A DNA stretch of 64,000 nucleotides, taken from positions 1 through 64,000 of the forward strand of contig BAYV01000002.1 in the NCBI GenBank assembly GCA_000710935.1, given 5' to 3'. Under the pieces are notes generated by a model. The model ran no database searches, had not been told where the DNA came from, and worked only from the letters and a program-made list of their open reading frames with translations. The DNA is from Iodidimonas nitroreducens. GTDB taxonomy: Bacteria > Pseudomonadota > Alphaproteobacteria > Sphingomonadales > Rhodothalassiaceae. The position numbers were made by a program, and so were the translations under genes. Of this stretch, positions 1 through 64,000 are shown piece after piece (the first letter of the stretch is position 1; every line of letters begins with the position of its first letter).

Positions 1-455
1 ACGATCTCCCGCCCGCACCCATCATATCACAGCCCCAACACACAGGGGTCCATCTCGTGAAGGGCTGAACACGCCAAAGATGGATCCCGGCTCAGCGGCC
101 GGGGTGACGAAATTTATATGAAGTGCTCACAACTTGCGTCATCCCGGGCCCCCTCTTTCGTCACCCCGGGCTTGACCCACAAAAATCGTCACCCCGGGCT
201 TGACCCGGGGTCCACCTCGTGAAGGGCTGAGCACGCCAAAGATAAATCGCGGCTATGCCGGCGACAAGCTCTGTGCCGTGCTCGTAAAAATCGGCAAGCC
301 CATGAAATTAAACCCAATGTTTTTATATCCGGGCTCCTGGAGCTTATACAATTTTTAAGAGAGTGAAGAAAAACAAATAAACTCTCTTAATAAATTCAAA
401 CAGTGAATCACATAATAATAGTCGCCTACGGAAACAATAACGTTGGTGATTAATC
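1..455. repeat. Intergenic region with dispersed GC-rich palindromic repeats
   Basis: There is no convincing gene here. A 48-base unit occurs twice in direct orientation with a few mismatches, at 45-92 and 207-254. A shorter unit, GTCACCCCGGGCTTGACCC, occurs at 160-178 and 188-206, with a degenerate copy near 137-150 and an inverted fragment near 97-110. The second copy runs into GGGGT, so 191-211 forms a hairpin with arms ACCCCGGG and CCCGGGGT. Elements built around this 'accccggncttgacccggggt' core are familiar as dispersed intergenic repeats in alphaproteobacteria. From about 300 the sequence becomes AT-rich and probably contains the old promoter of the broken gene that follows. Confidence 0.7.
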
Positions 456-836
456 ATGCGAATCAAAAGAAGCACAGCTCTCAATAGCATCATCTATTCT
501 TTTTATACTCTTATCTGGTGTGTATCGGCACAGGCTGCGGTGCAAATCAATGAAATCGCCTGGATGGGGACGACAAACAGCGCCTCTGACGAATGGATCG
601 AATTATATAATGATGGTCCGCAGGCGGTCAGCCTCGATGGCTGGCAAATTCGCGCCAGTGACGGCACGCCTGCTATCGCTTTGTCCGGGACGATTGCCGC
701 AGGTGGATTTTTCCTCCTGGAGCGCACGGACGACGCTGGATGTGGCGACCTATGAGATCAATCTGCCCGGCATTGCCGATGCTATTATCGAGCGAGCAGC
801 GGCTGGTGTTCCATTGCTTGCGGATTTCGATTGCTG
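456..836 (+). pseudogene. Broken secreted lamin-tail-domain / phospholipase-D-like protein
   Basis: The first frame (456-755, 99 codons) begins with a signal peptide (cut near AQA|AVQ) and continues into a lamin-tail domain: VQINEIAWMGT, then DEWIELYNDG, then GFFLLERTDD. It stops soon after. In the +1 frame from about 735 the sequence reads LDVATYEINLPGIADAIIER followed by AAAGVPL, which resembles the first strand and helix of a phospholipase-D-like nuclease domain, and stops at 836. Full-length relatives with a lamin-tail domain followed by a PLD domain are larger and carry HxK motifs, none of which is visible here. I infer an internal deletion with a frame change plus loss of the 3' end. 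The shorter first frame could still be expressed as a small secreted protein. Confidence 0.6.
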
Positions 837-964
837 AGATAAGGTCGGGTCGATTGTTCGCGGGAGCGAACCGTCGGCCCGAGACTTGTGGGGGCGAGAC
901 TTGGGGAGCAAAAGGCTGCGCATTGATAGCCTTGCCCTTTGTCCTCACAGGATGATGGGTTCTG

Positions 965-1005
965 AATAAAATAAGGGCTCAGGAGCAAAACTCCCAAGCC
1001 CTTAT
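965..1005 (-). terminator. Rho-independent terminator of tRNA-Asn
   Basis: The arms ATAAGGGCT (971-979) and AGCCCTTAT (997-1005) form a nine-base-pair stem with an inner AGGAG/CTCCC extension. Read on the minus strand, the hairpin is followed by TTTATTC and lies just downstream of the tRNA 3' end. Confidence 0.75.
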
Positions 1006-1011
1006 CTTTAT

Positions 1012-1087
1012 TGGCTCCCCGGGCCGGACTCGAACCAGCGACATAGTGGTTAACAGCCACTCGCTCTACCAACTGAGCTACCGGGGA
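1012..1087 (-). tRNA. tRNA-Asn (anticodon GTT)
   Basis: The reverse complement folds as a standard tRNA of 76 nt. The acceptor stem TCCCCGG pairs with CCGGGGA, the discriminator is G and CCA is encoded. The D-arm contains AGCTCAGTTGGTAGAGC, the anticodon loop is CTGTTAA (anticodon GTT), and the T-loop is GGTTCGAGTCC. Confidence 0.97.
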
Positions 1088-1419
1088 TCAGATCGGGCCA
1101 TGAGCTTTGAAAAGCCCTGTTTGGCCAGATCAGGAAACCTGATGATCTTTGGCTGTGCAGCCAATGGCGCCCCGTATAAGACGAAAAATTTATCCTGCCA
1201 AGCCCAAGTTTCAGATTTTTTTCCGAAACGTGATATTTTGGATCAGATTGTAAAATATTCTGACAAATCGGCTTTTATGGCGTGGTTTTTGTCAGGATTT
1301 TTGACATAAAGACCATATTTTAAATAGGCGCAAACAACAAAATCCTTATTTATGAATGCCTTATAGGCTTGGCACCATCATTGCATTAATAAAGTTTTAA
1401 CAAAAATCAGGATGGAAAG
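1088..1419. other. Intergenic region upstream of the first PEP-CTERM gene
   Basis: This stretch of 332 bases has no supported gene. It is increasingly AT-rich toward the right. Its one clear element is the sigma-54-type promoter at 1369-1385. A reading frame that starts inside the tRNA and runs to 1309 has no recognisable product. Confidence 0.6.
1369..1385 (+). promoter_or_regulatory. Sigma-54 (RpoN) -24/-12 promoter
   Basis: The sequence TTGGCACCATCATTGCA matches the sigma-54 consensus (TGGCAC and TTGCA). The invariant GG (1371-1372) and GC (1383-1384) are separated by exactly ten bases. It lies 35 bases before the ATG at 1420, leaving room for a short leader and a ribosome-binding site (AGGATGGAAAG). 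The same arrangement precedes the other PEP-CTERM gene in this window. Confidence 0.82.
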
Positions 1420-2154
1420 ATGCATGTTTTGCTAAAAATGACGGCTGCGGCTTTATGCAGCCTGGCCTTTTCATCGATTGTTCAGGCCATGCCTGTGTTC
1501 GATGAATTTGGTCCTTTGGATGAGGCGACCTTTGGCGGTGATGGTATTCCCAATCAGAATGTTGCTATTTCCGGCGGGCAGGGGGTGACTTCGGGGCAGG
1601 ATATTTTCACTCTGACGCTTGGTCTCACGGCGCATCAGCGCTTTTTTAATCCGGTGCTTACCCATGATGGTGCCGGAACCTTCACCGCAGGGGCGGGCAC
1701 CAGTTTCAGCCCCGGCGGCGTTGAAGGCGCGCTTTGGAATTTCGCATTTTTCGTTGGTGTTGAGGGGGCGACCATCGCAGATCTTGTCAATGATGGTTAT
1801 TCGTTCATTCTGTCTTTTGATTTTGATCCGTCTGATGCTGTTGATGCGGGCACGATCCTTTTGGATGGCGCCACGGGTTCGGTTGTGCAAGGCAGCCAGA
1901 ATCTGCTGTTCTCTTTCCTCAGTGATGGTATCCCCGGACTTGTGATCCCGCCCTTGGGTTCCTTTGATCCCAATATCGGGGGCTTATACAGCTTCAGCCT
2001 CACGGCTTTGAACACATCGGGCAATGTGCAGGTGAACCCTGTAGTTGCGGGGATTGATGTGCGCGTTGTGGCGGTGCCGGTGCCTGCCAGCCTGCTGTTG
2101 TTTGGTTTTGGCCTTTTGGCTGCGGGTGCAGCTTTTCGTCGTCGCCAAGCCTAA
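1420..2154 (+). CDS. PEP-CTERM sorting-domain protein (exosortase substrate)
   Basis: This 244-residue secreted protein has an N-terminal signal peptide (MHVLLKMTAAALCSLAFSSI, cut near VQA). Residues 219-244 form a C-terminal tripartite sorting signal: the box VPVPAS, a hydrophobic helix LLLFGFGLLAAGAAF, and the basic end RRRQA. This is a variant of the VPEPAT signal cleaved by exosortase. The middle is rich in Gly, Asp, Phe and Thr and has no enzymatic motif I recognise. By family knowledge such proteins are exported, anchored briefly by the helix and processed by XrtA, which is encoded at 27286. Transcription is probably RpoN-dependent. The start is set by the ATG next to the signal peptide and its purine-rich leader. 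Confidence 0.85.
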   Translation: MHVLLKMTAAALCSLAFSSIVQAMPVFDEFGPLDEATFGGDGIPNQNVAISGGQGVTSGQDIFTLTLGLTAHQRFFNPVLTHDGAGTFTAGAGTSFSPGGVEGALWNFAFFVGVEGATIADLVNDGYSFILSFDFDPSDAVDAGTILLDGATGSVVQGSQNLLFSFLSDGIPGLVIPPLGSFDPNIGGLYSFSLTALNTSGNVQVNPVVAGIDVRVVAVPVPASLLLFGFGLLAAGAAFRRRQA

Positions 2155-2195
2155 GGCAACAACTCGGCCATCAAGGCATTTTCGAGCCAATTAAG

Positions 2196-2226
2196 CGCGG
2201 ACCGGTCAGCCGGTTCGCGTTTTTTA
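2196..2226 (+). terminator. Rho-independent terminator after the PEP-CTERM gene
   Basis: CGCGGACCGG (2196-2205) pairs with CCGGTTCGCG (2210-2219), allowing one G-T pair, around a TCAG loop. The stem is followed by six T residues. It ends rightward transcription before the leftward tRNA-Cys. Confidence 0.8.
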
Positions 2227-2264
2227 TGCTGCCGCGTTCTTGGAAGACGTGCCCGCGTGAAAGA

Positions 2265-2338
2265 TGGAGGCCCGGGCCGGAATCGAACCGGCGTGCAAGG
2301 ATTTGCAGTCCTCTGCGTAACCACTCCGCCACCGGGCC
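2265..2338 (-). tRNA. tRNA-Cys (anticodon GCA)
   Basis: The reverse complement is a 74-nt tRNA. The acceptor stem GGCCCGG pairs with CCGGGCC, the discriminator is T and CCA is encoded. The D-arm is GGCGGAGTGGTTACGC, the anticodon loop is CTGCAAA (anticodon GCA), and the T-arm contains GGTTCGATTCC. Confidence 0.97.
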
Positions 2339-2492
2339 ATCAGGGGGCGAGGCGGGCATATAGCAAAGCTATCGCCCCGGCGCAATGAATAAGCGGATAA
2401 AAGCAGCAAAAGAGCGTGAGCGGGCGTTGTCAGATTTGTCAGCACTGTTTATAAGTCCTCGCCATAGGCGCTTCATGAAGGATCAATCCACG

Positions 2493-3197
2493 ATGAGACA
2501 ATCCGCTTTTCCCGCCGCCTCTCAGGGCGATATCTCCAAGGCCGCGCGTTTGGCCATGATTGCCGGGCAGATTCGCCCCAATCGTGTGTCCGATGATCAG
2601 GTGCTGGCCGCTATTGAGGCGATCCCGCGGGAATCTTTCGTGCCCAAAGCCCTGCGCGGGGTTGCTTATGTTGATGAGGATCTGGAAATCGCCGATGGCC
2701 GCTATCTGATGGAGCCGATGATTTTCGCCCGGATGATCATGGAAGCCGAAATCAGGCCCGATGATGTGGTGCTGGATGTGGGGGCAGCCACGGGCTATTC
2801 CACGGCGGTTTTGTCAAAGCTTGCGGAAACCGTTGTGGCGCTTGAGGAACAAGACGATCTGCTGACACGGGCGGGGGCGAAGCTTGCGGAATTGGGCTGC
2901 GATAATGCCGTGGTGATCAAGGGCGATTTGACAGCCGGTGCCCCCGAACAGGGGCCATTTGATGTGATCGTTTTAAATGGTGCGGTTGAATATATTCCCG
3001 AAGCGCTGATCGGCCAGCTTGCCGATGGTGGGCGTTTGGTCTGTGTGCATGTGCATGATGGTCTGAGCCGCGCCCATGTGATGGTTAAAAGCGGCGATGC
3101 CGTGGGCGGACGCGATGTTTTTGATGCCTTTACACCAGTTTTGCCGGGCTTTTCCAAGGCACCCGCCTTCAGCTTTTCATCCGATGAGATTGGATGA
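2493..3197 (+). CDS. pcm: Protein-L-isoaspartate O-methyltransferase family protein
   Basis: This cytoplasmic SAM-dependent enzyme family methylates isoaspartyl residues in damaged proteins. The conserved start of the fold is RLAMIAGQIRPNRVSDDQVL, then AIPRESFVP. The SAM-binding motif is VVLDVGAATGYSTAVLSKLA, with the acidic ribose-binding residue in VVALEEQ and a later DVIVLNGAVE strand. From the ATG at 2493 the protein has 234 residues, close to family size. Upstream ATGs at 2385 and 2475 would only add a charged, unconserved extension. The order pcm-like, tolC, popZ-like, valS is common in alphaproteobacteria. Many members beside tolC are divergent, so true repair activity is not certain. 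Confidence 0.85.
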   Translation: MRQSAFPAASQGDISKAARLAMIAGQIRPNRVSDDQVLAAIEAIPRESFVPKALRGVAYVDEDLEIADGRYLMEPMIFARMIMEAEIRPDDVVLDVGAATGYSTAVLSKLAETVVALEEQDDLLTRAGAKLAELGCDNAVVIKGDLTAGAPEQGPFDVIVLNGAVEYIPEALIGQLADGGRLVCVHVHDGLSRAHVMVKSGDAVGGRDVFDAFTPVLPGFSKAPAFSFSSDEIG

Positions 3198-3454
3198 CGA
3201 GGTATGTCTTGATGGCGCGGGATAAAAGACCAGTGTGATGACCTGCCGATTTCGTGTCTTTATGTTCAGGTTTTTTAGGCTTTTATCCTTTTATGCAGAA
3301 ATGGATGCTTGTTTCGCGATATCTCTTTCCGATATGGTTGGCGCACAATGCGAAGGACGGGCTTTGAACGGGCCCGGACCAAAATCGCAAAGATAATAAG
3401 CATGGCAGCGAGGCGGCCCGCAAAATCAAGGGCCAATCGGAGGATTTGAGCGAC

Positions 3455-4867
3455 ATGAAGATTTCCCGTTTTTTATTGGCAGCATCGGTTCTGGCCTATG
3501 GGTTAACCGGTTCTGTTCAGGCTGAAACTTTGCGAGAAGCGCTGGCAACAGCCTATAACAGCAATCCCGATCTTTTGGCGGCCCGGGCGTTTCAACGGTC
3601 CATTGATGAAGCCGTGCCCACGGCGATTTCAAACTGGCGGCCATCGATCAGCGGTCAGGTGCAGATGTTTGAATCGGATATTTCATCCACCACCATCCGC
3701 TCTACTGATGGTTCGATTGTGAACGACAATGATTTCAGCGGATCCAATGATGCCTATAGCGCCCGCATCGATCAGCCGATCTTTCGCGGTTTGCGCAATT
3801 TCAATCAGTATAAAGGGGCAAAGGCCGAAGTGCAGGCTGGCCGTGCCGATCTTTTAAGCACGGAACAGCAGGTTCTGCTTGATGCTGTGACCATCTATAT
3901 GGATGTGCTGCGCGATGAAGCGGTGGTGCGTCTCAATGATAATAATATCACCGTGCTCACCCGTCAGTTGGAAGCCAGCAATGATCGCTTCCGCGTGGGT
4001 GAGGTGACCCGCACGGATGTGGCGCAATCTGAAGCCGCCCTCGCCGGGGCGCGGTCCACATGGATCCGCTCGCAGGCCACCCTTGATGGCAGCCGGGCCA
4101 ATTATCGGCGGATCATCGGCATGTTCCCCGGAACGCTGGAAAGCGCCCCGGAATTGCCGCCTTTGCCCCAAAGCGAAGATGTGGCGGTTGATGTGGCGCT
4201 GGCGGAAAATCCGCTTGTGGTTTCGGCGCGCTTCACTGAAAAGGCGACCAAATTTGATGTCAATGAAGCCAAGGGCGCGGTTTTGCCCACAGTCAGCGCC
4301 TTTGCCGATTATGCGCGCCGGGAAAGCCCGACCCTGACCTTTGACCCCTTGCCAAATACCTTCGTGGATGCCAGCAATACTAATGAAAATACCCGCTATG
4401 GCATCACCATCGATATTCCCCTTTATCAATCGGGGGCTGAATATTCAGCAGTGCGCCGGGCCAAGCAGATCAATAATCAGCGGCGCTTGCAGGTTGTCTC
4501 GGCCGAACGTCAGGTGATGCAGAATGTGCGCATTGCCTGGGCCAATTATCGGGCGGCGCAGGCCAGCATCGAAGCCACCGAAGCGCAGGTCCGGGCGAAT
4601 GAAATCGCCCTTGAAGGGGTGCGTCAGGAAGCGTCTGTGGGATCGCGCACTACCTTGGATGTTTTGGATGCGGAACAAATTCTGCTCGATAGCCGGGTGA
4701 ATCTGGTAACCGCGCGCCGGGATGAATATGTGGCCGGATTTGCCGTATTGGAAGCCGTGGGTCGATTGAATGCCGCCTCGCTGGCATTGCCTGTAGACCT
4801 TTACAAGCCGGAAGAATATTATAGCGATGTGAAATGGAAGATCATCGGCTGGGGAACAGGTGATTAA
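3455..4867 (+). CDS. tolC: TolC-family outer membrane channel protein
   Basis: This 470-residue outer-membrane efflux or type I secretion channel subunit starts with a signal peptide (MKISRFLLAASVLAYG, cut at VQA|ETL). The opening ETLREALATAYNSNPDLLAARA is the classic first helix of the family. Two repeats of long amphipathic helices follow, each with the usual motifs: VGEVTRTDVAQSEAALAGAR in repeat one and VGSRTTLDVLDAEQILLDSR in repeat two. A TTG at 3446 is possible, but the GGAGGA at 3439-3444 is spaced correctly for the ATG at 3455. Inner-membrane and periplasmic partners are not encoded nearby. Confidence 0.92.
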   Translation: MKISRFLLAASVLAYGLTGSVQAETLREALATAYNSNPDLLAARAFQRSIDEAVPTAISNWRPSISGQVQMFESDISSTTIRSTDGSIVNDNDFSGSNDAYSARIDQPIFRGLRNFNQYKGAKAEVQAGRADLLSTEQQVLLDAVTIYMDVLRDEAVVRLNDNNITVLTRQLEASNDRFRVGEVTRTDVAQSEAALAGARSTWIRSQATLDGSRANYRRIIGMFPGTLESAPELPPLPQSEDVAVDVALAENPLVVSARFTEKATKFDVNEAKGAVLPTVSAFADYARRESPTLTFDPLPNTFVDASNTNENTRYGITIDIPLYQSGAEYSAVRRAKQINNQRRLQVVSAERQVMQNVRIAWANYRAAQASIEATEAQVRANEIALEGVRQEASVGSRTTLDVLDAEQILLDSRVNLVTARRDEYVAGFAVLEAVGRLNAASLALPVDLYKPEEYYSDVKWKIIGWGTGD

Positions 4868-4997
4868 ATTGCTGCTCTAGTTCTGTTGAGGCTGGATTTT
4901 AGCAGAATTTTTTGTGATCATTAACACTCTTGCAGGTGTTTATAAGTCACCTTCGGTCTTTCATAATGAATTCTTGCTGGGGCCTTGATAATCATCA

Positions 4998-5567
4998 ATG
5001 AATGAAACGGTCGAAAAAGAACCGACAATGGAGGAGATCCTCGCCTCGATCCGCCGCATCATTTCAGAAGATGCAGCGGATGAGGCGGAGCAGTCTTCGG
5101 CCTTGGCTCCGGAATCCGACCCGGAGCCGGAGCCGGAGCTTGAGGTTTCCGATGATGATGAGCCTGATCCGGAACCGGAAATCGAATATGAGCCGGAGCC
5201 CGAGCCCGAAGTTGATGATGAGCCCGAACCCGAGCCCGAGCCTTATGATGAGCCGGAGCCGGAGCCCGAACCAGACGTTGAGCCCGAGCTGGAAGACGAT
5301 GTTTTCGATCTGACCGATTATGCGCCGCCCGAAGAAGACGCCATCGTTTCACCGGATACCGAGGCGCAAACTAGCGCCCGCTTTGCGGAATTATCGGCGA
5401 TGCTGGTGGGTGGCTATGAAGGGGCGGGCAATACCCTTGAAGGTTTGGTGCGGGAAATGCTTAAGCCCATGCTGCGGGCCTGGCTTGATGAAAATCTGCC
5501 CCGGATCGTCGAAGATATGGTCGAGCGGGAAGTGGCACGTATCGCCGCGCGCGGTGGTCGCAAATAG
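4998..5567 (+). CDS. popZ: PopZ-like polar organising protein (DUF2497 family)
   Basis: This 189-residue acidic protein has both hallmark ends of the PopZ/DUF2497 family. The N-terminal helix is [20 protein letters not shown] (about residues 6-25). The C-terminal helices include [20 protein letters not shown] and a final helix around [18 protein letters not shown]. The middle (about 30-110) is a disordered run of Glu-Pro and Asp-Glu-Pro repeats. In Caulobacter, PopZ self-assembles at the pole and anchors the chromosome origin through ParB. The linker there is also acidic and proline-rich. Function in this organism is inferred from family and synteny with valS. Confidence 0.88.
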
Positions 5568-5735
5568 GCATCCTCGTTGCTTGCCATGCCTCTACCGCTT
5601 ATTAAAGGCGATGAACCCCGATTCACACAGCCTTTCATTGGCCTTTCTTGCGCTTTAAGTCTTTCTTCTGGCAGCCTTGCTGGCTAGAGTGCGCCCCGAT
5701 CATGAAAGCCACAATGACTAGGACGGGCCGCGTTG

Positions 5736-8363
5736 ATGGACAAGCATTATAATCCAGCCGAAATCGAACAGAAATGGTTCCCCCATTGGGAAGAAACGGG
5801 TGCCTTCAAGGGCGGGCAGCGTCCGGGGGCCGAGCCTTATTGCATCGTGATCCCACCGCCCAATGTCACCGGTTCTTTGCATGTTGGCCATGCACTTAAT
5901 AACACTTTGCAGGATATTCTCTGCCGTTTTGAACGGCTGCGGGGCAAGGATGTGCTGTGGCAGCCCGGTGTGGATCATGCGGGCATCGCCACGCAAATGG
6001 TGGTGGAGCGCCAATTGGCCGCCGAAGGGCTGGATCGTCGGGAGATGGGCCGCGAAGCCTTTCTCGAACGGGTGTGGCAGTGGAAAGAGGAATCTGGCGG
6101 CACCATCGTCAATCAATTAAAGCGTCTTGGTTCGTCGGCGGATTGGTCGCGTTCGCGCTTTACGATGGATGAAGGCTTGTCGCAGGCGGTTTTGAAGGTG
6201 TTCGTGCACTATTATCGCGAAGGGCTGATCTATCGCGATAAAAGGCTGGTCAACTGGGACCCGAAATTCCGCACGGCCATTTCCGATCTCGAGGTGGAAC
6301 CGCGCGAGGTCGATGGCTTTTTCTGGCATTTCGCCTATCCCATCGATGGCACGGATGAAACCATCACGGTTGCCACCACCCGGCCCGAGACTATGCTGGG
6401 CGATAGTGGCGTGGCCGTGCATCCTGATGACGAACGCTATACCCATCTGATCGGCAAGCAGGTGCGCCTGCCCCTCACCGATCGCCTGATCCCGATCATT
6501 GCCGATGAACATGCCGATCCCGAGCAGGGTTCGGGGGCAGTGAAAATCACCCCCGCCCATGATTTCAATGATTTCGAGGTGGGCAAACGCCATGATTTGC
6601 CGCAGATCAATATTTTCGATGCTCATGCAGCGATCAATGATCAGGCTCCCGAAAAATATCGCGGGCTAAGCCGGGAAGAAGCGCGGAAAGTCGTGGTCGC
6701 CGATCTCGATGCGCTTGGTGTGCTGGTCAAGATCGAGCCCAAGCGGATCATGATGCCCTATGGAGATCGCTCCGGCGTGGTGATCGAGCCCTGGCTCACC
6801 GATCAATGGTATGTGGATGCCAAAACCCTTGCCGAACCGGCGATCAGGGCCGTGCGCGAGGGGAAAACCCGCTTTGTGCCGGAAAACTGGACCAAGACCT
6901 ATTATCAATGGATGGACAATATCCAGCCCTGGTGCATTTCGCGTCAGCTTTGGTGGGGGCACCAGATCCCGGCATGGTATGGGCCGGATGGCAGTATTTA
7001 TGTTGCCTTTACAGAGGCCGAAGCGCAGGCCGAAGCCGGGCCGGATGTGGCCCTGACCCGCGATCCCGATGTGCTCGATACCTGGTTTTCCTCAGCCCTT
7101 TGGCCCTTTTCCACGCTGGGATGGCCTGATGAAACGCCGGAAGTGCAGCGCTTTTATCCCACGGCGACCCTTGTTACCGCCTTTGATATCATCTTTTTCT
7201 GGGTTGCCCGGATGATGATGGCGGGCCTCCATTTCATGGATGAAGTGCCTTTTCGCAACGTTTATATCACCTCGCTGGTGCGTGATGAAAAGGGTGAGAA
7301 GATGTCGAAATCCAAGGGGAATGTGATCGATCCTTTGGATTTCATCAATCAATATGGCGCCGATGCCCTGCGCTTTACCATGGCATCGCTGGAAACCCAG
7401 GGCCGGGATATCAAGCTTGCGGAAAGCCGGGTGGAAGGCTATCGCAATTTTGGCACCAAATTATGGAATGCCGCCCGTTTTTGCGAGATGAACGGCATTG
7501 GCGGCTCGGCGGATATCCTGCCGCCAAAGGCCGATCTGGCGGTTAATCGCTGGATCATCGGCGAGGTGGGCAAAACCGCACAGGCCGTGACCCAATCCTT
7601 GGATGCGTTCCGCTTCGATGGTGCGGCCAATGCCATTTATCATTTCACTTGGGGCAGCTTTTGCGATTGGTATTTGGAGCTGATCAAGCCCGTGCTTTTG
7701 GGGGATGATGGCCCGGAAAAAGATGAAACCCGGGCGGTGGCGGGCTGGGTTCTGGATCAGATTCTGGTGCTGTTGCACCCGTTCATGCCCTTTATCACCG
7801 AAGAATTATGGCATGGGCTTTTTGCGGGTGAGCGCGGCGATCTGATCAATGCCCGCTGGCCCACTATCGGGGCCGATGCGGTGGATCAGGCGGCCTTTGC
7901 CGAAATCAACTGGCTGATCAGCCTGATCAGCGCCATTCGCTCCGCACGATCCGAAGCCAATGTGCCCGCAGGCGCAAAGCTGCAGGTTTTGTTGCAAGAA
8001 AAAGATGCGCGCAAGCTGTCATGGCTCGGTCGGCATCGCGATCTGATCATGCGGATGAGCCGTTTGGCGGATATTGCCATTAGTGATGAACTGCCGGGCA
8101 AAGGGGCGGTGCAATTCATTGTGGAGGGGACGAGCGGGGCCATTCCGCTGGAAGGGGTCATCGATATTGCCGAAGAAACGGCGCGGCTTGCCAAAGCGAT
8201 TGCCAAGATCGAGGGTGAGATCAAGGCCCTGTCCGGTCGCTTATCAAACGAGAAATTTGTTGCCAATGCGCCGCCCGAGGTGGTGACAGAGGCCCGCGCG
8301 CGATTGGAACAGGAGCGTGAAACCCTTGATAAACTGCGTGCGGCCAAAAACCGTTTGGCATAA
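5736..8363 (+). CDS. valS: Valyl-tRNA synthetase
   Basis: This class I aminoacyl-tRNA synthetase charges tRNA-Val with valine. The 875-residue protein contains the HIGH-type motif HVGH (residues 49-52, within [14 protein letters not shown]) and the KMSKS loop (residues 522-526, within [13 protein letters not shown]). The editing (CP1) domain lies between them, with [11 protein letters not shown]. The C-terminal end is a predicted coiled coil ([20 protein letters not shown]), typical of ValS. The ATG at 5736 is preferred over the overlapping TTG at 5733. It stands alone between the popZ-like gene and a cyclophilin. Confidence 0.98.
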
Positions 8364-8385
8364 GTTTCGGGAAAGGACAGCCTTT

Positions 8386-9261
8386 ATGGTCGCTCAAGCG
8401 TTTAAAGCAGGGCTCGTCTTCAGAGGCGTTCTGGCGGCTTTTTCTCTGTCACTTTTCATCGCGATGATGCCCGCTGCGGCACAGGATGATGTGTGGCGGC
8501 CCCTTGATCCGGAAAATGCGCTTTATCTGGAAATGGAGCGGGGCCGGGTGGTCATCGAGCTTGCCCCCGATCTTGCCCCCCAAAATGTGGCGCAGTTAAA
8601 AAAGCTGGTGCGCGAAGGCCGCTATGAAAATAGCAGCTTTTATCGGGTGATTGAAAATTTCGTGGCGCAGGCGGGGCTGCAGGGCAGGGCGGATGATATC
8701 GCCCCGGTGGTGGCAGAATTTGAATGGGATGTGGGCCGGCTCGACGGTTTCTCCCCTATAGAAACCGATGATCCTTACGCCCCCATAACGGGTTTTTACA
8801 AAGGCTTTCCGCTGGGTCGGGATGCCGGTATGACGCGGGAATGGGCGATCCATTGCCCTGCTGTGATGGCCATGGCGCGGGGCAATGAAGCCGGTTCGGC
8901 AACATCGGAATTTTATATCACCATCGGGCAGGCGCCGCGCCATTTGGATCGCAATTTAACGGTGATTGGCCGGGTGCTCATGGGGATGCGCTTCATCGAA
9001 GGGGCGCATCGTGGCAATCGTGATATCAATGGCGGGGTGATCGCGGATCGCACGCTGCAAACGCCGATCAAATCCATGGCCATCGCCGCTGATCTGCCAC
9101 CGGGCGAGCGCACAAGGCTTGAGGTGATCAATACCTCCCATCCGCGTTTTCTGGCGCAGGTCGAAGCCTTGCGCAATCGCACGGGGGATTTCTGGAAACA
9201 CCGCCCATCGGGGATGATCGATATCTGCACCGTGCCGGTCAGCATTCGCCCCGGAAATTAA
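8386..9261 (+). CDS. Periplasmic cyclophilin-type peptidyl-prolyl isomerase
   Basis: This 291-residue secreted protein is predicted to isomerise X-Pro bonds during folding in the periplasm. A signal peptide (hydrophobic stretch VFRGVLAAFSLSLFIAMM, cut at AAA|QDD) precedes a cyclophilin domain. Its strands include GRVVIELAPDLAPQNVAQ, then SSFYRVIENFVAQAG, which contains the catalytic Arg, Phe and Gln. Later come GSATSEFYITIGQAPRHLD and LTVIGRVLMGM. An insertion of about 50 residues (DIAPVVAEFEWD to GFYKGFPLG) separates the two halves. That insertion is typical of a Gram-negative secreted subgroup. The start ATG has AAAGGA nine bases upstream, just after valS. Confidence 0.88.
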   Translation: MVAQAFKAGLVFRGVLAAFSLSLFIAMMPAAAQDDVWRPLDPENALYLEMERGRVVIELAPDLAPQNVAQLKKLVREGRYENSSFYRVIENFVAQAGLQGRADDIAPVVAEFEWDVGRLDGFSPIETDDPYAPITGFYKGFPLGRDAGMTREWAIHCPAVMAMARGNEAGSATSEFYITIGQAPRHLDRNLTVIGRVLMGMRFIEGAHRGNRDINGGVIADRTLQTPIKSMAIAADLPPGERTRLEVINTSHPRFLAQVEALRNRTGDFWKHRPSGMIDICTVPVSIRPGN

Positions 9262-9275
9262 GTTCAGAATTTTTG

Positions 9276-9298
9276 GCGGCCATCAGTAGCCGCTTTTT
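9276..9298 (+). terminator. Short hairpin with T-tract after the cyclophilin gene
   Basis: GCGGC (9276-9280) pairs with GCCGC (9289-9293), followed by five T residues. It sits in the 36-base gap between the convergent cyclophilin and mfd genes. The stem is short, so confidence is moderate. Confidence 0.55.
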
Positions 9299-12200
9299 CA
9301 GGCGGCCGCCTTGGTTTTGCGTAGTTTTGCCAATCCGCGCACAAGCTGCAAAACGATCTTCAGCCGCCGGTTCACATCTTCGGCCCGGGCCAGATAAACC
9401 AGCTTGTGATCGGGGCGCAATTTGGCAGTGATCGTTTGTTTTGAAATGAATTCGACCAGACCGGCGGGATTATCGAAATGATCGCGATGAAAGCTGATAG
9501 TGATGCCTTTGGGCCCGGCATCGGCCTTTGAAATGCCCGCATGGATACAGGCGATCTTGATCTCGATCACCGCCAGAAGCTGTTCCACTTCCGCAGGGAT
9601 CGGGCCGAAACGATCAATCAACTCGGCGGCAAAGCCATCGATTTCCGCTTTCGATCCCAGATCGGCAATGCGCCGATAAAGGGCCATGCGCAGATTGAGA
9701 TCTTCCACATAGCGTTCGGGGATGAGGACACTGGCCCCCACATTGATCTGTGGCGAAAGGGCCGCGTGGCTTTCGTCTTCCGCGCTCGCCCCGCCGGTGC
9801 GGGCTTCGGCCACCGCTTCTTCCAGCATCTGCTGATAAAGCTCGACCCCCACCTCGCGGATATGGCCTGATTGTTCATCGCCCAAAAGATTACCCGCCCC
9901 GCGAATATCCATATCATGGCTGGCAAGGCTGAAACCGGCCCCCAGAGTATCAAGGGATTGCAGCACCTCAAGCCGCTTTTGGGCACCTGTGGTCATCATT
10001 TTATTGGCGGGATATGTGAGATAGGCATAAGCGCGGGTTTTCGAGCGGCCCACCCGGCCACGCAACTGATAAAGCTGCGCCAGCCCAAACATATCGGCCC
10101 GGTGGATGATCAGGGTATTGGCGCGGGGAATATCCAGCCCCGATTCGACGATGGTGGTGGAGAGCAGAATATCATAGCGCCCCTCATAGAACGAGGTCAT
10201 GGTGTCCTCGATCTGGCCGGGGGGCATCTGGCCATGGGCTGTGATGAATTTCACTTCCGGCACATTGTTTTTCAAAAAAGCGGCGGCCTCTTCCAGATCG
10301 GCAATGCGCGGCACCACATAAAAGCTTTGGCCACCCCGGAAATGCTCGCGCAGAAGGGCTTCGCGGATGATCATGTCATCAAAAGGCGAGATAAAGGTGC
10401 GCACGGCCAGACGATCCACCGGCGGGGTGGCGATCAGCGAAAGATCGCGGATGCCCGACATGGCAAGCTGCAAGGTGCGCGGAATGGGGGTGGCGGTGAG
10501 GGTCAGCACATGCACATCGGCCTTGATTTGCTTCAGCTTTTCCTTGTGACCCACGCCAAAATGCTGCTCTTCATCAATGATCAAAAGCCCAAGGCGCTTG
10601 AAGCTGATGGTTTTGCTTAAAAGCGCATGGGTGCCGATGATGATATCCACCGTGCCATCGCGCAGGCCTTCCTTGGTGGCCTTCACATCCTTGGCAGAGA
10701 CCAGCCGCGAGATCTGTTCCACCCGGATGGGCAATCCCCGAAAACGTTCGGTAAAGCCCTGATAATGCTGACGGGCAAGGAGGGTGGTGGGGGCAATGAT
10801 CGCCACCTGATGGCCCGACATGGCCGCAATGAAGGCGGCGCGCAGGGCCACTTCGGTTTTGCCAAAGCCCACATCGCCGCAGATCAGCCTGTCCATCGGT
10901 TTGCCGGACAGCAGATCGCTGGTTACATCCTCGATGGCACGTAGTTGATCTTCGGTTTCGGCATAAGGAAAGCGGGCGGCAAATTCATCATAAAGGCCGG
11001 TGGGGGCTTCAAGCTGTTCGGCCTGTTTCATGGCTCGGGCGGCAGCGATCTTGATCAGCTCTTCGGCCATATCGCGGATGCGCTTTTTCATCCGGGCTTT
11101 TTTCGCCTGCCAGGCATGGCCGCCCAGCTTATCCAATTCGCTGCCCATCTCTTCAGAGCCATAGCGGGTCAGCACATCGATATTTTCGACCGGCACAAAA
11201 AGCTTATCGCCATCGCGATAGACAAGGGCGACACAATCATGGGGCGCGCCCGAAACCTCGATCATATGCAGGCCGATGAACCGCCCCACCCCATGATCGG
11301 AATGAACGACGAGATCGCCCGGTGAAAGGGATGACGCATCGCGCAGGAAATCTTCGGCACGACGGCTTTTGCGGCCCTTGCGGATCAGGCGATCCCCCAA
11401 AAGATCCTGTTCGGTGATGAGCACCAGATCGGGGGTTTCAAAGCCATGCTCCAAAGTCAGAACCACCAGCACCAGCTGATGGGCGGGCAGGCGGCTCACA
11501 TCCTGCCAGCTATCGGCGATTGCGGTTTCCACCATGCCATGATCGGCCAGCACCATTTTCATGCGCTGGCGGGCCCCATCGGAATAAGCGGCGATCATCA
11601 CCTGCTTTTTCTGTTTCAGGCAGGCGCGCACATGATCACGCAGGCACTCATAAACATTGAGCTCGCGATTGAGCCGCTCGGGCGCGAAATCCCGCCCTGA
11701 TTTGCCATGGAAATTGATCAGATCGGCACTGTCTTCGGCGGCAAAGGGCGAGGCAAGGCGGGCAGCGCGTTCATCAAGCAGATCATCCCATTCATCATGG
11801 GCCAGATAAAGCTTTGCGGGGGGCAGGGGCTTATAGGGCGATGACAGGGATTGCGGGGCTGAGGCTATTGAGGCCGAGCTGGCGGCCTGTTCCTTGCGGC
11901 TTTGGTGATAATCGCGAATGGCTTCAAAGCGCCGCTTCGCGGCTTCGGGAACCTGATGATCAAGGGTGAGCAGCGCGCCGGGCAAATAATCGAACAGGGT
12001 TTCCATGCGATCATGAAACAGGGGTAGCCAATGTTCGGCCCCTTGATAGGCGCGCCCTTCGCTGATCGCTTCATAAAGCGGATCATGCTCGCTCACGGCC
12101 CCAAAGTTTTCCACATAAGCGCGGCGAAAACGCTTGATCGTGTCGGGTTCAAGGGAAAATTCAGCCAGTGGCCGCAAATCAAGACTCTCAAGATTTCCGG

Positions 12201-12852
12201 TGGTGCGCTGGCTTAAGGGATCAAAGGCCCGCAATTGATCAAGCTCATCACCAAAAAGATCAAGGCGCACCGGCTGTTCGGCATCGGCCGGGAAAATATC
12301 GATCAGGCCGCCCCGCTGGGCAAATTCGCCCGGCTCGGTTACCTGGCTGGCGCGGCTATAGCCACTGCGGCTGAGAAAGGCGATCAGGGCTTCGGTATCG
12401 ATGCGCTGGCCCACCTTAGCGGCAAAGCTTTTTCCGCTGACAAAGTTGCGCGATGGCACGCGCTGGGTGGCGGCGGCAATGGTGGTGAGCACGATCTGTG
12501 GGGGAAAAGGCTGGCCCTGCTTTTTAGCTTCAGGCTTTGATTGCCGGGCAAGGGTGCTGAGCGCGGCCATTCTGCGGGCCATGATCGCCCCATGGGGGGA
12601 AACCCGATCATAAGGCAGGCAATCCCATGCGGGCACGCTAACAATATCAATATCGGGGGCAAAAAAGGCGATCTGATCGGCGAGTTCGGACAGGCGTTTG
12701 TCTTCGCGGGCGATGTGCAGGATTGGCACCCGCCCCAAGGTGGAGGCGGCTACGCGCGCCAGATCCGCTAAGATAAGGGCATCAAAGCCCTCGGGCACTC
12801 CGGCAAGGGTTTTGCGGCGATCAGCAATCAATAATGAGGAAAAATCGGCCAT
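9298..12852 (-). CDS. mfd: Transcription-repair coupling factor
   Basis: Mfd displaces RNA polymerase stalled at DNA lesions and recruits UvrA. The 1184 residues match the family length. An N-terminal UvrB-like module (RVPILHIAREDKRLSELADQ; DIDIVSVPAWDCLPYDRVSP) is followed by the RNA-polymerase-interacting CarD-like domain near residue 505 (LSPGDLVVHSDHGVGRFIGL). The RecG-like helicase follows, with Walker A GDVGFGKTE near residue 660, the motif II box DEEQHFGVGHKEKLK, and TATPIPRTLQLAMSG. The C-terminal TRCF domain comes last. Its start lies nine bases after the sdhE stop, so the two genes are probably co-transcribed. Confidence 0.97.
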   Translation of the reverse strand: MADFSSLLIADRRKTLAGVPEGFDALILADLARVAASTLGRVPILHIAREDKRLSELADQIAFFAPDIDIVSVPAWDCLPYDRVSPHGAIMARRMAALSTLARQSKPEAKKQGQPFPPQIVLTTIAAATQRVPSRNFVSGKSFAAKVGQRIDTEALIAFLSRSGYSRASQVTEPGEFAQRGGLIDIFPADAEQPVRLDLFGDELDQLRAFDPLSQRTTGNLESLDLRPLAEFSLEPDTIKRFRRAYVENFGAVSEHDPLYEAISEGRAYQGAEHWLPLFHDRMETLFDYLPGALLTLDHQVPEAAKRRFEAIRDYHQSRKEQAASSASIASAPQSLSSPYKPLPPAKLYLAHDEWDDLLDERAARLASPFAAEDSADLINFHGKSGRDFAPERLNRELNVYECLRDHVRACLKQKKQVMIAAYSDGARQRMKMVLADHGMVETAIADSWQDVSRLPAHQLVLVVLTLEHGFETPDLVLITEQDLLGDRLIRKGRKSRRAEDFLRDASSLSPGDLVVHSDHGVGRFIGLHMIEVSGAPHDCVALVYRDGDKLFVPVENIDVLTRYGSEEMGSELDKLGGHAWQAKKARMKKRIRDMAEELIKIAAARAMKQAEQLEAPTGLYDEFAARFPYAETEDQLRAIEDVTSDLLSGKPMDRLICGDVGFGKTEVALRAAFIAAMSGHQVAIIAPTTLLARQHYQGFTERFRGLPIRVEQISRLVSAKDVKATKEGLRDGTVDIIIGTHALLSKTISFKRLGLLIIDEEQHFGVGHKEKLKQIKADVHVLTLTATPIPRTLQLAMSGIRDLSLIATPPVDRLAVRTFISPFDDMIIREALLREHFRGGQSFYVVPRIADLEEAAAFLKNNVPEVKFITAHGQMPPGQIEDTMTSFYEGRYDILLSTTIVESGLDIPRANTLIIHRADMFGLAQLYQLRGRVGRSKTRAYAYLTYPANKMMTTGAQKRLEVLQSLDTLGAGFSLASHDMDIRGAGNLLGDEQSGHIREVGVELYQQMLEEAVAEARTGGASAEDESHAALSPQINVGASVLIPERYVEDLNLRMALYRRIADLGSKAEIDGFAAELIDRFGPIPAEVEQLLAVIEIKIACIHAGISKADAGPKGITISFHRDHFDNPAGLVEFISKQTITAKLRPDHKLVYLARAEDVNRRLKIVLQLVRGLAKLRKTKAAA

Positions 12853-12861
12853 GGCTTGGGA

Positions 12862-13155
12862 TCAATCCCCGATTTTCACATAATCGAGCTTTTGCATCAG
12901 CCGCATCAGCTTGGTATCGAAAAGGGCCGGGATGGGCTCGGATTTCATGATCCAGGCGAGAATATCGCGGTCGCTTTCTTCCAAAAGCCGCTCAAACCAG
13001 GCAAGGGTTTCCTGATCCCAGCCTGCTACATGATCGCGGACAAAATGGCCCAGAATGATATCCGCTTCCTTCACGCCCCGATGCCAGGCCCGGAAAACCA
13101 GCCTTTTTCTGCGTGTTTCCAGATCAAGATCATCATTGGGAAGCGTTTCTGCCAT
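12862..13155 (-). CDS. sdhE: Succinate dehydrogenase flavinylation factor
   Basis: SdhE helps attach FAD covalently to SdhA. The 97-residue protein shows the family's helical core: LETRRKRLVFRAWHRGVKEAD, containing the RGxxE motif (RGVKE), then DIILGHFVRDHVA and LAWFERLLEESDRDILAWIM. A GTG at 13164, in frame, would add three residues; I chose the ATG at 13155. It is upstream of mfd with a nine-base gap and is divergent from the GNAT/recG block. The sdhE-mfd/recG arrangement is widely kept in alphaproteobacteria. Confidence 0.92.
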   Translation of the reverse strand: MAETLPNDDLDLETRRKRLVFRAWHRGVKEADIILGHFVRDHVAGWDQETLAWFERLLEESDRDILAWIMKSEPIPALFDTKLMRLMQKLDYVKIGD

Positions 13156-13349
13156 GGGGTTCACATTCGTCTGAAGATGAAAAAATGCGCCGCAATATGC
13201 GGGCAGCGTGGCGGCGGACTATAAAAGCCGGATGCCTGTGGGTCCAGCCTCAAAGCAGTGGAAACTGTGATCAAAGGCGCTTGCCATCCAGATGCAGTCA
13301 GCACAGGATGGGCCGCAAAAAATAATGTGGATGAAGGGGAAAAATACGC

Positions 13350-13928
13350 ATGACCCTATCGATATTGGAAAAAAATCCCCGGCTTCTCGTCAGGCCGGTG
13401 TCAAAGCAGGATATTCCGGCCCTGATCGGTACCCGCGTGGATAAAAAAACCAATCGCTATACCGGCTGGGATCATCCCGATACTGAGGGGTGGGTGCGGG
13501 AGATGGTGGCGGAAATGGAGTCTAAATCGCCCGGGGAGGATGGACCTTCGGGGACTTGGTATCAATATGCCATCGTCGATCGCTCCACCGGCGAGACGGC
13601 GGGCGATATCGGCGTGGGTTTTGGCATTCCGGGGCCGCAACAGGCTGAGATCGGTTATCGCCTGCTCGATAGTTTTCAAGGGCGTGGGTTGGCGGGTGAA
13701 GCGGTCGGGATGATGGTGGATCATCTGTTCTCTGAACGCGGGCTTCACCGGCTCACGGCGGCGGTGGTAGCGCCCAACCAACCTTCGATCAGGCTTTTGG
13801 AAGCGCTTGGTTTCCGTCGCGAAGGGGTGTTCAGAAAGTCTTTCCTGTGCGATGGGGAATGGCTGGATGATTATTTTTATGCCCTGCTCAATGAAGAATG
13901 GCGGGGGGCCCGTGTCCCACGGGGTTGA
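13350..13928 (+). CDS. GNAT-family N-acetyltransferase (RimJ/RimL-like)
   Basis: This 192-residue cytoplasmic acetyl-CoA-dependent transferase is most like the RimJ/RimL subgroup. It opens with the strand RLLVRPVSKQDIPALI. The acetyl-CoA loop is LLDSFQGRGLAGEAVGMMVD (Q/RxxGxG/A type). It is followed by GLHRLTAAVVAPNQPSIRLL and EALGFRREGVFRKSF, the usual C-terminal motifs. The substrate cannot be told from sequence. It may be transcribed with recG, 24 bases downstream. Confidence 0.85.
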   Translation: MTLSILEKNPRLLVRPVSKQDIPALIGTRVDKKTNRYTGWDHPDTEGWVREMVAEMESKSPGEDGPSGTWYQYAIVDRSTGETAGDIGVGFGIPGPQQAEIGYRLLDSFQGRGLAGEAVGMMVDHLFSERGLHRLTAAVVAPNQPSIRLLEALGFRREGVFRKSFLCDGEWLDDYFYALLNEEWRGARVPRG

Positions 13929-13952
13929 TTTCGCTGATCGTGGGAAATGCCT

Positions 13953-16064
13953 ATGCGCCCATCCGTTTTATTTCCGCTATTTGCCGATGTGATCAGGCTG
14001 CCCGGTATTGGTCCGCGCAATCAGGCCCTTTATCAGCGCCTGTGCGGGGATCGGGTGATCGATCTTTTGTGGCATCTGCCGGTGGGGCTTGTTGATAGGC
14101 GGGCGCGCCCACGGATCGCTGAAATTAATGAGGGGGAAATCGTCACCCTCAATGTGGTGGTCGATCAGCATCAGCCTGCCGCGGCCCAGAGCAAAACCCA
14201 AAGGGTTCTGGTGCGCGATGACAGCGGTTTTCTGACGTTGGTTTTTTTCCATGCGCGCGGGGATTGGCTGATGCGCAGCCTGCCGGTGGGCGAGGCGCGG
14301 CTGATTTCGGGCCGGGTCGAGATGTTTCAGGGTCGCCCCCAGATCACCCATCCCGATTATATCCTAAAGCCGCAGGATGCCGATCAGATACCGCTTTTGG
14401 AGCCATTATATCCCCTCACCCAAGGGTTGGGACAAAAGCAGCTTCGCAAAGCCCTGATCGGGGCGATGGATGCCATACCGGCCTTGCCCGAATGGCTGGA
14501 TGCGGCACTTTTGGACCGCGAAGGCTGGCCCGCATGGCCGGTGGCGATTAAAACGGCACATCAACCGCAAACGACGGATGATCTCGATCCCCAAAGCCCG
14601 AACCGGCGGCGCCTGGCTTTCGATGAGCTATTTGCCCATCAACTGGCTTTGGGGCTGGTGCGGCATCGATCCCGGCGGCAAAAGGGACGCGCCTTAGAGG
14701 CCAATGCCGCCGATCAGCAAAAAATCCTCGATGCCTTGCCCTGGCCGCTGACCGGCGATCAAAGGCGGGCGCTGGATGACATTCTAGCCGATCTGGCGCG
14801 GCCCGAAGCCATGCTGCGGCTGGTGCAGGGGGATGTGGGATCGGGCAAGACGATCATCGCTTTTCTGGCCATGGCGGCGGCTGTGGGGGCGCGGGTGGGA
14901 GGGATTAATGATCGCGCAGGATTGCAGGCGGCAATGCTCGCCCCTACCGAAATTCTGGCGCGGCAGCATCTCGATGCCCTCAGCCCTTTGGCCGAAACGG
15001 CGGGCTTGCGGCTCGGCTTTTTGAGCGGGCGGGTGAAGGGCCGGGCGCGGGCCGATATTTTGGCGGCATTAGAGCGGGGCGAGATCGATATTCTTATCGG
15101 CACCCATGCCCTGCTCACCACAGATGTGCAATTCCATGATCTGGCTTTGGTGGTGGTGGATGAGCAGCACCGCTTTGGGGTGTTTCAAAGGCTGGCGCTG
15201 GCCGAAAAGGCGGGCCATGCGGTGGATGTGCTGGTGATGACCGCCACCCCCATTCCGCGCACCCTCACTTTGGGGCTTTATGGCGATATGGATGTGAGCC
15301 GGATCGTTCTAAAACCGCCGGGCAGAAAGCCCATCGATACGCGCGTGATCTCGCTTGATCGGCTTGATGCGGTGGTGGATGGGATCGGGCGGGCGATGCG
15401 GGCGGGGGCGCAGATTTATTGGGTTTGCCCTTTGGTTGAGGAGTCGGAAAAAAGCGATCTGGCCGCTGCCGAAGATCGCCACGCCCATTTGCAGCAGATT
15501 TTCGGATCAAAGGTGGGGCTGGTGCATGGCCGAATGAAGGCGGCAGAAAAAGATGCCGTGATGGCGGATTTCAAGGCCGGGGCGCTTGCAATTCTGGTGG
15601 CGACAACGGTGATCGAGGTGGGGGTGGATGTGCCCAATGCCACGATCATGGTGATCGAACATGCCGAGCGTTTTGGGCTGGCACAATTGCATCAGTTGCG
15701 GGGCCGGGTGGGGCGGGGCGCGGCGGCATCCACCTGCCTGCTTTTGCGTGCCGCCGATGCGGGGGAGGTGGCCCGCACCCGGCTTAATATCATGCGCGAA
15801 ACCGAAGATGGCTTTGTGCTGGCGGAAGAAGATTTGCGCCTGCGTGGTGCGGGCGATGTGCTGGGCACCCGCCAATCGGGCCTGCCGGATTTTCGCTTGG
15901 CCGATCTGGAAGCCCATGGCGATCTGATGGCGATGGCGCGCGATCATGCCCGCCTTGTGATGACCCGCGATCCCGAACTGAAAGGTCCGCGCGGCGCGGC
16001 TTTGCGGGTTTTGCTCTATTTATTCGAGCGCGATGCGGCGGTGAAATATCTCAAAAGCGGCTGA
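13953..16064 (+). CDS. recG: ATP-dependent DNA helicase RecG
   Basis: RecG remodels stalled replication forks and Holliday junctions. The 703-residue protein has the N-terminal wedge/OB domain (PGIGPRNQALYQRLCGDRVI; FHARGDWLMRSLPVGEARL). The helicase domains carry Walker A GDVGSGKTIIAF near residue 293, the motif II box DEQHRFGVFQRLAL, TATPIPRTLTLGLYGDMDVS, and the C-terminal LRGRVGRG. An ATG at 13947 is also in frame. The GTGGGA at 13940-13945 suits the ATG at 13953 better. Confidence 0.96.
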   Translation: MRPSVLFPLFADVIRLPGIGPRNQALYQRLCGDRVIDLLWHLPVGLVDRRARPRIAEINEGEIVTLNVVVDQHQPAAAQSKTQRVLVRDDSGFLTLVFFHARGDWLMRSLPVGEARLISGRVEMFQGRPQITHPDYILKPQDADQIPLLEPLYPLTQGLGQKQLRKALIGAMDAIPALPEWLDAALLDREGWPAWPVAIKTAHQPQTTDDLDPQSPNRRRLAFDELFAHQLALGLVRHRSRRQKGRALEANAADQQKILDALPWPLTGDQRRALDDILADLARPEAMLRLVQGDVGSGKTIIAFLAMAAAVGARVGGINDRAGLQAAMLAPTEILARQHLDALSPLAETAGLRLGFLSGRVKGRARADILAALERGEIDILIGTHALLTTDVQFHDLALVVVDEQHRFGVFQRLALAEKAGHAVDVLVMTATPIPRTLTLGLYGDMDVSRIVLKPPGRKPIDTRVISLDRLDAVVDGIGRAMRAGAQIYWVCPLVEESEKSDLAAAEDRHAHLQQIFGSKVGLVHGRMKAAEKDAVMADFKAGALAILVATTVIEVGVDVPNATIMVIEHAERFGLAQLHQLRGRVGRGAAASTCLLLRAADAGEVARTRLNIMRETEDGFVLAEEDLRLRGAGDVLGTRQSGLPDFRLADLEAHGDLMAMARDHARLVMTRDPELKGPRGAALRVLLYLFERDAAVKYLKSG

Positions 16065-16428
16065 AGATCCGGGATCATAATGGCGTGGCAAAAGATATAT
16101 AGGGTTGATCTGTAAAATATTTTTACAGGCTCGATCTTTGTCAATTCTCCAAGATTGGCCCGCTAAATCCTTCATTTATAAACAAATAATTAATCATCTT
16201 GCCATCCCATCGACCAAATGGCCTGAAAACCCCGGAAAGCAGGCCATGAAGCTGTCAGAATATTTATCACTTTACGGATATTCAAATTCCGAAAACAGAA
16301 CAAATTATTGAATTATATGAATTTTTAATTTTGGCACGGGATGTGCATTCGTATGGGCATGACTGACCCCTCGGCGTGTCGGAACAAATGTGGGGCGGGT
16401 GTGTAACGTGGTTTTAAGGAGAGATAAG
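16065..16428. other. Intergenic region between recG and the second PEP-CTERM gene
   Basis: This stretch of 364 bases has no supported gene. It is AT-rich and holds a perfect inverted repeat at 16110-16128 (CTGTAAAA, TAT, TTTTACAG) and a sigma-54-type promoter at 16331-16347. The inverted repeat lacks a following T-tract in either direction, so it may be an operator rather than a terminator. A 68-codon frame at 16105-16311 has no recognisable features and is not called. Confidence 0.6.
16331..16347 (+). promoter_or_regulatory. Sigma-54 (RpoN) -24/-12 promoter
   Basis: TTGGCACGGGATGTGCA matches the RpoN promoter pattern, with GG at 16333-16334 and GC at 16345-16346 separated by ten bases. The -12 element is GTGCA instead of TTGCA, one mismatch. 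It lies upstream of the PEP-CTERM gene at 16429, like the promoter at 1369. Confidence 0.75.
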
Positions 16429-17331
16429 ATGTTGAAAAAAATAGCTCAATTAGGGGTGCCTGCGCTGCTTTTGGCCTCCCTGTCCGTTGGTTCCGCACAT
16501 GCGCTTCCACGGTCTGTTTTTGATTTTGGTGGAAGCACCGTTTTTGAAGATGATAGCGGTGAATTTGTTCTGCGCCAGCAGCAGGATGGTTCATTTGCGC
16601 CAGTTCTGGGTGAAATTCAGATCGGGGATATTTTCGGCGGGGTGATCGATATCTCTAGCATCGGTGGCACGGCATTGGATACCCTTAATACCGAAATCAC
16701 CGGCGTGTTCTTGACTCAGGTTCGGGGCATCAGCAATATCGGTACATCTCAGGTGCAAACCACTGCGGGGTCTGAATCCTTTGCCAGTGGCACTATTGAT
16801 TTCGAAGCCGTGGATCCAACATTCTTCAGTACCATTCTTGGGATTGCTGAACCGGTTGCTGCCGGCACCGCAACGATACTTTATGAAGATACCGACAATG
16901 ATTTCTCATTCTTTGCCAATGACATTACCGATATCGCAGGCTCGATCGCCACAGCCGTGGATGGTAATCGCTTCCTGAGCACGGTTTTTGCTGCGGATTC
17001 CATGTTTCAATCCAATGGCGTGCCTTTGAACACCACCACGTTCGGCGGTGTTGGCATTACGGGTAATCCCATTGCCGGGGTGTCCGAACTGGGCTCGTTC
17101 TTTTTCAATCTGGATGTGGGGCAATATTTCGGCCCCGGCTTTCTGCTGAGCAACAAGGTCTTCGGCAGCGGCAGCCTGCAATTCCCCACCACGCAGAATG
17201 GCGGGAACGTGTTTCCGGTGCAGGATGATCTTCAGTTCAGCATTCAGGTTCCTGTGCCTGCCACCCTTGGCTTCATGGGTCTTGGGCTTCTGAGCCTTGG
17301 TCTGATTGGCCGTCGCCGCAAAAGCATCTGA
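16429..17331 (+). CDS. PEP-CTERM sorting-domain protein (exosortase substrate)
   Basis: This 300-residue secreted protein begins with a signal peptide (MLKKIAQLGVPALLLASLSV, cut near AHA). It ends at residues 274-300 with the sorting signal VPVPAT, the hydrophobic stretch LGFMGLGLLSLGLIG and the basic RRRKSI. The body is rich in Gly, Thr, Phe and Asp and has no catalytic motif I recognise. The ATG at 16429 has AAGGAGA just upstream; an earlier in-frame ATG at 16390 would spoil the signal peptide. It sits between recG and the exosortase-associated ThiF/acyltransferase pair, and is a likely substrate of XrtA (27286). Confidence 0.86.
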   Translation: MLKKIAQLGVPALLLASLSVGSAHALPRSVFDFGGSTVFEDDSGEFVLRQQQDGSFAPVLGEIQIGDIFGGVIDISSIGGTALDTLNTEITGVFLTQVRGISNIGTSQVQTTAGSESFASGTIDFEAVDPTFFSTILGIAEPVAAGTATILYEDTDNDFSFFANDITDIAGSIATAVDGNRFLSTVFAADSMFQSNGVPLNTTTFGGVGITGNPIAGVSELGSFFFNLDVGQYFGPGFLLSNKVFGSGSLQFPTTQNGGNVFPVQDDLQFSIQVPVPATLGFMGLGLLSLGLIGRRRKSI

Positions 17332-17356
17332 TGGCTGCGATCTCGTAAACCTGATA

Positions 17357-17393
17357 AAAAACCCCTCGAAGCAGCTGGCTTCGGGGGGTTTTG
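17357..17393. terminator. Bidirectional Rho-independent terminator
   Basis: AAAACCCCTCGAAGC (17358-17372) pairs with GCTTCGGGGGGTTTT (17378-17392), about 15 base pairs with one mismatch or wobble. It has T runs on the plus strand and A runs on the left that serve the minus strand. It lies between convergent genes. Confidence 0.85.
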
Positions 17394-17422
17394 CTATGGG
17401 CGCTTAAATCAGGAATTGCCGC

Positions 17423-19456
17423 TCATTCTTTCTCGGTAAACAAGCTGGCTTTCTCGGTAAACAAGCTGGATAAAGGCTGGCGCACAGAGCGCGAGGCAAC
17501 CGGCCTGCGCGATCGCCCAATGCGGCCGGGGAAAATCACCGCATCGCTGGAACAGGCCATCACGGAATCAAAAAACTGGCCGATGGCCTTGGCCTTGATG
17601 TCGGTTCTGCTTTCAGACCAGCGCTGTTCATGGCTTGCCCCATGGGTAAAAATAAGCGGCGCATAGGATGGCTGGATCGAAAGCCCCATGGCATGGGCCG
17701 TCAGCCAGAAACGCTGCATATGCTGGCCCGCCATGATCCAGTCCTGATCGGGTCTTGCGCCTGTATCCTGATCCCAGCACAGGGCAAAATGCGCCGCGCA
17801 GTTCATTCCGGGCAGAATATCCAATTGCAGGCTGGCAGCCCAGGCCCCCCCCAACAGGCGATTGAGAATTTTTGTGCGCGACCATTTTGCATTGGCCCAG
17901 CGCATCAGCCGCACGGTCAGGGGATCAAGTCCCACTGATTGAGCGGGCATGCCCCATGGGCTGTGATCCGTTGAGAAATTAACGGCTTTTTGATGCACCC
18001 GATGGGCTTCGGGGATGGTCAGGCGCAAAAGCGTCGCCTTCATATTCAGCCGGGTCATCGCCCAGCGCGCCTTGGGGCTTTGAAACCAGATGATCCGCCC
18101 GCCTTTGAGCAGGGTCTGTTCCAGCCTGGCCATCTCTTTGGCATCAAGGCCGATTTTGCGATAGGGCCTGCGGTCCACCGTGCGCGATTTGATGAAAGGC
18201 ATCAGGCGATCAGGGGAGACATCGGCTTCATGGAAGGTGACGTGAATGGACCATGGATTGGCGCTTTCATCCAGCGTCCATTTGATTGATAAGCCGTGAT
18301 GGCTGGCGGCAATGCGCATGGTTTCCAGCAGGCCACCGGCAGCCAGCAGAATGGGGCGGCCATGGGCATATTCATAAAAATTGCTGCCCGGATGGTAGAT
18401 CAGATGAATGCGCAGGCTGGTATCATCCAGAATTTCAAAGCGCCATGGCTGTTCATTATCGCCTGAAGGGGCCCATCGCGCCTGATCCAGAATCTGGTGC
18501 AGGCGCGGCGCATCGGCGGCTACGCTATCCGCCAGATGATTTTGCGGCCCCTTTGCGATGAGCTTTTCGATCCAATGCCGGGCCAATTCGATTTTCACCC
18601 GCCGCCATGGATTGGCATTGCCCCCGGCTGTCCATGTGGTGCGCAAGCGTTGTTGATAGGGATCATATTGATGCACAAAGGGTGCGGGCTTGATGCGGCC
18701 CCGCTTGAGCAGAATTTTCAAGGCTTCGGCCCCTAAAAGGGCGCTGGCCATGCCACAGGCCATGGGGGTGGATGGCCCGGCTTTTTTAGAAAAATCAACA
18801 TGGCTTTGATCCACCAGTGCCGAGCGATGCAAAGCCGCCGGTGCCAGCCCGATCATGAAGCGCACATAATTTTTGGTTTGCGCGGCTGTCTCGTTTTGTC
18901 GTGAGGCTTCATCGGTTTTTGTGGGCGAAAAACGGAAATAGCGATCAAAAGACAAGCTATCGGGCATAAAGGTCAGCAATGAGGCCCCAAGGCCCAGCGG
19001 CGCCACAGTGATAGCCGGGATTGCAAGTGCGCGGGCGCGGGCAAAAAGGGCGCGGCGGATATCGAGCACGAAAAAATCAAGCCCATCGATGAACAGATCA
19101 ACATCTTCGAGAAAGGCATCGAGATTGTCGCCATCAACCCCTTGGGGGAAGTCTTTAATCTCGGCTTCCGGGTTGATATCGAGCAGCATTGATTTGATCA
19201 CGGCGCATTTCGGCTTGGTGATGGTGCTGACAAAGGCGCCGGCCTGTCGGTTCATATTTGCGAGATCGAAATGATCGAAATCTGCGATATGAAAGGCTCC
19301 AATCCCAAGACGGGCGAGCATCAGGGCATGGCCGCCCCCCACACCGCCCAGCCCGGCAATGGCCACGCGCTTGCCTTTCAGGATCTGTTGTTCCGTGTGG
19401 GTGATCCAGCCCAGCGTGCGGCTGAAGGCTGTATCATAATCGAAATCCTGATCCAT
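17423..19456 (-). CDS. ThiF/E1-like adenylyltransferase fused to a nitroreductase-like domain
   Basis: This is a 677-residue cytoplasmic two-domain protein. Residues 1-330 are ThiF/MoeB/E1-like: the nucleotide-binding loop VAIAGLGGVGGGHALMLARL (31-50), the acidic DFDHFDLANMNRQ (59-71) and MACGMASALLGAEALKILL. I see no CxxC zinc pair. From about residue 350 a nitroreductase-like FMN domain begins (LDQARWAPSGDNEQPWRFEI) and runs to the C-terminus. The same two-domain design is known from mycobacterial Rv1355c. Its ATG is one base after the stop of the exosortase-associated acyltransferase, which argues for a shared pathway. The substrate is unknown. The C-terminal end carries a 21-base tandem duplication (SLFTEKA/SLFTEKE). 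The long in-frame extension upstream of 19456 overlaps the acyltransferase gene and is not used. Confidence 0.85.
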   Translation of the reverse strand: MDQDFDYDTAFSRTLGWITHTEQQILKGKRVAIAGLGGVGGGHALMLARLGIGAFHIADFDHFDLANMNRQAGAFVSTITKPKCAVIKSMLLDINPEAEIKDFPQGVDGDNLDAFLEDVDLFIDGLDFFVLDIRRALFARARALAIPAITVAPLGLGASLLTFMPDSLSFDRYFRFSPTKTDEASRQNETAAQTKNYVRFMIGLAPAALHRSALVDQSHVDFSKKAGPSTPMACGMASALLGAEALKILLKRGRIKPAPFVHQYDPYQQRLRTTWTAGGNANPWRRVKIELARHWIEKLIAKGPQNHLADSVAADAPRLHQILDQARWAPSGDNEQPWRFEILDDTSLRIHLIYHPGSNFYEYAHGRPILLAAGGLLETMRIAASHHGLSIKWTLDESANPWSIHVTFHEADVSPDRLMPFIKSRTVDRRPYRKIGLDAKEMARLEQTLLKGGRIIWFQSPKARWAMTRLNMKATLLRLTIPEAHRVHQKAVNFSTDHSPWGMPAQSVGLDPLTVRLMRWANAKWSRTKILNRLLGGAWAASLQLDILPGMNCAAHFALCWDQDTGARPDQDWIMAGQHMQRFWLTAHAMGLSIQPSYAPLIFTHGASHEQRWSESRTDIKAKAIGQFFDSVMACSSDAVIFPGRIGRSRRPVASRSVRQPLSSLFTEKASLFTEKE
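17429..17470. repeat. 21-base tandem duplication
   Basis: Two consecutive 21-base units (17429-17449 and 17450-17470) differ only at the last base. They lie in frame at the extreme 3' end of the ThiF-nitroreductase gene, duplicating seven residues. Confidence 0.85.
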
Positions 19457-19457
19457 C

Positions 19458-20258
19458 TTAAGCCAGCAGGCGTGTTTGCGCCGCAGTGAGGGGCCAGACC
19501 CGGCCCCCATCGGTGATGGCGTGCCAGATTTCGGGCTTTTGCTGATAAATTCCGGCCAAAAGCTCTGACATATTGCGATAAACGGGATAGCGGATGCCAT
19601 GATAATTGACCGTTTCGCCGGTGCGATCAAAGCGAATGCCCAGTTTCCCCAGCAAACGAATGAGGGCAGGCTCGACAACGGCGGTGACATGGGTCATTCC
19701 GGCATCTCGGGTCATTTCCACAATCGCCCGCATCAGGCCCAAAGTGATGCTGGGCAAAGCCCGGCGGCCCAGAAATTCGGGCGTGTTGTCATTGACCTCA
19801 GTGGAATAAAGCCCATCATCCATCCGCTGGCGAAAGGCCTTGGAAACCGAAAAGCGTGAAATTTCCGCCGTCTGATCGCGGGGAAGATCAAGAGCGTTCC
19901 CATCGGCCAAAATAGGGGAAACATGATAAGATGGCAGGCCCGAATGGGGGCGATGATGATCGGGATAGATCAGCCTGACCGTTCCCGCCACCATGCCCGA
20001 GGGGCGATGAATCAGCAGGCTATGCAGGGCATGAACATCCGATTCGTCTTTTTCCAGGCCATCGCTATTGGCTGACGGATCTTCGAATCCCGTTTCGAGA
20101 CAATAGACCTGATAGCGAAGTTGTTGAGATTTCTTGATAAGTTCTTTTGTGTCGCAACGGACCACATCAAACCACTTATAATATAAATCGGTCAAGCTCT
20201 GCTCCGCTTCCTGGGCTGACTGGGCCGCGCGGATCGTCTCTCTAACCTGATAAACCAT
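19458..20258 (-). CDS. PEP-CTERM/exosortase system-associated acyltransferase
   Basis: This 266-residue cytoplasmic protein resembles autoinducer-synthase/GNAT-fold acyltransferases that accompany exosortase loci. Typical segments are LRYQVYCLETGFED near residue 50, GMVAGTVRLIYPD, ALDLPRDQTAEISRFSVSKAF and a C-terminal TRDAGMTHVTAVVEPALIRL. The family is recognised by its co-occurrence with PEP-CTERM systems; the acyl donor and acceptor are not established. It is the first gene of a leftward pair with the ThiF-nitroreductase gene and is divergent from the exopolysaccharide operon across a 414-base regulatory region. Confidence 0.82.
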   Translation of the reverse strand: MVYQVRETIRAAQSAQEAEQSLTDLYYKWFDVVRCDTKELIKKSQQLRYQVYCLETGFEDPSANSDGLEKDESDVHALHSLLIHRPSGMVAGTVRLIYPDHHRPHSGLPSYHVSPILADGNALDLPRDQTAEISRFSVSKAFRQRMDDGLYSTEVNDNTPEFLGRRALPSITLGLMRAIVEMTRDAGMTHVTAVVEPALIRLLGKLGIRFDRTGETVNYHGIRYPVYRNMSELLAGIYQQKPEIWHAITDGGRVWPLTAAQTRLLA

Positions 20259-20672
20259 TGGGACACCGTACTATTATTATGACCAAAAGCCCCTGTGATG
20301 ACTAAGTCATTCTTCTCGATATTTAGCATAGGTGGTGTCCCTTAATTCTTCCTAAAATTATGAGGCGAATTGCACGTATATTCTGTTCTGCTTATTAAAT
20401 AGGGCTATTTTGTGCACATTATGTAATGATAATAAACAAACGCGAAGAAATCTATTTTTAGATACAATTTAGTTTATTTTAAAAATACACTCCAAGGTTT
20501 AAAAACATTTATTCTCATGCGATTTGTATCAAATCGGGATTTTCCTGTTCTGACACATTCTGAACAATGTTAACACTATGAAAACCATAAGTAATGTAGA
20601 ATGCATAACCATTCTGTGATAAACCCGCTAACGGGTACGTAAAATGAACCGCTTTGATGCAAGGGAACGGGC
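20259..20672. promoter_or_regulatory. AT-rich divergent regulatory region of the XrtA exopolysaccharide locus
   Basis: These 414 gene-free bases separate the leftward acyltransferase from the rightward exopolysaccharide operon, so promoters for both must lie here. Base composition is far more AT-rich than the neighbours, and I find no GATC in it. A perfect inverted repeat GATTTG-TAT-CAAATC lies at 20521-20535 and could be an operator. A small hairpin ACCCG-CTAA-CGGGT at 20623-20636 sits 37 bases before the ATG and probably lies in the leader. I do not see a sigma-54-type element. Confidence 0.55.
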
Positions 20673-21281
20673 ATGATGATCAGGGCGCTGGCTTTGCTGG
20701 CTGTTTGTTTGGTGGCGGCTTGCGCCAGCAAAAGCACATTGCCTCCGGTAAATAGTAATGCACCGGCGCTGGATGCGCCGCTTTATCGCATCGGCCCGGG
20801 CGATTCTCTCAATATTTTTGTATGGCGCAATCCGGATCTGGCCAGCAATGCGCTGGTTCGTCCCGATGGGCGCATCACTTTGCCCTTGATCGATGATCTG
20901 GAAGCGGCCGGCAAAACCCCCACGGAACTCGCACGCGACATCGAGGGCGCTTTAAGTGTTTTTGTGCAAGACCCATTGGTAACCGTGATGGTGACCGGTT
21001 TTGTGGGCACATTCGAGCAACAGGTGCGGGTTGTGGGGGCAGCGGTCAATCCATCAGCCATTCCCTATCGTGCCAATATGACCCTGCTTGATGTAATGAT
21101 CGCCGTGGGCGGGCTGACCGAATTTGCCGCTGGTAACAGGGCCACCCTGGTGCGCTGGGTGGATGGCGAGCAAAAAGAATATCGTGTGCGGCTCGATAGC
21201 CTTTTGAAATCAGGAAATATCAAAGCCAATACAATGGTTTTGCCGGGGGATATTCTGATCATCCCGGAAACTTTCCTGTGA
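20673..21281 (+). CDS. XrtA-system exopolysaccharide export lipoprotein (Wza-like)
   Basis: This 202-residue lipoprotein has a lipobox near residue 16 (LVAAC). The polysaccharide export domain is YRIGPGDSLNIFVWRNPDL with the motif VRPDGRITLPLID. One SLBB-type domain follows, ending in VLPGDILIIPETFL. Such proteins form the periplasmic/outer-membrane conduit for exopolysaccharide. This one is short and has no C-terminal membrane-spanning helix, as is usual for exosortase-linked members. AAGGGA precedes the ATG; a second ATG directly follows. It is the first gene of the main operon and is clearly paralogous to the N-terminal third of the protein at 34655-36694. Confidence 0.9.
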   Translation: MMIRALALLAVCLVAACASKSTLPPVNSNAPALDAPLYRIGPGDSLNIFVWRNPDLASNALVRPDGRITLPLIDDLEAAGKTPTELARDIEGALSVFVQDPLVTVMVTGFVGTFEQQVRVVGAAVNPSAIPYRANMTLLDVMIAVGGLTEFAAGNRATLVRWVDGEQKEYRVRLDSLLKSGNIKANTMVLPGDILIIPETFL

Positions 21282-21351
21282 TCAGGGGCTTCACCTGCAC
21301 CACCATGGGCATCTTTTATCTGTTTCTCATTTTTGATGGGCTTTATTGCAA

Positions 21352-23040
21352 GTGAACGAAATCTATCAACAGCTTTTATTTTATCTGGGTGCGCTTTGGC
21401 GGCGGCGCTGGATGATCTTTGCGATTGCCGCCATGATCGCGGGCCTTGGCTGGGCGGGTGTTTCTTCCTTGCCCAATGAATATCGTTCATCGGCTAAAAT
21501 CTATGTGGATACGGCGACGATTTTAAGCCCCTTGCTGGCAGGCGTTGCGGTTGAAGAAAATGTGGATCGGCAGATCGAGATCATGCGCCGAACCCTGTTG
21601 AGCCGGCCCAATATCGAGCAGTTGGCCAGAATGACCGATATGGATATCGAGGCCAGCACCCCGGCGGGGCTGGAGGTGATGCTCGATCAACTGGAAAAAA
21701 GAATATCTCTGACTGCGCAAAGAGATAATCTTTTTGATATCAGCTATGTTGATCGCTCCCCGCAGCGGGCGCGGGATGTGGTGCAGGCGCTGACCACTTT
21801 ATTTGTTGAAAATAATCTGGGGCGCAATCGCGCCGATATGGATAATGCACAGGGCTTTCTGGATCGGCAGATTACCGATTATGAAAAAAAGCTCAATGAG
21901 GCTGAGGAAGCTCTGGCGCAGTTTCAGCAGGAAAATGCGGCTTTTCTGCCCGGCCAAACCGGCTTGCAAAGCAATCTGGCTGATGCCCGGGGCAATTTGT
22001 CGAGCCTTTTGGGTCAGCTTCAGGATACCGAAGCGCGGCAAAGGCTTTTGGAGAGGGAACTGGCCGAAACACCCCAGATTTTGGGGCAAACTTCGGGCGG
22101 AATGGGGCCGCCAACCAATTTGGAAGTGCAAATCATTGATCTGCAAAGTCGGCTTGAGGAACTGGAATCACGCTATACGAGCGAGCACCCTGATGTTGTG
22201 GTGATGCGGCGAAGGCTTGAAGCGATGATGCGCCAGCATGCGGCTTTTGTTGATAATTTCGGGCAAAGCGATGATTTGCGCTCGGGTCCCGCCGCCAATA
22301 CTGTGACCATCCCCAATCCTGTTTATGCCGATTTGCGTATGGAATTGGTGCGCGAGCGTTCGAATGCCGAAACACTGCGCGAAAAGGTTAATCGGGCCCG
22401 GCAGGCGGTGAATGATCTGGAACAAAAAGTTTTCCAGGTGCCGGAAGTGGAAGCGCAGATGAAGCGCTTGACCCGGGATTATGATGTGATCCAGAAAAAT
22501 TATGAAACCCTGCTGGCGCGGAGGGAATCGGCGCGGATTTCTTCGGATCGCGAGCAGGCGGGCAGCCGCGTGAATTTTCGCATTATCGAAGCGGCTTCTG
22601 TCCCGCTTATGCCCAGCGGTCCACCCCGGGCCTTGTTTTTGGGGGCGATCCTAATGATGAGCTTTGTTGCCGGGAGTGCCGTGGCTTGGCTATTGGCTGT
22701 TGCACGGGTCACTTATGGCAGTGTTGATCATTTAAAGCGGGATTTTGATTTTCCCGTCATCGGCTTTCTCACCGTTGTTGGCCATGATGATCCGGGTAAG
22801 GGCATTAAGGATAAAATAAGCCTTGGGATTTCATTATCTGTATTGTTATCAGTCTTTATTGGGCTTTTATATATAGAAAGCCGTTATGGTATCCCGATGC
22901 ATCAGATGTTGGCTTATGGCTTATGTCTATTCGTTTTCATATTCGGGCTGATTATATTGGTGATTGATCGTTTGCGCCCTTCATTATTCAGGAGTTCGCC
23001 CATGATCACTTCCTTTGATTTGAATGCAAGGCAAGCATGA
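21352..23040 (+). CDS. XrtA-system polysaccharide chain-length determinant (Wzz/GumC-like)
   Basis: This 562-residue inner-membrane protein is predicted to set polymer length and work with the tyrosine kinase that follows. A first membrane segment (WMIFAIAAMIAGLGWAGVSS) leads into the Wzz domain (NEYRSSAKIYVDTATILSPL). A long periplasmic coiled coil (about 170-420) comes next, then PxxP-like PLMPSGPPRALFLGAILMMS and a second membrane span near 435. Two further hydrophobic segments near the C-terminus are typical of the exosortase-locus subfamily. The start could be GTG 21352 or TTG 21346; no strong ribosome-binding site decides. I chose GTG because it gives the family-like MNEIYQQ opening. 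Confidence 0.88.
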   Translation: MNEIYQQLLFYLGALWRRRWMIFAIAAMIAGLGWAGVSSLPNEYRSSAKIYVDTATILSPLLAGVAVEENVDRQIEIMRRTLLSRPNIEQLARMTDMDIEASTPAGLEVMLDQLEKRISLTAQRDNLFDISYVDRSPQRARDVVQALTTLFVENNLGRNRADMDNAQGFLDRQITDYEKKLNEAEEALAQFQQENAAFLPGQTGLQSNLADARGNLSSLLGQLQDTEARQRLLERELAETPQILGQTSGGMGPPTNLEVQIIDLQSRLEELESRYTSEHPDVVVMRRRLEAMMRQHAAFVDNFGQSDDLRSGPAANTVTIPNPVYADLRMELVRERSNAETLREKVNRARQAVNDLEQKVFQVPEVEAQMKRLTRDYDVIQKNYETLLARRESARISSDREQAGSRVNFRIIEAASVPLMPSGPPRALFLGAILMMSFVAGSAVAWLLAVARVTYGSVDHLKRDFDFPVIGFLTVVGHDDPGKGIKDKISLGISLSVLLSVFIGLLYIESRYGIPMHQMLAYGLCLFVFIFGLIILVIDRLRPSLFRSSPMITSFDLNARQA

Positions 23041-23088
23041 TCATGAAAATTTGTGTGGCAGTTTATAGGCCATCAGGCGGGGTTTTTG

Positions 23089-24063
23089 ATGTCTGATCGT
23101 GGTTCACACCCCAAGCAAGACCGCGCTGGCAAAGAATTGGCTGGCGATCCTCTGGAAGATGCGTCCTTGATCGAGCGGGCCGCCGCCCGACTGCGCACGG
23201 AGACGGTATCCGTTCAAAATGCTGATGCCATCAAGCCCGAAAAACAGCCATCCGGCCAAGGTGTGCATGTGAATAGCCTTCGCGGTGCCCGGCGGAAATC
23301 CGGACATGAAATAGCGCCCGAGGATGGCATCGTCGATGTGACGATTGATCTGGATATGCTGGCGGCTCATGGTTATCTCACACCCAAAACCATGCGCTCG
23401 CAATTGGCTGAAGAAATGCGCCTGATCAAGCGTTCGGTGGTGCAGGCCTTTTGGTTTCGGGATGTGGAGCGATCCAATCTGATCATGGTGACCAGCGCTT
23501 TTCCATCCGAAGGTAAAAGTTTCGTGGCACTCAATCTGGCGATCAGCCTTGCTTGCGAGGTGGATTTTCATGTGCTTTTGGTGGATTCCGATTTTGAACG
23601 CCCGGCTGTTTTCAATCGCTTGGGGCTTGGTCGTCGCCTGGGTTTGATGGATATGCTGAAAAACCCCGATACCGATCTGAGCGAGATTTTATTGCGCACC
23701 AATATCGAACGCCTGTCGCTGATCGGGCCGGGTCGGCGGGATGATATGTCCACCGAATTGCTGGCCAGCCAACGGATGCAGCAGATCGCGCAGGAAATGG
23801 CGGATCGCTATCCTGATCGGCTGATCATTTTTGATACACCGCCGATGTTGTCCTGTTCGGAACCGGCGGTGCTCGCAGAATTGATGGGGCAGGTTGTGTT
23901 CGTTGTGGAATCCAACAAAACCCAGCGCGAAGCCCTTGAAAAGGCGGTGCAGCTTTTGCCTGCTGATTGCAAGCTGGGGCTGGTTTTGAACAAGATGGTG
24001 CCGGGGATCGGTGATACAACCTATAGCTATTATGGTGATCGCAGCTATCGGAACCAAATATGA
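23089..24063 (+). CDS. XrtA-associated tyrosine autokinase (BY-kinase)
   Basis: This 324-residue cytoplasmic bacterial tyrosine kinase is encoded separately from its Wzz-like activator. Walker A is SAFPSEGKSFVALNLAIS (P-loop SEGKS), Walker A' is VLLVDSDFERP and the Walker B-type strand is RLIIFDTPPML. The C-terminal tail carries a tyrosine cluster (TTYSYYGDRSY), the expected autophosphorylation site that controls polymerisation. The N-terminal about 100 residues are charged and variable. The ATG has AGGCGGGG six bases upstream. The stop codon overlaps an ATG that opens only a 25-codon frame, so the outer-membrane protein gene often found here is missing. Confidence 0.92.
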   Translation: MSDRGSHPKQDRAGKELAGDPLEDASLIERAAARLRTETVSVQNADAIKPEKQPSGQGVHVNSLRGARRKSGHEIAPEDGIVDVTIDLDMLAAHGYLTPKTMRSQLAEEMRLIKRSVVQAFWFRDVERSNLIMVTSAFPSEGKSFVALNLAISLACEVDFHVLLVDSDFERPAVFNRLGLGRRLGLMDMLKNPDTDLSEILLRTNIERLSLIGPGRRDDMSTELLASQRMQQIAQEMADRYPDRLIIFDTPPMLSCSEPAVLAELMGQVVFVVESNKTQREALEKAVQLLPADCKLGLVLNKMVPGIGDTTYSYYGDRSYRNQI

Positions 24064-24126
24064 GCGTCGATTCTGAACATCAAGATAGGATGGCCGAGCC
24101 TCAGCCTTCATGGCTGGGAGGATCAG

Positions 24127-25269
24127 ATGTATCTTGATTATTATGGATTGAAGCGGCACCCCTTTCAACTGACACCGGATGTCAATTTCTTCTATGATAG
24201 CCGGGTCCATAAGCGGGCGATGGCTACCATCAGCTATGGCTTGAGCAAGCTTGAAGGTTTTGTCATCGTCACCGGCGATGTGGGGGCGGGCAAGACGACG
24301 CTGATCGATTATCTTTTGAAAAACGGTCAACTCAAAAATGTTGTAGTGGCCCGGATCAGCACCACTCAGCTTGAGGCGGAAAATCTTCTGGAATTGATTG
24401 CCAGCGAACTGAATTTGCGCAAAAGCGGGGCGAGCAAGGCTTCTTATCTGCGCGATCTGAACAGTTTTTTTCTGCGTTTGGGGCAGGCGGGGAAATCGGT
24501 TCTGCTGATTGTTGACGAGGTGCAAAATCTGTCAGCCGGTGCTCTTGAAGAACTGCGGATGCTTTCAAATTTTCAAAATAATGAGAAGCCGCTGGTGCAG
24601 CAATTGCTGGTGGGCCAGCCGGAATTTCGCAGCCGTTTGGCCAGCCCGGCTTGCGAGCAGATCAGGCAAAGGGTGATCGCATCCTATCATCTGGCGCCCC
24701 TGACCGCTGAAGACGTGCCGATTTATATCGCCCATCGGATGCAGCAGGCGGGGGTTCGCGATCAAAGCCTGTTCACCTATGGGGCCTGTCAGCGCATTTT
24801 TGCTGAAACCGGCGGTGTTCCGCGCAAAATCAACCGCTTATGTGATCGCTTGTTGCTTTATGGATTTCTTGAGGAACTGACCAGGATCACTTGCTCTGCC
24901 GTTGATGATGTAACGGCGGAAATGCGGGGGGAAAATCTTATGGATGCTGTGGCCGCCCCCCCCGAGCAACCGAAGCCGATCAGCTTGGCGGCGCCTCAGG
25001 CACCTTTACCGGCTTTAGCGGATCAGCAGGATATTTTGGATCTGCCGCTCACCGGCGATAGCGGCCTTGCCCTTTTGGCGGAGCCGATGAACCGGCAAGG
25101 GGCATCAAACGCGCCACAGGTGCGGCAGGATCTGGCATCGCAAATGAGCCAGCATCAGGCGCTTTTGCAGCATATGGGGCGGCTGCGGCGAAAAATGGAT
25201 CTCCATAAATCACGATTGTCACGCTTGAAGCTGATGCTGGGCCAGCAGACAAAGAATCGTGGGGTTTGA
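24127..25269 (+). CDS. XrtA-associated AAA ATPase (ExeA/GspA-like)
   Basis: This 380-residue cytoplasmic ATPase belongs to the ExeA-like group typical of exosortase loci. It opens MYLDYYGLKRHPFQLTPDVN. Walker A is GDVGAGKTTLIDYLL near residue 55, Walker B is SVLLIVDEVQNL, and sensor regions include NEKPLVQQLLVGQPEF and GVPRKINRLCDRLLL. The last about 110 residues are proline- and glutamine-rich, ending in a basic helix. GGGAGGA precedes the ATG. It is thought to serve export or assembly, but its exact step is unknown. Confidence 0.9.
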   Translation: MYLDYYGLKRHPFQLTPDVNFFYDSRVHKRAMATISYGLSKLEGFVIVTGDVGAGKTTLIDYLLKNGQLKNVVVARISTTQLEAENLLELIASELNLRKSGASKASYLRDLNSFFLRLGQAGKSVLLIVDEVQNLSAGALEELRMLSNFQNNEKPLVQQLLVGQPEFRSRLASPACEQIRQRVIASYHLAPLTAEDVPIYIAHRMQQAGVRDQSLFTYGACQRIFAETGGVPRKINRLCDRLLLYGFLEELTRITCSAVDDVTAEMRGENLMDAVAAPPEQPKPISLAAPQAPLPALADQQDILDLPLTGDSGLALLAEPMNRQGASNAPQVRQDLASQMSQHQALLQHMGRLRRKMDLHKSRLSRLKLMLGQQTKNRGV

Positions 25270-25271
25270 TT

Positions 25272-26165
25272 ATGGATTTAAATCGGGAACAGGTGTCATA
25301 TGGGTCCGCAGATCAGCCTGCAGCCTTGGCTGATGTGATGAGCGTGGATGTTGAGGATTATTTTCAGGTCTCGGCCATGGAGGGCATCATTGATCGGCGC
25401 GATTGGCCGTCGATGGCGTGCCGGGTGGAGCGCAATGTTCATGAGATTCTGGATTTATTCGATCGCCATCAGGCTAAGGCCACTTTCTTTACTTTGGGCT
25501 GGATCGCCCGCCGCTATCCCGATCTGATCCGCGAAATCGCCAAGCGTGGCCATGAAATTGCCAGCCATGGCATGCAGCATATCCGGGTGTCGTCCCAAAG
25601 CCCGGAAGCCTTTCGCAGCGATGTGCGTGAAAGCCGGGCGCTTTTGGAAGATATTTCAGGCAGTGTGGTTCTGGGCTATCGGGCGGCGAGCTTTTCCCTC
25701 ACCCCCGGGACCGATTGGGCTCATGCCATTCTAGCCGAGGAAGGCTATCGCTATAGCTCCAGCATTTATCCGATCAAGCATGATCATTATGGGATCCCCG
25801 ATGCCCCACGGTCTGCCTATCAGCCTTTGGCGGATAGGGATTTTCTGGAAATTCCGATCAGCACAATGATGCTGGGCGGGCGGCGCTTGCCTTGTGGCGG
25901 CGGGGGCTATTTTCGGCTTTTGCCTTTTGCCGCTTCAAACTGGATGATGGAGCGTGTGCGGGCACATGATGCGATGCCGCTGATTTTTTATTTCCATCCC
26001 TGGGAGATCGATCCCGATCAGCCCCGCATCGAAGGACTGGGGGCGAAAACCCGCTTTCGCCATTATACCAATCTGTCGCGCATGAAAATGAAGCTTGAGC
26101 GCCTTTTGCAAAAGGGGCGCTGGGATCGCTTTGATAGCCGGTTTGCTGTTGGAAAGGCTTTATGA
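25272..26165 (+). CDS. XrtA-system polysaccharide deacetylase
   Basis: This 297-residue NodB-type carbohydrate esterase is predicted to remove acetyl groups from the exopolysaccharide. Motif 1 is MSVDVEDYFQ (catalytic and metal Asp), motif 2 is HEIASHGMQHIRV (metal His pair), and motif 3 is GYRAASFSLTPGTDW. Later come FLEIPISTMMLGGRRLPCGG and LIFYFHPWEID with the conserved His. The C-terminal extension (RFRHYTNLSRMKMKLERLL) is typical of the exosortase-locus form. No signal peptide is visible, as is usual for this subgroup. It begins two bases after the ATPase stop codon and overlaps the next start by ATGA. Confidence 0.92.
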   Translation: MDLNREQVSYGSADQPAALADVMSVDVEDYFQVSAMEGIIDRRDWPSMACRVERNVHEILDLFDRHQAKATFFTLGWIARRYPDLIREIAKRGHEIASHGMQHIRVSSQSPEAFRSDVRESRALLEDISGSVVLGYRAASFSLTPGTDWAHAILAEEGYRYSSSIYPIKHDHYGIPDAPRSAYQPLADRDFLEIPISTMMLGGRRLPCGGGGYFRLLPFAASNWMMERVRAHDAMPLIFYFHPWEIDPDQPRIEGLGAKTRFRHYTNLSRMKMKLERLLQKGRWDRFDSRFAVGKAL

Positions 26166-27217
26166 TGCACGGAACCCAGCCTATCAGCATCACGCCTTTA
26201 GAGCCGGGCGATCATGATCGCTGGGATGCGTTTGTGATGGCGCATGAAGCGGGAAGCTTTTTTCATCTTTCGGGATGGCAACAGGTGATTTCGCAGGCTT
26301 TTGGCCATGAAACGCATTATCTGATGGCCCAATCCGGCGGGCAGGTCCGGGCTGTTTTACCCCTTGTTCATATCAAAAGCGCGCTTTTTGGCGATAGCCT
26401 TGTTTCCACTGCTTTTTGTGTTGAAGGCGGCCCTTTATGGAGCGATCCGGGGGCTTTGGCTGCCCTTGATGCGGCGGCGGTGGCTTTGGCCGAAAAATTG
26501 GCTGTGGGCCATCTGGAATATCGGTTGATCACCCCGCTCCATGCCCTTGATGACCGCTGGGAAAGCCAATCCGATCTTTATGTGCGCTTTCGCAAGTCGT
26601 TTACGATGGATGCCGATGAGAATCTGAAAATGATCCCGCGCAAGCAGCGGGCCATGGTGCGCAAGGGCATCAAATGCGGGCTTTCGGGCGTTACGACCGA
26701 TGATCCCGATGCGCTTCATGCGGTTTATGCCGAAAGTGTGCGGAATTTGGGCACGCCGGTTTTCTCGAAGCGCTATTTCCGGCTTTTGAAGCAGATTTTC
26801 GGAGACCGCTGCGAATTGCTGTTGATCAAGCAAGGGGATGAAACCATTTCCGGGGTTCTATCATTTCGCTTTCGGAATGAAATTCTTCCCTATTATGGCG
26901 GCGGCACGGCCAAAGCGCGGGACCTGGCCGCCAATGATTTCATGTATTGGGAAACTCTGCGTCGGGCGGTGGAACGGGGTGAAACGGTTTTTGATTTTGG
27001 CCGGTCGAAATGCGGCACGGGATCTTATGATTTCAAAAAACACTGGGGCTTCGAGCCGCAGCCCCTGAGCTATGAATATCGCCTGATCCGGGCCGCTGCC
27101 GTGCCTTCAAACAATCCCCTCAATCCTAAATATCGGTTAGCGATTGCTTTATGGCAGCGCTTGCCACTATGGGCGGCCAATCGCATCGGGCCTTATCTTT
27201 CGCGATCATTGGGATGA
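26162..27217 (+). CDS. XrtA-system FemAB-like acyl/aminoacyl transferase
   Basis: This 351-residue GNAT-fold protein is of the FemAB-related group found in exosortase loci. Recognisable parts are WDAFVMAHEAGSFFHLSGWQ near the N-terminus, PRKQRAMVRKGIKCGLSG (the K-R-rich helix after domain one) and GDETISGVLSFRFRNEILPY. The closing GETVFDFGRSKCGTGSYDFK and KKHWGFEPQPLSYEY are characteristic. FemAB relatives attach amino acids to cell-wall precursors. In exosortase loci the acceptor is unknown but may be a polysaccharide sugar. Its ATG overlaps the deacetylase stop codon by ATGA. Confidence 0.9.
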   Translation: MMHGTQPISITPLEPGDHDRWDAFVMAHEAGSFFHLSGWQQVISQAFGHETHYLMAQSGGQVRAVLPLVHIKSALFGDSLVSTAFCVEGGPLWSDPGALAALDAAAVALAEKLAVGHLEYRLITPLHALDDRWESQSDLYVRFRKSFTMDADENLKMIPRKQRAMVRKGIKCGLSGVTTDDPDALHAVYAESVRNLGTPVFSKRYFRLLKQIFGDRCELLLIKQGDETISGVLSFRFRNEILPYYGGGTAKARDLAANDFMYWETLRRAVERGETVFDFGRSKCGTGSYDFKKHWGFEPQPLSYEYRLIRAAAVPSNNPLNPKYRLAIALWQRLPLWAANRIGPYLSRSLG

Positions 27218-27285
27218 TCGGGGATAGCATGTGAACATGAACAGCGGGACGGGTACAAAAACGAATAAGGGATCAGGGGCCACCC

Positions 27286-28905
27286 ATGGATAAGGTGCGC
27301 AATCATCCCCGGCAGATTGCCGTCCTCATCTGTGGGCTGGCGATCCTTTTGCTTGGCCTTGTCTTTCATCAAACGCTGATGAGCATGGTTTTGATCTGGC
27401 TTAATTCCAGCACTTATGGCCATGGGCTTTTGATCGCCCCCATATCCCTTTATCTGATCTGGAACAATCGTCACCGGCTGGCAGCCCTGCCGATCAAGGC
27501 ATCATTTTGGGGGTTGGTGTGGCTGTTGGGCGCGGCCTTGCTCTGGCTTTTGGGGGATATGGCACAGATCAATCTGATCAGCCATTTTGCCCTTGTCGCC
27601 TTCATCCCCGGCCTTGTGCTGGCGATTTTGGGTCTGCCCATGGCTCGGGCCCTGATTTTTCCTTTGGGCTATCTCTTTTTCATGGTGCCCTTCGGCGATT
27701 TTGCCATTGCCCCCTTACAGGATCTGACCGCCCATTATACCGCCATTCTGGTGCGGTGGACCGGTATCCCGATCTATCATGAAAATTGGACATTGGTGAT
27801 CCCCGGCGGCACCTTTCTGGTGGCCGAAGCCTGCGCCGGGGTGCGTTTTCTGATCGCCTGTGTGGCTTTGGGGGCTTTGATCGCGGGCACCTTCCTCAAG
27901 CGCTGGTGGAAGCGTGTTGTTTTTCTGACTTTGGCTATCGCGGTTCCCATCATTGCCAATGTGGTGCGGGCCTATGGTATTGTTCTGGTTGCACATTACA
28001 GCAATTTTGAACATGCCGTGGGCGTTGACCATCTGATTTATGGCTTTGTTTTCCTCAGCTTTGTGATGCTGATCCTCATTCTGGCAGCATGGTGGATGCG
28101 CGATGTGGGGCCTGATGCTCTTTTTGCTGCCCCTCGCGCCGATAGCGATACGGCTGATCTGAAAAGCTCAGCCCTTTCCCGCCCTGATCTGATGCCTATC
28201 GGTGCCGCCGCAACTCTGGCGCTGCTGATGGCTTTGGGGGTGCGGTTTTATAGCCACCATGCTTTGCAGATTGCGCCCGCGCCCCTCGTGCAGCTTTATG
28301 CCCCGGAGGGATTTGCCGGGCCGGGTGGCTGGACTTTTCTGGGCAAGGCCGAGGCGGGCGATTGGGTGGGTGATTTTTCCGCTGCTGATGCACAGGAAAC
28401 CTGGGTTTATGCCAAGGGTGACACGCGCTTTTCGGTGTTCATGGCTTTTTATGGCGATCAGGGGCCGGAAAAGGAAATCATATCCTATCGCAATGATCTG
28501 ATCGGCCCCCAGGCCTTGGATGTGGTGCAGGTGGGGGTGACTAAGCCCGATTTCATGGGGCCAGATCTGCCACCCGCCAATCTTATGCGCCTGTCCGGGC
28601 CCGATGGTCAGCGCCTTGTGTGGTATTGGTATATTCTGCCATCCGATGCCACGGCGAACCGCTCATCCGTTAAATTAAAGGGTTTGTGGGCTAAATTCCG
28701 GGGGGCGCGGGCCCCGGCGATGGTGCTGGCCATTTCGGCCCCCGGGCTTCAACTGGCTGATGAACAAGGCCGTTTGCAGGATTTTCTGCGCAGCACGGGT
28801 TTTGATGAAACACTGCAAAAAGGCGGCTTTGCCCCATGGGTGGCGCGCCATGAGATGATCACAGGAAAGAACGCAGATGTGCGGAATAGCAGGCATATTC
28901 GATAG
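27286..28905 (+). CDS. xrtA: Exosortase A with C-terminal EpsI domain
   Basis: This 539-residue multi-spanning inner-membrane transpeptidase-like protease recognises PEP-CTERM signals. The catalytic residues are visible: Cys183 in VAEACAGVRFL, Arg228 in NVVRAYGIVLVAH and His249 in GVDHLIYGFVF. There are at least eight hydrophobic segments up to about residue 270. Another span near 305 leads into a periplasmic EpsI domain with SYRNDLIGPQ and LVWYWYILPS. This layout is typical of the exopolysaccharide-linked XrtA. Likely substrates in this window are the proteins at 1420 and 16429. The gene overlaps the next one by 29 bases. Confidence 0.96.
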   Translation: MDKVRNHPRQIAVLICGLAILLLGLVFHQTLMSMVLIWLNSSTYGHGLLIAPISLYLIWNNRHRLAALPIKASFWGLVWLLGAALLWLLGDMAQINLISHFALVAFIPGLVLAILGLPMARALIFPLGYLFFMVPFGDFAIAPLQDLTAHYTAILVRWTGIPIYHENWTLVIPGGTFLVAEACAGVRFLIACVALGALIAGTFLKRWWKRVVFLTLAIAVPIIANVVRAYGIVLVAHYSNFEHAVGVDHLIYGFVFLSFVMLILILAAWWMRDVGPDALFAAPRADSDTADLKSSALSRPDLMPIGAAATLALLMALGVRFYSHHALQIAPAPLVQLYAPEGFAGPGGWTFLGKAEAGDWVGDFSAADAQETWVYAKGDTRFSVFMAFYGDQGPEKEIISYRNDLIGPQALDVVQVGVTKPDFMGPDLPPANLMRLSGPDGQRLVWYWYILPSDATANRSSVKLKGLWAKFRGARAPAMVLAISAPGLQLADEQGRLQDFLRSTGFDETLQKGGFAPWVARHEMITGKNADVRNSRHIR

Positions 28906-30817
28906 CCGATCCGAGCGGCCGATCGATCAAGGGCTTTTAAAGCGGATGAGCGATTCCATCGCCCATCGCGGCCCGGATGATGATGGCTTTTTGTTTCGGC
29001 CCGGGGTGGGGCTGGCCCATCGGCGCTTGTCGATCATCGATCTGGCGGGCGGCCATCAGCCGATGTTCAATGAAGATGGCACTGTGAGCGTGGTTTATAA
29101 TGGTGAGATTTATAATTTTGCCGCGCTGACCCGTGAATTGCAATCTCTTGGCCATCATTTCCAAACCCGCAGCGATACCGAAGTGATCGTTCACGCCTGG
29201 GAAGAATGGGGCGCAGATTGTGTGACGCGCTTTCGCGGGATGTTTGCCTTTGCCATTCATGATGCCAATCAAAACAGCCTGTTTCTGGCGCGCGACAGAT
29301 TGGGCATCAAGCCGCTTTATTATGCCCAAACCGATGATGGCACGCTGGTTTTTGCCTCTGAGTTGAAAGCGCTTTTGCATTATCCTCGTTTGGGGCGCGA
29401 TCTGGATGCGGTGGCCGTGGAAAATTTCTTCGCCTTTGGCTATGTGCCCGATCCGCGCTCGATCTATCAATCGGTGAAAAAGCTGGCACCCGGCCATCAT
29501 CTTTATCAGCAGCGGGGACGCTCGGCGGCCCATCCGCAGCAATATTGGGATATGACCTTCGCCGAGGATGAAAACACGGCCTTTGCCGATCAGGCCGAAG
29601 CCTTGCGCGAAAAGCTGGAAGAAGCGGTGCGGATCAGGATGATCGCCGAAGTGCCCTTGGGTGCCTTTTTATCGGGCGGGGTGGATTCCAGCGCGGTGGT
29701 GGCGATGATGGCCAAAAGCCAGGCAAGCCCGGTCAATACCTGCTCCATTTCCTTTGGCGATAAGGATTATGACGAATCCATCTATGCCCGCAAGGTGGCG
29801 GAACGCTACGGCACGGCGCATCATGAGCGCAGGGTTGATCCCGAAGATTTCGGCCTGCTTTCGATCCTGCCACGGATTTATGACGAGCCTTTTGCCGATA
29901 GTTCGGCGCTGCCCACCTATCGGGTATGCGAAGAAGCGCGCAAGCATGTGACCGTTGCCTTGTCGGGAGATGGCGGTGATGAAGTCTTTGCCGGCTATCG
30001 GCGCTATCGCTGGCATCATTATGAAGAACGGGTGCGGGGGCTTTTGCCGCCGGGAATTCGCCAGCCATTTTTTGGGCTCACAGGTTCGCTTTATCCAAAA
30101 ATGGATTGGGCACCGAAGCCCTTGCGCGCCAAATCCACATTGCAGGCATTGGCCCGCAGTTCGGCCGAGGGCTATTTTCACAGCATTTCGATCCTGCCCG
30201 ATGCCCTGCGCGAAGAGCTTTATAGCGATGGGTTCAAACGCGATCTGCAGGGCTATCGATCTTTGGACCTGATCCAATATCATATGGATCGGGCGCCCAC
30301 CGATCATCATCTGTCGAAAGCTCAATATGTGGATATGAAAACCTATCTGCCGGGCGATATTTTAACCAAGGTTGATCGGGCGAGCATGGCCCATTCTCTT
30401 GAAGTTCGGGTGCCCTTGCTTGATCACCCCTTTGTGGAATGGTCGGGCACTGTGGGGGCGAGTCGCAAATTGCACGGGCGGGAAGGGAAATATCTGTTCA
30501 AAAAATCATTGGAGCCGTTGTTATCCAATGACATTCTCTATCGGTCGAAAATGGGCTTTGCCGTCCCCCTTGCGCGATGGTTTCGCGGGCCGCTGAAAAG
30601 CGCTGTGGAAAAAGCCATTCTGCATGGTGCTTTGGCCGATAGCGGCTTTTTCAAGCACAGCGCGCTGGCCCGGATCGTTGATCAACATATGAGCGGAATG
30701 CGCGATCATAGCCAGGCCCTGTGGGCGCTGATGATGTTTTCCGGCTTTTTGGAACAGGTGCACGAGATGCCGCAAGGAGATGATCCGCATCGGGAATTAG
30801 CCGGGCTTTCAATTTAG
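28877..30817 (+). CDS. XrtA-system asparagine-synthetase-like amidotransferase
   Basis: This 646-residue glutamine-dependent amidotransferase has an intact glutaminase domain. The N-terminal nucleophile Cys2 is in MCGIAGIFDS, with SIAHRGPDDDG, LAHRRLSIIDL and VVYNGEIYNF. The synthetase domain contains the PP-loop FLSGGVDSSAVVAMM, followed by VALSGDGGDEVFAGYRRY and EVRVPLLDHPFVEW. It is the exosortase-locus member of the AsnB family and probably amidates a carboxylate on the polysaccharide or on a precursor. It overlaps the end of xrtA, so expression is probably coupled. A second AsnB-like gene at 47457 lacks the nucleophile. Confidence 0.93.
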   Translation: MCGIAGIFDSRSERPIDQGLLKRMSDSIAHRGPDDDGFLFRPGVGLAHRRLSIIDLAGGHQPMFNEDGTVSVVYNGEIYNFAALTRELQSLGHHFQTRSDTEVIVHAWEEWGADCVTRFRGMFAFAIHDANQNSLFLARDRLGIKPLYYAQTDDGTLVFASELKALLHYPRLGRDLDAVAVENFFAFGYVPDPRSIYQSVKKLAPGHHLYQQRGRSAAHPQQYWDMTFAEDENTAFADQAEALREKLEEAVRIRMIAEVPLGAFLSGGVDSSAVVAMMAKSQASPVNTCSISFGDKDYDESIYARKVAERYGTAHHERRVDPEDFGLLSILPRIYDEPFADSSALPTYRVCEEARKHVTVALSGDGGDEVFAGYRRYRWHHYEERVRGLLPPGIRQPFFGLTGSLYPKMDWAPKPLRAKSTLQALARSSAEGYFHSISILPDALREELYSDGFKRDLQGYRSLDLIQYHMDRAPTDHHLSKAQYVDMKTYLPGDILTKVDRASMAHSLEVRVPLLDHPFVEWSGTVGASRKLHGREGKYLFKKSLEPLLSNDILYRSKMGFAVPLARWFRGPLKSAVEKAILHGALADSGFFKHSALARIVDQHMSGMRDHSQALWALMMFSGFLEQVHEMPQGDDPHRELAGLSI

Positions 30818-30940
30818 TTGAGATATTCGTGATTGAATGAACATGAAATCTCATTTTGATCGGTATTTTTATGTTAAATGAAATTTAAAAATAAACAGAT
30901 ATAGATGCACATTCAGAATGAATAATTGTTCGGGGGAACG

Positions 30941-32314
30941 ATGTCTGTCACAAATAGTAATAAACCATTAATTTTTATGGCACTTCTAGAGTGCCTGATC
31001 ATTTATGGATGCTTTTTGGCGAGCGTTTTCATTCATGATAATAATTTATTTTCTAATGATATTATAAGAATAAGTGTTGGAATTATAAGTATCTGTATCA
31101 TAATTGGTACGGTTATGTTTTCTGTTGGATTATATAACTGGAAAATATCAACCGGTTATTCCGATATCGCTGTTAGAATAATCTCTTCATTTGTTATTGG
31201 TTATCTGACCTATGTTACTTTTGTTTATGTGATCAGCTATATCCGGCTGCCGCCAACCGTTATTTTGTTCGGGATGTTCTTTTCCCTCGTTGGTATTTTG
31301 ATCCTTCGCCTCATTTTTGTTCGGCTTACCAAATGGTCCAATCTGAAAAGCCGGGTTCTGGTTCTGGGCACCGGCAAGCAGGCGGCGCGGATCGTGCAAT
31401 TAGAGCAGCTTGGCCATGCCAGCCGTTTTGTGACCACGGGCTTCGTTAATCTGGAATCCGTGAAGCCACGGGTGGATCAAAATCGCATTATTGATATGCC
31501 CGATGATCTGGCGGATTATGCCCTGAAACAGGATGTGGATGAAGTGGTGGTGGCGCTGGAAGAGCGCCGTGGCCAAGTGCCTCTGGCCCCCCTGATCAAT
31601 ACCCGCCTGCGGGGCGTGAGTGTGACCGATTATCAAACTTTTTGCGAACGGGTGCAGGGCCGGATCGATCTCGATGCCCTGCGGCCAAGCTGGTTTTTTC
31701 AATCCGATGGCTTTCGCCGCAGCGGCTTTCACCGGCTGATCAAACGGACGGTCGATATTGTGCTCAGCCTTGTTTTGTTGATCTTCACGATGCCGCTTTT
31801 GCTTTTGACCATGATTTTGATCCGCCTTGAAAGCCCGGGCGGAGCCTTTTATGTGCAAGAGCGCGTGGGTCTGGGCGGTAAGCCGTTTACTTTGGTCAAA
31901 TTCCGCTCCATGCGCAATGATGCGGAAAAAAATGGCGAAGCGCAATGGGCACAAAAAGGCGATGCCCGGGTCACCCGGATCGGGGCCCTGATCCGCAAAA
32001 GCCGGATCGATGAAATCCCGCAGGTGATCAATGTTTTGAAAGGCGATATGAGCTTTGTGGGACCGCGCCCCGAACGTCCGGTTTTTGTTGATCTTCTGGC
32101 GGCGGAAATTCCCTTTTATCAGGAACGCCACAGCGTACGCCCGGGGATCACCGGTTGGGCGCAGCTCAATTATCCTTATGGTGCCTCGGCCGAGGATGCC
32201 CGGCAAAAGCTGCAATATGATCTTTATTACATCAAATATTTCAGCATCATCTTCGATCTTTCCATTGTTTTGCAAACCTTCCGCGTGGTGATCTGGTCTG
32301 ATGGCGCGCGCTAA
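30941..32314 (+). CDS. XrtA-system undecaprenyl-phosphate sugar phosphotransferase
   Basis: This 457-residue membrane enzyme likely primes repeat-unit synthesis by moving a sugar-1-phosphate to undecaprenyl phosphate. Four N-terminal hydrophobic segments (about 1-130) precede a Rossmann-like domain (SRVLVLGTGKQAARIVQLEQ). The catalytic domain follows with KRTVDIVLSLVLLIFTMPLL, then FTLVKFRSMR, IRKSRIDEIPQVINVLKGDM, FVGPRPERP and RPGITGWAQL. CGGGGGAACG lies directly before the ATG. The first about 300 bases of coding DNA and the 123 bases before it are much more AT-rich than the rest of the operon. Confidence 0.92.
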   Translation: MSVTNSNKPLIFMALLECLIIYGCFLASVFIHDNNLFSNDIIRISVGIISICIIIGTVMFSVGLYNWKISTGYSDIAVRIISSFVIGYLTYVTFVYVISYIRLPPTVILFGMFFSLVGILILRLIFVRLTKWSNLKSRVLVLGTGKQAARIVQLEQLGHASRFVTTGFVNLESVKPRVDQNRIIDMPDDLADYALKQDVDEVVVALEERRGQVPLAPLINTRLRGVSVTDYQTFCERVQGRIDLDALRPSWFFQSDGFRRSGFHRLIKRTVDIVLSLVLLIFTMPLLLLTMILIRLESPGGAFYVQERVGLGGKPFTLVKFRSMRNDAEKNGEAQWAQKGDARVTRIGALIRKSRIDEIPQVINVLKGDMSFVGPRPERPVFVDLLAAEIPFYQERHSVRPGITGWAQLNYPYGASAEDARQKLQYDLYYIKYFSIIFDLSIVLQTFRVVIWSDGAR

Positions 32315-33473
32315 GCCCAAAAGCGTGTCGCGCATGGGTGGCACGTCAAAAATCCTGCATATTTTCCCTACATTTGCCCCCGGCGGGGTGCAATTGCGGA
32401 TTATCAGGCTGATCGAACGATTGGAGGCTGGCCGCTATCAGCATCAGATATTGGCGCTGGATCAGAATTATCGTGCCGCCGCTCATGCCCCCAATCTCCC
32501 TGATCTCGATTTTTATGAGCAGGATCAAAGCCCCTTAAAGGATGTAACATTATCGGGGCTTTCCGGCCTGATGCAGCGCCGCCGGGCTTTGGCAAAGGTT
32601 GGCCCCGATCTTTTATGCACCTATAATTGGGGGGCGATGGATTGGGCAATGGCGGCCCGTTTTGGCCCCTTGCCGCATCTGCATTTTGAAAGCGGCTTTG
32701 GCCCGGATGAGGCCATCAAGCCTTTGCGGCGGCGCTCTTTGTTTCGGCAATTTGCCCTGGCTCGGATCAAGGCGCTTGTGGTGCCATCACAAACTTTGGT
32801 TGAGATAGCCAACCGCCATCATTGGGTGGCCCCCAAAAAAATTCGCCATATCCCCAATGCGGTTGATTGCCAATGGTACCAGCCCGGCGAAAAGCCTGAA
32901 AGGGTGGCGGATGACAATCTGGAATTGCTGACCATCGCACCCCTGCGCGCAGAAAAACGGCTGGATCGGCTGATCGATCATTTTGCCCCCCTTGTCCATA
33001 TCAATCCCCGGGTCCGCCTGACGATTTTGGGGGAAGGGCCGTGCCGCCCGGCTTTGGAAGCCCAAATTGCGGAACTGGGTGTGGGCCATCGGATCGCGCT
33101 TCATGGCCATGTCACCGATATTCGCCCGGCCCTCAATCGCGCCGATCTGTTTTTGATGACCTCGATCACCGAACAAATGCCCAATGCGCTTTTGCAGGCC
33201 ATGGCGGCGGGGCTGCCGGTTCTGGCTTTTGCGGCGGGGGATATCGCCGCCATTCTGCCGCCCAAGGCACGCTTTTTGGTTTTTGCCCAAAATGATGATG
33301 CGGGCTTTGGTAAAGCCTTGCTTGATCTGGCCCAAAATCCATCCCTGCGTCATGATCTGGGCGCAGAGAACCGGCGCCGGGTGGTGGCGCATTATGATCT
33401 GGATATCATGGTCGCGGCCTATGATGCCCTTTATCAACAGGCCTTGGCGCTTCAGGCTTTGGATGTCTCATGA
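32301..33473 (+). CDS. XrtA-system GT4-family glycosyltransferase
   Basis: This 390-residue cytoplasmic glycosyltransferase has the GT-B fold. N-terminal domain: ILHIFPTFAPGGVQLRIIRL. Donor-binding domain: LTIAPLRAEKRLDRLIDHFA, VRLTILGEGPCRPALEAQIA, then IALHGHVTDIRPALNRADLF and ITEQMPNALLQAMAAGLPVL, which carries the Ex7E-type acidic residues. It overlaps the end of the priming transferase gene by 14 bases; an internal ATG at 32334 is an alternative start. The sugar is unknown. Confidence 0.88.
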   Translation: MARAKPKSVSRMGGTSKILHIFPTFAPGGVQLRIIRLIERLEAGRYQHQILALDQNYRAAAHAPNLPDLDFYEQDQSPLKDVTLSGLSGLMQRRRALAKVGPDLLCTYNWGAMDWAMAARFGPLPHLHFESGFGPDEAIKPLRRRSLFRQFALARIKALVVPSQTLVEIANRHHWVAPKKIRHIPNAVDCQWYQPGEKPERVADDNLELLTIAPLRAEKRLDRLIDHFAPLVHINPRVRLTILGEGPCRPALEAQIAELGVGHRIALHGHVTDIRPALNRADLFLMTSITEQMPNALLQAMAAGLPVLAFAAGDIAAILPPKARFLVFAQNDDAGFGKALLDLAQNPSLRHDLGAENRRRVVAHYDLDIMVAAYDALYQQALALQALDVS

Positions 33474-34660
33474 AACTTCTTGTTTTCTCAACATTATTTC
33501 CCAATCCCCAGCAGCCCCATCACGGGATTTTTGTGGAAAACCGCCTGCGTCATCTGCGCGAAGACAGCGGCTATGAAGCCCATGTGCTGGCCCCTGTGCC
33601 ATGGTTTCCGAGTGCCTCGCCGCATTTTGGCACTTATGCCGATTATGCCAAAATCCCTAGGCATGATGAGCGCCATGGCCTGATGATCAACCATCCGCGT
33701 TATCTGGTGATCCCCAAAATCGGCATGTTGGTCACCCCTTTCAGTCTTTATCTGGCGGCCCGCCCGGTGGTGGCACGGCTTTTGGCCGAAGGGCATCGCT
33801 TTGATCTGATGGATGCGCATTATTTTTATCCCGATGGGGTGGCCGCCGCCCTTCTGGCGCGGGAATTTGATCTGCCTTTCACCATCACCGGGAGGGGCAC
33901 CGATCTCAATCTGATCCCGCGTCATGCTTTGCCACGCCGATTGATCCGCTTTGCCGCCAATAAAGCCGATGGGCTGATCACGGTTTGTGCTGCCTTGGCC
34001 GATGATCTGGCCGCTATCGGTGTGCCGCGCGATCGGGTGACGGTGCTGCGCAATGGGGTCGATCTCAAAGCCTTTCAAAGGGATGAGGCCGGGGCCCTGG
34101 CCCTGCGCCAAAAGCTGGGCATCAAAGATGGGCCGGTGCTTTTATCGGTGGGGCATTTGATCGAACGCAAAGCCCATGATCTGGTGATCGGGGCGCTGGC
34201 GGCATTGGGGCGCGGGCATCTGATCATTGCCGGAAAGGGGCCACAGGAAAAATATCTGAAGGATCTGGCGCAATCCTTGGGGCTTGCGGATCGGGTACAT
34301 TTTCTGGGTCTGGTGCCGCATCATGATTTATCGTCCGTTTATAGCGCGGCTGATCTTTTCATTCTGGCATCGAGCCGGGAAGGCTGGCCCAATGTTTTGC
34401 TGGAAAGCATGGCCTGCGGAACGCCGGTGGTGGCCACCGCAGTCAATGGCTCGCCCGAAGTGGTGACAAAGCCGGTTGCTGGGCGCATCGTTGCCGAACG
34501 CAGCGGCCAGGCCCTTGCTGCAGCGGCTGAAGATATATTGAACGATCCGCCATCGCCTGAGGCCGTGCGCGCCTATGCGGAAGATTTTTCATGGCAGGCC
34601 ACGAGCCTCGGGCAGATGGCGCTGTTCAATTCGATCCTGGAAGCCAGGAAAAACTCATAA
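33470..34660 (+). CDS. XrtA-system GT4-family glycosyltransferase
   Basis: This 396-residue GT-B glycosyltransferase opens with MKLLVFSTLFPNPQQPHHGI. Further segments are LPFTITGRGTDLNLIPRHAL in the acceptor half, VTVLRNGVDLKAF at the hinge, VGHLIERKAHDLVIGALAAL and the donor-site motif SSREGWPNVLLESMACGTPV. Its ATG overlaps the previous stop codon (ATGA). It is the last gene of the main rightward operon and its 3' end overlaps the convergent gene at 34655 by six bases, so the operon probably ends by convergence. Confidence 0.88.
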   Translation: MKLLVFSTLFPNPQQPHHGIFVENRLRHLREDSGYEAHVLAPVPWFPSASPHFGTYADYAKIPRHDERHGLMINHPRYLVIPKIGMLVTPFSLYLAARPVVARLLAEGHRFDLMDAHYFYPDGVAAALLAREFDLPFTITGRGTDLNLIPRHALPRRLIRFAANKADGLITVCAALADDLAAIGVPRDRVTVLRNGVDLKAFQRDEAGALALRQKLGIKDGPVLLSVGHLIERKAHDLVIGALAALGRGHLIIAGKGPQEKYLKDLAQSLGLADRVHFLGLVPHHDLSSVYSAADLFILASSREGWPNVLLESMACGTPVVATAVNGSPEVVTKPVAGRIVAERSGQALAAAAEDILNDPPSPEAVRAYAEDFSWQATSLGQMALFNSILEARKNS

Positions 34661-36694
34661 TCTGAGCCGCGCCGAGAGGGTGACGGTGTTTTCCGTGAAA
34701 TCCTGAATGCCAAGGGATGAATCGCGGGTGGAAAAACCATAGCTGAGCGAGATGAGCAGGCGTTCAAAGCCGGTATAATCAAGGCCTGCAGTGGCCCGAT
34801 AATCACGATCTTCGCGCGGCAGCGTGCCCCCCAAAAGGGCTGCGGAAAAATCCCGCTCGGTGAAGCTGCCCGATGCCCGCGCGGTGAAATGGCGGCTCAA
34901 GGGCTGTGATAGATTGATCCGGGCGATCAGACTTTCCTCATTCGTCGTGCCGGTATTGAGATTGATTTCATTGCGCTGCCAGCTTCCGGTCAGCACAAAA
35001 AACAGGTTGGCAAGCTGGCCGCTAAGATTGAGGCTGGCGGTTTCATTTTTCGTTGAATTATTGCGCAGGGAAAAGGGCAGGTCGGGGGGCAGGGTGGGAT
35101 CGACCGCCCCCGGGGTGCCGGGCAGATTATCAAGCAGGCGTTCCTGATCGATCCGTACATTTTCATTGAAACTGGCGGTGAATTGCAGGTCCTGGCCGAT
35201 CATCTTAAGGAAAGTGGCATTGAAGGCGGTATTGCCGTCCCGCTGGCCAGCGGTAAATTCAAAAGACGTGCGATCACTGGGTTGCCAGCGAAAGCCCGCC
35301 ATATAAAGGGGATCATCGATTTCGCGATCAAATGTCTGGCCGGTGAATTTTTGATAGCCGCCCCGGGCGATCAGGCGAAAGCTCGATGTCAGATCATAGG
35401 TGAGTTCGGCAATGGCATTGGTGCGTTCCCGGTTTTCCCGTTCGCTTTGATCAAAATGCGCAAAACTGCCGGTGAGCGACCAATTGAGCTTTGAACCATT
35501 AACAGGAGAGCGGAGGATCAGGCTGCCCGTGTTTTCCCATGTATCGGTGCCCTGCTGGCCATTGAAAAAGATGGGATTGAGAGGATCGATTTCGGCTTCG
35601 CTGATCAGAACAAGACCGCTTTCATAGCGCAGTTCCATCGTGGCGAGATCGCCAAGACGATGCCTGAGATACGGGCTGATCTGATAGGTTTGAACCACCT
35701 GCGTATTGGCGATATTGGTGATCGATGAAGATTGTCCGCGACGGGTATCCACAAGTTGACGCGAGATCGAGACGGCGCTATCGAGAAAAAACAGGCGTTC
35801 TATCAATTCGGTATTGAGCGAACCTTGCACTTCGGGGGCAACGGAAAAGCTGTCATCATCATTTGTGCGATGCTGCAGGCGTATTTCGGCATCGAGCAGC
35901 GCCTGCAATCGGGCGGTATCATAATCGATCCGAATGGCGGGGAACAGTTCGCTGACCGCACTGTCGCGTTTCAGATCGCCCGATTGCAGATTGATATTAT
36001 CGCTATAGCTTTGGGCGGCGCCAACCGACATCTCGATCGTTCGGCTGCCCGCAAAAAAGCTTTCCGGCACATAAATGACATCACCGGGCTGCAAAAGCGT
36101 ATCAGCTCCCAAAGCACGCCCCGATTGAATATCGCCAAGGCGCAGACGAATTTTTTGCGTACGGCCATTTTCCGTGCGGATGATTCTGGCGCGATTGGCC
36201 GCCGCCGTTTCCGGAAGGCCGCCGATTTCTGTCAGTACCCCAAGGCTTGTGAGCCCTTGGCGATAAGGCAAAGTGCGCGGGGCGGGGAAGGCATCGCCGA
36301 TGAGGCGGATGCGGTCTTGATAGGTGCTCCCCGCCGCAATCACCATCACCGTGGCCCGGGGTGTGGTCATCAAATCCGAAAGGGCCTGTTCCAGCTTTCG
36401 GGCGATCTGATCGGTGCTAAGGCCAGTGACCACAAGATCACCCAAAAGCGGCAGGGCAATCCGGCCATCGGGGCGCACGCGATACTCTCCGCTCAGATCG
36501 TCCTCGCCATTGATGGTGATCTGCAGGCGATCTTCGGGGCCGATTTTATAGATATAATCCGCTGCCGCATTGCCCGAACCCACAATATCGGGGGCTGTAG
36601 TCTGGATAATCCTGGCCAAGGCGGGGCTTTGGGCGAAGGCCGGATGATGGCTCATCAGCATCGCTAGGGTCAGCGTCCCGGTCAAAAGCCGCAT
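34655..36694 (-). CDS. Fusion of Wza-like polysaccharide export domain with an outer-membrane beta-barrel
   Basis: This is a 679-residue predicted outer-membrane protein. A signal peptidase I type signal (residues 1-21, AFA|QSP) replaces the usual lipobox. Residues 48-125 form a polysaccharide export domain (YKIGPEDRLQITINGEDDLS; VRPDGRIALPLLGDL). An SLBB-like domain runs to about 214 (LLQPGDVIYVPESFF). This part aligns along its length with the stand-alone lipoprotein at 20673. From about 220 onward the sequence is alternating polar/hydrophobic strands (VGAAQSYSDNINL; MELRYESGLVLISE; LIARGGYQKFTG; LSYGFSTRDS) ending VTLSARLRL, like the PEP-CTERM-associated outer-membrane barrel family. I infer a one-polypeptide export channel. 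The start could instead be the ATG at 36784, which would add 30 residues before the signal peptide. Confidence 0.82.
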   Translation of the reverse strand: MRLLTGTLTLAMLMSHHPAFAQSPALARIIQTTAPDIVGSGNAAADYIYKIGPEDRLQITINGEDDLSGEYRVRPDGRIALPLLGDLVVTGLSTDQIARKLEQALSDLMTTPRATVMVIAAGSTYQDRIRLIGDAFPAPRTLPYRQGLTSLGVLTEIGGLPETAAANRARIIRTENGRTQKIRLRLGDIQSGRALGADTLLQPGDVIYVPESFFAGSRTIEMSVGAAQSYSDNINLQSGDLKRDSAVSELFPAIRIDYDTARLQALLDAEIRLQHRTNDDDSFSVAPEVQGSLNTELIERLFFLDSAVSISRQLVDTRRGQSSSITNIANTQVVQTYQISPYLRHRLGDLATMELRYESGLVLISEAEIDPLNPIFFNGQQGTDTWENTGSLILRSPVNGSKLNWSLTGSFAHFDQSERENRERTNAIAELTYDLTSSFRLIARGGYQKFTGQTFDREIDDPLYMAGFRWQPSDRTSFEFTAGQRDGNTAFNATFLKMIGQDLQFTASFNENVRIDQERLLDNLPGTPGAVDPTLPPDLPFSLRNNSTKNETASLNLSGQLANLFFVLTGSWQRNEINLNTGTTNEESLIARINLSQPLSRHFTARASGSFTERDFSAALLGGTLPREDRDYRATAGLDYTGFERLLISLSYGFSTRDSSLGIQDFTENTVTLSARLRL

Positions 36695-36864
36695 GGGGTT
36701 TCCAATTTTGCGATGGCCCCGCTTTAACGCTGGCCCTTTGGCACTATGCTGTGATGGTCTGCCCGTGCTGAAATAATGAGCCATATAAAGATCGTTCCCC
36801 CCTTGCCCTTGATTCCACTGTTCCCTTAAGGTGAATTTTAACCTGATTCAACGCGCGGTCAAAC

Positions 36865-38025
36865 ATGCGAATTCTTTATCACCACAGAATATTGGCTGCC
36901 GATGGAATGCAGGTGCATATCAAGGAGCTGGTGGGGGCCTTGAAACGCCGCGATCATCGGATCGATATGGTGGGCCCAAAGGCGCAAAAAACCGATGGGG
37001 GCCGCAGTCTTACAGGCTTTTTGGGCGATGCCCGGGCCCATATGCCTGCGGCTTTCAATGAAATGCTGGAGGCCGGTTATAATCTCAAAGCCTATCGGCA
37101 GCTTTTGCACAGCGCCCGCGCGCATCAGCCCGATATTCTTTATGAACGCTATAATGCCTTTTTACTGGCGGGCTTATGGGCGAAGCGGTCTTTGGGGATT
37201 CCTTATCTGATCGAGGTGAACGCCCCTTTGTGCCATGAACGCAGCCTTTTGGGCAATCTGGCTTTGAAGGGGCCGGCCCGGCGGATGGAGCGGGCGGTGT
37301 GGCAAGGCGCCGATGCGGTTTTGCCGGTCAGCGATGCCCTGGCCGATTATGTGCGCCGCGAACAGGTGCCCGATGATCGGATCACGGTTATCCCCAATGG
37401 CGTGCGGACCGAATTGTTCCAATCTGTGCGCCGCGGCAGCCTGCGCCGGGAGATGGGTTTTGCTGACAAGATCGTGTTTGGCTTTGTGGGCTATGTGCGG
37501 GAATGGCATGGCCTTGATCAGGTGCTCCATGCCTTTGCCCGCTTGGCCGATCCGGCGCTGCATTTTCTGATCATTGGCGAAGGACCGGCCAGTGCGGGCC
37601 TCAAAGCCATTGCCAGCGAACTTGGGATCGGCCATCAACTCACCTTCACCGGTGCCCGCCCCCATGAAGACATTCCGGCGCTTTTGGGGGTGATGGATAT
37701 TGCCTTGCAGCCTGATGTGAATGATTATGCCTCGCCCTTGAAATTATTCGAATATCTGGCCGCAGGCTGCGCCATCATTGCCCCCGATCGCCCCAATATC
37801 CGGGAAATTCTGGATGATGGCAAAACCGCGCTTCTGATCGATCCCGATCACCCCGATGATCTGAGCCGGGCCATCACAGCCCTTGCCACCGATTTTGATC
37901 TGCGCAAAAAACTGGGGGCGGCGGCTTGTGATCTGATCGGGAGGCGTGACTATACATGGGATGGCAATGCCCGGAAGGTGGAAGCCATCGCCGAAAAGCT
38001 CTTGGCGCGTGGGGCCGCTATTTAG
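36865..38025 (+). CDS. GT4-family glycosyltransferase
   Basis: This 386-residue GT-B glycosyltransferase has the acceptor half MRILYHHRILAADGMQVHIK and ILYERYNAFLLAGLWAKRSL. The hinge is RITVIPNGVRTELF, and the donor half has GFVGYVREWHGLDQVLHAFA, then LHFLIIGEGPASAGLKAIAS and DVNDYASPLKLFEYLAAGCA. It stands alone, divergent from the fusion gene across about 170 bases and converging on the ligase gene, which it overlaps by eight bases. The sugar is unknown. Confidence 0.87.
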   Translation: MRILYHHRILAADGMQVHIKELVGALKRRDHRIDMVGPKAQKTDGGRSLTGFLGDARAHMPAAFNEMLEAGYNLKAYRQLLHSARAHQPDILYERYNAFLLAGLWAKRSLGIPYLIEVNAPLCHERSLLGNLALKGPARRMERAVWQGADAVLPVSDALADYVRREQVPDDRITVIPNGVRTELFQSVRRGSLRREMGFADKIVFGFVGYVREWHGLDQVLHAFARLADPALHFLIIGEGPASAGLKAIASELGIGHQLTFTGARPHEDIPALLGVMDIALQPDVNDYASPLKLFEYLAAGCAIIAPDRPNIREILDDGKTALLIDPDHPDDLSRAITALATDFDLRKKLGAAACDLIGRRDYTWDGNARKVEAIAEKLLARGAAI

Positions 38026-39397
38026 TCGGGGCCTTGATCTGTGAACTTAAGGGCGGTCGTGATCGGAAAGGCCGGGAAATCGCCGGTCGTCGGGTGCCTT
38101 GCGCCTTGAGGGCGGGGTTTTGCGAAAGGCTGCTTGCGGAGGCTGCATCGGTTTTCGCCAGTTTTTGCGTGACCATGGAAAGGGCGGCGGCCAAGGCAAT
38201 GACCGTGTAGATATGATCAAAATAAGCAAGGCTCAAAAAAGCACCAGAAACCATATAGCCGATGAGGGATGCTTGCCCCATCTGGCCCAGATCGGCAGCC
38301 CATTTCATATCGGGCCTCATTTCGCCCAGTTTTTTGGCGCGGGCAAAAGATCGCCATGCCGCCCATAAAAGGCCTAAAAACAGCCCCAGCCCCACAAAGC
38401 CATGATCGCCCAAAACTTCGAAATAAATGCTGTGAATGGCGCGTGGCATGGCAGCATCGGGCACCAGACGCATGAACAGATCGCTATCATAATAGGGCCT
38501 GAAGCCCCCCCCGGTGATGGGCCGTTCGATGGCCAGCCTGCTTGCAAAAATCCAGGCATCGATGCGCCCCATGGCCGAGGCATCCTGATCATATTCCTTG
38601 ATCGTTTCCATTCGCTCCACCCATTGCTGGGGCACGAAAAAAATCAAAACACTGCCCAAAGCCAGCGCCAAAGCAATGAAGGCGGCGCGCTGACGGGATT
38701 TCCAGACAAGGGCAATGGCAATCGCCACCAGCCCTAAAAATCCACCGCGCGATGTGGTGCCGATGATGGCAAAGCTGGTCATCACCATGGTGGCCAGGAT
38801 GCCGATCCTGATCCATTTTTCCTCCGATTGCAGATGCAGATAGCGCATCAGGGGCAGGGTCATCACAAAAACCAGAGCCAGGGCGTTATTGTCGTTGATG
38901 AAGCTTTCCGGGGGGCCATAGGCATGATGGCCGCCGGCGGTGAGAATGGTGGGAATGCCGCTGCGAATCCCCAAAACGCCAACCGATAAAACCAGCACCC
39001 AAACAAGGGCGTGGATGCGCTCGCGGCTGGTCACGAGGGCGATGGTGATCAGAGCCATAAAAAATGTTTTGAGCGTACGTTCCCAATACACCCATGCCAC
39101 ATCGGGAACCTGAGCAAAAAAACTGGTGAAGGTCACCCAAAAGGCCAGAGCCAGCAGGATCGCCGTGGGGGCGGTGATCGTCAGTTTTTTGGGCTCTTTC
39201 GATACCAGCCACGCCAAAAGGGTGAGACCGCTTAAAAACATGGCGAAAGGCAGGCTATAGGCGACCCCATAAACCAAACGATGCGGATTGAGCAAAGAAA
39301 TCCAATGATAGGCATAAACCCCCACGACAGGGGATATGAAGACCAAAGGCACGATGACGAAGAGGCTTGCCAAAAGTAACAGTGAGGAAATCGGCAT
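38018..39397 (-). CDS. O-antigen-ligase-like protein, exosortase A system-associated
   Basis: This 459-residue inner-membrane protein has about eleven hydrophobic segments. The short N-terminal motif SPVVGVYAYHWISLLNPHRL and the internal INDNNALALVFVMTLPLMRY with GTTSRGGFLGLVAIAI are typical of the O-glycosylation-ligase-like proteins seen with exosortase A. The large periplasmic loop containing RIDAWIFASRLAIERPITGG and DAAMPRAIHSIYFEVLGDHG matches WaaL/Wzy-type enzymes. It may transfer glycans onto exported PEP-CTERM proteins or polymerise the repeat unit; sequence cannot separate these. The C-terminal 40 residues are Ser/Arg/Pro-rich. Confidence 0.88.
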   Translation of the reverse strand: MPISSLLLLASLFVIVPLVFISPVVGVYAYHWISLLNPHRLVYGVAYSLPFAMFLSGLTLLAWLVSKEPKKLTITAPTAILLALAFWVTFTSFFAQVPDVAWVYWERTLKTFFMALITIALVTSRERIHALVWVLVLSVGVLGIRSGIPTILTAGGHHAYGPPESFINDNNALALVFVMTLPLMRYLHLQSEEKWIRIGILATMVMTSFAIIGTTSRGGFLGLVAIAIALVWKSRQRAAFIALALALGSVLIFFVPQQWVERMETIKEYDQDASAMGRIDAWIFASRLAIERPITGGGFRPYYDSDLFMRLVPDAAMPRAIHSIYFEVLGDHGFVGLGLFLGLLWAAWRSFARAKKLGEMRPDMKWAADLGQMGQASLIGYMVSGAFLSLAYFDHIYTVIALAAALSMVTQKLAKTDAASASSLSQNPALKAQGTRRPAISRPFRSRPPLSSQIKAPTK

Positions 39398-39455
39398 GGA
39401 GAATCCTTGGCTAAGCCGTGTTTGGTACGCTACAAAATAACAGGATCAAAAGGAT

Positions 39456-39689
39456 TTAACGCCGCCTAATCTTTTGGGGCTGGCCATTTCGACTTGGCGG
39501 GATGCGGCCAGATTTGAGCGCCCCGCTTTTTTCATCGCTTTTGGAACCGCTTTTGGCATCAGAAGGCGCCCGCAAACGCAGCCAGCCTTTTTGATCCTGA
39601 ATGGATTGGGCATCATCGTTTTTCACGATCCAGAACAGGATATACAAAATCCCACAGATCCCCAGAAGGATAGAGAGTTGATCGATCAT
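39456..39689 (-). CDS. Small single-span membrane protein, unknown function
   Basis: This 77-residue protein has an N-terminal hydrophobic helix (LSILLGICGILYILFWIV, about 5-22) followed by a polar, basic, Ser-rich tail. It does not match a family I recognise. Support for a real gene comes from an AAGG five bases before the ATG, the clear membrane helix and the position just upstream of the ligase gene in the same direction. The 58-base gap to that gene is compatible with co-transcription. Confidence 0.5.
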   Translation of the reverse strand: MIDQLSILLGICGILYILFWIVKNDDAQSIQDQKGWLRLRAPSDAKSGSKSDEKSGALKSGRIPPSRNGQPQKIRRR

Positions 39690-39846
39690 GGTGGCCTTGG
39701 CCTCTCATCAAAGGGTGGCATCATGAGATGGTTGCAAAGTTTTGCACGGAGCTTTGCTGCCTGTCGAGCATTTGACATTTTTAAATTGTAAGCTACAGGC
39801 TATGCTGGGCAAAGTTTTTTTGATGGAGCAGGGGGCGCGGATCTTT

Positions 39847-40746
39847 ATGTTTTATAATTTGAGGACGAAACTCAAAAAGCGCAGATTTGCCTATCAGGCA
39901 CGAAAAATTCTGAAAACCAAGCCGCTCAAGCCGGTGAAAGCGCCTTTGGCGATTGTTTCCAATCTGCGCCATGATGATCTATTGATGTATCTGGTGGCGA
40001 TCAAATCTTTATATCACCGTCTGCAAAAGGGATCGATCACCGTTATCAATGATGGAACCCTGACCGAGGATGATAAAGCCCTGCTGAAGGCGCAATTGGG
40101 CGAGGTCAATATTCTGGAAGGTCGCAGCATCGATACCGGAAGCTGCCCCGATTATATCGCCTGGCGCGGCTTGAAAACGATCATCGATCTGTCGCGCGAT
40201 CATTATGTCATCAAATTGGATAGCGATGTTGTGGTGCTTGATGATCTGCCCCTTGTGATGAAATGTATCGAAGACAACAGATCCTTTGTTTTGGGATCGT
40301 TTGATTGCGAAGAGGTGTGGAGCGCCGCTTATGCGGCGGATCATGCCCAAGGTTATCAATCCGATCACACGCAAATTCTGGCGGAGCGTTCCTTGGCGCA
40401 TCTGCCCGATCAGGATCAGCTTCGCTATATCCGGGGATGTTCGGGTTTTGCCGGAATGCAGCGGGGATTTTATGATTGGTCTGATGTGGAAAGATTTTCC
40501 GGCCATGTTGAACGCCATGTGGATGCTGGTGCCTGGCGCAAATGGGGATCAGAGCAGGTAACGGTCAATTTTCACATCGCCAATACCCCTGATCCGGTGG
40601 TTCTGAAAATGCCGGTTTATACCAATCATCGCGAAGATACCGATATCAGCCGGGCTGCCTTGGTGCATTTTCTGGGCACATGGCGCTTTTATGGTGGCCG
40701 CTATGCGGATTGTGCCAAGCGCGCGGTGGCTGATTTGCTGGAATGA
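39847..40746 (+). CDS. Putative GT-A-type glycosyltransferase
   Basis: This protein of about 299 residues is predicted to be a nucleotide-sugar transferase of GT8-like fold. IVSNLRHDDLLMYLVAIKSL forms the first Rossmann strand and helix. YVIKLDSDVVVLDDLP carries a DxD metal site. GCSGFAGMQRGFYDW, KWGSEQVTVNFHIAN and LVHFLGTWRFYGG look like the C-terminal donor/acceptor region. Upstream in-frame ATGs exist at 39742, 39802 and 39823. I chose 39847 because homology-like sequence begins after it, with GCGGA six bases upstream; this start is uncertain. A sulfotransferase follows ten bases downstream. Confidence 0.68.
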   Translation: MFYNLRTKLKKRRFAYQARKILKTKPLKPVKAPLAIVSNLRHDDLLMYLVAIKSLYHRLQKGSITVINDGTLTEDDKALLKAQLGEVNILEGRSIDTGSCPDYIAWRGLKTIIDLSRDHYVIKLDSDVVVLDDLPLVMKCIEDNRSFVLGSFDCEEVWSAAYAADHAQGYQSDHTQILAERSLAHLPDQDQLRYIRGCSGFAGMQRGFYDWSDVERFSGHVERHVDAGAWRKWGSEQVTVNFHIANTPDPVVLKMPVYTNHREDTDISRAALVHFLGTWRFYGGRYADCAKRAVADLLE

Positions 40747-40756
40747 AGGATCATAA

Positions 40757-41431
40757 ATGACCCGCCCCTTCATATGGCTGCATATCCGAAAAGCCGGCGG
40801 CACCAGCCTGCGCGATGCCTTGGGTGATGCCTATGTGCAGGTGGATCGCTTTGCCACGCCCACGCCTTTTGTGGCGCTTCCGAAAGCTGCATGGAACGAT
40901 AATCTCAATAATTATCGGGTGCCATTGGGGCCTTATGAGTGGAAGCGGATGTTGTTTGCGAAAAAATTCCTCTATAGAGAGGAAGAATTCGACCAGCATT
41001 TCAAATTTGCTATTGTGCGCAATCCTTATGATCGCGCGGTTTCAGCCTGGCGATATCTTTCCAAAAAATGGACCTTCACATGGCCAAGACAGGTGATATC
41101 CCATTATCGTTTCGATCATTTTCTTGAACGCCTGCCGGAATTTTGGGACAAGATCGCTACCGAGCGCCATGTCGCTACCCATACCGCCCCCATCTGGCCG
41201 GATATCACCGATGATGAGGGCAGGCTTTTACTCGATTTTATTGGCCACATAGAAACATTTGATACGGATTTCCAAAGGATCTGCGACGAAATCGGTATTG
41301 CATCCGCCGTCTTGCCCCGGAAAAACAGCCAAGGCGAACGGGATTATAAAAAATTCTATAATCGCCGATCAAAAGCATTGGTTGAACGCTTTTATTGGGA
41401 TGATATCAACGCATTGGGCTATGATTTTTGA
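40757..41431 (+). CDS. Sulfotransferase family protein
   Basis: This 224-residue PAPS-dependent sulfotransferase candidate has its 5'-phosphosulfate loop in FIWLHIRKAGGTSLRDAL, the variant of HIPKTGGTS. The 3'-phosphate-binding segment is KFAIVRNPYDRAVSAWRYLS (RNPYxRxxSxW). GAAGGA lies six bases before the ATG. It follows the putative GT-A transferase in the same transcription unit. The acceptor is probably a sugar hydroxyl in the exopolysaccharide; this is inferred from context. Confidence 0.88.
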   Translation: MTRPFIWLHIRKAGGTSLRDALGDAYVQVDRFATPTPFVALPKAAWNDNLNNYRVPLGPYEWKRMLFAKKFLYREEEFDQHFKFAIVRNPYDRAVSAWRYLSKKWTFTWPRQVISHYRFDHFLERLPEFWDKIATERHVATHTAPIWPDITDDEGRLLLDFIGHIETFDTDFQRICDEIGIASAVLPRKNSQGERDYKKFYNRRSKALVERFYWDDINALGYDF

Positions 41432-41440
41432 GAATTGACC

Positions 41441-42925
41441 CTATTTTTTCGGGTTCTTTCTGCCCAGACGCCTCCCCATCGATTGAAACAGGTTTTTGAT
41501 TTCATGGCGCAAGGGGTGGCGGCACTGCCATAATCCCAAGAGCCAGGCGGCCAGGCCGATCCCCCCAAAAAGGATCAGATTGAGAAGGCTGGAGCCGGGC
41601 GGCGCATAGCCATAAAGCATGACCAGCCCACCCATCACCGATCCCACCCATAAGCTGAGAAGCAGGCTGGGCAAAAGCGTACGAACCAAAGCCCCCATCC
41701 GCAGATCGAGGATCGCCATCACATCCCGCATTGCTAGGATCACAAAAACCAAAGCCGGCAGGATCAGGGCAGCGGTGATCGCCAATAGGCCAAAGGGGGC
41801 TGCCACGATCACCGCAATCACCCGGGTGATCTGCATCTGGGTTTCGATGAAAAAAATCTGCCGCATCCGGCCATGGGCCAGAATCAATTGGCGGCCAATG
41901 CTGAAAGGCATGTGCAGGGTGGAGCTCATGGCCAGAATGCCCGCCACCGGGCCCGCTGCGGTCCATTGCGGGCCGAAAAGAAACAGGATGAGGGAAGATG
42001 AACTGGCGGCCATGATCATCATCAGCGGCCACATCAGCCCCGAGGTGATTTGCAGGCGTTCCAGAAAGCGGGCTTTAAGATCGATTTTATCGCGACGTTC
42101 CTGCGCAAAAAAGGGGGTGAGTACGGTGCTGAGACTGCCAGCGATCTGTTGATTGACAAGGCGGGTGATGGTCATCCCACGATCAAAAAGACCCGCAGCA
42201 TCAAAACCCAAACTGCGACCAATGATCAATTCGGGCGATTGATTGCCCGCACTTTGGATGAGATTGGCAGCCAGCGCCCATGATCCAAAACCAGCAATCT
42301 CGCGCAAGCCGCGAAAACGCGGGCGAAAGCTGAGATGGCGCGGCTTGTAAATGAGAATGCCGATGATCAGGCCCAGCTTCATCACCACAGCCCCCAAGGC
42401 CAAAGCCATTGGCCCTAAACCATAAAAAGCTAGCGCCACCGATGTGATCGCGCTGGCCGCACCGGAGGCGACATTGATGATCGTAAGTCCGCCAAAGCGC
42501 CGTTCGCGCATCAAAAGAGCGATGCCAATGGTGCCAAAGGGATTGAGCAGGAAATTGAGAGACAGGATGGCGATCACATCTTCAATGGCCGCATTGCCAT
42601 AAAAATCGCCAATGGCCCCGCGCCCGAAAAAGAGGATGGCAGCAAAAAGCCAATTAATTGCCAGCATGATGCCAAAGGCTTTTTGTACTGTTTTCCTGCC
42701 CAGATCATCAACTTGGATGAGATAAGGGCTGATGCCGAATTCCGCCATCGCCGTGCTGATGGCAATGGCGGCCGAAGCCACGGCGAAAATGCCCATGTCT
42801 TCGGGTGTTAAAAGCCGGGCAATCGCCGCCGCACTCAGCAACTGAATGAAGGCACGCATGAAACGCCCGCCAAAAACAGTGGCCAAAGAGCGCTTGAGGG
42901 ATGGCCCGGTCGGCGCGCCGCTCAT
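41441..42925 (-). CDS. Oligosaccharide flippase (Wzx-like, MOP superfamily)
   Basis: This 494-residue inner-membrane protein has about twelve to fourteen hydrophobic segments. The typical first helices are AFIQLLSAAAIARLLTPEDM, followed by GIFAVASAAIAI. EIAGFGSWALAANLIQSAGN and SPELIIGRSLGFDAAGLFDR are the usual mid-protein segments of polysaccharide exporters in this superfamily. It is predicted to flip lipid-linked repeat units to the periplasm. The start is immediately before the stop of the upstream sulfotransferase gene, so the two are in one leftward unit. Confidence 0.9.
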   Translation of the reverse strand: MSGAPTGPSLKRSLATVFGGRFMRAFIQLLSAAAIARLLTPEDMGIFAVASAAIAISTAMAEFGISPYLIQVDDLGRKTVQKAFGIMLAINWLFAAILFFGRGAIGDFYGNAAIEDVIAILSLNFLLNPFGTIGIALLMRERRFGGLTIINVASGAASAITSVALAFYGLGPMALALGAVVMKLGLIIGILIYKPRHLSFRPRFRGLREIAGFGSWALAANLIQSAGNQSPELIIGRSLGFDAAGLFDRGMTITRLVNQQIAGSLSTVLTPFFAQERRDKIDLKARFLERLQITSGLMWPLMMIMAASSSSLILFLFGPQWTAAGPVAGILAMSSTLHMPFSIGRQLILAHGRMRQIFFIETQMQITRVIAVIVAAPFGLLAITAALILPALVFVILAMRDVMAILDLRMGALVRTLLPSLLLSLWVGSVMGGLVMLYGYAPPGSSLLNLILFGGIGLAAWLLGLWQCRHPLRHEIKNLFQSMGRRLGRKNPKK

Positions 42926-43963
42926 TTAATGACCATGAACGGTATGCGCTTTCATCATGTCGGCAGGGGCAGATGCTGTGAGGGGCGCATCATCGGTAAA
43001 AAAACGCTGGCCAATGGGGGTGGTGCAGCAGATATCGCGAATGGTTTCGATGCTGTTGGACGAAAATTCTGATTTCCACCGTGCTGCCGCCGCCTGGGGA
43101 TCGCGCTGCAGCTTATAATGACTGCTGACCTTTTCATCCGTGATGGTGCTATCGATGAAGCGTTTCACCTGATCGGCAGGCGGCAGCCCCATATGATCGA
43201 GAATGGCGGCGATTTCCCGGTGGGGATGGATGGTCATGGCTTCATAATGGATGATTTTGGCCCGCTCATGGCTTTCTAAGGCAGCAAAAGCGGCATCATT
43301 GAAAGCGGCCCATTTCCAGGCCAGAATTTCCAGGGCATCCATAGCTTTGAAGCGCTCTTCGCTCAGCCCTTCGCGCTGGCCCAAGGGCGAATGCAGGATG
43401 GCGCTATAGGTGAGTTCGTGGCGCTTGCCATATTTGGCGATGCCGCGCAGCATCGATGCCACCTGCCCACAAGGATGGCGCACCAGAAAAATGGCTTTAA
43501 GCTTTGGGTCGGCATTCAGGCAAAGCCCTGCGCGCCCCAGCATATTCACGGTTTTGATCAATTGATGGGGCGATGTGCGCGATGATGGCTGGATAATCGG
43601 CCCGGCAAAGGCCATGCCGGGGATCAGGCGCTCCATACCCTTAAAGGCATAGATCTGGGCGCGCCTGAGATTGAAATGAAGGATATTTTCGCGCGCTTTG
43701 GCAAAAACCGGTCGGGTGCCCGTGGTGCGTACATCCCGGGCATGGCTCCAGTTTTTAAGATCGGCTGTCATTTGGCTCAGGGTGGATGGGGTGATGTCTG
43801 GAAACTGATCCACCCCCGGGGCATGGGCGATTTCCGGTTCATGCAGATAATGGATCAGGGGATGGCTATCGAGAATCTTGCCAAGCCATGTGGAACCCGA
43901 ACGCGGCGCGGCAAAAATCATCGTGCGCTGCCGCTGCGCCGGATCCGCTGGAATTGGGCTCAT
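42926..43963 (-). CDS. Sulfotransferase family protein (second type)
   Basis: This 345-residue PAPS-dependent sulfotransferase candidate has its 5'-phosphosulfate loop in MIFAAPRSGSTWLGKILDSH. A 3'-phosphate segment FLVRHPCGQVASMLRG (RHP-type) follows. The C-terminal half contains WAAFNDAAFAALESHERAKI and VKRFIDSTITDEKVSSHYKL. It is of the larger Sulfotransfer_1/3 type and is distinct from the shorter one at 40757. The ATG at 43963 lies ten bases after the upstream stop. The longer frame reaching 44059 would overlap the preceding gene. Confidence 0.87.
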   Translation of the reverse strand: MSPIPADPAQRQRTMIFAAPRSGSTWLGKILDSHPLIHYLHEPEIAHAPGVDQFPDITPSTLSQMTADLKNWSHARDVRTTGTRPVFAKARENILHFNLRRAQIYAFKGMERLIPGMAFAGPIIQPSSRTSPHQLIKTVNMLGRAGLCLNADPKLKAIFLVRHPCGQVASMLRGIAKYGKRHELTYSAILHSPLGQREGLSEERFKAMDALEILAWKWAAFNDAAFAALESHERAKIIHYEAMTIHPHREIAAILDHMGLPPADQVKRFIDSTITDEKVSSHYKLQRDPQAAAARWKSEFSSNSIETIRDICCTTPIGQRFFTDDAPLTASAPADMMKAHTVHGH

Positions 43964-43973
43964 TTCATAGGGC

Positions 43974-44666
43974 TCATTGTTCGGGGCTTTCGTCCGTGCT
44001 GGCCTTGGCCTGATCGGCTGCGGTTTTAGAGGGCGGATATTCCACAAGGAAATAGGCATAGCCCTTCATTTGCCCGGCGGCTTTCCAGCGGCGGCTGTTT
44101 TTGGAAATATAAACGCCCATATAATCAATAGGGGTGACGCCGCAGCGGATATCGCCATTGCGAAACCATTGCGCATCCCATGGGCCAAAAGCCCCAAAGG
44201 GGTGGGTTGATCCATCGCTCCAGGTCAGTTTTCTGAAATTGCACCAATAGCGCAGCCCGATCCAGGTATCGCCATGATATTCAATGGAACCCACATCCCA
44301 TTGTTCCAATATCCAATCATATAATTCGGGCGAATCGATCACCGCCAAACGGCCTTTTCTGCCGCGAAAATTCATGCTGCGGGCGGTTTTATTGGCGCGT
44401 TTCCAAAAGGAAACATTATGCCCATCCAGATTTCGCTGATCCCGCACAAGCTGATAATAATGCCCCGTGAGCGGGCTTTGCACCGGCGTCGATTCCCAAT
44501 AATCCTTACCCGCACTGATGGATGCATCAAGGGATTGCTTCCATTCCTGTGCTTCAGCCGGGCGCAGGCCATGGCCGATCAGCACAAACAGGCAGAAAAG
44601 CACGATCAGAACACGATAGGATTTGAAGCAGGGCATTAAGAAAGAAACCGGCATTTCGTGCGACAT
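43974..44666 (-). CDS. Secreted or membrane-anchored C-type-lectin-like domain protein
   Basis: This 230-residue protein has an N-terminal hydrophobic segment (VLIVLFCLFVLIGHG) that ends near AEA|QEW, a signal peptide or anchor. The rest resembles a C-type lectin fold: GHYYQLVRDQ, GRKGRLAVIDSPELYDWILE (compare the G-H/R-L-A-x-I motif of lectins), TWIGLRYWCNFRKLTWSDGS (WIGL and WSDG), and a second Cys in GDIRCGVTP. MGVYISKNSRRWKAA and YAYFLVEYPP complete the domain. A carbohydrate-binding role in the envelope is inferred. GGAG is seven bases before the ATG. It is the first gene of the leftward sulfotransferase-flippase unit. Confidence 0.72.
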   Translation of the reverse strand: MSHEMPVSFLMPCFKSYRVLIVLFCLFVLIGHGLRPAEAQEWKQSLDASISAGKDYWESTPVQSPLTGHYYQLVRDQRNLDGHNVSFWKRANKTARSMNFRGRKGRLAVIDSPELYDWILEQWDVGSIEYHGDTWIGLRYWCNFRKLTWSDGSTHPFGAFGPWDAQWFRNGDIRCGVTPIDYMGVYISKNSRRWKAAGQMKGYAYFLVEYPPSKTAADQAKASTDESPEQ

Positions 44667-44916
44667 CTGACATCTCCATGACAGAGCTTTAGCGCAATAT
44701 ACACTGTAAAATCTGCAGATTAAAGTCAGGCTCATGAATTTCCCTTGCCAAGACAGGAAACCGTCTCCCTTTAGCCCTTATTTTCACATTTAATCTTAGA
44801 CAATAAGAGGATAGCGTCTACCCTCATGTCATGAGCAGATGATATAAACCGACTATGGTGAAAACATGATGATGTTTTTCGTCATCCTGTACGAATGAAC
44901 AAGCGATCAAACTGCC

Positions 44917-46233
44917 ATGAAGGGGATAAACGCCAGAATGCGATCGATGACCGGGGAAGATGGGTATTCACTTGTCGCGCAGGGGCGGTCTATTCCGCGC
45001 CCTCATATCCCTGTGGCACCGGTGCCCAAGCTTGCCCCTTTATTAAGACTTGGCCCTTTATGGGGCGGGCGCGGTGATATGGTCGCATCGCCCTTTGATT
45101 TCCCTCATAAACGGGCTGTGAAGGATGGCCGCAGCGCCATTTATCAGGCCCTGCGTCTTGCCGGAATTGGGCCGGGTGATGAGGTTCTGGTGCCCGATTA
45201 TCATTGTATCGCGATGATCGTGCCGATTCTGGCCCTAGGGGCGCGTCCGGTTTTTTATGCCATCGATGCAGAATTGATGGCCCAGCCCGATGCCATTCGG
45301 CCGCAGATCAGCAAGGCGAGCAAGGCGCTTTTGGTGGTCAATTATTTTGGCTTTCCCAATCGTCTTGCAGCCTGTGCCGAATTATGCCGAGCCCATGGCC
45401 TGATGATGATCGAAGATTGCGCCCATAGCCTTTATGGCCGCAGCGATGGCCAGTCTTTGGGTAGTTTTGGCGATTATTCGATTTGCAGTATGCGCAAATT
45501 TTTGCCGGTTCAGGATGGCGGGCTTTTGGCATCGGCGCATCATCCCATCGATCTGCCCCCAGCCCCAAAAATAGCATGGGGGGGGGCTTTGCGGTCTTTT
45601 GCATCTTATGCCGCCTCGCCCGCTAATCGGGGGGCTTATGCCCTTTTCGGGCTGGCTTGGGCGGGGGTGAAGCGCCTGATCCCGAATGTTCGCGCGGCCC
45701 CTGATGAAGATTTCGCTCATGAAGATCTAGCGTCGGCAAGCGAGCAGCCAAAGTCTCCGCCATCAAAGTCTCCGCCTTCTGGTCTGCCCTCTGGTTTGCC
45801 CTATGGCTTTGATGCTCAAAGGGCGGGGGAGGGGGCTGATTTCGGTGCGGGTTTCTGGTTGCGGCAGGTGGATCGCCGCGCCCTTTATCGGCGGCGGCGG
45901 GCGCATTATCAGGCCATCATTGCGGAAATTTCTCCTTATGACAGCAAGATCATTCGCCCTTTGAAGCCCCATCTGGATGAAGATATGGTGCCCCATATGG
46001 TGCCTTTGCTGGTGGAAGATTTATCGCAGCGCTTTCGGGCCATGGAAGATGCTGCCCTGCCGATGCAGCGCTTTGGCCAGTTTTTATGGTCAGGCGAAGG
46101 GCAAAAGCCAGGCTTGGCGGCTGATCGCCTGTCGCGCCATTTGATCCAGATCCCTTGTCATCAGGATCTGACGGCCCGGCAGCTCGATGATCTGCTGGGT
46201 CTGTTGCGGCGGCTTTTTGGGGGGCGGTCCTGA
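44917..46233 (+). CDS. DegT/DnrJ/EryC1/StrS-family aminotransferase-like protein
   Basis: This 438-residue PLP-dependent enzyme relative probably aminates a keto-sugar or related precursor. The DegT fold is visible as FPHKRAVKDGRSAIYQALRL, GPGDEVLVPDYHCIAMIVPI and LMMIEDCAHSLYGRSDGQSL. The Schiff-base region is SFGDYSICSMRKFLPVQDGG, whose Lys takes the place of the usual Lys in SFHxxK. An insert rich in Ser and Pro (about 265-295) is unusual. The start is uncertain: ATGs at 44938 and 44947 are also in frame. It is the first of three coupled rightward genes. Confidence 0.8.
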   Translation: MKGINARMRSMTGEDGYSLVAQGRSIPRPHIPVAPVPKLAPLLRLGPLWGGRGDMVASPFDFPHKRAVKDGRSAIYQALRLAGIGPGDEVLVPDYHCIAMIVPILALGARPVFYAIDAELMAQPDAIRPQISKASKALLVVNYFGFPNRLAACAELCRAHGLMMIEDCAHSLYGRSDGQSLGSFGDYSICSMRKFLPVQDGGLLASAHHPIDLPPAPKIAWGGALRSFASYAASPANRGAYALFGLAWAGVKRLIPNVRAAPDEDFAHEDLASASEQPKSPPSKSPPSGLPSGLPYGFDAQRAGEGADFGAGFWLRQVDRRALYRRRRAHYQAIIAEISPYDSKIIRPLKPHLDEDMVPHMVPLLVEDLSQRFRAMEDAALPMQRFGQFLWSGEGQKPGLAADRLSRHLIQIPCHQDLTARQLDDLLGLLRRLFGGRS

Positions 46234-47444
46234 TGGCCCAGCCTTATGATCCCATATCCGCGCCATCCATGATGGCCGATGATCCGGCAAAGCCGTTGGT
46301 TTTCAGCCTTTTATCCCATGCCGAATTCTGCAAGGCCCCTTGTGCCCATTTATTTGAAACCACGCCCAAATTGGGATTTTACGGCAGCAAAGCCTGGCAT
46401 GATGTGGTGTTTGATCATGGGCTTTCGGAAGGGGGTGATGTTTCATGGCTGGTCGCCCATGAAGGGAAGCATGATGGCGACCCTGATCAGATGGGGGCGG
46501 TATGGGCGGCGATACCCTTCCAGGTGATACGCGGCGGCCCCCGGCAATGTTTTGCAAGGATTTTGCAATCCCCGGCGTCGTCTTATATGTCGGAATTCAG
46601 CCTGCTTGCGCGTGATGGGGCCTTATCGCAGGCGGTGTGCGATGGCATGATCTCAACCCTGAAAAAGATGATCGGGCCGGATATTTATCTGATCGAAAAG
46701 CTGCGCGGGGATGAGCCTGCTTTTCAGGGCTTGCGGCGGGCTTTTCAAAATGTCGGGCTGGTGATGCGGGAAAAATTTGTGTTTGCCAATTGGCGACATC
46801 CTATCCGTGGCCTGTCTTATGAGGCTTATATGGCCAGCCGCAGCAAGAAACACCGCAAGAATATCCGCCGCTACACGAAAATGCTGAAAGATCACCCCGC
46901 ACCGATGCGCTTTCAGCTGCTGTGTGGCGATGATCCTTCATTGCCTGCGATGTTTCAAGATTATCTCAAGGTCTATGATAAAAGCTGGAAACCCGATGAA
47001 GGCAGCCCTGATTTTGTCACGGCTTTGGTGGAAATCGGGGCCGCTTCGGGGGCTTTGCGCCTTGGCTGCCTTTATCTTGATGATCAGCCGGTGGCCACTA
47101 AGCTTGCCTTTGTGAAAGATGGCATTCTGGCGCAATATAAAACCGCCTATGATCCCGCCTTTGCCCATTTTGGTTTGGGCACGGTGATCAATCATCTGTT
47201 TTTCAGCGAAATTCTCGATGCGGAAAGGATCGAGGAACTGGATTTCGGCAATGGGGATGAGCCACATAAAAGCAAATGGGCCGATGAGCGGATCGAACGC
47301 TGCGGGTTGATTGCTTATGATGATCGCCATCTGGCCGGTTTTTTATCCAATCGCCTGAATTGGCTATCGCAAAAAGCCAAATCCTTGCGGCTGCAATCGG
47401 CTGGCCATCGCAAAAATCCCGATCCGCAGACAGCCGATGAATGA
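46233..47444 (+). CDS. GNAT-fold FemAB/CelD-like acyltransferase
   Basis: This 403-residue protein belongs to the FemAB/BcsL-type GNAT group. The diagnostic parts are SYEAYMASRSKKHRKNIRRY (the basic helix in the middle), LRLGCLYLDDQPVATKLAFV and ILAQYKTAYDPAFAHFGLGT, then IEELDFGNGDEPHKSKWADE. The start codon shares one base with the stop of the aminotransferase (TGATG), so translation is coupled. A role in N- or O-acylation of an amino-sugar made by the neighbour is a reasonable inference. The donor is unknown. Confidence 0.8.
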   Translation: MAQPYDPISAPSMMADDPAKPLVFSLLSHAEFCKAPCAHLFETTPKLGFYGSKAWHDVVFDHGLSEGGDVSWLVAHEGKHDGDPDQMGAVWAAIPFQVIRGGPRQCFARILQSPASSYMSEFSLLARDGALSQAVCDGMISTLKKMIGPDIYLIEKLRGDEPAFQGLRRAFQNVGLVMREKFVFANWRHPIRGLSYEAYMASRSKKHRKNIRRYTKMLKDHPAPMRFQLLCGDDPSLPAMFQDYLKVYDKSWKPDEGSPDFVTALVEIGAASGALRLGCLYLDDQPVATKLAFVKDGILAQYKTAYDPAFAHFGLGTVINHLFFSEILDAERIEELDFGNGDEPHKSKWADERIERCGLIAYDDRHLAGFLSNRLNWLSQKAKSLRLQSAGHRKNPDPQTADE

Positions 47445-47456
47445 AAGGCACAGGCT

Positions 47457-49238
47457 ATGAATGTTTTATCGGGTTCTCATGCGCTTCAGGGGCTTGGGGG
47501 TCTTCTAGCGCTTGATCATGATGGGGCGGCTTTTGATCAGGCGCGCGCCGATGATTATAGCGTGGGGCTGGTGGGCTGGGTGATCTGGCCCGATCAAAAG
47601 CTTCAGGCCCGCGCCCGCGCCGAGGGAGAGGCCCGGGCTTTTCTTGAAGCCGTGCGGCAATATGGGGCGCAGGTTTTTCGCCATATGGAGGGGGCATTTG
47701 CCGCCTTTTTCCATGATCATCGCGAAAACAGCACAAGCATCGCCATCGATCATGCCGGGCAATATCGCCTGTTCTGGATGCCCTATCGCGGTGGGTTTGT
47801 TTTTTCCAGCCGCCTATCGGTTCTGTCATCTCTGCCGGATTTTGCCGCCAATCTGCGCCCGGAAAGCCTGCATGATTATCTTTTTTTCTATACCACCTTA
47901 TCGCCCAACAGCCTTTATGCCGGGGTTGAAAAGCTGCTGCCCGGCCATGCCATCCGCTTTCATCAGGGCCGTGCCGAACCCCAGCCATTTTGGCAGATGC
48001 CCTATGCCACAAGCCTTGCCGACCCATCGCCCCGGGGTTTGTCGGATTTGGCCCAAAAGCTGTATGATGGGCTTGATGGCGCGGTGGAGCGGTCTTTGGA
48101 AAGCGCCCGATCGCCCGATGTGGGCAGCTTTCTTAGCGGCGGGCTTGATAGCAGCACCATCACCGGATTGGCGGCGGCGCATCATCCGGGGTTTAAAAGC
48201 TTTACCATCCGATTTGATGATCCGCGCTATGATGAAGGGCCTTATGCACGGCTTGCGGCACAGCGTTTTCACACCGATCATCATGAACGCCTGATTGAGC
48301 CCCATGAGGTGGTGGGGGTGATGGATCAGATCGCAGCCTACACCGATGAGCCTTATGGCAATACGTCCGCCATTGCCGCCTATTATTGCGCCATTGCGGC
48401 CCGGGATGCGGGGGTGAAAGTGCTTTTGGCGGGGGATGGCGGGGATGAAATCTTTGCCGGCAATGAGCGCTATATCGATGTGCGGCGCTATGATGTTTAT
48501 GGTAAAATCCCCGAACCTTTGCGGCGGTTTTTGCTTGATCCTTTGCTGGCCTCGAACCGGTTGGATCCGCTGCCCTTTCTGGGGAAGGCGCATCGCCTGA
48601 TGAAGCGCTATCATCTGTCTTTGCCCCGGCGGATGTTTGCCGATTATCATCCCTTTCAGAATTTTTCCGCAGGCGATGTGGCGGGCCCGGCGCTTTATGA
48701 TCATTTCAGCCGCGCCAATCCCCTCAAAAGCGCTGAATCCATCTATGAGGCGGGGCAATCTGGCGATCCGGTGCAAAGAATGATGGCGCTGGATCTGCAT
48801 CTGACCATCGCCGATAATGATCTGGTGAAGGTGAACAGCATGTGCGCCCTGGCGGGCATCGATGTGCGCTATCCGATGCTGGATCGGCCCTTGATGGAAT
48901 TGGCGGCCAGCATCCCCATGGATGTGCTTTTGGCGGATGGGCGCTTGCGGGGCTTTTTCAAGCGCAGTTTTGCCGCGCTGTTGCCGACCGAGATCATCGA
49001 GAAGAAAAAGCACGGCTTTGGCCTGCCGTTTCAGGTCTGGGTTCTCGATCATCCCGATTTGGCGCACAAGCTTTTGGATACATTGGAAGATCTGCGCCAG
49101 CGTGGGCTGTTTACCGATCTTTATATCGATGCTTTGCAACATGCGGTGCGGGGCGGCGGGGCCCGCAATCTTTTGGGCAATGCCTGGGATGCCACCATGC
49201 TTGAATTATGGATGAAATCCCATCCCACGTCTTTTTAA
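47457..49238 (+). CDS. Asparagine-synthetase-like protein lacking the catalytic N-terminal cysteine
   Basis: This 593-residue AsnB-family protein has a recognisable glutaminase-like fold at the N-terminus, but the residue after Met is Asn (MNVLSGSHAL), not the Cys nucleophile. The HRGPD and YNGEIYN motifs are also absent. The synthetase domain looks intact: PP-loop VGSFLSGGLDSSTITGLAAA, VKVLLAGDGGDEIFAGNERY and DVRYPMLDRPLMELAASIPM. It probably adenylates a carboxylate and uses free ammonia or another nucleophile, as in beta-lactam-synthetase-type relatives; this is inference. AAAGG precedes the ATG. It is the last of three rightward genes. Confidence 0.82.
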   Translation: MNVLSGSHALQGLGGLLALDHDGAAFDQARADDYSVGLVGWVIWPDQKLQARARAEGEARAFLEAVRQYGAQVFRHMEGAFAAFFHDHRENSTSIAIDHAGQYRLFWMPYRGGFVFSSRLSVLSSLPDFAANLRPESLHDYLFFYTTLSPNSLYAGVEKLLPGHAIRFHQGRAEPQPFWQMPYATSLADPSPRGLSDLAQKLYDGLDGAVERSLESARSPDVGSFLSGGLDSSTITGLAAAHHPGFKSFTIRFDDPRYDEGPYARLAAQRFHTDHHERLIEPHEVVGVMDQIAAYTDEPYGNTSAIAAYYCAIAARDAGVKVLLAGDGGDEIFAGNERYIDVRRYDVYGKIPEPLRRFLLDPLLASNRLDPLPFLGKAHRLMKRYHLSLPRRMFADYHPFQNFSAGDVAGPALYDHFSRANPLKSAESIYEAGQSGDPVQRMMALDLHLTIADNDLVKVNSMCALAGIDVRYPMLDRPLMELAASIPMDVLLADGRLRGFFKRSFAALLPTEIIEKKKHGFGLPFQVWVLDHPDLAHKLLDTLEDLRQRGLFTDLYIDALQHAVRGGGARNLLGNAWDATMLELWMKSHPTSF

Positions 49239-50113
49239 GGCTTCATCCAGCCTTTGATATGGGCGATCAGATCATCCAGCGCGCCGGGCTCGGAAAAGGT
49301 GTGATCGCTTTGGGGCAGGTGAAGGCTGGTTAATTTTGGGCCCTTGATGGCGGATTGCCAAAGCTTCAGGCTTTCCGCCTCTTTTTCAAATTCCCGCGCC
49401 ACCAGATCATGGCCACTTTTCACCAGCATGATCCGCCCACTGAAGGCGGCCAGCGCCCCCACAAGGCGTTCGGGCAGGGGTAAGTCATCTTGGGATTGAT
49501 AGCCTGCCGAAGTGCCCATGAGCCCGCGCAGCTTTTTATAGAGAAGGGCGGGAAATTCGCCCAGATTGACCTGCCCTCGGATCAGCCGCGACCAGAAGTC
49601 CCGATGAAACAGGCGTTTGGCATAATAATGTTTGATCAGCGCGGTTTCATGGCTGCTTTCGGTACGCACCCATGGGTTCATCAAAATCAGACCGGAAATC
49701 CGCGCATCGCGATGGGCATGAAAGGCCGCCGCCGAGGCCCCATCGCACAAGCCGCATAAAACAACGGATTGCAAGGCGGGCTGATGATCAAAAAACCAAT
49801 CGATGGCCAGATGAATATCGTCATCAAGGGCTTCGAATCCGGGATTTTCGCCTTCGCTATCGCCCATGCCACGGCAATCAAAGCGCAAAACCGGCACGCC
49901 ATGATCGCTTAAATCCCGCGCCATCGTCACAAAAGAGCGATGCGCCCCCACCCGATATTGCGGCCCGCCCACCACGATGATCAGCCCGATGGCGGATGGC
50001 GCATCGGGGGGGCGGTGGCTGATGGCGATCAGGCGCTGGCCTTGGCACGCTAGGATATGGGCGCTTTCCCGCATGTGATGGGGGGTCTGTTTTGCGCTTT
50101 GCTGCCGGTTCAT
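49235..50113 (-). CDS. Alpha/beta hydrolase 1, exosortase A system-associated
   Basis: This 292-residue cytoplasmic alpha/beta hydrolase has the strand LIIVVGGPQYRVGAHRSFVT. PVLRFDCRGMGDSEGENPGF follows (the G-D-S-x-G of this family). The nucleophile elbow region is SVVLCGLCDGASAAAFHAHR, where Cys or Asp stands near the usual GxSxG position. The late His is in LPQSDHTFSEP. Pairs of such hydrolases with an acyl carrier protein are typical of exosortase A loci. The ATG overlaps the stop of hydrolase 2 by ATGA. The substrate is unknown, perhaps a thioester or ester on the polysaccharide precursor. Confidence 0.85.
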   Translation of the reverse strand: MNRQQSAKQTPHHMRESAHILACQGQRLIAISHRPPDAPSAIGLIIVVGGPQYRVGAHRSFVTMARDLSDHGVPVLRFDCRGMGDSEGENPGFEALDDDIHLAIDWFFDHQPALQSVVLCGLCDGASAAAFHAHRDARISGLILMNPWVRTESSHETALIKHYYAKRLFHRDFWSRLIRGQVNLGEFPALLYKKLRGLMGTSAGYQSQDDLPLPERLVGALAAFSGRIMLVKSGHDLVAREFEKEAESLKLWQSAIKGPKLTSLHLPQSDHTFSEPGALDDLIAHIKGWMKP

Positions 50114-50943
50114 GGCGATGCCGCCTCGAAAGCGGTGATGATCTGATCCACCAATAGGGGCGCGCCATCGGGTTCGGTCTGCGCCCAAACGGCCTCTTCG
50201 CGCGCATGGGAAAAATGCAGATTGGGGCCCTGCCAGCTTTCGGGAATACGCGCCAGGCTAAGGCTTTCATCGATGGGCTGCAATCCGGTTTCAATCCAGC
50301 AGATGGGCAGATCGGGCGGCGGTGGCAGGGCTTCAAGGGATTGCCCGCACAGGCTTTTGGCCAAAGCGGGGGCGAGATCATAGCCCCCCACCCGCACCGG
50401 GATGTGTTGTTCTAAAAGCCGGGATTTGAGGGCGGCCGTGGTTTCCCGTTCGCCCTGAGCCATGGCTTGAGCCACCCTTATGCGCAAAAACCGGGTAAGG
50501 AAGGGATCACCCGCCACAACCGGCTGAACCAGCAGCAGGCCTGCGGGTGTGAAACCCTGCTTTTGCAAGGCTGCAGCGAGCAAAAGCGCCCCGTTGCGGA
50601 TGCCACACAGCCATAAAGGGGTGCCAAGGGCCGCCATATCGCGGATCATCATCCGCAGATCATCAAGCCATATCGACCAATCGGCATCGATAAATCGGCC
50701 CGCACTATCGCCGGTGCCATAAAGATCAAAAATCCGGGCGTGCACGCCCTTTTTAGCAAGGGCAGAGGCGAGCCCCCGCATCATCAGGCGGCTGCGGTTC
50801 ATTTCTTCGGCAAAAGGCGGGATGATCAAAAGCCGGGCCCGGGGTGCAAGATCTGCGGGCTGGCAATCAAGGCAGAAAAGCGGCCCCGATGGACCATCGA
50901 GGAAAAAAACATCCAAACTATGATCGGGGTTTTTCCGGGCCAT
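50110..50943 (-). CDS. Alpha/beta hydrolase 2, exosortase A system-associated
   Basis: This 277-residue alpha/beta hydrolase opens SLDVFFLDGPSGPLFCLDCQ and has ARLLIIPPFAEEMNRSRLMM at the oxyanion region. ARIFDLYGTGDSAGRF is the family's G-D-S-A-G motif. TPLWLCGIRNGALLLAAALQ lies where the nucleophile elbow is expected, but with Arg-Asn in place of Ser, so catalysis in the classical way is doubtful. It lies between the acyl carrier protein gene (ten-base gap) and hydrolase 1 (ATGA overlap). A TTG at 50979 could extend the N-terminus into the carrier protein gene; the ATG at 50943 is preferred. Confidence 0.82.
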   Translation of the reverse strand: MARKNPDHSLDVFFLDGPSGPLFCLDCQPADLAPRARLLIIPPFAEEMNRSRLMMRGLASALAKKGVHARIFDLYGTGDSAGRFIDADWSIWLDDLRMMIRDMAALGTPLWLCGIRNGALLLAAALQKQGFTPAGLLLVQPVVAGDPFLTRFLRIRVAQAMAQGERETTAALKSRLLEQHIPVRVGGYDLAPALAKSLCGQSLEALPPPPDLPICWIETGLQPIDESLSLARIPESWQGPNLHFSHAREEAVWAQTEPDGAPLLVDQIITAFEAASP

Positions 50944-50953
50944 CGGGTCTGGA

Positions 50954-51205
50954 TCAGGCGGCCAGCTTGTGATCGACAAAATCGCTCAGGCTGCCGACAG
51001 TTTCAAAAACGCTGCCATTGATTTCATCATCTTCAAACAGAATATCGAATTGGTCTTCGATGGCTGCCACCACAGTGACCACCGCCATGGAATCGAATTC
51101 CGGGATATCGCCCATCAGCGGGCTTTCGGGGCCTAAAGATTGGCCGCGTTTACCAAGTCCCAATGTGGATGTGAGAATGTCCACGATGGCCTGTGTCGTT
51201 CCCAT
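50954..51205 (-). CDS. Acyl carrier protein
   Basis: This 83-residue acidic carrier protein has the phosphopantetheine attachment site in IPEFDSMAVVTVVAAIEDQF (DSM in place of the common DSL). The usual third helix FEDDEINGSVFETVGSLSDF follows. GGAG stands nine bases before the ATG. It heads a leftward unit with two exosortase-associated hydrolases and lies opposite a GNAT-AMP ligase-PLP decarboxylase unit. Together these suggest that a carrier-bound acyl or aminoacyl group is made for transfer to the polysaccharide (inference). Confidence 0.9.
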   Translation of the reverse strand: MGTTQAIVDILTSTLGLGKRGQSLGPESPLMGDIPEFDSMAVVTVVAAIEDQFDILFEDDEINGSVFETVGSLSDFVDHKLAA

Positions 51206-51364
51206 ATGCCCGGCTCCGTGATTATGCAAAGGATGATCTTGACGATACTAAGGATGTGGTAGCTTGGCTTTAAGAAATTGTCTAGATAACACTATAGACT
51301 GGTGAAACAAGATTGGCTTTGGCCGTAAAACACCAGAACCAAAGTGCGATGAAGGGGGCTTTTG

Positions 51365-52489
51365 TTGAAATTAAGGGTTTATCGCACATTGAGCGACTTG
51401 CCCCAAAGCTATGTGGCGCTGTTTCAAAAGGCGGGCAGGCATTGTGTTTTCCAAAGCCTGTGGTGGTATGAATGTTTGCTGGCCGAAACCACCGATCCCG
51501 GCGATCAGATCATCATCTATGGGGTGGAAGAGAGCGATCCCCCCCATCAGGCGCGGGCTATTCTGGTGGCACGCACCCAAAAAGGCGGATTTTTATCTGG
51601 GCTGAAGCCGCGCCGATTGGCGGCCTTTTCCAATTTCTACACGATCAGGGCCGGGCCGGTTCTGGATCCCGCCTTTCCTGATAACCGCGAAGTTTTGCAG
51701 GTTTTGGCTGCTGGATTGCTGGCGGAGCGCCCGGCCTGGGATATGATAGCCTTCGATTATCTGGATGGCGAAAGCCAGGCTTTCAAAGATATTTATGCGG
51801 CTTTTGAGGCCCATGGTGCCCGGCTCAGCGCTTTTGCCCGAACCGATGTGTGGTATGAAGAGATCAAGACCCAAGGTTTTGCCCCCTATCTGGAAAAGCG
51901 CAGCGGCCTCATTCGCAAAACATTGGCCTGGAAAAACCGCAAGCTCGATCGCGATCCCGCCTTTCAACATCGGCTGAGCACCGGGCCTGAAGGCTTGGAT
52001 GAAGCGATTGCCGCTTATGAAAAGGTTTATGCCCAAAGCTGGAAGGAGCCGGAATTTTATCCCGGTTTCATCCCTGCTTTGATCCGCAGGGCAGCCCAGC
52101 ATCGGGCTTTGTATCTGGGGACTATTTTTTATGGGGATGAGCCTTTGGCCACGCAATTGAGCCTGAAATCAGGGGATATATTGTTTCAATATAAAATGGC
52201 CTATGATGACAGCGCCACGAAAGCCCCGGCCTTGCGCAATCTGTCATTGGGGGCGCTGACCATTTTTCGGCTGCTCAATCATGTGCTTGATCATGATCAT
52301 GAAGTGCGGGCGTTTGATTTCGGGATCGGCGATGAAGCCTATAAAGCGGGATGGTGCAGCCAACGCCGGTCTTTATACGGAATGCGGGTCTATCATGGGG
52401 CCAGCCTTTATGGGCGCATCAGCTATCGGGCCATGCGCCTGCGGGGATGGTTGAGCCGCTTGCGACGCCAGATGATGGGCGGATCATAG
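51365..52489 (+). CDS. GNAT-fold FemAB/CelD-like acyltransferase
   Basis: This 374-residue protein is of the same broad group as those at 26162 and 46233. AFSNFYTIRAGPVL lies in domain one. KTQGFAPYLEKRSGLIRKTL and AWKNRKLDRD form the basic helix. ALYLGTIFYGDEPLATQLSL, ILFQYKMAYDDSATK and VRAFDFGIGDEAYKAGWCSQ close the GNAT fold. There is no ATG in frame nearby. Two consecutive TTG codons (51362, 51365) follow GAAGGGGG, and the second has the better spacing. It leads a rightward unit with an AMP ligase and a decarboxylase. Confidence 0.78.
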   Translation: MKLRVYRTLSDLPQSYVALFQKAGRHCVFQSLWWYECLLAETTDPGDQIIIYGVEESDPPHQARAILVARTQKGGFLSGLKPRRLAAFSNFYTIRAGPVLDPAFPDNREVLQVLAAGLLAERPAWDMIAFDYLDGESQAFKDIYAAFEAHGARLSAFARTDVWYEEIKTQGFAPYLEKRSGLIRKTLAWKNRKLDRDPAFQHRLSTGPEGLDEAIAAYEKVYAQSWKEPEFYPGFIPALIRRAAQHRALYLGTIFYGDEPLATQLSLKSGDILFQYKMAYDDSATKAPALRNLSLGALTIFRLLNHVLDHDHEVRAFDFGIGDEAYKAGWCSQRRSLYGMRVYHGASLYGRISYRAMRLRGWLSRLRRQMMGGS

Positions 52490-52567
52490 ATCACATGCCC
52501 ATGGCCCTTGTTCTATAGGGGCGATCAGATACAATTTTGGTTCAGGTGGAAAAGGGGACAGGGGACA

Positions 52568-54175
52568 ATGAACGTGAACCGATATCTCCATGATCTTGTG
52601 CTGAACAAGACCGGCGAGAGCGCATCGGCGATGGCCCTGGGCAGCGGCTCGGCCATGCTTTCCTATGCGGATGTGCAGCATGAAATCAGCCGGATGGCCG
52701 CCGGGCTTCATGCCTTGGGCGTGCAGCGCTTTGATCGGGTGGTGGTGTATCTTGATAAGCGGATCGAAACGATCACCGCTTTTTGGGGGATCAGCCGGCT
52801 GGGGGGTATTTTCGTGCCCGCCAATCCGGTTTTGAAGCCGCCGCAGATCGAACATATCATCGCCGACAGCACGGCACGGGTCCTGATTTCAAGCCGCAGC
52901 CGGATCGCCGCACTTGGCGATGTCCTTGCCCGATCCTCACTTGATTTCGTGATCAGCATCGATGGTTTTGCTGATCATGATGATGGCAATGAGGCGGGAA
53001 AGACTGCGCCGCGTTTTTTGGCCCTTGATGATCTGCTGGCGTCGGGCCGGGGCCTGCCTGCGGGGCCTGCCTGCGATCAGGATGTGGCGGCGATTTTTTA
53101 TACATCGGGCAGCACCGGGCGGCCAAAGGGCGTGGTGTTGTCCCATCGCAATCTGGTGGCGGGGGCTGAAAGCGTGGCCCAATATCTGGGCAATCACCAA
53201 GGGGATCGCATCCTGTCGCTTTTGCCCCTGAGCTTTGATGCGGGCTTCAGCCAATTGACCACGGCTTTTCATGCCGGGGCGGCTGTGTATCTGCATAATT
53301 ATCTGATGGCGCGGGATGTTCCGGCGCTTTGTGCCCGTCATAGCATCACCGGGCTTACCTGTGTGCCGCCCTTGTGGATGCAGCTTTTGGCCGCGAACTG
53401 GACGGATGAGGCCTGCTCATCCCTGCGCTATTTCGCCAATACCGGCGGGCGGATGCCCCATGATGTGTTAAAGCAATTGCGCGCCCTGTTTCCGCAAGCC
53501 ACCCCCTATTTGATGTATGGGCTGACGGAAGCTTTTCGCTCCACCTATCTTGATCCTTTGGAAGTGGATAAACGCCCCGATTCCATCGGCAAAGCCATTC
53601 CCAATGCCGAAATTCTGGTGGTGAAGGGGGATGGCAGCCTTGCCAAACCCGGCGAGGAGGGGGAATTGGTGCATCGGGGGCCTTTGGTGGCTTTGGGTTA
53701 CTGGAATGACAGCGAGCGCACGGCTCAGCGCTTTCGGCCCGTGCCGGGGCAGCCAGAGCAGATCAGGGTGCCGGAACTGGCCGTGTGGTCGGGGGATATG
53801 GTGCGTATGGATGAAGAAGGCTATCTTTATTTCATCGGTCGCACGGATGAGATGATCAAAACATCGGGCTATCGAGTCAGCCCCACGGAAGTGGAAGAGG
53901 CGCTGTTTGAAAGCGGCCTCGTGCGCGAGGTGGCGGCCTTTGGCATCCCTCATGAGCAATTGGGACAGGCCATCATTGCCATGATCGTGCCGCGCGATGA
54001 AGCCGATTTCGCGCTCGATGATCTGGTGGCGTTCTGCCGCAGCCTTATGCCCGCCTATATGGTGCCCCAGCGCTTTGAGCTCAATAGCGCATTGCCCCGC
54101 TCCCCCAATGGCAAGATTGATCGCAAGGCGCTTCATGCGCGCCTTCTGGAACTATCCAATCAGGTGACATCATGA
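52568..54175 (+). CDS. AMP-forming acyl-CoA/acyl-ACP ligase, exosortase A system-associated
   Basis: This 535-residue member of the ANL adenylating superfamily has the P-loop AAIFYTSGSTGRPKGVVLSH and the A5 motif TPYLMYGLTEAFRSTYLDPL. The A7/A8 region is SGDMVRMDEEGYLYFIGRTD, followed by EMIKTSGYRVSP, and the A10 lysine is in PRSPNGKIDRKAL. It is predicted to activate a carboxylic acid and load it onto CoA or, more likely here, the acyl carrier protein encoded at 50954. AGGGGA precedes the ATG; an in-frame ATG at 52508 lacks such a site. It is coupled by ATGA to the decarboxylase gene. Confidence 0.92.
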   Translation: MNVNRYLHDLVLNKTGESASAMALGSGSAMLSYADVQHEISRMAAGLHALGVQRFDRVVVYLDKRIETITAFWGISRLGGIFVPANPVLKPPQIEHIIADSTARVLISSRSRIAALGDVLARSSLDFVISIDGFADHDDGNEAGKTAPRFLALDDLLASGRGLPAGPACDQDVAAIFYTSGSTGRPKGVVLSHRNLVAGAESVAQYLGNHQGDRILSLLPLSFDAGFSQLTTAFHAGAAVYLHNYLMARDVPALCARHSITGLTCVPPLWMQLLAANWTDEACSSLRYFANTGGRMPHDVLKQLRALFPQATPYLMYGLTEAFRSTYLDPLEVDKRPDSIGKAIPNAEILVVKGDGSLAKPGEEGELVHRGPLVALGYWNDSERTAQRFRPVPGQPEQIRVPELAVWSGDMVRMDEEGYLYFIGRTDEMIKTSGYRVSPTEVEEALFESGLVREVAAFGIPHEQLGQAIIAMIVPRDEADFALDDLVAFCRSLMPAYMVPQRFELNSALPRSPNGKIDRKALHARLLELSNQVTS

Positions 54176-55413
54176 CCGATGAACTGTTGCACAAGGATCA
54201 CCCCGCCTTTGCCGATTGGCAGTGCCGGGATGGCGAGCTTTTGATCGGTGGCCAGCCGGTTGGCCTTTTGGCGGCGCGGCTGGGGCAAACGCCTTTTTAT
54301 GCCTATGATCGGGAAAAAATCAGCCGCCGCGTGGCGGATCTGCGGGCGGCTTTGCCGCCTTCCGTGCGCCTTCATTATGCGATCAAGGCCAATCCTATGC
54401 CCGCTGTGGTGCAGCATTTTGCAGGGCTTGTGGATGGGTTTGATGTGGCGTCCGCCAATGAGCTTGATCTCGCCCTCGATACCCCCATGAAGGCCGATCA
54501 TATCAGCTTTGCAGGCCCCGCCAAAAGCGATGCCGAACTGGTGCGGGCGATTGCCGGTGGGATCACCATCGAGCTAGAATCCGAACAGGAAATGATCCGC
54601 ACTGTGAAAGCGGGGGGGCTTTTGGGGATCACGCCACGGGTGGCGGTGCGGGTCAATCCCGATTTCAAATTGCGCGGTTCGGGGATGCATATGGGCGGCG
54701 GCGCCAGCCAATTTGGCATTGATGCCGAAGCGGTGCCTGATCTGTTGCGGGCCATGGGCGATCTTGGGCTGTCTTTCCAGGGCTTTCATATTTTTGGCGG
54801 ATCGCAAAATCTCAATGCCGAGGCCATCGCCGATGCCGAAGATCAGATCGCCGATCTGGCCATTCGATTGGCTGATCATGCGCCCTCAGCGGTGCGGCAT
54901 CTCAATATCGGGGGCGGCTTCGGTATTCCCTATTTCCCCAAGGATCGCCCCCTTGATCTGGGGCATGTGGGGGCCCGCCTGCAGGGCACGGCGGATAAGC
55001 TGCAAAAGGCTTTGCCCGATGCCGCCCTCATCGTGGAACTGGGGCGCTATCTGGTGGGGGAAGCCGGGGTTTATGTGTGCAAGGTGATCGATCGCAAAGT
55101 TTCGCGCGGGCAGGTGTTTCTGGTCACCGATGGCGGCTTACATCATCAGCTTTCGGCCACCGGCAATTTTGGCCAGGGGATCAGGCGGAATTATCCCGTG
55201 GCGATTGCCAGCCGCTTTGATACGCCAGCGGCGGAAACCGCCAGCATAGTAGGGTGTTTATGCACACCGATTGATCTTCTGGCCGATAAAATTGCGGTGC
55301 CCATGGCCGATGTGGGGGATCTGGTGGCGATTTTCCAATCCGGTGCCTATGGCCGCAGTGCCAGCCCCTCGGCATTCCTCAGCCACCCGGAAGCCCGGGA
55401 AGCGTTGATATGA
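54172..55413 (+). CDS. PLP-dependent decarboxylase, exosortase A system-associated
   Basis: This 413-residue fold-type III decarboxylase of the LysA/ornithine-decarboxylase group carries its PLP lysine at residue 72 in VRLHYAIKANPMP. GFDVASANELDLAL follows. The phosphate-binding loop is in HLNIGGGFGIPYF. The C-terminal substrate motifs are VGCLCTPIDLLADKIAVP (active-site Cys) and FQSGAYGRSASP (Tyr). It likely decarboxylates an amino acid that is then used for polysaccharide or carrier decoration with the ligase encoded just upstream. The start overlaps the ligase stop by ATGA. Confidence 0.92.
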   Translation: MTDELLHKDHPAFADWQCRDGELLIGGQPVGLLAARLGQTPFYAYDREKISRRVADLRAALPPSVRLHYAIKANPMPAVVQHFAGLVDGFDVASANELDLALDTPMKADHISFAGPAKSDAELVRAIAGGITIELESEQEMIRTVKAGGLLGITPRVAVRVNPDFKLRGSGMHMGGGASQFGIDAEAVPDLLRAMGDLGLSFQGFHIFGGSQNLNAEAIADAEDQIADLAIRLADHAPSAVRHLNIGGGFGIPYFPKDRPLDLGHVGARLQGTADKLQKALPDAALIVELGRYLVGEAGVYVCKVIDRKVSRGQVFLVTDGGLHHQLSATGNFGQGIRRNYPVAIASRFDTPAAETASIVGCLCTPIDLLADKIAVPMADVGDLVAIFQSGAYGRSASPSAFLSHPEAREALI

Positions 55414-55436
55414 TCATATTTTGAATAATCGGGCGT

Positions 55437-57776
55437 TCATTGATCGCGGCATTGGGTGATGGGGCTGTTGGTGATCGTTGTTTTGGGATTGATCCGCCCC
55501 CGGATCAGGGAGCCGAAGGCGCAATCGATCTTGCTGTTTTCGATGCTGATCTGATGATCGCCAAATTGAACCCGTTGTTCATAGGCAAAGCCGATCACAT
55601 CCTTATTGCCATCGCGGGGTTCGGCGATCAATTCGCTGTCGGAAATTCTGATCTCTCCGCCATTGAAGGCATCGATGGCCCGGCTGCCTTCGCCGCCCCG
55701 CTCATCGAGAACGGAATTTTTGATGATCAGGCGTTCGGCTCCTGATTTGATCAGATGGCCCTGATGCCGGGCTTTTAGAAAGCGGCTGTTCAGGATGGTG
55801 ATGGTGCCGCCTTTTGCGGCAAAATAAATGCCATGGGCGCGCCCGCATTTAATCCGGCAATCGCCGCCCAGATTTTGAAACAGGCTGTTTTTAACGGTCA
55901 GACTTTGGGCCTTGGGATCGGTGAGAATACCCGATTGGGCATTTTCGAAGGTAACGTCATCAACGCTCAGATGCGCTGTTTGCTGGCGGATGCAGGCGCC
56001 ATTGCCATCATTAACCGCAATATTGCGGCAGGTGAGATGGCTGATTTCGGCATCTGCATTCAAGATCAGGGCGGCTTTTGATCGGCAGGGCGTATCTTGC
56101 AGGATCGAGCCATTGCCATCGAGGGTCAGGGGTTTATTGATGATGGCGCATTGGGCATAGATGCCTTTGGGCAAGGTGACGCTGCCGCCTTCGGCCAGCA
56201 TGGCTTGCAGATTTCCACATTCCTTTCCGGCGATGTAATCGGAACAGCGAAAACCTTCCGGCAGATCGTGGCTGAATGTATTGCCATCATCGGGGATACG
56301 GGCCAGCCAGATTTCATCTTCATTGCTGATGCCGATCAGCACATCAAGGGCGGGCACGGGAAAAAATTTGTTAAACAGGCTTTTTAAATGTCGGGGGCCA
56401 GAGCCGTCTCCATAGGTTTTCCAGTTTTTGAGATCAGCGCTTTGATAAAGATTCTCCCCGCCTGCCCATAAAATGAAGCGGCCCTTTACATAACGCAGAG
56501 CATCATCATCTTCGACGGTGGCTGGCAATGTGCCCATGTGGATGGCATCGCCAATCGCGTCTTTGGTAACCGGGATGGCATGAATCTCGTCCTGATTAAC
56601 CAGAACAATCGAATTTCCCACAAGAATGGCAATGCCATGCTTGCCAAAATTATGTTTCAAGCGGGTGCTTTTTCTGGTGATTGCATCGGTTTTCAGATCG
56701 ATCTCGAATAATGCGGGGTCTCGATGGATGGAAAACAAAAAAGCGCGGCCATCGATGGGGCTGGCGGCTGAAACATTGAGGCTCAAATCCTTCACCGGCC
56801 GACGGGCGATCCATTCCCGGCGTTCAATATCGAAAATGGCATGCACATAGGCATCTGATGCGGTGCCATAATCATCACAGCCCCAGGCCGATATCCAAAG
56901 GTGAAACAGGCCATCGAGCAAAAGGGGCGAGCCCCATGTGTGCCCGGCGGCCGGGGCCTTGCCTTCTTTGGGAAAGAAGCATTTTTTGTCCAAGGGTATA
57001 TCGAAGGCGGCCTTTAAAAAGGCGCCGCCATCATCAAGGGGATCGGGATCATAAAGGCGTTCCCACAAAAGATTTTGCAGATCAAGGGCGTAAACGGAAT
57101 TTTGATAGCTTGCGGCATGCCCGCCACCGAAAAAATAGAGCCTGCGGCCATCGAAAACCCCGCCATTGAAGGCCCGGATGGCATCGCTGGCCCGCCGATA
57201 AAAAGGCTCACCGGGAACCGCATCGGGAAAGGCTACGGATTTAAAGCTGTTGCGGGGTTGAAGCCTGCACCAGAGCTGTTCGTCAAACCGGCAGGTTTCT
57301 TCGATATAGCGGCCCAATGCGGGCAGATCACGGGCGGGCACGGCAGGTTTTTCTCCGCCGGTGAAATCAGGTTTCAGGGAATGCGGCGCCTCGGCGGGGG
57401 GTGTTTGGAGCCTATCGGATGAGGCTGCGGGCTCGGGTTCGGGAGCCGGTGTCGAGGGCGTTACCACCTCTGCCTCTGCCTCTGCCACAGCCTCTGCCAA
57501 ATCCCGTGGGGGGAGGGCATCATCAAAAGCCTTCAGCCGATCATCGAGGGCGCGGATGCTGGCGGCCCAGCTTGCCTTATCGGTGGTTTTGGCGCTTTGC
57601 CACTGGCTACAAAGCTGCGCCATCCGGGTTTGTTGAACCGATGCACCCGCTTGGCATAGCCGTGCAATGGGGGCCTGATCGGCATCAGCCTGTTCCGCTC
57701 CGGCTGCGGGGTACGCGATAAAAAAGATGGCCATCAACAGGGCCATTCGAGCGGCTTTTGTGGCGCAATCAGTCAT
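55437..57776 (-). CDS. Secreted beta-propeller plus right-handed beta-helix protein
   Basis: This 779-residue protein has a signal peptide (MALLMAIFFIAYPAAG, cut near GAE). Residues 25-160 are helical and then Ala/Glu/Pro-rich. Residues 170-530 look like a propeller: GGVFDGRRLYFFGGGHAASY, GSPLLLDGLFHLWISAWG, RYVKGRFILWAGGENLYQ. From about 545 a parallel beta-helix begins: VTLPKGIYAQCAIINKPLTL, then SHLTCRNIAVNDG, LTVKNSLFQNLGGDCRI, ITILNSRFLKARHQG and ISIENSKIDCAFG. Such helices are typical of polysaccharide lyases, epimerases and surface glycan-binding proteins. No catalytic set is certain. The ATG lies two bases after the ManC-type stop codon, so it belongs to the polysaccharide unit. Confidence 0.75.
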   Translation of the reverse strand: MTDCATKAARMALLMAIFFIAYPAAGAEQADADQAPIARLCQAGASVQQTRMAQLCSQWQSAKTTDKASWAASIRALDDRLKAFDDALPPRDLAEAVAEAEAEVVTPSTPAPEPEPAASSDRLQTPPAEAPHSLKPDFTGGEKPAVPARDLPALGRYIEETCRFDEQLWCRLQPRNSFKSVAFPDAVPGEPFYRRASDAIRAFNGGVFDGRRLYFFGGGHAASYQNSVYALDLQNLLWERLYDPDPLDDGGAFLKAAFDIPLDKKCFFPKEGKAPAAGHTWGSPLLLDGLFHLWISAWGCDDYGTASDAYVHAIFDIERREWIARRPVKDLSLNVSAASPIDGRAFLFSIHRDPALFEIDLKTDAITRKSTRLKHNFGKHGIAILVGNSIVLVNQDEIHAIPVTKDAIGDAIHMGTLPATVEDDDALRYVKGRFILWAGGENLYQSADLKNWKTYGDGSGPRHLKSLFNKFFPVPALDVLIGISNEDEIWLARIPDDGNTFSHDLPEGFRCSDYIAGKECGNLQAMLAEGGSVTLPKGIYAQCAIINKPLTLDGNGSILQDTPCRSKAALILNADAEISHLTCRNIAVNDGNGACIRQQTAHLSVDDVTFENAQSGILTDPKAQSLTVKNSLFQNLGGDCRIKCGRAHGIYFAAKGGTITILNSRFLKARHQGHLIKSGAERLIIKNSVLDERGGEGSRAIDAFNGGEIRISDSELIAEPRDGNKDVIGFAYEQRVQFGDHQISIENSKIDCAFGSLIRGRINPKTTITNSPITQCRDQ

Positions 57777-57778
57777 AA

Positions 57779-59197
57779 TCAAGCCCGGCCATAGGTGTCA
57801 TCAAGGCGGATGATATCATCTTCCCCCAGATAACTTCCCGATTGCACTTCGATCAGATGAAGGGGGATTTTTCCGGGATTTTCCAATCGGTGCACAGATC
57901 CCAGTGGAATATAGCAGGATTCATTTTCGCTCAGCAAAAAGCTTTCTTCATCGCGGGTGACAAGGGCGGTGCCCTCCACCACGATCCAGTGTTCGGCGCG
58001 GTGATGGTGTTTTTGCAGGGATAATTTCTCCCCGGGCTTGACGATGATCCGCTTGCTTTGAAAGCGATCCCCCCGATCCGTGGTTTCATAAGAACCCCAT
58101 GGCCGATAAACGCGCGGATGCATCAGATGTTCTTCGCGCTTTTGGGCTTTGAGTTGGTCAACCACTCTGCCCACTTCCTCGGCCCGATTTTTATGGGCGA
58201 TCAGCACGGTATCCTTGGTGGTGACGATGATCAGATCCTCGATCCCCAAAGCGGCGATAAAGGCACCATCAGCCCGCAGCAGGCAATTGCGGCTGTCGAG
58301 GGCGATGATATCCCCCTCCAGCACATTGCCATCCTGATTTTTGGGCAGATGATCCCACAGGGCCCGGAATGATCCCAGATCGCTCCAGCCCATATCCACC
58401 GGAACGACGGCAACATTGGCTGCCTTTTCCATCAAAACCCGATCGATCGAACCTTCGGGCCCGCTCATGAAAGCATGGCTGTCGGGGCGCTCGAACGCCA
58501 GATCCCTGCGGCTGCCCGCCAGTGCCGCCCTGCAGGCTTTGAGCATATCCGGGGCATGGCGTTCATAAGCCTTGATCAGATGATCGCAGCGAAACAGAAA
58601 AATCCCGCTGTTCCAATACACATTGCCCTGATCCAGATAGCCCTGAGCGGTTTGAGCATCGGGCTTTTCATGGAAATGGGCAACCGCGAAAGCGCCGGGC
58701 ATCTGATCCAGTGCCGGGCCGCTTTCGATATAGCCATAGCCGGTTTCCGGGTGATCGGCCTTGATCCCGAAGGTGACCAGCTTTCCGCCTGAAGCGGCAG
58801 CTGTGGCCCGCTCTAAAGCCGCCATGAAATCGGGCAGGGCGGTGATCACATGATCCGATGGGGCCAGCAGCATCAGCGCCTGATCGTCTTCCTGTTCCAG
58901 CCGCAGGGCCGCCATGATCGCAGCCGGAGCCGTGCCTTTGCCGCCCGGTTCTAAAATGATGGCCAGCGGATCAATGCCCATTTCGGCCAGTTTTTCGGCA
59001 ACGATGAAACGATGATCATCATTGGCAATGATCAGCGGCGGGGCAAAGCGCGCGGGATCGCCAAAGCGCGCCAACGTGTCCTGGATCATCGCCTGATCGG
59101 AATGAATGGGCAGAAATTGTTTGGGATAATGGGCTCGTGATAAAGGCCATAGGCGCGTTCCCGAGCCGCCAGACAAGACCACCGGCCAGATTTTCAT
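57779..59197 (-). CDS. manC: Mannose-1-phosphate guanylyltransferase / mannose-6-phosphate isomerase
   Basis: This 472-residue bifunctional type II enzyme supplies GDP-mannose. The nucleotidyltransferase signature is VVLSGGSGTRLWPLSRAHYP, then KQFLPI. Further core motifs are FHEKPDAQTAQGYLDQGNVY, YWNSGIFLFR and VDMGWSDLGSF. The C-terminal cupin isomerase domain has PWGSYETTDRG, LSLQKHHHRAEHWIVVEGTA and SCYIPLGSVHRLENPGKIPL. GGGAGGATAGC precedes the ATG. It lies between a glycosyltransferase (11-base gap) and the propeller/helix protein in one leftward unit. Mannose or a derived sugar is therefore a likely component of the exopolysaccharide. Confidence 0.95.
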   Translation of the reverse strand: MKIWPVVLSGGSGTRLWPLSRAHYPKQFLPIHSDQAMIQDTLARFGDPARFAPPLIIANDDHRFIVAEKLAEMGIDPLAIILEPGGKGTAPAAIMAALRLEQEDDQALMLLAPSDHVITALPDFMAALERATAAASGGKLVTFGIKADHPETGYGYIESGPALDQMPGAFAVAHFHEKPDAQTAQGYLDQGNVYWNSGIFLFRCDHLIKAYERHAPDMLKACRAALAGSRRDLAFERPDSHAFMSGPEGSIDRVLMEKAANVAVVPVDMGWSDLGSFRALWDHLPKNQDGNVLEGDIIALDSRNCLLRADGAFIAALGIEDLIIVTTKDTVLIAHKNRAEEVGRVVDQLKAQKREEHLMHPRVYRPWGSYETTDRGDRFQSKRIIVKPGEKLSLQKHHHRAEHWIVVEGTALVTRDEESFLLSENESCYIPLGSVHRLENPGKIPLHLIEVQSGSYLGEDDIIRLDDTYGRA

Positions 59198-59208
59198 GCT
59201 ATCCTCCC

Positions 59209-60408
59209 TCATGATGCCCATCCCAAAATATCTGTTTCATACTGCTTTAGATTGGCATCCCAGCCATAATGATCGATGACGAAAGCACGGGCCTTTGGTG
59301 CGCGCAGATTTTGGCTTTCCAATATCACACGCGATTGCGTGATCATCTCATCGCGATTGCGGGCAATATGAACAGGCGCATCGGGGCAATCCCTGATCCC
59401 GGCCATGGCATCGGGGGTGGCGAGAATGGTTTTTTCCATGGCCATGGCTTCCAAAGCCTTGTTTTGGATTCCCCGGGCAATGGTCAGCGGCAGGCAGGCG
59501 GCCAGGGCATGCTGCACATAGGGTCTGATATCGGGCACCCCGCCGGTGACCAGTACATTCGGCTGTTCCCCCAGCTTCAATACCGCATCACTGGGCGCCA
59601 TGCCCACAATGGCAAAAAGCAGATCGGGATATGTATCGCGCAAATGGGGCAGCACCTCATTCACATACCATGTCACCGCCATGATATTGGGCCGATAATC
59701 CATCGCCCCTACAAAAACCAGAACCCGATCTTTGGGTTGATAAGGATTGGGATGTTCGATGGCGGGATCGAAATAATCCACATTCACCCCTTGGGTGCGA
59801 AAGGTGATTTTCCCGGCGCTTTCCGGGGCAAGGCTTCTGAAAAGGCTGGCTTCGGCCTCGGAAATGAACACGGTTTTGTCAAAGGCTGCGGCCATCCGCC
59901 GCTCATAAGCCAGCAGCTTATCGGCCTCGCGCCGGTAGATCAGATTGCGGGGCAGGGTGGCATCCCGCGCATAGGATCGGAATTTTTCGGAATCCACATC
60001 CTCGGCATTGAATACGGTTCGGACAGTGGGGGGCACTTTTCCATAAACAAATTGGCCCGTAGAGCCGCTATACATCAAAATGGCATCGGGCTTGATGCTT
60101 TTGATTTTTTGCTCCACCCAATGATCCATGGCTTTATTTTTGTAATAGGCAATCGATAAGGCTTCGTTTTTCATGAGCCCACGGGCCGCCCCCATCAGAC
60201 CGGCCTTTTTATCCAGCTTTTGGATGCAACTGCTGGCACAGAAATCTTTCAATTTATCCGTATATTGCCAATCATCGGGATGATCGATGAAGGTGCCCAG
60301 ATGCAACTCATGCCTGCTGGCAAAATAGCGCATGATGTTGAAGCTGGAAATTTTATCCCCTTTATTGGGGGGATAAGGAATACGGTGGGTCAGATATAAT
60401 AATTTCAT
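59209..60408 (-). CDS. XrtA-system glycosyltransferase (TIGR03087-like)
   Basis: This 399-residue GT-B glycosyltransferase has the opening MKLLYLTHRIPYPPNKGDKI, characteristic of the exosortase-linked sugar transferase family. VRTVFNAEDVDSEKFRSYA follows, then AFDKTVFISEAEASLFRSLA. The donor half includes RVLVFVGAMDYRPNIMAVTW, LLFAIVGMAPSDAVLKLGEQ and the closing ARGIQNKALEAMAMEKTILA. An ATG at 60414, two codons earlier, is an equally possible start. It is the first gene of the leftward unit with the ManC-type and propeller/helix genes. Confidence 0.9.
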   Translation of the reverse strand: MKLLYLTHRIPYPPNKGDKISSFNIMRYFASRHELHLGTFIDHPDDWQYTDKLKDFCASSCIQKLDKKAGLMGAARGLMKNEALSIAYYKNKAMDHWVEQKIKSIKPDAILMYSGSTGQFVYGKVPPTVRTVFNAEDVDSEKFRSYARDATLPRNLIYRREADKLLAYERRMAAAFDKTVFISEAEASLFRSLAPESAGKITFRTQGVNVDYFDPAIEHPNPYQPKDRVLVFVGAMDYRPNIMAVTWYVNEVLPHLRDTYPDLLFAIVGMAPSDAVLKLGEQPNVLVTGGVPDIRPYVQHALAACLPLTIARGIQNKALEAMAMEKTILATPDAMAGIRDCPDAPVHIARNRDEMITQSRVILESQNLRAPKARAFVIDHYGWDANLKQYETDILGWAS

Positions 60409-60577
60409 GGCCATATTCTAAAGATTGCAAAGGATGGTTGAACGAGGCAAACGGGCTGGAAAGCAATAGTTTGGCTGAAGAGCTTGCAGCATTGCGGGAA
60501 TTTCTCCAAATTCATTATGGAATTTAACCGTCCCATGGGTTTGGCGCAATGCGTCGATGCTGACAAAGAGGCATTTC

Positions 60578-61573
60578 ATGACAACAAAAGCGCGCGCGCC
60601 GCAGCTTTATGTGATCATCGATACGGAAGAAGAGTTCGATTGGGATGCGCCTTTTGATCGCCGGGCGCGGGCCGTGACATCAATCCCCGCCCAGCAGCGG
60701 GCGCAGGATATTTTCGCCCGCTATGATCTGGTGCCCAGCTATGTCATCGATCATCCGGTGGCCGATAATCCTGAAGCCGTGGCGGTGCTGAAAGCGTGGC
60801 AGGACGAGGGACAGGCGGTGATCGGCGCGCATTTGCATCCGTGGGTCTCGCCGCCTTTTGACGAGGAGGTGAGCCGCCAAAACAGCTATCCCGGCAATTT
60901 ACCGAAATCCTTGGAATATGAAAAACTGCGCCAACTGACCGCGCTGATCGAACGGGTTTTTGCGAAACGCCCGCGCCTTTATAAAGCGGGCCGCTATGGA
61001 ATTGGCCCCAATACCGCAACGATCCTCCAGGATTTGGGCTATCAGATCGATGCCAGCATCGTGCCCTATACCGATTTCAGCTTTGATCATGGCCCTGATT
61101 TTCGCCATGAAACGCCGCATTTACGGCCTTTTCTGCCCGCCCGCGATATTCTGGAATTGCCGCTTTCCACGGGCTTTGCCGGGCTTTTGCGGAAGCGCGG
61201 CGCGGGCCTGTTTCCAATGATTGATCGGCCATTGATGCGCTCTGTTCATCTGCCGGGGATTTTTGCCCGTCTGGGCCTTTTGGAACGCATCAGGCTCAGC
61301 CCCGAGGGCCAGGGGGCCGATGATCATATCCGCCTCACCAAAGCCATGTGGGATGATGGGTTTGATGTTTTTTCTTATACCTATCACAGCCCATCCCTGG
61401 TCCCCGGCCATACGCCTTATGTGCGCAGCCCCGCTGATCTGGATCGGTTTCTCGATCATATGGATCGCTATTTCGATTTTTTCTTCAATGAATTGGGGGG
61501 CAGGGCTGCCACCCCCCTGACACTTTATCAACAATGGCAGGATCGCGGGAAAATTTGGGCGGCGGACCTTTGA
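60578..61573 (+). CDS. Polysaccharide deacetylase family protein (WalW-like)
   Basis: This 331-residue NodB-like protein opens QLYVIIDTEEEFDWDAPF (motif 1 acidic residues). GQAVIGAHLHPWVSPPFDEE (metal His pair HLH) and RLYKAGRYGIGPNTATIL (motif 3) follow, then DVFSYTYHSPSLVPGHTPYV near the C-terminus. It differs from the deacetylase at 25272 and may act on another acetylated sugar, or not be catalytic. No signal peptide is visible. AAGAGG precedes the ATG at 60578. Confidence 0.83.
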   Translation: MTTKARAPQLYVIIDTEEEFDWDAPFDRRARAVTSIPAQQRAQDIFARYDLVPSYVIDHPVADNPEAVAVLKAWQDEGQAVIGAHLHPWVSPPFDEEVSRQNSYPGNLPKSLEYEKLRQLTALIERVFAKRPRLYKAGRYGIGPNTATILQDLGYQIDASIVPYTDFSFDHGPDFRHETPHLRPFLPARDILELPLSTGFAGLLRKRGAGLFPMIDRPLMRSVHLPGIFARLGLLERIRLSPEGQGADDHIRLTKAMWDDGFDVFSYTYHSPSLVPGHTPYVRSPADLDRFLDHMDRYFDFFFNELGGRAATPLTLYQQWQDRGKIWAADL

Positions 61574-61674
61574 ACAGGATCGACAAAACAAAATGATCTA
61601 TGCCATTTTCACAAAGTTTTATGGGATAGCCAGCCTGTGGCGGGCAACCGCCGAGGCCATCATGGGATCGAGCA

Positions 61675-62532
61675 ATGCCAAAGACGGTTGATCAGACCAC
61701 AAGCGCTCCTGCGGATGAAACTTATGGGGATGAAAATCTTGGGGATGAAACCGCCAATCGCCCGGAATTTGTCGATTATTATACCCGCGATGATGTGGCT
61801 TTGGGGCGTCAGGCGCATTTTTCCCGCTTGCGCGATTCCCTATTGGCGATCAGGGCGATGGAAGGGGATGCGGATCGTGCCCTTGATGTGGCCGATATTG
61901 GCGGGGGCACAGGGGATTGTTCGGTGGTTTGGGCGGAAAAGGGGCACAAGCCCATCTGTATCGATATCGGGCGCGATCTGATCGAGGCCGGACGGACAAG
62001 GGCGAAGGCTTTAGGGCTTGATATCGGCTATGAAGTGGGCTCGGCGACCGCTTTGCCATTGGCCTCTGGCTCGGTGGATATCGCTTTGCTGCCCGAATTG
62101 CTCGAACATGTGGAAGATTGGCAGGCCTGCCTTGATGAAGCGACGCGAATCGTGCGCCCCGGCGGGCTGATTCAGCTTTCCACCAATAACAAGATCAATC
62201 CTCGCCAGCAGGAATTCAGATTGCCCTTCTATAGCTGGTATCCGGGGCCGATAAAGCGCTATTGCGTGCGCCGGACCCTTGATGATCGCCCGGAATGGGC
62301 AAATTATGCCACCTTTCCTGCAGTGAATTGGTTTACCCCGGGGCAATTGATCAAGGCTTTGCGGCGGCGGGGCTTCGATCAAATCTACAGCCGCGCCGAT
62401 CTGGCGGCGGCCCGTGGCCTTGGGGGCTGGAAAGGATCGGTGCTGGCTGTGTTGAAGGCTGCGCCCATTTTATATTGGCCGATCAGAAGCTGTTCGCAAT
62501 CCACCTTTCTGGTGGCAAAGAAACAGGCTTGA
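61675..62532 (+). CDS. Class I SAM-dependent methyltransferase
   Basis: This 285-residue methyltransferase has motif I VADIGGGTGDCSVVWAEKGH, the acidic residue in PICIDIGRD, SATALPLASGSVDIALLPEL and the post-motif region EATRIVRPGGLIQLSTNNKI. The N-terminal 50 residues are polar and probably unstructured. It may methylate a sugar of the exopolysaccharide or a lipid-linked intermediate; the substrate is not evident. A 32-codon frame (61593-61691) overlaps its start and is not called. Confidence 0.85.
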   Translation: MPKTVDQTTSAPADETYGDENLGDETANRPEFVDYYTRDDVALGRQAHFSRLRDSLLAIRAMEGDADRALDVADIGGGTGDCSVVWAEKGHKPICIDIGRDLIEAGRTRAKALGLDIGYEVGSATALPLASGSVDIALLPELLEHVEDWQACLDEATRIVRPGGLIQLSTNNKINPRQQEFRLPFYSWYPGPIKRYCVRRTLDDRPEWANYATFPAVNWFTPGQLIKALRRRGFDQIYSRADLAAARGLGGWKGSVLAVLKAAPILYWPIRSCSQSTFLVAKKQA

Positions 62533-62625
62533 CCATGGGCTGGAGCCGCCTGCGGATGCCAAAAATTGAGGAGCCGGGGCTTATGGCGGGGGCGGGGTGT
62601 GTGGCGGGCAACAGGTGACAGGCCA

Positions 62626-62997
62626 TCAATGGCGGGCGGATTTTTCGCTTTCATCCACCAGATCGGCCAGCCGGTTATGGGCTTGATTGGCTAGGGATTC
62701 GATTTCGTCCCATTGTTCGGTCAGGGCGGATATTTCGGCCTGAAATTGTTCCATGCTCAGCCGACGGTTTTTATCGGTGGCCATCACGGCAGCAATGGCG
62801 GCGCGCGTGGGGCTGTTCAATCCCACTTCTTTGAGCAGGGTTTTCTGCCCGGATTGCAGGGCGCCCTCCAGATCTTTCAATCGGGACGCGATGACCATCA
62901 GATAAATCAGGCCCAAAAGCAAAAGGCTGAAAAGAAGAATGAAGCCGCCAGCCATCAAATGAACATGGCTGATGTTGAAACCCAGAATCGTGCTCAT
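62626..62997 (-). CDS. Small membrane protein with coiled-coil tail, unknown function
   Basis: This 123-residue protein has one N-terminal membrane helix (AGGFILLFSLLLLGLIYLMV, about 16-35). A charged helical region with coiled-coil character follows (RLSMEQFQAEISALTEQWDE and further). I do not recognise a family. The TTAGGG upstream of the ATG and the sensible membrane/coiled-coil design support a real gene. It stands alone between the methyltransferase and phoU. Confidence 0.6.
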   Translation of the reverse strand: MSTILGFNISHVHLMAGGFILLFSLLLLGLIYLMVIASRLKDLEGALQSGQKTLLKEVGLNSPTRAAIAAVMATDKNRRLSMEQFQAEISALTEQWDEIESLANQAHNRLADLVDESEKSARH

Positions 62998-63598
62998 ATC
63001 AGATGCCCTAAAGGCAAGAGAAAACCTTGTCAGGCAGTTATCTGCCCAAAAGGGAGCTTATCCGGTTTTGATCGAAATCAAAAGCCAAGAGAAAGGATGG
63101 CCGACCATAAAGCGGCGCTAGCGGCCAAGATACAGATGGCCGATGCCCCGGCAGAGAGCCGCGCGGAAGACGACCGATCATAGCCTTTGGCATGAAGGGA
63201 AGCCTGCTTGATCCCGGATTGCTTATTTGTCATCGCTATCACACCACCCGTTTTTCAGTTCATGTCTCGTTAGAAACTTGGGCTCGTCAGAAACTTGGGT
63301 TCATCAGAATTCGAGATCACCAGAAATTCATCAAAACGTATTTTAAAGGCCCCAGTTCCGATGCATTGTTTCTAAATAATGCCAGTCAGGTCGTTAGCTG
63401 ACAACAACATGATTCTCACAAGTTCGTTTATAAACCGTAAAATTTTAGGTGAATTATTTTGATCATGGATTTTTCCGGGGCATTTTTTCTACAGGCCCAT
63501 GGGAGATATAAAACCCGCAGCGTCATAGTTTTGTAACGCATTCTTCTTAAACAAGAGAGCGATGAGAGCCGATCCCGGAACAGGGCGGAGGTGAGCGG
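62998..63598. other. Long intergenic region upstream of phoU
   Basis: These 601 bases hold no gene I can support. The left part is ordinary in composition. Around 63265-63340 there are degenerate direct repeats of a 17-base unit (TCAGAAACTTGGG-like) two to four times. From about 63350 it is AT-rich. A weak PhoB-box-like element lies at 63520-63537. Short frames on both strands have no recognisable products. Confidence 0.5.
63520..63537 (+). promoter_or_regulatory. Possible weak Pho box
   Basis: GCGTCAT-AGTT-TTGTAAC resembles two PhoB half-sites (CTGTCAT) spaced by four bases, with several mismatches. It lies about 60 bases before phoU, where phosphate-responsive control would be expected. 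The match is poor, so this is tentative. Confidence 0.25.
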
Positions 63599-64000
63599 AT
63601 GCGTGATATTCATACGAATAAGTCCTATGATGAAGAGCTTGATCAACTCCGCGCCACCTTGAGCGAAATGGCGGGATTGGCCGAAGCCCAGCTCCATAAT
63701 GCCGTAACTGCTTTGGTGGCCCGGGATATGATTCTGGCGCAAAAATCCATCGCAGATGATGAGCGGATCGACAGGCTGGAGCATCTGGCAGAAGAAAGGG
63801 CGATTGAAATCATCGCCCGCCGCGCGCCTTTGGCTGATGATCTGCGCGAACTGGTGGCGGCCATCAGGCTGTCTGGCGCCTTGGAACGAATTGGTGATTA
63901 TGCCAAGAATATCGCCAAAAGAACCACGGTTCTGGTGAATGTTCTGCCCATGCGCCAGATTAGCATCATCCCCGAAATGGCAAAGCAGGCCCAGCGCATG
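63599..64000 (+). CDS. phoU: Phosphate-signalling protein PhoU (partial, runs off the window)
   Basis: The first 134 codons are present and the frame stays open to the end of the window. It starts MRDIHTNKSYDEELDQLRAT with a strong GGAGGTGA before the ATG at 63599. The helical repeat shows AGLAEAQLHNAVTALVARDM, ADDERIDRLEHLAEERAIEI and LRELVAAIRLSGALERIGDY, the last containing the family's ERIGDYAKNI motif. PhoU restrains the PhoR/PhoB system and links it to the PstSCAB transporter. Pst genes are not upstream here. Confidence 0.93.
   Translation, partial: MRDIHTNKSYDEELDQLRATLSEMAGLAEAQLHNAVTALVARDMILAQKSIADDERIDRLEHLAEERAIEIIARRAPLADDLRELVAAIRLSGALERIGDYAKNIAKRTTVLVNVLPMRQISIIPEMAKQAQRM

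Follow-up and report, generated by a model that had tools for sequence, protein, structure and literature searches.

An OPX domain fused to an XrtA-type outer-membrane barrel in Iodidimonas nitroreducens and other alphaproteobacteria

The window analyzed here is a stretch of 64,000 nucleotides of Iodidimonas nitroreducens (assembly GCA_000710935.1, contig BAYV01000002.1, positions 1 to 64,000 of the forward strand). It contains an XrtA locus and a gene on the opposite strand in which a polysaccharide-export (OPX) domain is followed by an outer-membrane barrel. The features are as follows.

20673-21281, plus strand: stand-alone OPX lipoprotein (P0002) of the XrtA locus; TIGR03027 230.5 bits, cut-off 180; lipobox VAAC
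21346-23040, plus strand: XrtA-system chain-length determinant (PCP), TIGR03007
23053-24063, plus strand: XrtA-associated tyrosine autokinase, TIGR03018
24064-24126, no strand: 63-bp gap, the slot of a stand-alone TIGR03016 barrel gene in a sister genus (G006, G031)
24127-25269, plus strand: XrtA-associated ATPase, TIGR03015
25266-30817, plus strand: polysaccharide deacetylase, FemAB-like, XrtA (27286-28905) and amidotransferase genes of the XrtA locus
30926-34660, plus strand: sugar-phosphate transferase (Bac_transf) and two glycosyltransferases
34655-36694, minus strand: OPX-barrel fusion gene, 679 aa
34658-36049, minus strand: TIGR03016-type outer-membrane barrel, residues 216-679, 22 predicted strands
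35996-36088, minus strand: joint, residues 203-233; the OPX part ends at the terminus of stand-alone OPX proteins
36053-36565, minus strand: OPX domain D1-D2, residues 44-214; Poly_export (36341-36565), then an SLBB-like domain
36632-36694, minus strand: signal-peptidase-I type signal, residues 1-21 of the 679-aa form, by inspection only
36865-38025, plus strand: glycosyltransferase, divergent from the fusion gene
38018-39397, minus strand: Wzy_C/DUF5935 polymerase- or ligase-like protein
40757-41431, plus strand: sulfotransferase
41441-42925, minus strand: Polysacc_synt_3 flippase
42926-44059, minus strand: sulfotransferase

The reading frame of the fusion gene was unbroken from 34655 to 36694. 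An alternative, earlier ATG at 36784, which would give a protein of 709 residues, has a better Shine-Dalgarno-like sequence, AAGGGGGG, than the start of the 679-residue form. By inspection, the N-terminus of the window protein resembles a signal-peptidase-I signal, with HHPAFA before the putative cleavage site and QS after it. A lipobox scan found no lipobox ahead of the OPX domain of this protein, and the same scan of all 15 fusions described below gave a single match, TVSC in G610, which lies upstream of the likely start. These observations agree with the earlier note on this DNA, which had read a signal-peptidase-I type signal in place of a lipobox.

Residues 31-214 were then compared with the stand-alone OPX protein P0002. 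The two shared 38% identity over 184 columns (BLASTP E 4e-39), and the alignment of the N-terminal part with this lipoprotein that the earlier note had reported was reproduced, its quoted motifs included. Poly_export (PF02563) matched residues 44-118 with 74.9 bits against a Pfam cut-off of 28, and SLBB_2 was below its Pfam cut-off (23 vs 27 bits). The TIGR03027 score of 140.4 bits was under the equivalog cut-off of 180, which four of the eight fusions tested, the window protein being among the eight, did pass. Neither Wza_C nor GfcC, which mark Class 1 and Class 2 OPX proteins, matched the window protein (Pfam, E 0.01). A short OPX part lacking D3, D4, Wza_C and GfcC is accompanied by a barrel, which is the make-up of a composite OPX/beta-barrel translocon.

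From residue 219 on, TIGR03016 scored 161.2 bits (cut-off 90.85) in two stretches, of which the best was 219-485, and BBP2_2 matched residues 593-678 (37.1 vs 23.7 bits). All eight fusions tested as proteins passed the TIGR03016 cut-off. In the AlphaFold2 model (mean pLDDT 85.2, pTM 0.74), D1-D2 was followed by 22 strands, this number being our own count on the DSSP string with one broken strand taken as one. The model was confident even though the barrel rows of the alignment behind it (A3) had 41-104 residues that had strayed into OPX columns. Residues 196-658 of the model superposed on solved outer-membrane barrels (BtuB, 1nqf: Z 16.6, rmsd 4.6, 366 aligned), which suggests that the predicted barrel may be closed. 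The barrel that had been proposed to begin after residue about 220 is supported by both the profile and the model.

The top Foldseek match was the Class-3 OPX protein WzaB (9n9a; E 1.7e-11, 30% identity), and Wza and outer-membrane barrels came next. The fold of D1-D2 was like that of Wza and WzaB (9n9a VIA: Z 15.9, 160 aligned, rmsd 8.4), and there were also profile matches to 9n9a and Wza chains. These structural matches are imperfect, with an rmsd of 8.4-8.5 across both domains for 9n9a and TM-scores not above 0.5 among the 50 rows listed. Our literature search found no paper on the WzaB crystal structure. Taken together, the sequence analysis confirmed that the predicted product of the fusion gene is a complete D1-D2 OPX domain and, without a linker, a mature outer-membrane barrel of PEP-CTERM/XrtA type (TIGR03016) that is likewise complete.

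The same fusion was found in 15 genomes of two alphaproteobacterial orders, namely 5 of the 7 genomes of the window's family and 10 of the 61 of a Rhodovibrio-containing order. The joint measured 31 residues in all 15, with no length variation in the alignment, and 14 of 14 stand-alone OPX proteins had their last residue at position 12 when counting starts at PGD. Among the listed matches of a class sample (385 genomes; two fused, both inside these orders) and in a phylum sample (398 genomes; one fused, the window's own), no fusion lay outside the two orders. Because three candidate places per genome at most were scored in these samples, and the class figures come from the matches listed, rare fusions may have been missed. 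None of the 14 matching plasmid records covered 80% of the query. A single-protein query of named genomes gave no match; an alignment query gave 130 loci, and among the best 80 that were kept there were 4 fusions, the other 76 being not fused. Close OPX and barrel matches in G457, G361, G533, G578 and G235 proved to be adjacent separate genes.

A sequencing or assembly error that joined two genes, which the earlier note had considered as an objection to its reading, has a negligible probability. In the I. muriae copy (G026/L060) the barrel contains a TAG codon in frame, and therefore not all copies read through. However, 13 of the 15 genes lie whole inside a contig (that of G036 is cut by a contig end and that of G632 is split over two contigs), and an identical joint recurs in 15 genomes of two orders, so the fusion is not an assembly error.

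The gene content of these genomes indicates which part the fusion replaces. In the sister genus (G006, G031), a stand-alone barrel gene lies between the kinase- and ATPase-like genes, and this slot is empty in the window. In all 15 fusion genomes, no TIGR03016 barrel other than the fusion passed the cut-off, and XrtA passed its own. A complete separate lipoprotein OPX with a lipobox was kept in 14 of them; the remaining genome, G584, showed no more than a piece of an OPX protein where a contig ends, far from the XrtA-type OPX proteins in the tree. Since no other such barrel was found and the separate OPX was kept, we think that the fusion replaces the barrel and not the OPX protein. Weak TIGR03016 barrels under the cut-off (42 bits in G623, about 20-22 bits in G583 and G584) make a second pore possible in these three genomes.

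In G020, G026 and the window, the fusion and the OPX gene are about 13 kb apart; in G583, G584, G623 and G631, the distance between the fusion and xrtA is at most about 20 kb. The fusion and the separate OPX gene are on different contigs in nine of the 15 genomes (the g311 genus, that is, G526, G609, G610 and G611, together with G013, G036, G607, G632 and G584). In the window's genome, contig C95 also encodes a second PCP of the Wzz type, and contig C105 a third Poly_export protein.

An OPX tree was built from 67 of 71 rows; G584_OPX, L139, L076 and L103 were left out because they were long or incomplete. The loci of the alignment query (best 80 of 130) contain 82 frames that match OPX, of which 34 are represented by locus name in the set of 71. 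The fused OPX domains formed two groups, which were joined in 10% of 200 bootstrap trees, and a single fused clade was not rejected (AU p 0.508). A recent duplication of the local OPX gene was rejected as the source, since the fused domains branch apart from the stand-alone ones. The barrel tree, made from 48 rows by a quick method and with several long branches, requires three changes; it is compatible both with one origin followed by fission and with more than one origin; the stand-alone G588 and G593 nest among the fusions in it with weak support. We favor one origin because the joint length is constant.

Composite translocons are known from Myxococcus xanthus (EpsY/EpsX, ExoA/ExoB and WzaB/WzpB) and from Vibrio (VpsN/VpsM), as presented in PMC9601211 and PMC9603273. 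As these papers describe them, they resemble the present protein in having a short D1-D2 OPX part without a membrane helix, an outer-membrane barrel and a Wzx/Wzy-type locus with a PCP; they are encoded by two genes, whereas here there is one chain and a second, separate OPX is also kept. The Myxococcus barrels are described with 18 strands, whereas 22 are predicted both in the fusion and in the AlphaFold model (mean pLDDT 71.9) of a stand-alone relative, L072, which itself, at 30 bits, does not reach the TIGR03016 cut-off. Wza (Class 1) and KpsD (Class 2) likewise have Poly_export and SLBB-type domains, but according to PMC9603273 they end in a membrane-spanning helix, KpsD having GfcC as well, whereas in the fusion a complete barrel follows D2. 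Both halves also match parts of the XrtA/PEP-CTERM system, TIGR03027 (OPX) and TIGR03016, and are located in an XrtA locus; elsewhere these parts are separate genes (G006, G031), and the fused OPX differs in having no lipobox and in forming one or two tree branches apart from the stand-alone OPX proteins.

PgaA and BcsC have a periplasmic module, a TPR domain, that is covalently joined to the barrel. This module is not an OPX domain, and the synthase-dependent pathway has no OPX ring. The fusion shares with PgaA, BcsC and AlgE, the synthase-dependent exporters named in PMC9601211, export via an outer-membrane barrel. Our literature search found no report of an OPX-barrel fusion, in agreement with the earlier note, whose author knew of no well-described export protein of such design. 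We regard the fusion as a new form of composite OPX/beta-barrel translocon.

We consider it likely that the fusion is the outer-membrane pore of the Wzx/Wzy-type exopolysaccharide translocon of the XrtA locus, and that the one OPX unit it carries docks within or against the ring of the separate OPX. The second OPX copy at the N-terminus of the barrel would take the place of the barrel's own signal peptide. Signal peptidase I would release the fusion into the periplasm, the Bam machinery would put the barrel into the outer membrane, and D1-D2 would be kept directly under the pore. The polymer would then pass from the PCP of the locus through a ring formed by the separate OPX lipoprotein, and out via the barrel. 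In the published model (PMC9601211), an EpsY octamer lies beneath a single EpsX barrel, which its D2 ring abuts, and the direct fusion of D2 to the barrel fits this geometry.

As for the position of the fused D1-D2, it may join the lipoprotein ring as its one barrel-bearing subunit, giving a mixed, hetero-oligomeric ring, and this is the position that we favor, though only tentatively. If it is true, the symmetry of the ring is broken at a defined subunit and the stoichiometry of the pore is built in. A collar between ring and barrel is an alternative that we think rather unlikely. As subunit or as collar, the fused D1-D2 would lock the cognate pore to the cognate ring, one pore per ring. This ring stoichiometry is inferred.

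The fused OPX might instead belong to no ring and serve only its own barrel as a gate, plug or collar, or be decaying, while the separate OPX proteins form rings alone. In ten hand-picked genome pairs, which have branches in common, the divergence of the fused OPX was 2.2-9.5 times that of the stand-alone OPX. Such divergence would be expected if the fused domain is an adaptor and not a ring that assembles by itself; it could also mean decay. In addition, at six positions that are invariant in 14 stand-alone OPX domains (W62, K92, F121, V129, A146 and I208 in the window's numbering), the majority of the fused domains carry a different residue. However, 19 positions, including the VRPDG motif, are invariant across 15 fused and 14 stand-alone domains, the joint length is fixed, and D1 and D2 are conserved equally (mean pairwise identity 49.5% and 48.4% in 14 of the 15 fused proteins). 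We judge a gate or decay to be improbable.

The presence of both modules on one chain had led the earlier note to suggest a self-contained export channel, in which eight fusion chains would form a ring with their own barrels or one chain would export without a separate OPX. This is very unlikely, because the fusion genomes, which lack any separate TIGR03016 barrel over the cut-off, nearly all keep a complete separate OPX. In addition, we estimate roughly that a ring of eight 22-strand barrels in contact would need a radius of about 65 A, whereas Wza is only about 105 A across, and the fusion has no linker that could move the barrels apart. The note's other suggestion, a second polymer unrelated to the XrtA locus, seems just as remote or slightly more so. 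The separation of fusion and OPX gene on different contigs, and the additional PCP and Poly_export proteins of the window's genome, are in its favor. But the fusion is the only TIGR03016 barrel of its genome and adjoins an XrtA locus without its usual barrel; XrtA is always present, its locus would be left with no such barrel in all 15 genomes, and the window gene sits among the glycosyltransferase, polymerase-like and flippase genes of the XrtA region.

For the passage of polymer from the OPX ring to the barrel, several numbered models are presented in PMC9603273, some with the polymer exposed in the periplasm. A natural fusion of D2 to the barrel, conserved in two orders, argues that the OPX, a subunit of a periplasmic guide ring, and the barrel, an outer-membrane pore, which are separate proteins in other bacteria, sit directly end to end. 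Because the fusion bacteria keep the lipoprotein OPX too, the ring-to-pore stoichiometry is cleanly testable in them, and the fusion may serve as a construct that holds the OPX-barrel complex together for structural work.

The window encodes, in one gene, a polysaccharide-export (OPX) domain followed by an outer-membrane barrel.

34655-36694, minus strand: OPX-barrel fusion, a single intact frame of 679 codons

An alternative ATG at 36784, where the ribosome-binding-like sequence is better, would give 709 codons. By inspection, the N-terminus is a signal of the signal-peptidase-I type. The next domain is Poly_export (74.9 bits; cut-off 28), with a sub-threshold match to SLBB_2 (23 vs 27); TIGR03016 follows with 161.2 bits (cut-off 90.85), and BBP2_2 lies at the C-terminus. 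Residues 31-214 are 38% identical (E 4e-39) to P0002, the stand-alone OPX of the XrtA locus (TIGR03027, 230.5 bits). The earlier note had claimed an export domain joined to an outer-membrane barrel and had proposed a profile comparison of both halves; Poly_export and TIGR03016 both exceed their cut-offs, and this architecture is correct.

The AlphaFold2 model of residues 22-679, made from 57 aligned rows, had a mean pLDDT of 85.2 and a pTM of 0.74, and its DSSP string contained 22 predicted strands after the OPX part. Foldseek ranked M. xanthus WzaB, a Class-3 OPX, first (9n9a, E 1.7e-11, rmsd 8.5); next came Wza chains and numerous TonB-dependent receptors, and no TM-score among the matches listed exceeded 0.5. 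In a second structural comparison, residues 196-658 superposed on BtuB (1nqf; Z 16.6, rmsd 4.6, 366 aligned), and OccK2 (4fms; rmsd 5.4, 313 aligned) tied with it in Z. The barrels of TonB-dependent receptors consist of 22 strands, those of OccK proteins of 18. A stand-alone relative (L072:13285-14805, Rhizorhabdus histidinilytica) was modeled with a pLDDT of 71.9; from their names, we take its 50 matches listed to be TonB-dependent receptors or SusC-type relatives. Counting gave 22 predicted strands both for this relative and for the barrel at 34658-36049 of the window, and both barrels come from loci with XrtA-type OPX genes, whereas the Myxococcus barrel partners have 18 in the available part of PMC9601211.

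A survey of fused and split genes, as the earlier note had suggested, revealed the fusion in 15 genomes and a separate barrel in G006 and G031, of a sister genus. The fusion was present in five of the seven genomes of the window's family (G000, the window's own, G020, G026, G013 and G036, whose copy is interrupted by a contig end) and in 10 of 61 genomes of a second order that includes Rhodovibrio (G631, G526, G609, G632, G611, G610, G623, G584, G607 and G583; that of G632 is spread across two contigs). In the sample of the window's order, the five carriers among 196 genomes all belonged to the window's family. With three or fewer candidates scored per genome, the matches listed gave 2/385 in the class sample (the window and G526), and the phylum sample gave 1/398 (the window's own). 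The OPX-barrel fusion is real and conserved.

The ortholog in G026 (Iodidimonas muriae) has an in-frame TAG within the barrel (L060:11189-11191), which splits the gene into frames of 448 and 274 codons; either the gene is a young pseudogene, or the stop is read through or stems from a sequencing error. Elsewhere, OPX and barrel genes are directly adjacent (L184:7127-9391 in G578; L206:1091-3268 in G457; L207-L209 in G361, G533 and G235), and in L184 and L206 they share one reading frame, a single stop separating the open frames. It is plausible that these represent the arrangement before fusion. OPX and barrel genes were also found in L089, a record titled Candidatus Heimdallarchaeota MAG; its barrel clusters with Thermodesulfobacteriales, and the contig is probably mis-binned.

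The distance from PGD (AGD in G632) to the first SDN or TDN of the barrel was 31 residues in 15/15 fusions, and the complete stand-alone OPX proteins of fusion genomes ended at the 12th residue counted from PGD in 14/14. Thus, the fusion is a full OPX unit with the mature barrel attached immediately behind it. A whole OPX protein seems to have taken the place of the barrel's signal peptide, and the constancy of the joint suggests one origin. In the OPX tree the fused domains formed two groups, united in 10% of 200 bootstrap trees; the AU test does not reject a single clade (p 0.508), and the barrel tree does not decide on the origin.

In all 15 fusion genomes, the fusion was the sole gene with TIGR03016 above the cut-off; G623, G583 and G584 had other barrels with weaker, sub-cut-off matches. 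G006 and G031 carry a stand-alone TIGR03016 gene between genes recognized as kinase-like and ATPase-like by reading their translations, and at this slot in the window the kinase and ATPase genes are only 63 bp apart. A complete separate OPX with a lipobox was retained in 14 of the fusion genomes; the fifteenth, G584, has an OPX fragment at a contig end, far in the tree from XrtA-type OPX. XrtA was above the cut-off in all fifteen and below it in G006 and G031. Since the fusion is the only above-cut-off barrel and the separate OPX is kept, we conclude that the fusion substitutes for the barrel and not for the OPX.

In ten hand-chosen, non-independent genome pairs of one tree, the divergence of the fused OPX was 2.2 to 9.5 times that of the stand-alone OPX; between G000 and G026, the stand-alone OPX is 93% identical and the fused domain 62%. 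Nineteen positions, VRPDG among them, are invariant across 15 fused and 14 stand-alone domains. It fits that the fused OPX is an adaptor, which must resemble an OPX subunit but is relieved of building its own ring. Partial decay of the fused OPX would also match its faster divergence.

For M. xanthus, the available part of PMC9601211 describes a complex of an OPX octamer and one barrel with D2 against the barrel, supported by AlphaFold-Multimer, mutual stabilization and pull-down. A linker-free fusion of D2 to a barrel is compatible with this geometry. A ring of eight such fusions would be crowded, as eight 22-strand barrels in contact require, by rough geometry, a radius of about 65 A. Because of this crowding, we favor one fused subunit in a ring of separate OPX proteins, or else a collar placed between the ring and the barrel, over the self-contained channel of the earlier note. 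The architecture, the exchange pattern, the joint and the predicted fold are direct results of the analysis; we infer that such a complex forms with this stoichiometry and polymer path, and that the XrtA polymer would use it. Single loci in Nitrospirales (L085:4459-5800, L105:8076-9415) contain tandem OPX frames of about 230 and 205 aa, which may mean hetero-oligomeric OPX rings elsewhere.

The XrtA locus of the window comprises genes for OPX, PCP (chain-length determinant), tyrosine kinase, ATPase, deacetylase, FemAB-like protein, XrtA and amidotransferase, and further a sugar-phosphate transferase, glycosyltransferases, a Wzy_C/DUF5935 protein, a flippase and two sulfotransferases; the fusion gene is placed among them. 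The predicted gene set includes everything needed by a Wzx/Wzy-type XrtA locus. The polymer may be sulfated, as two genes flank the flippase:

40757-41431: sulfotransferase-family gene
42926-44059: sulfotransferase-family gene

Immediately before the locus, 17423-19690 encodes a protein of 755 aa that contains a ThiF domain and, over a short stretch, a nitroreductase-like match. Two other contigs of the same genome carry one more Wzz-type protein and, on C105, a third Poly_export protein (C105:72554-72760, L003), whose open frame of 1024 aa also includes an SLBB domain. In the window, G020 and G026, the fusion is separated from the OPX gene by about 13 kb; in G583, G584, G623 and G631, xrtA lies no more than about 20 kb away from it. 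The separate OPX and the fusion were on different contigs in 9/15 genomes; in genus g311 (G526, G609, G610 and G611), with its large contigs, they are truly apart.

The OPX-barrel fusion is apparently undescribed so far. It was unreported in the listed titles and abstract openings on OPX, exosortase and barrel export, a scope that excludes preprints, supplementary tables and the majority of subscription journals; TIGR03016 had no literature match by that name, and fusion terms do not occur in PMC11845990. The available part of PMC9603273, which divides OPX proteins into three classes, names no such fusion and uses "fused" for the double barrel of GfcD and a cloning step. In that of PMC9601211, "fused" refers solely to a tag, barrels are counted as neighboring genes, and short OPX proteins have 280 aa or less, so that the 680-aa fusion falls outside this class. 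In a Sphingomonas, prmC (barrel) and prmD (OPX) are separate genes, each required for EPS, according to the accessible portion of PMC11340318. The fusion is a variant of a known translocon and no new kind of system; 22 strands instead of 18, if true, would mean a wider pore.
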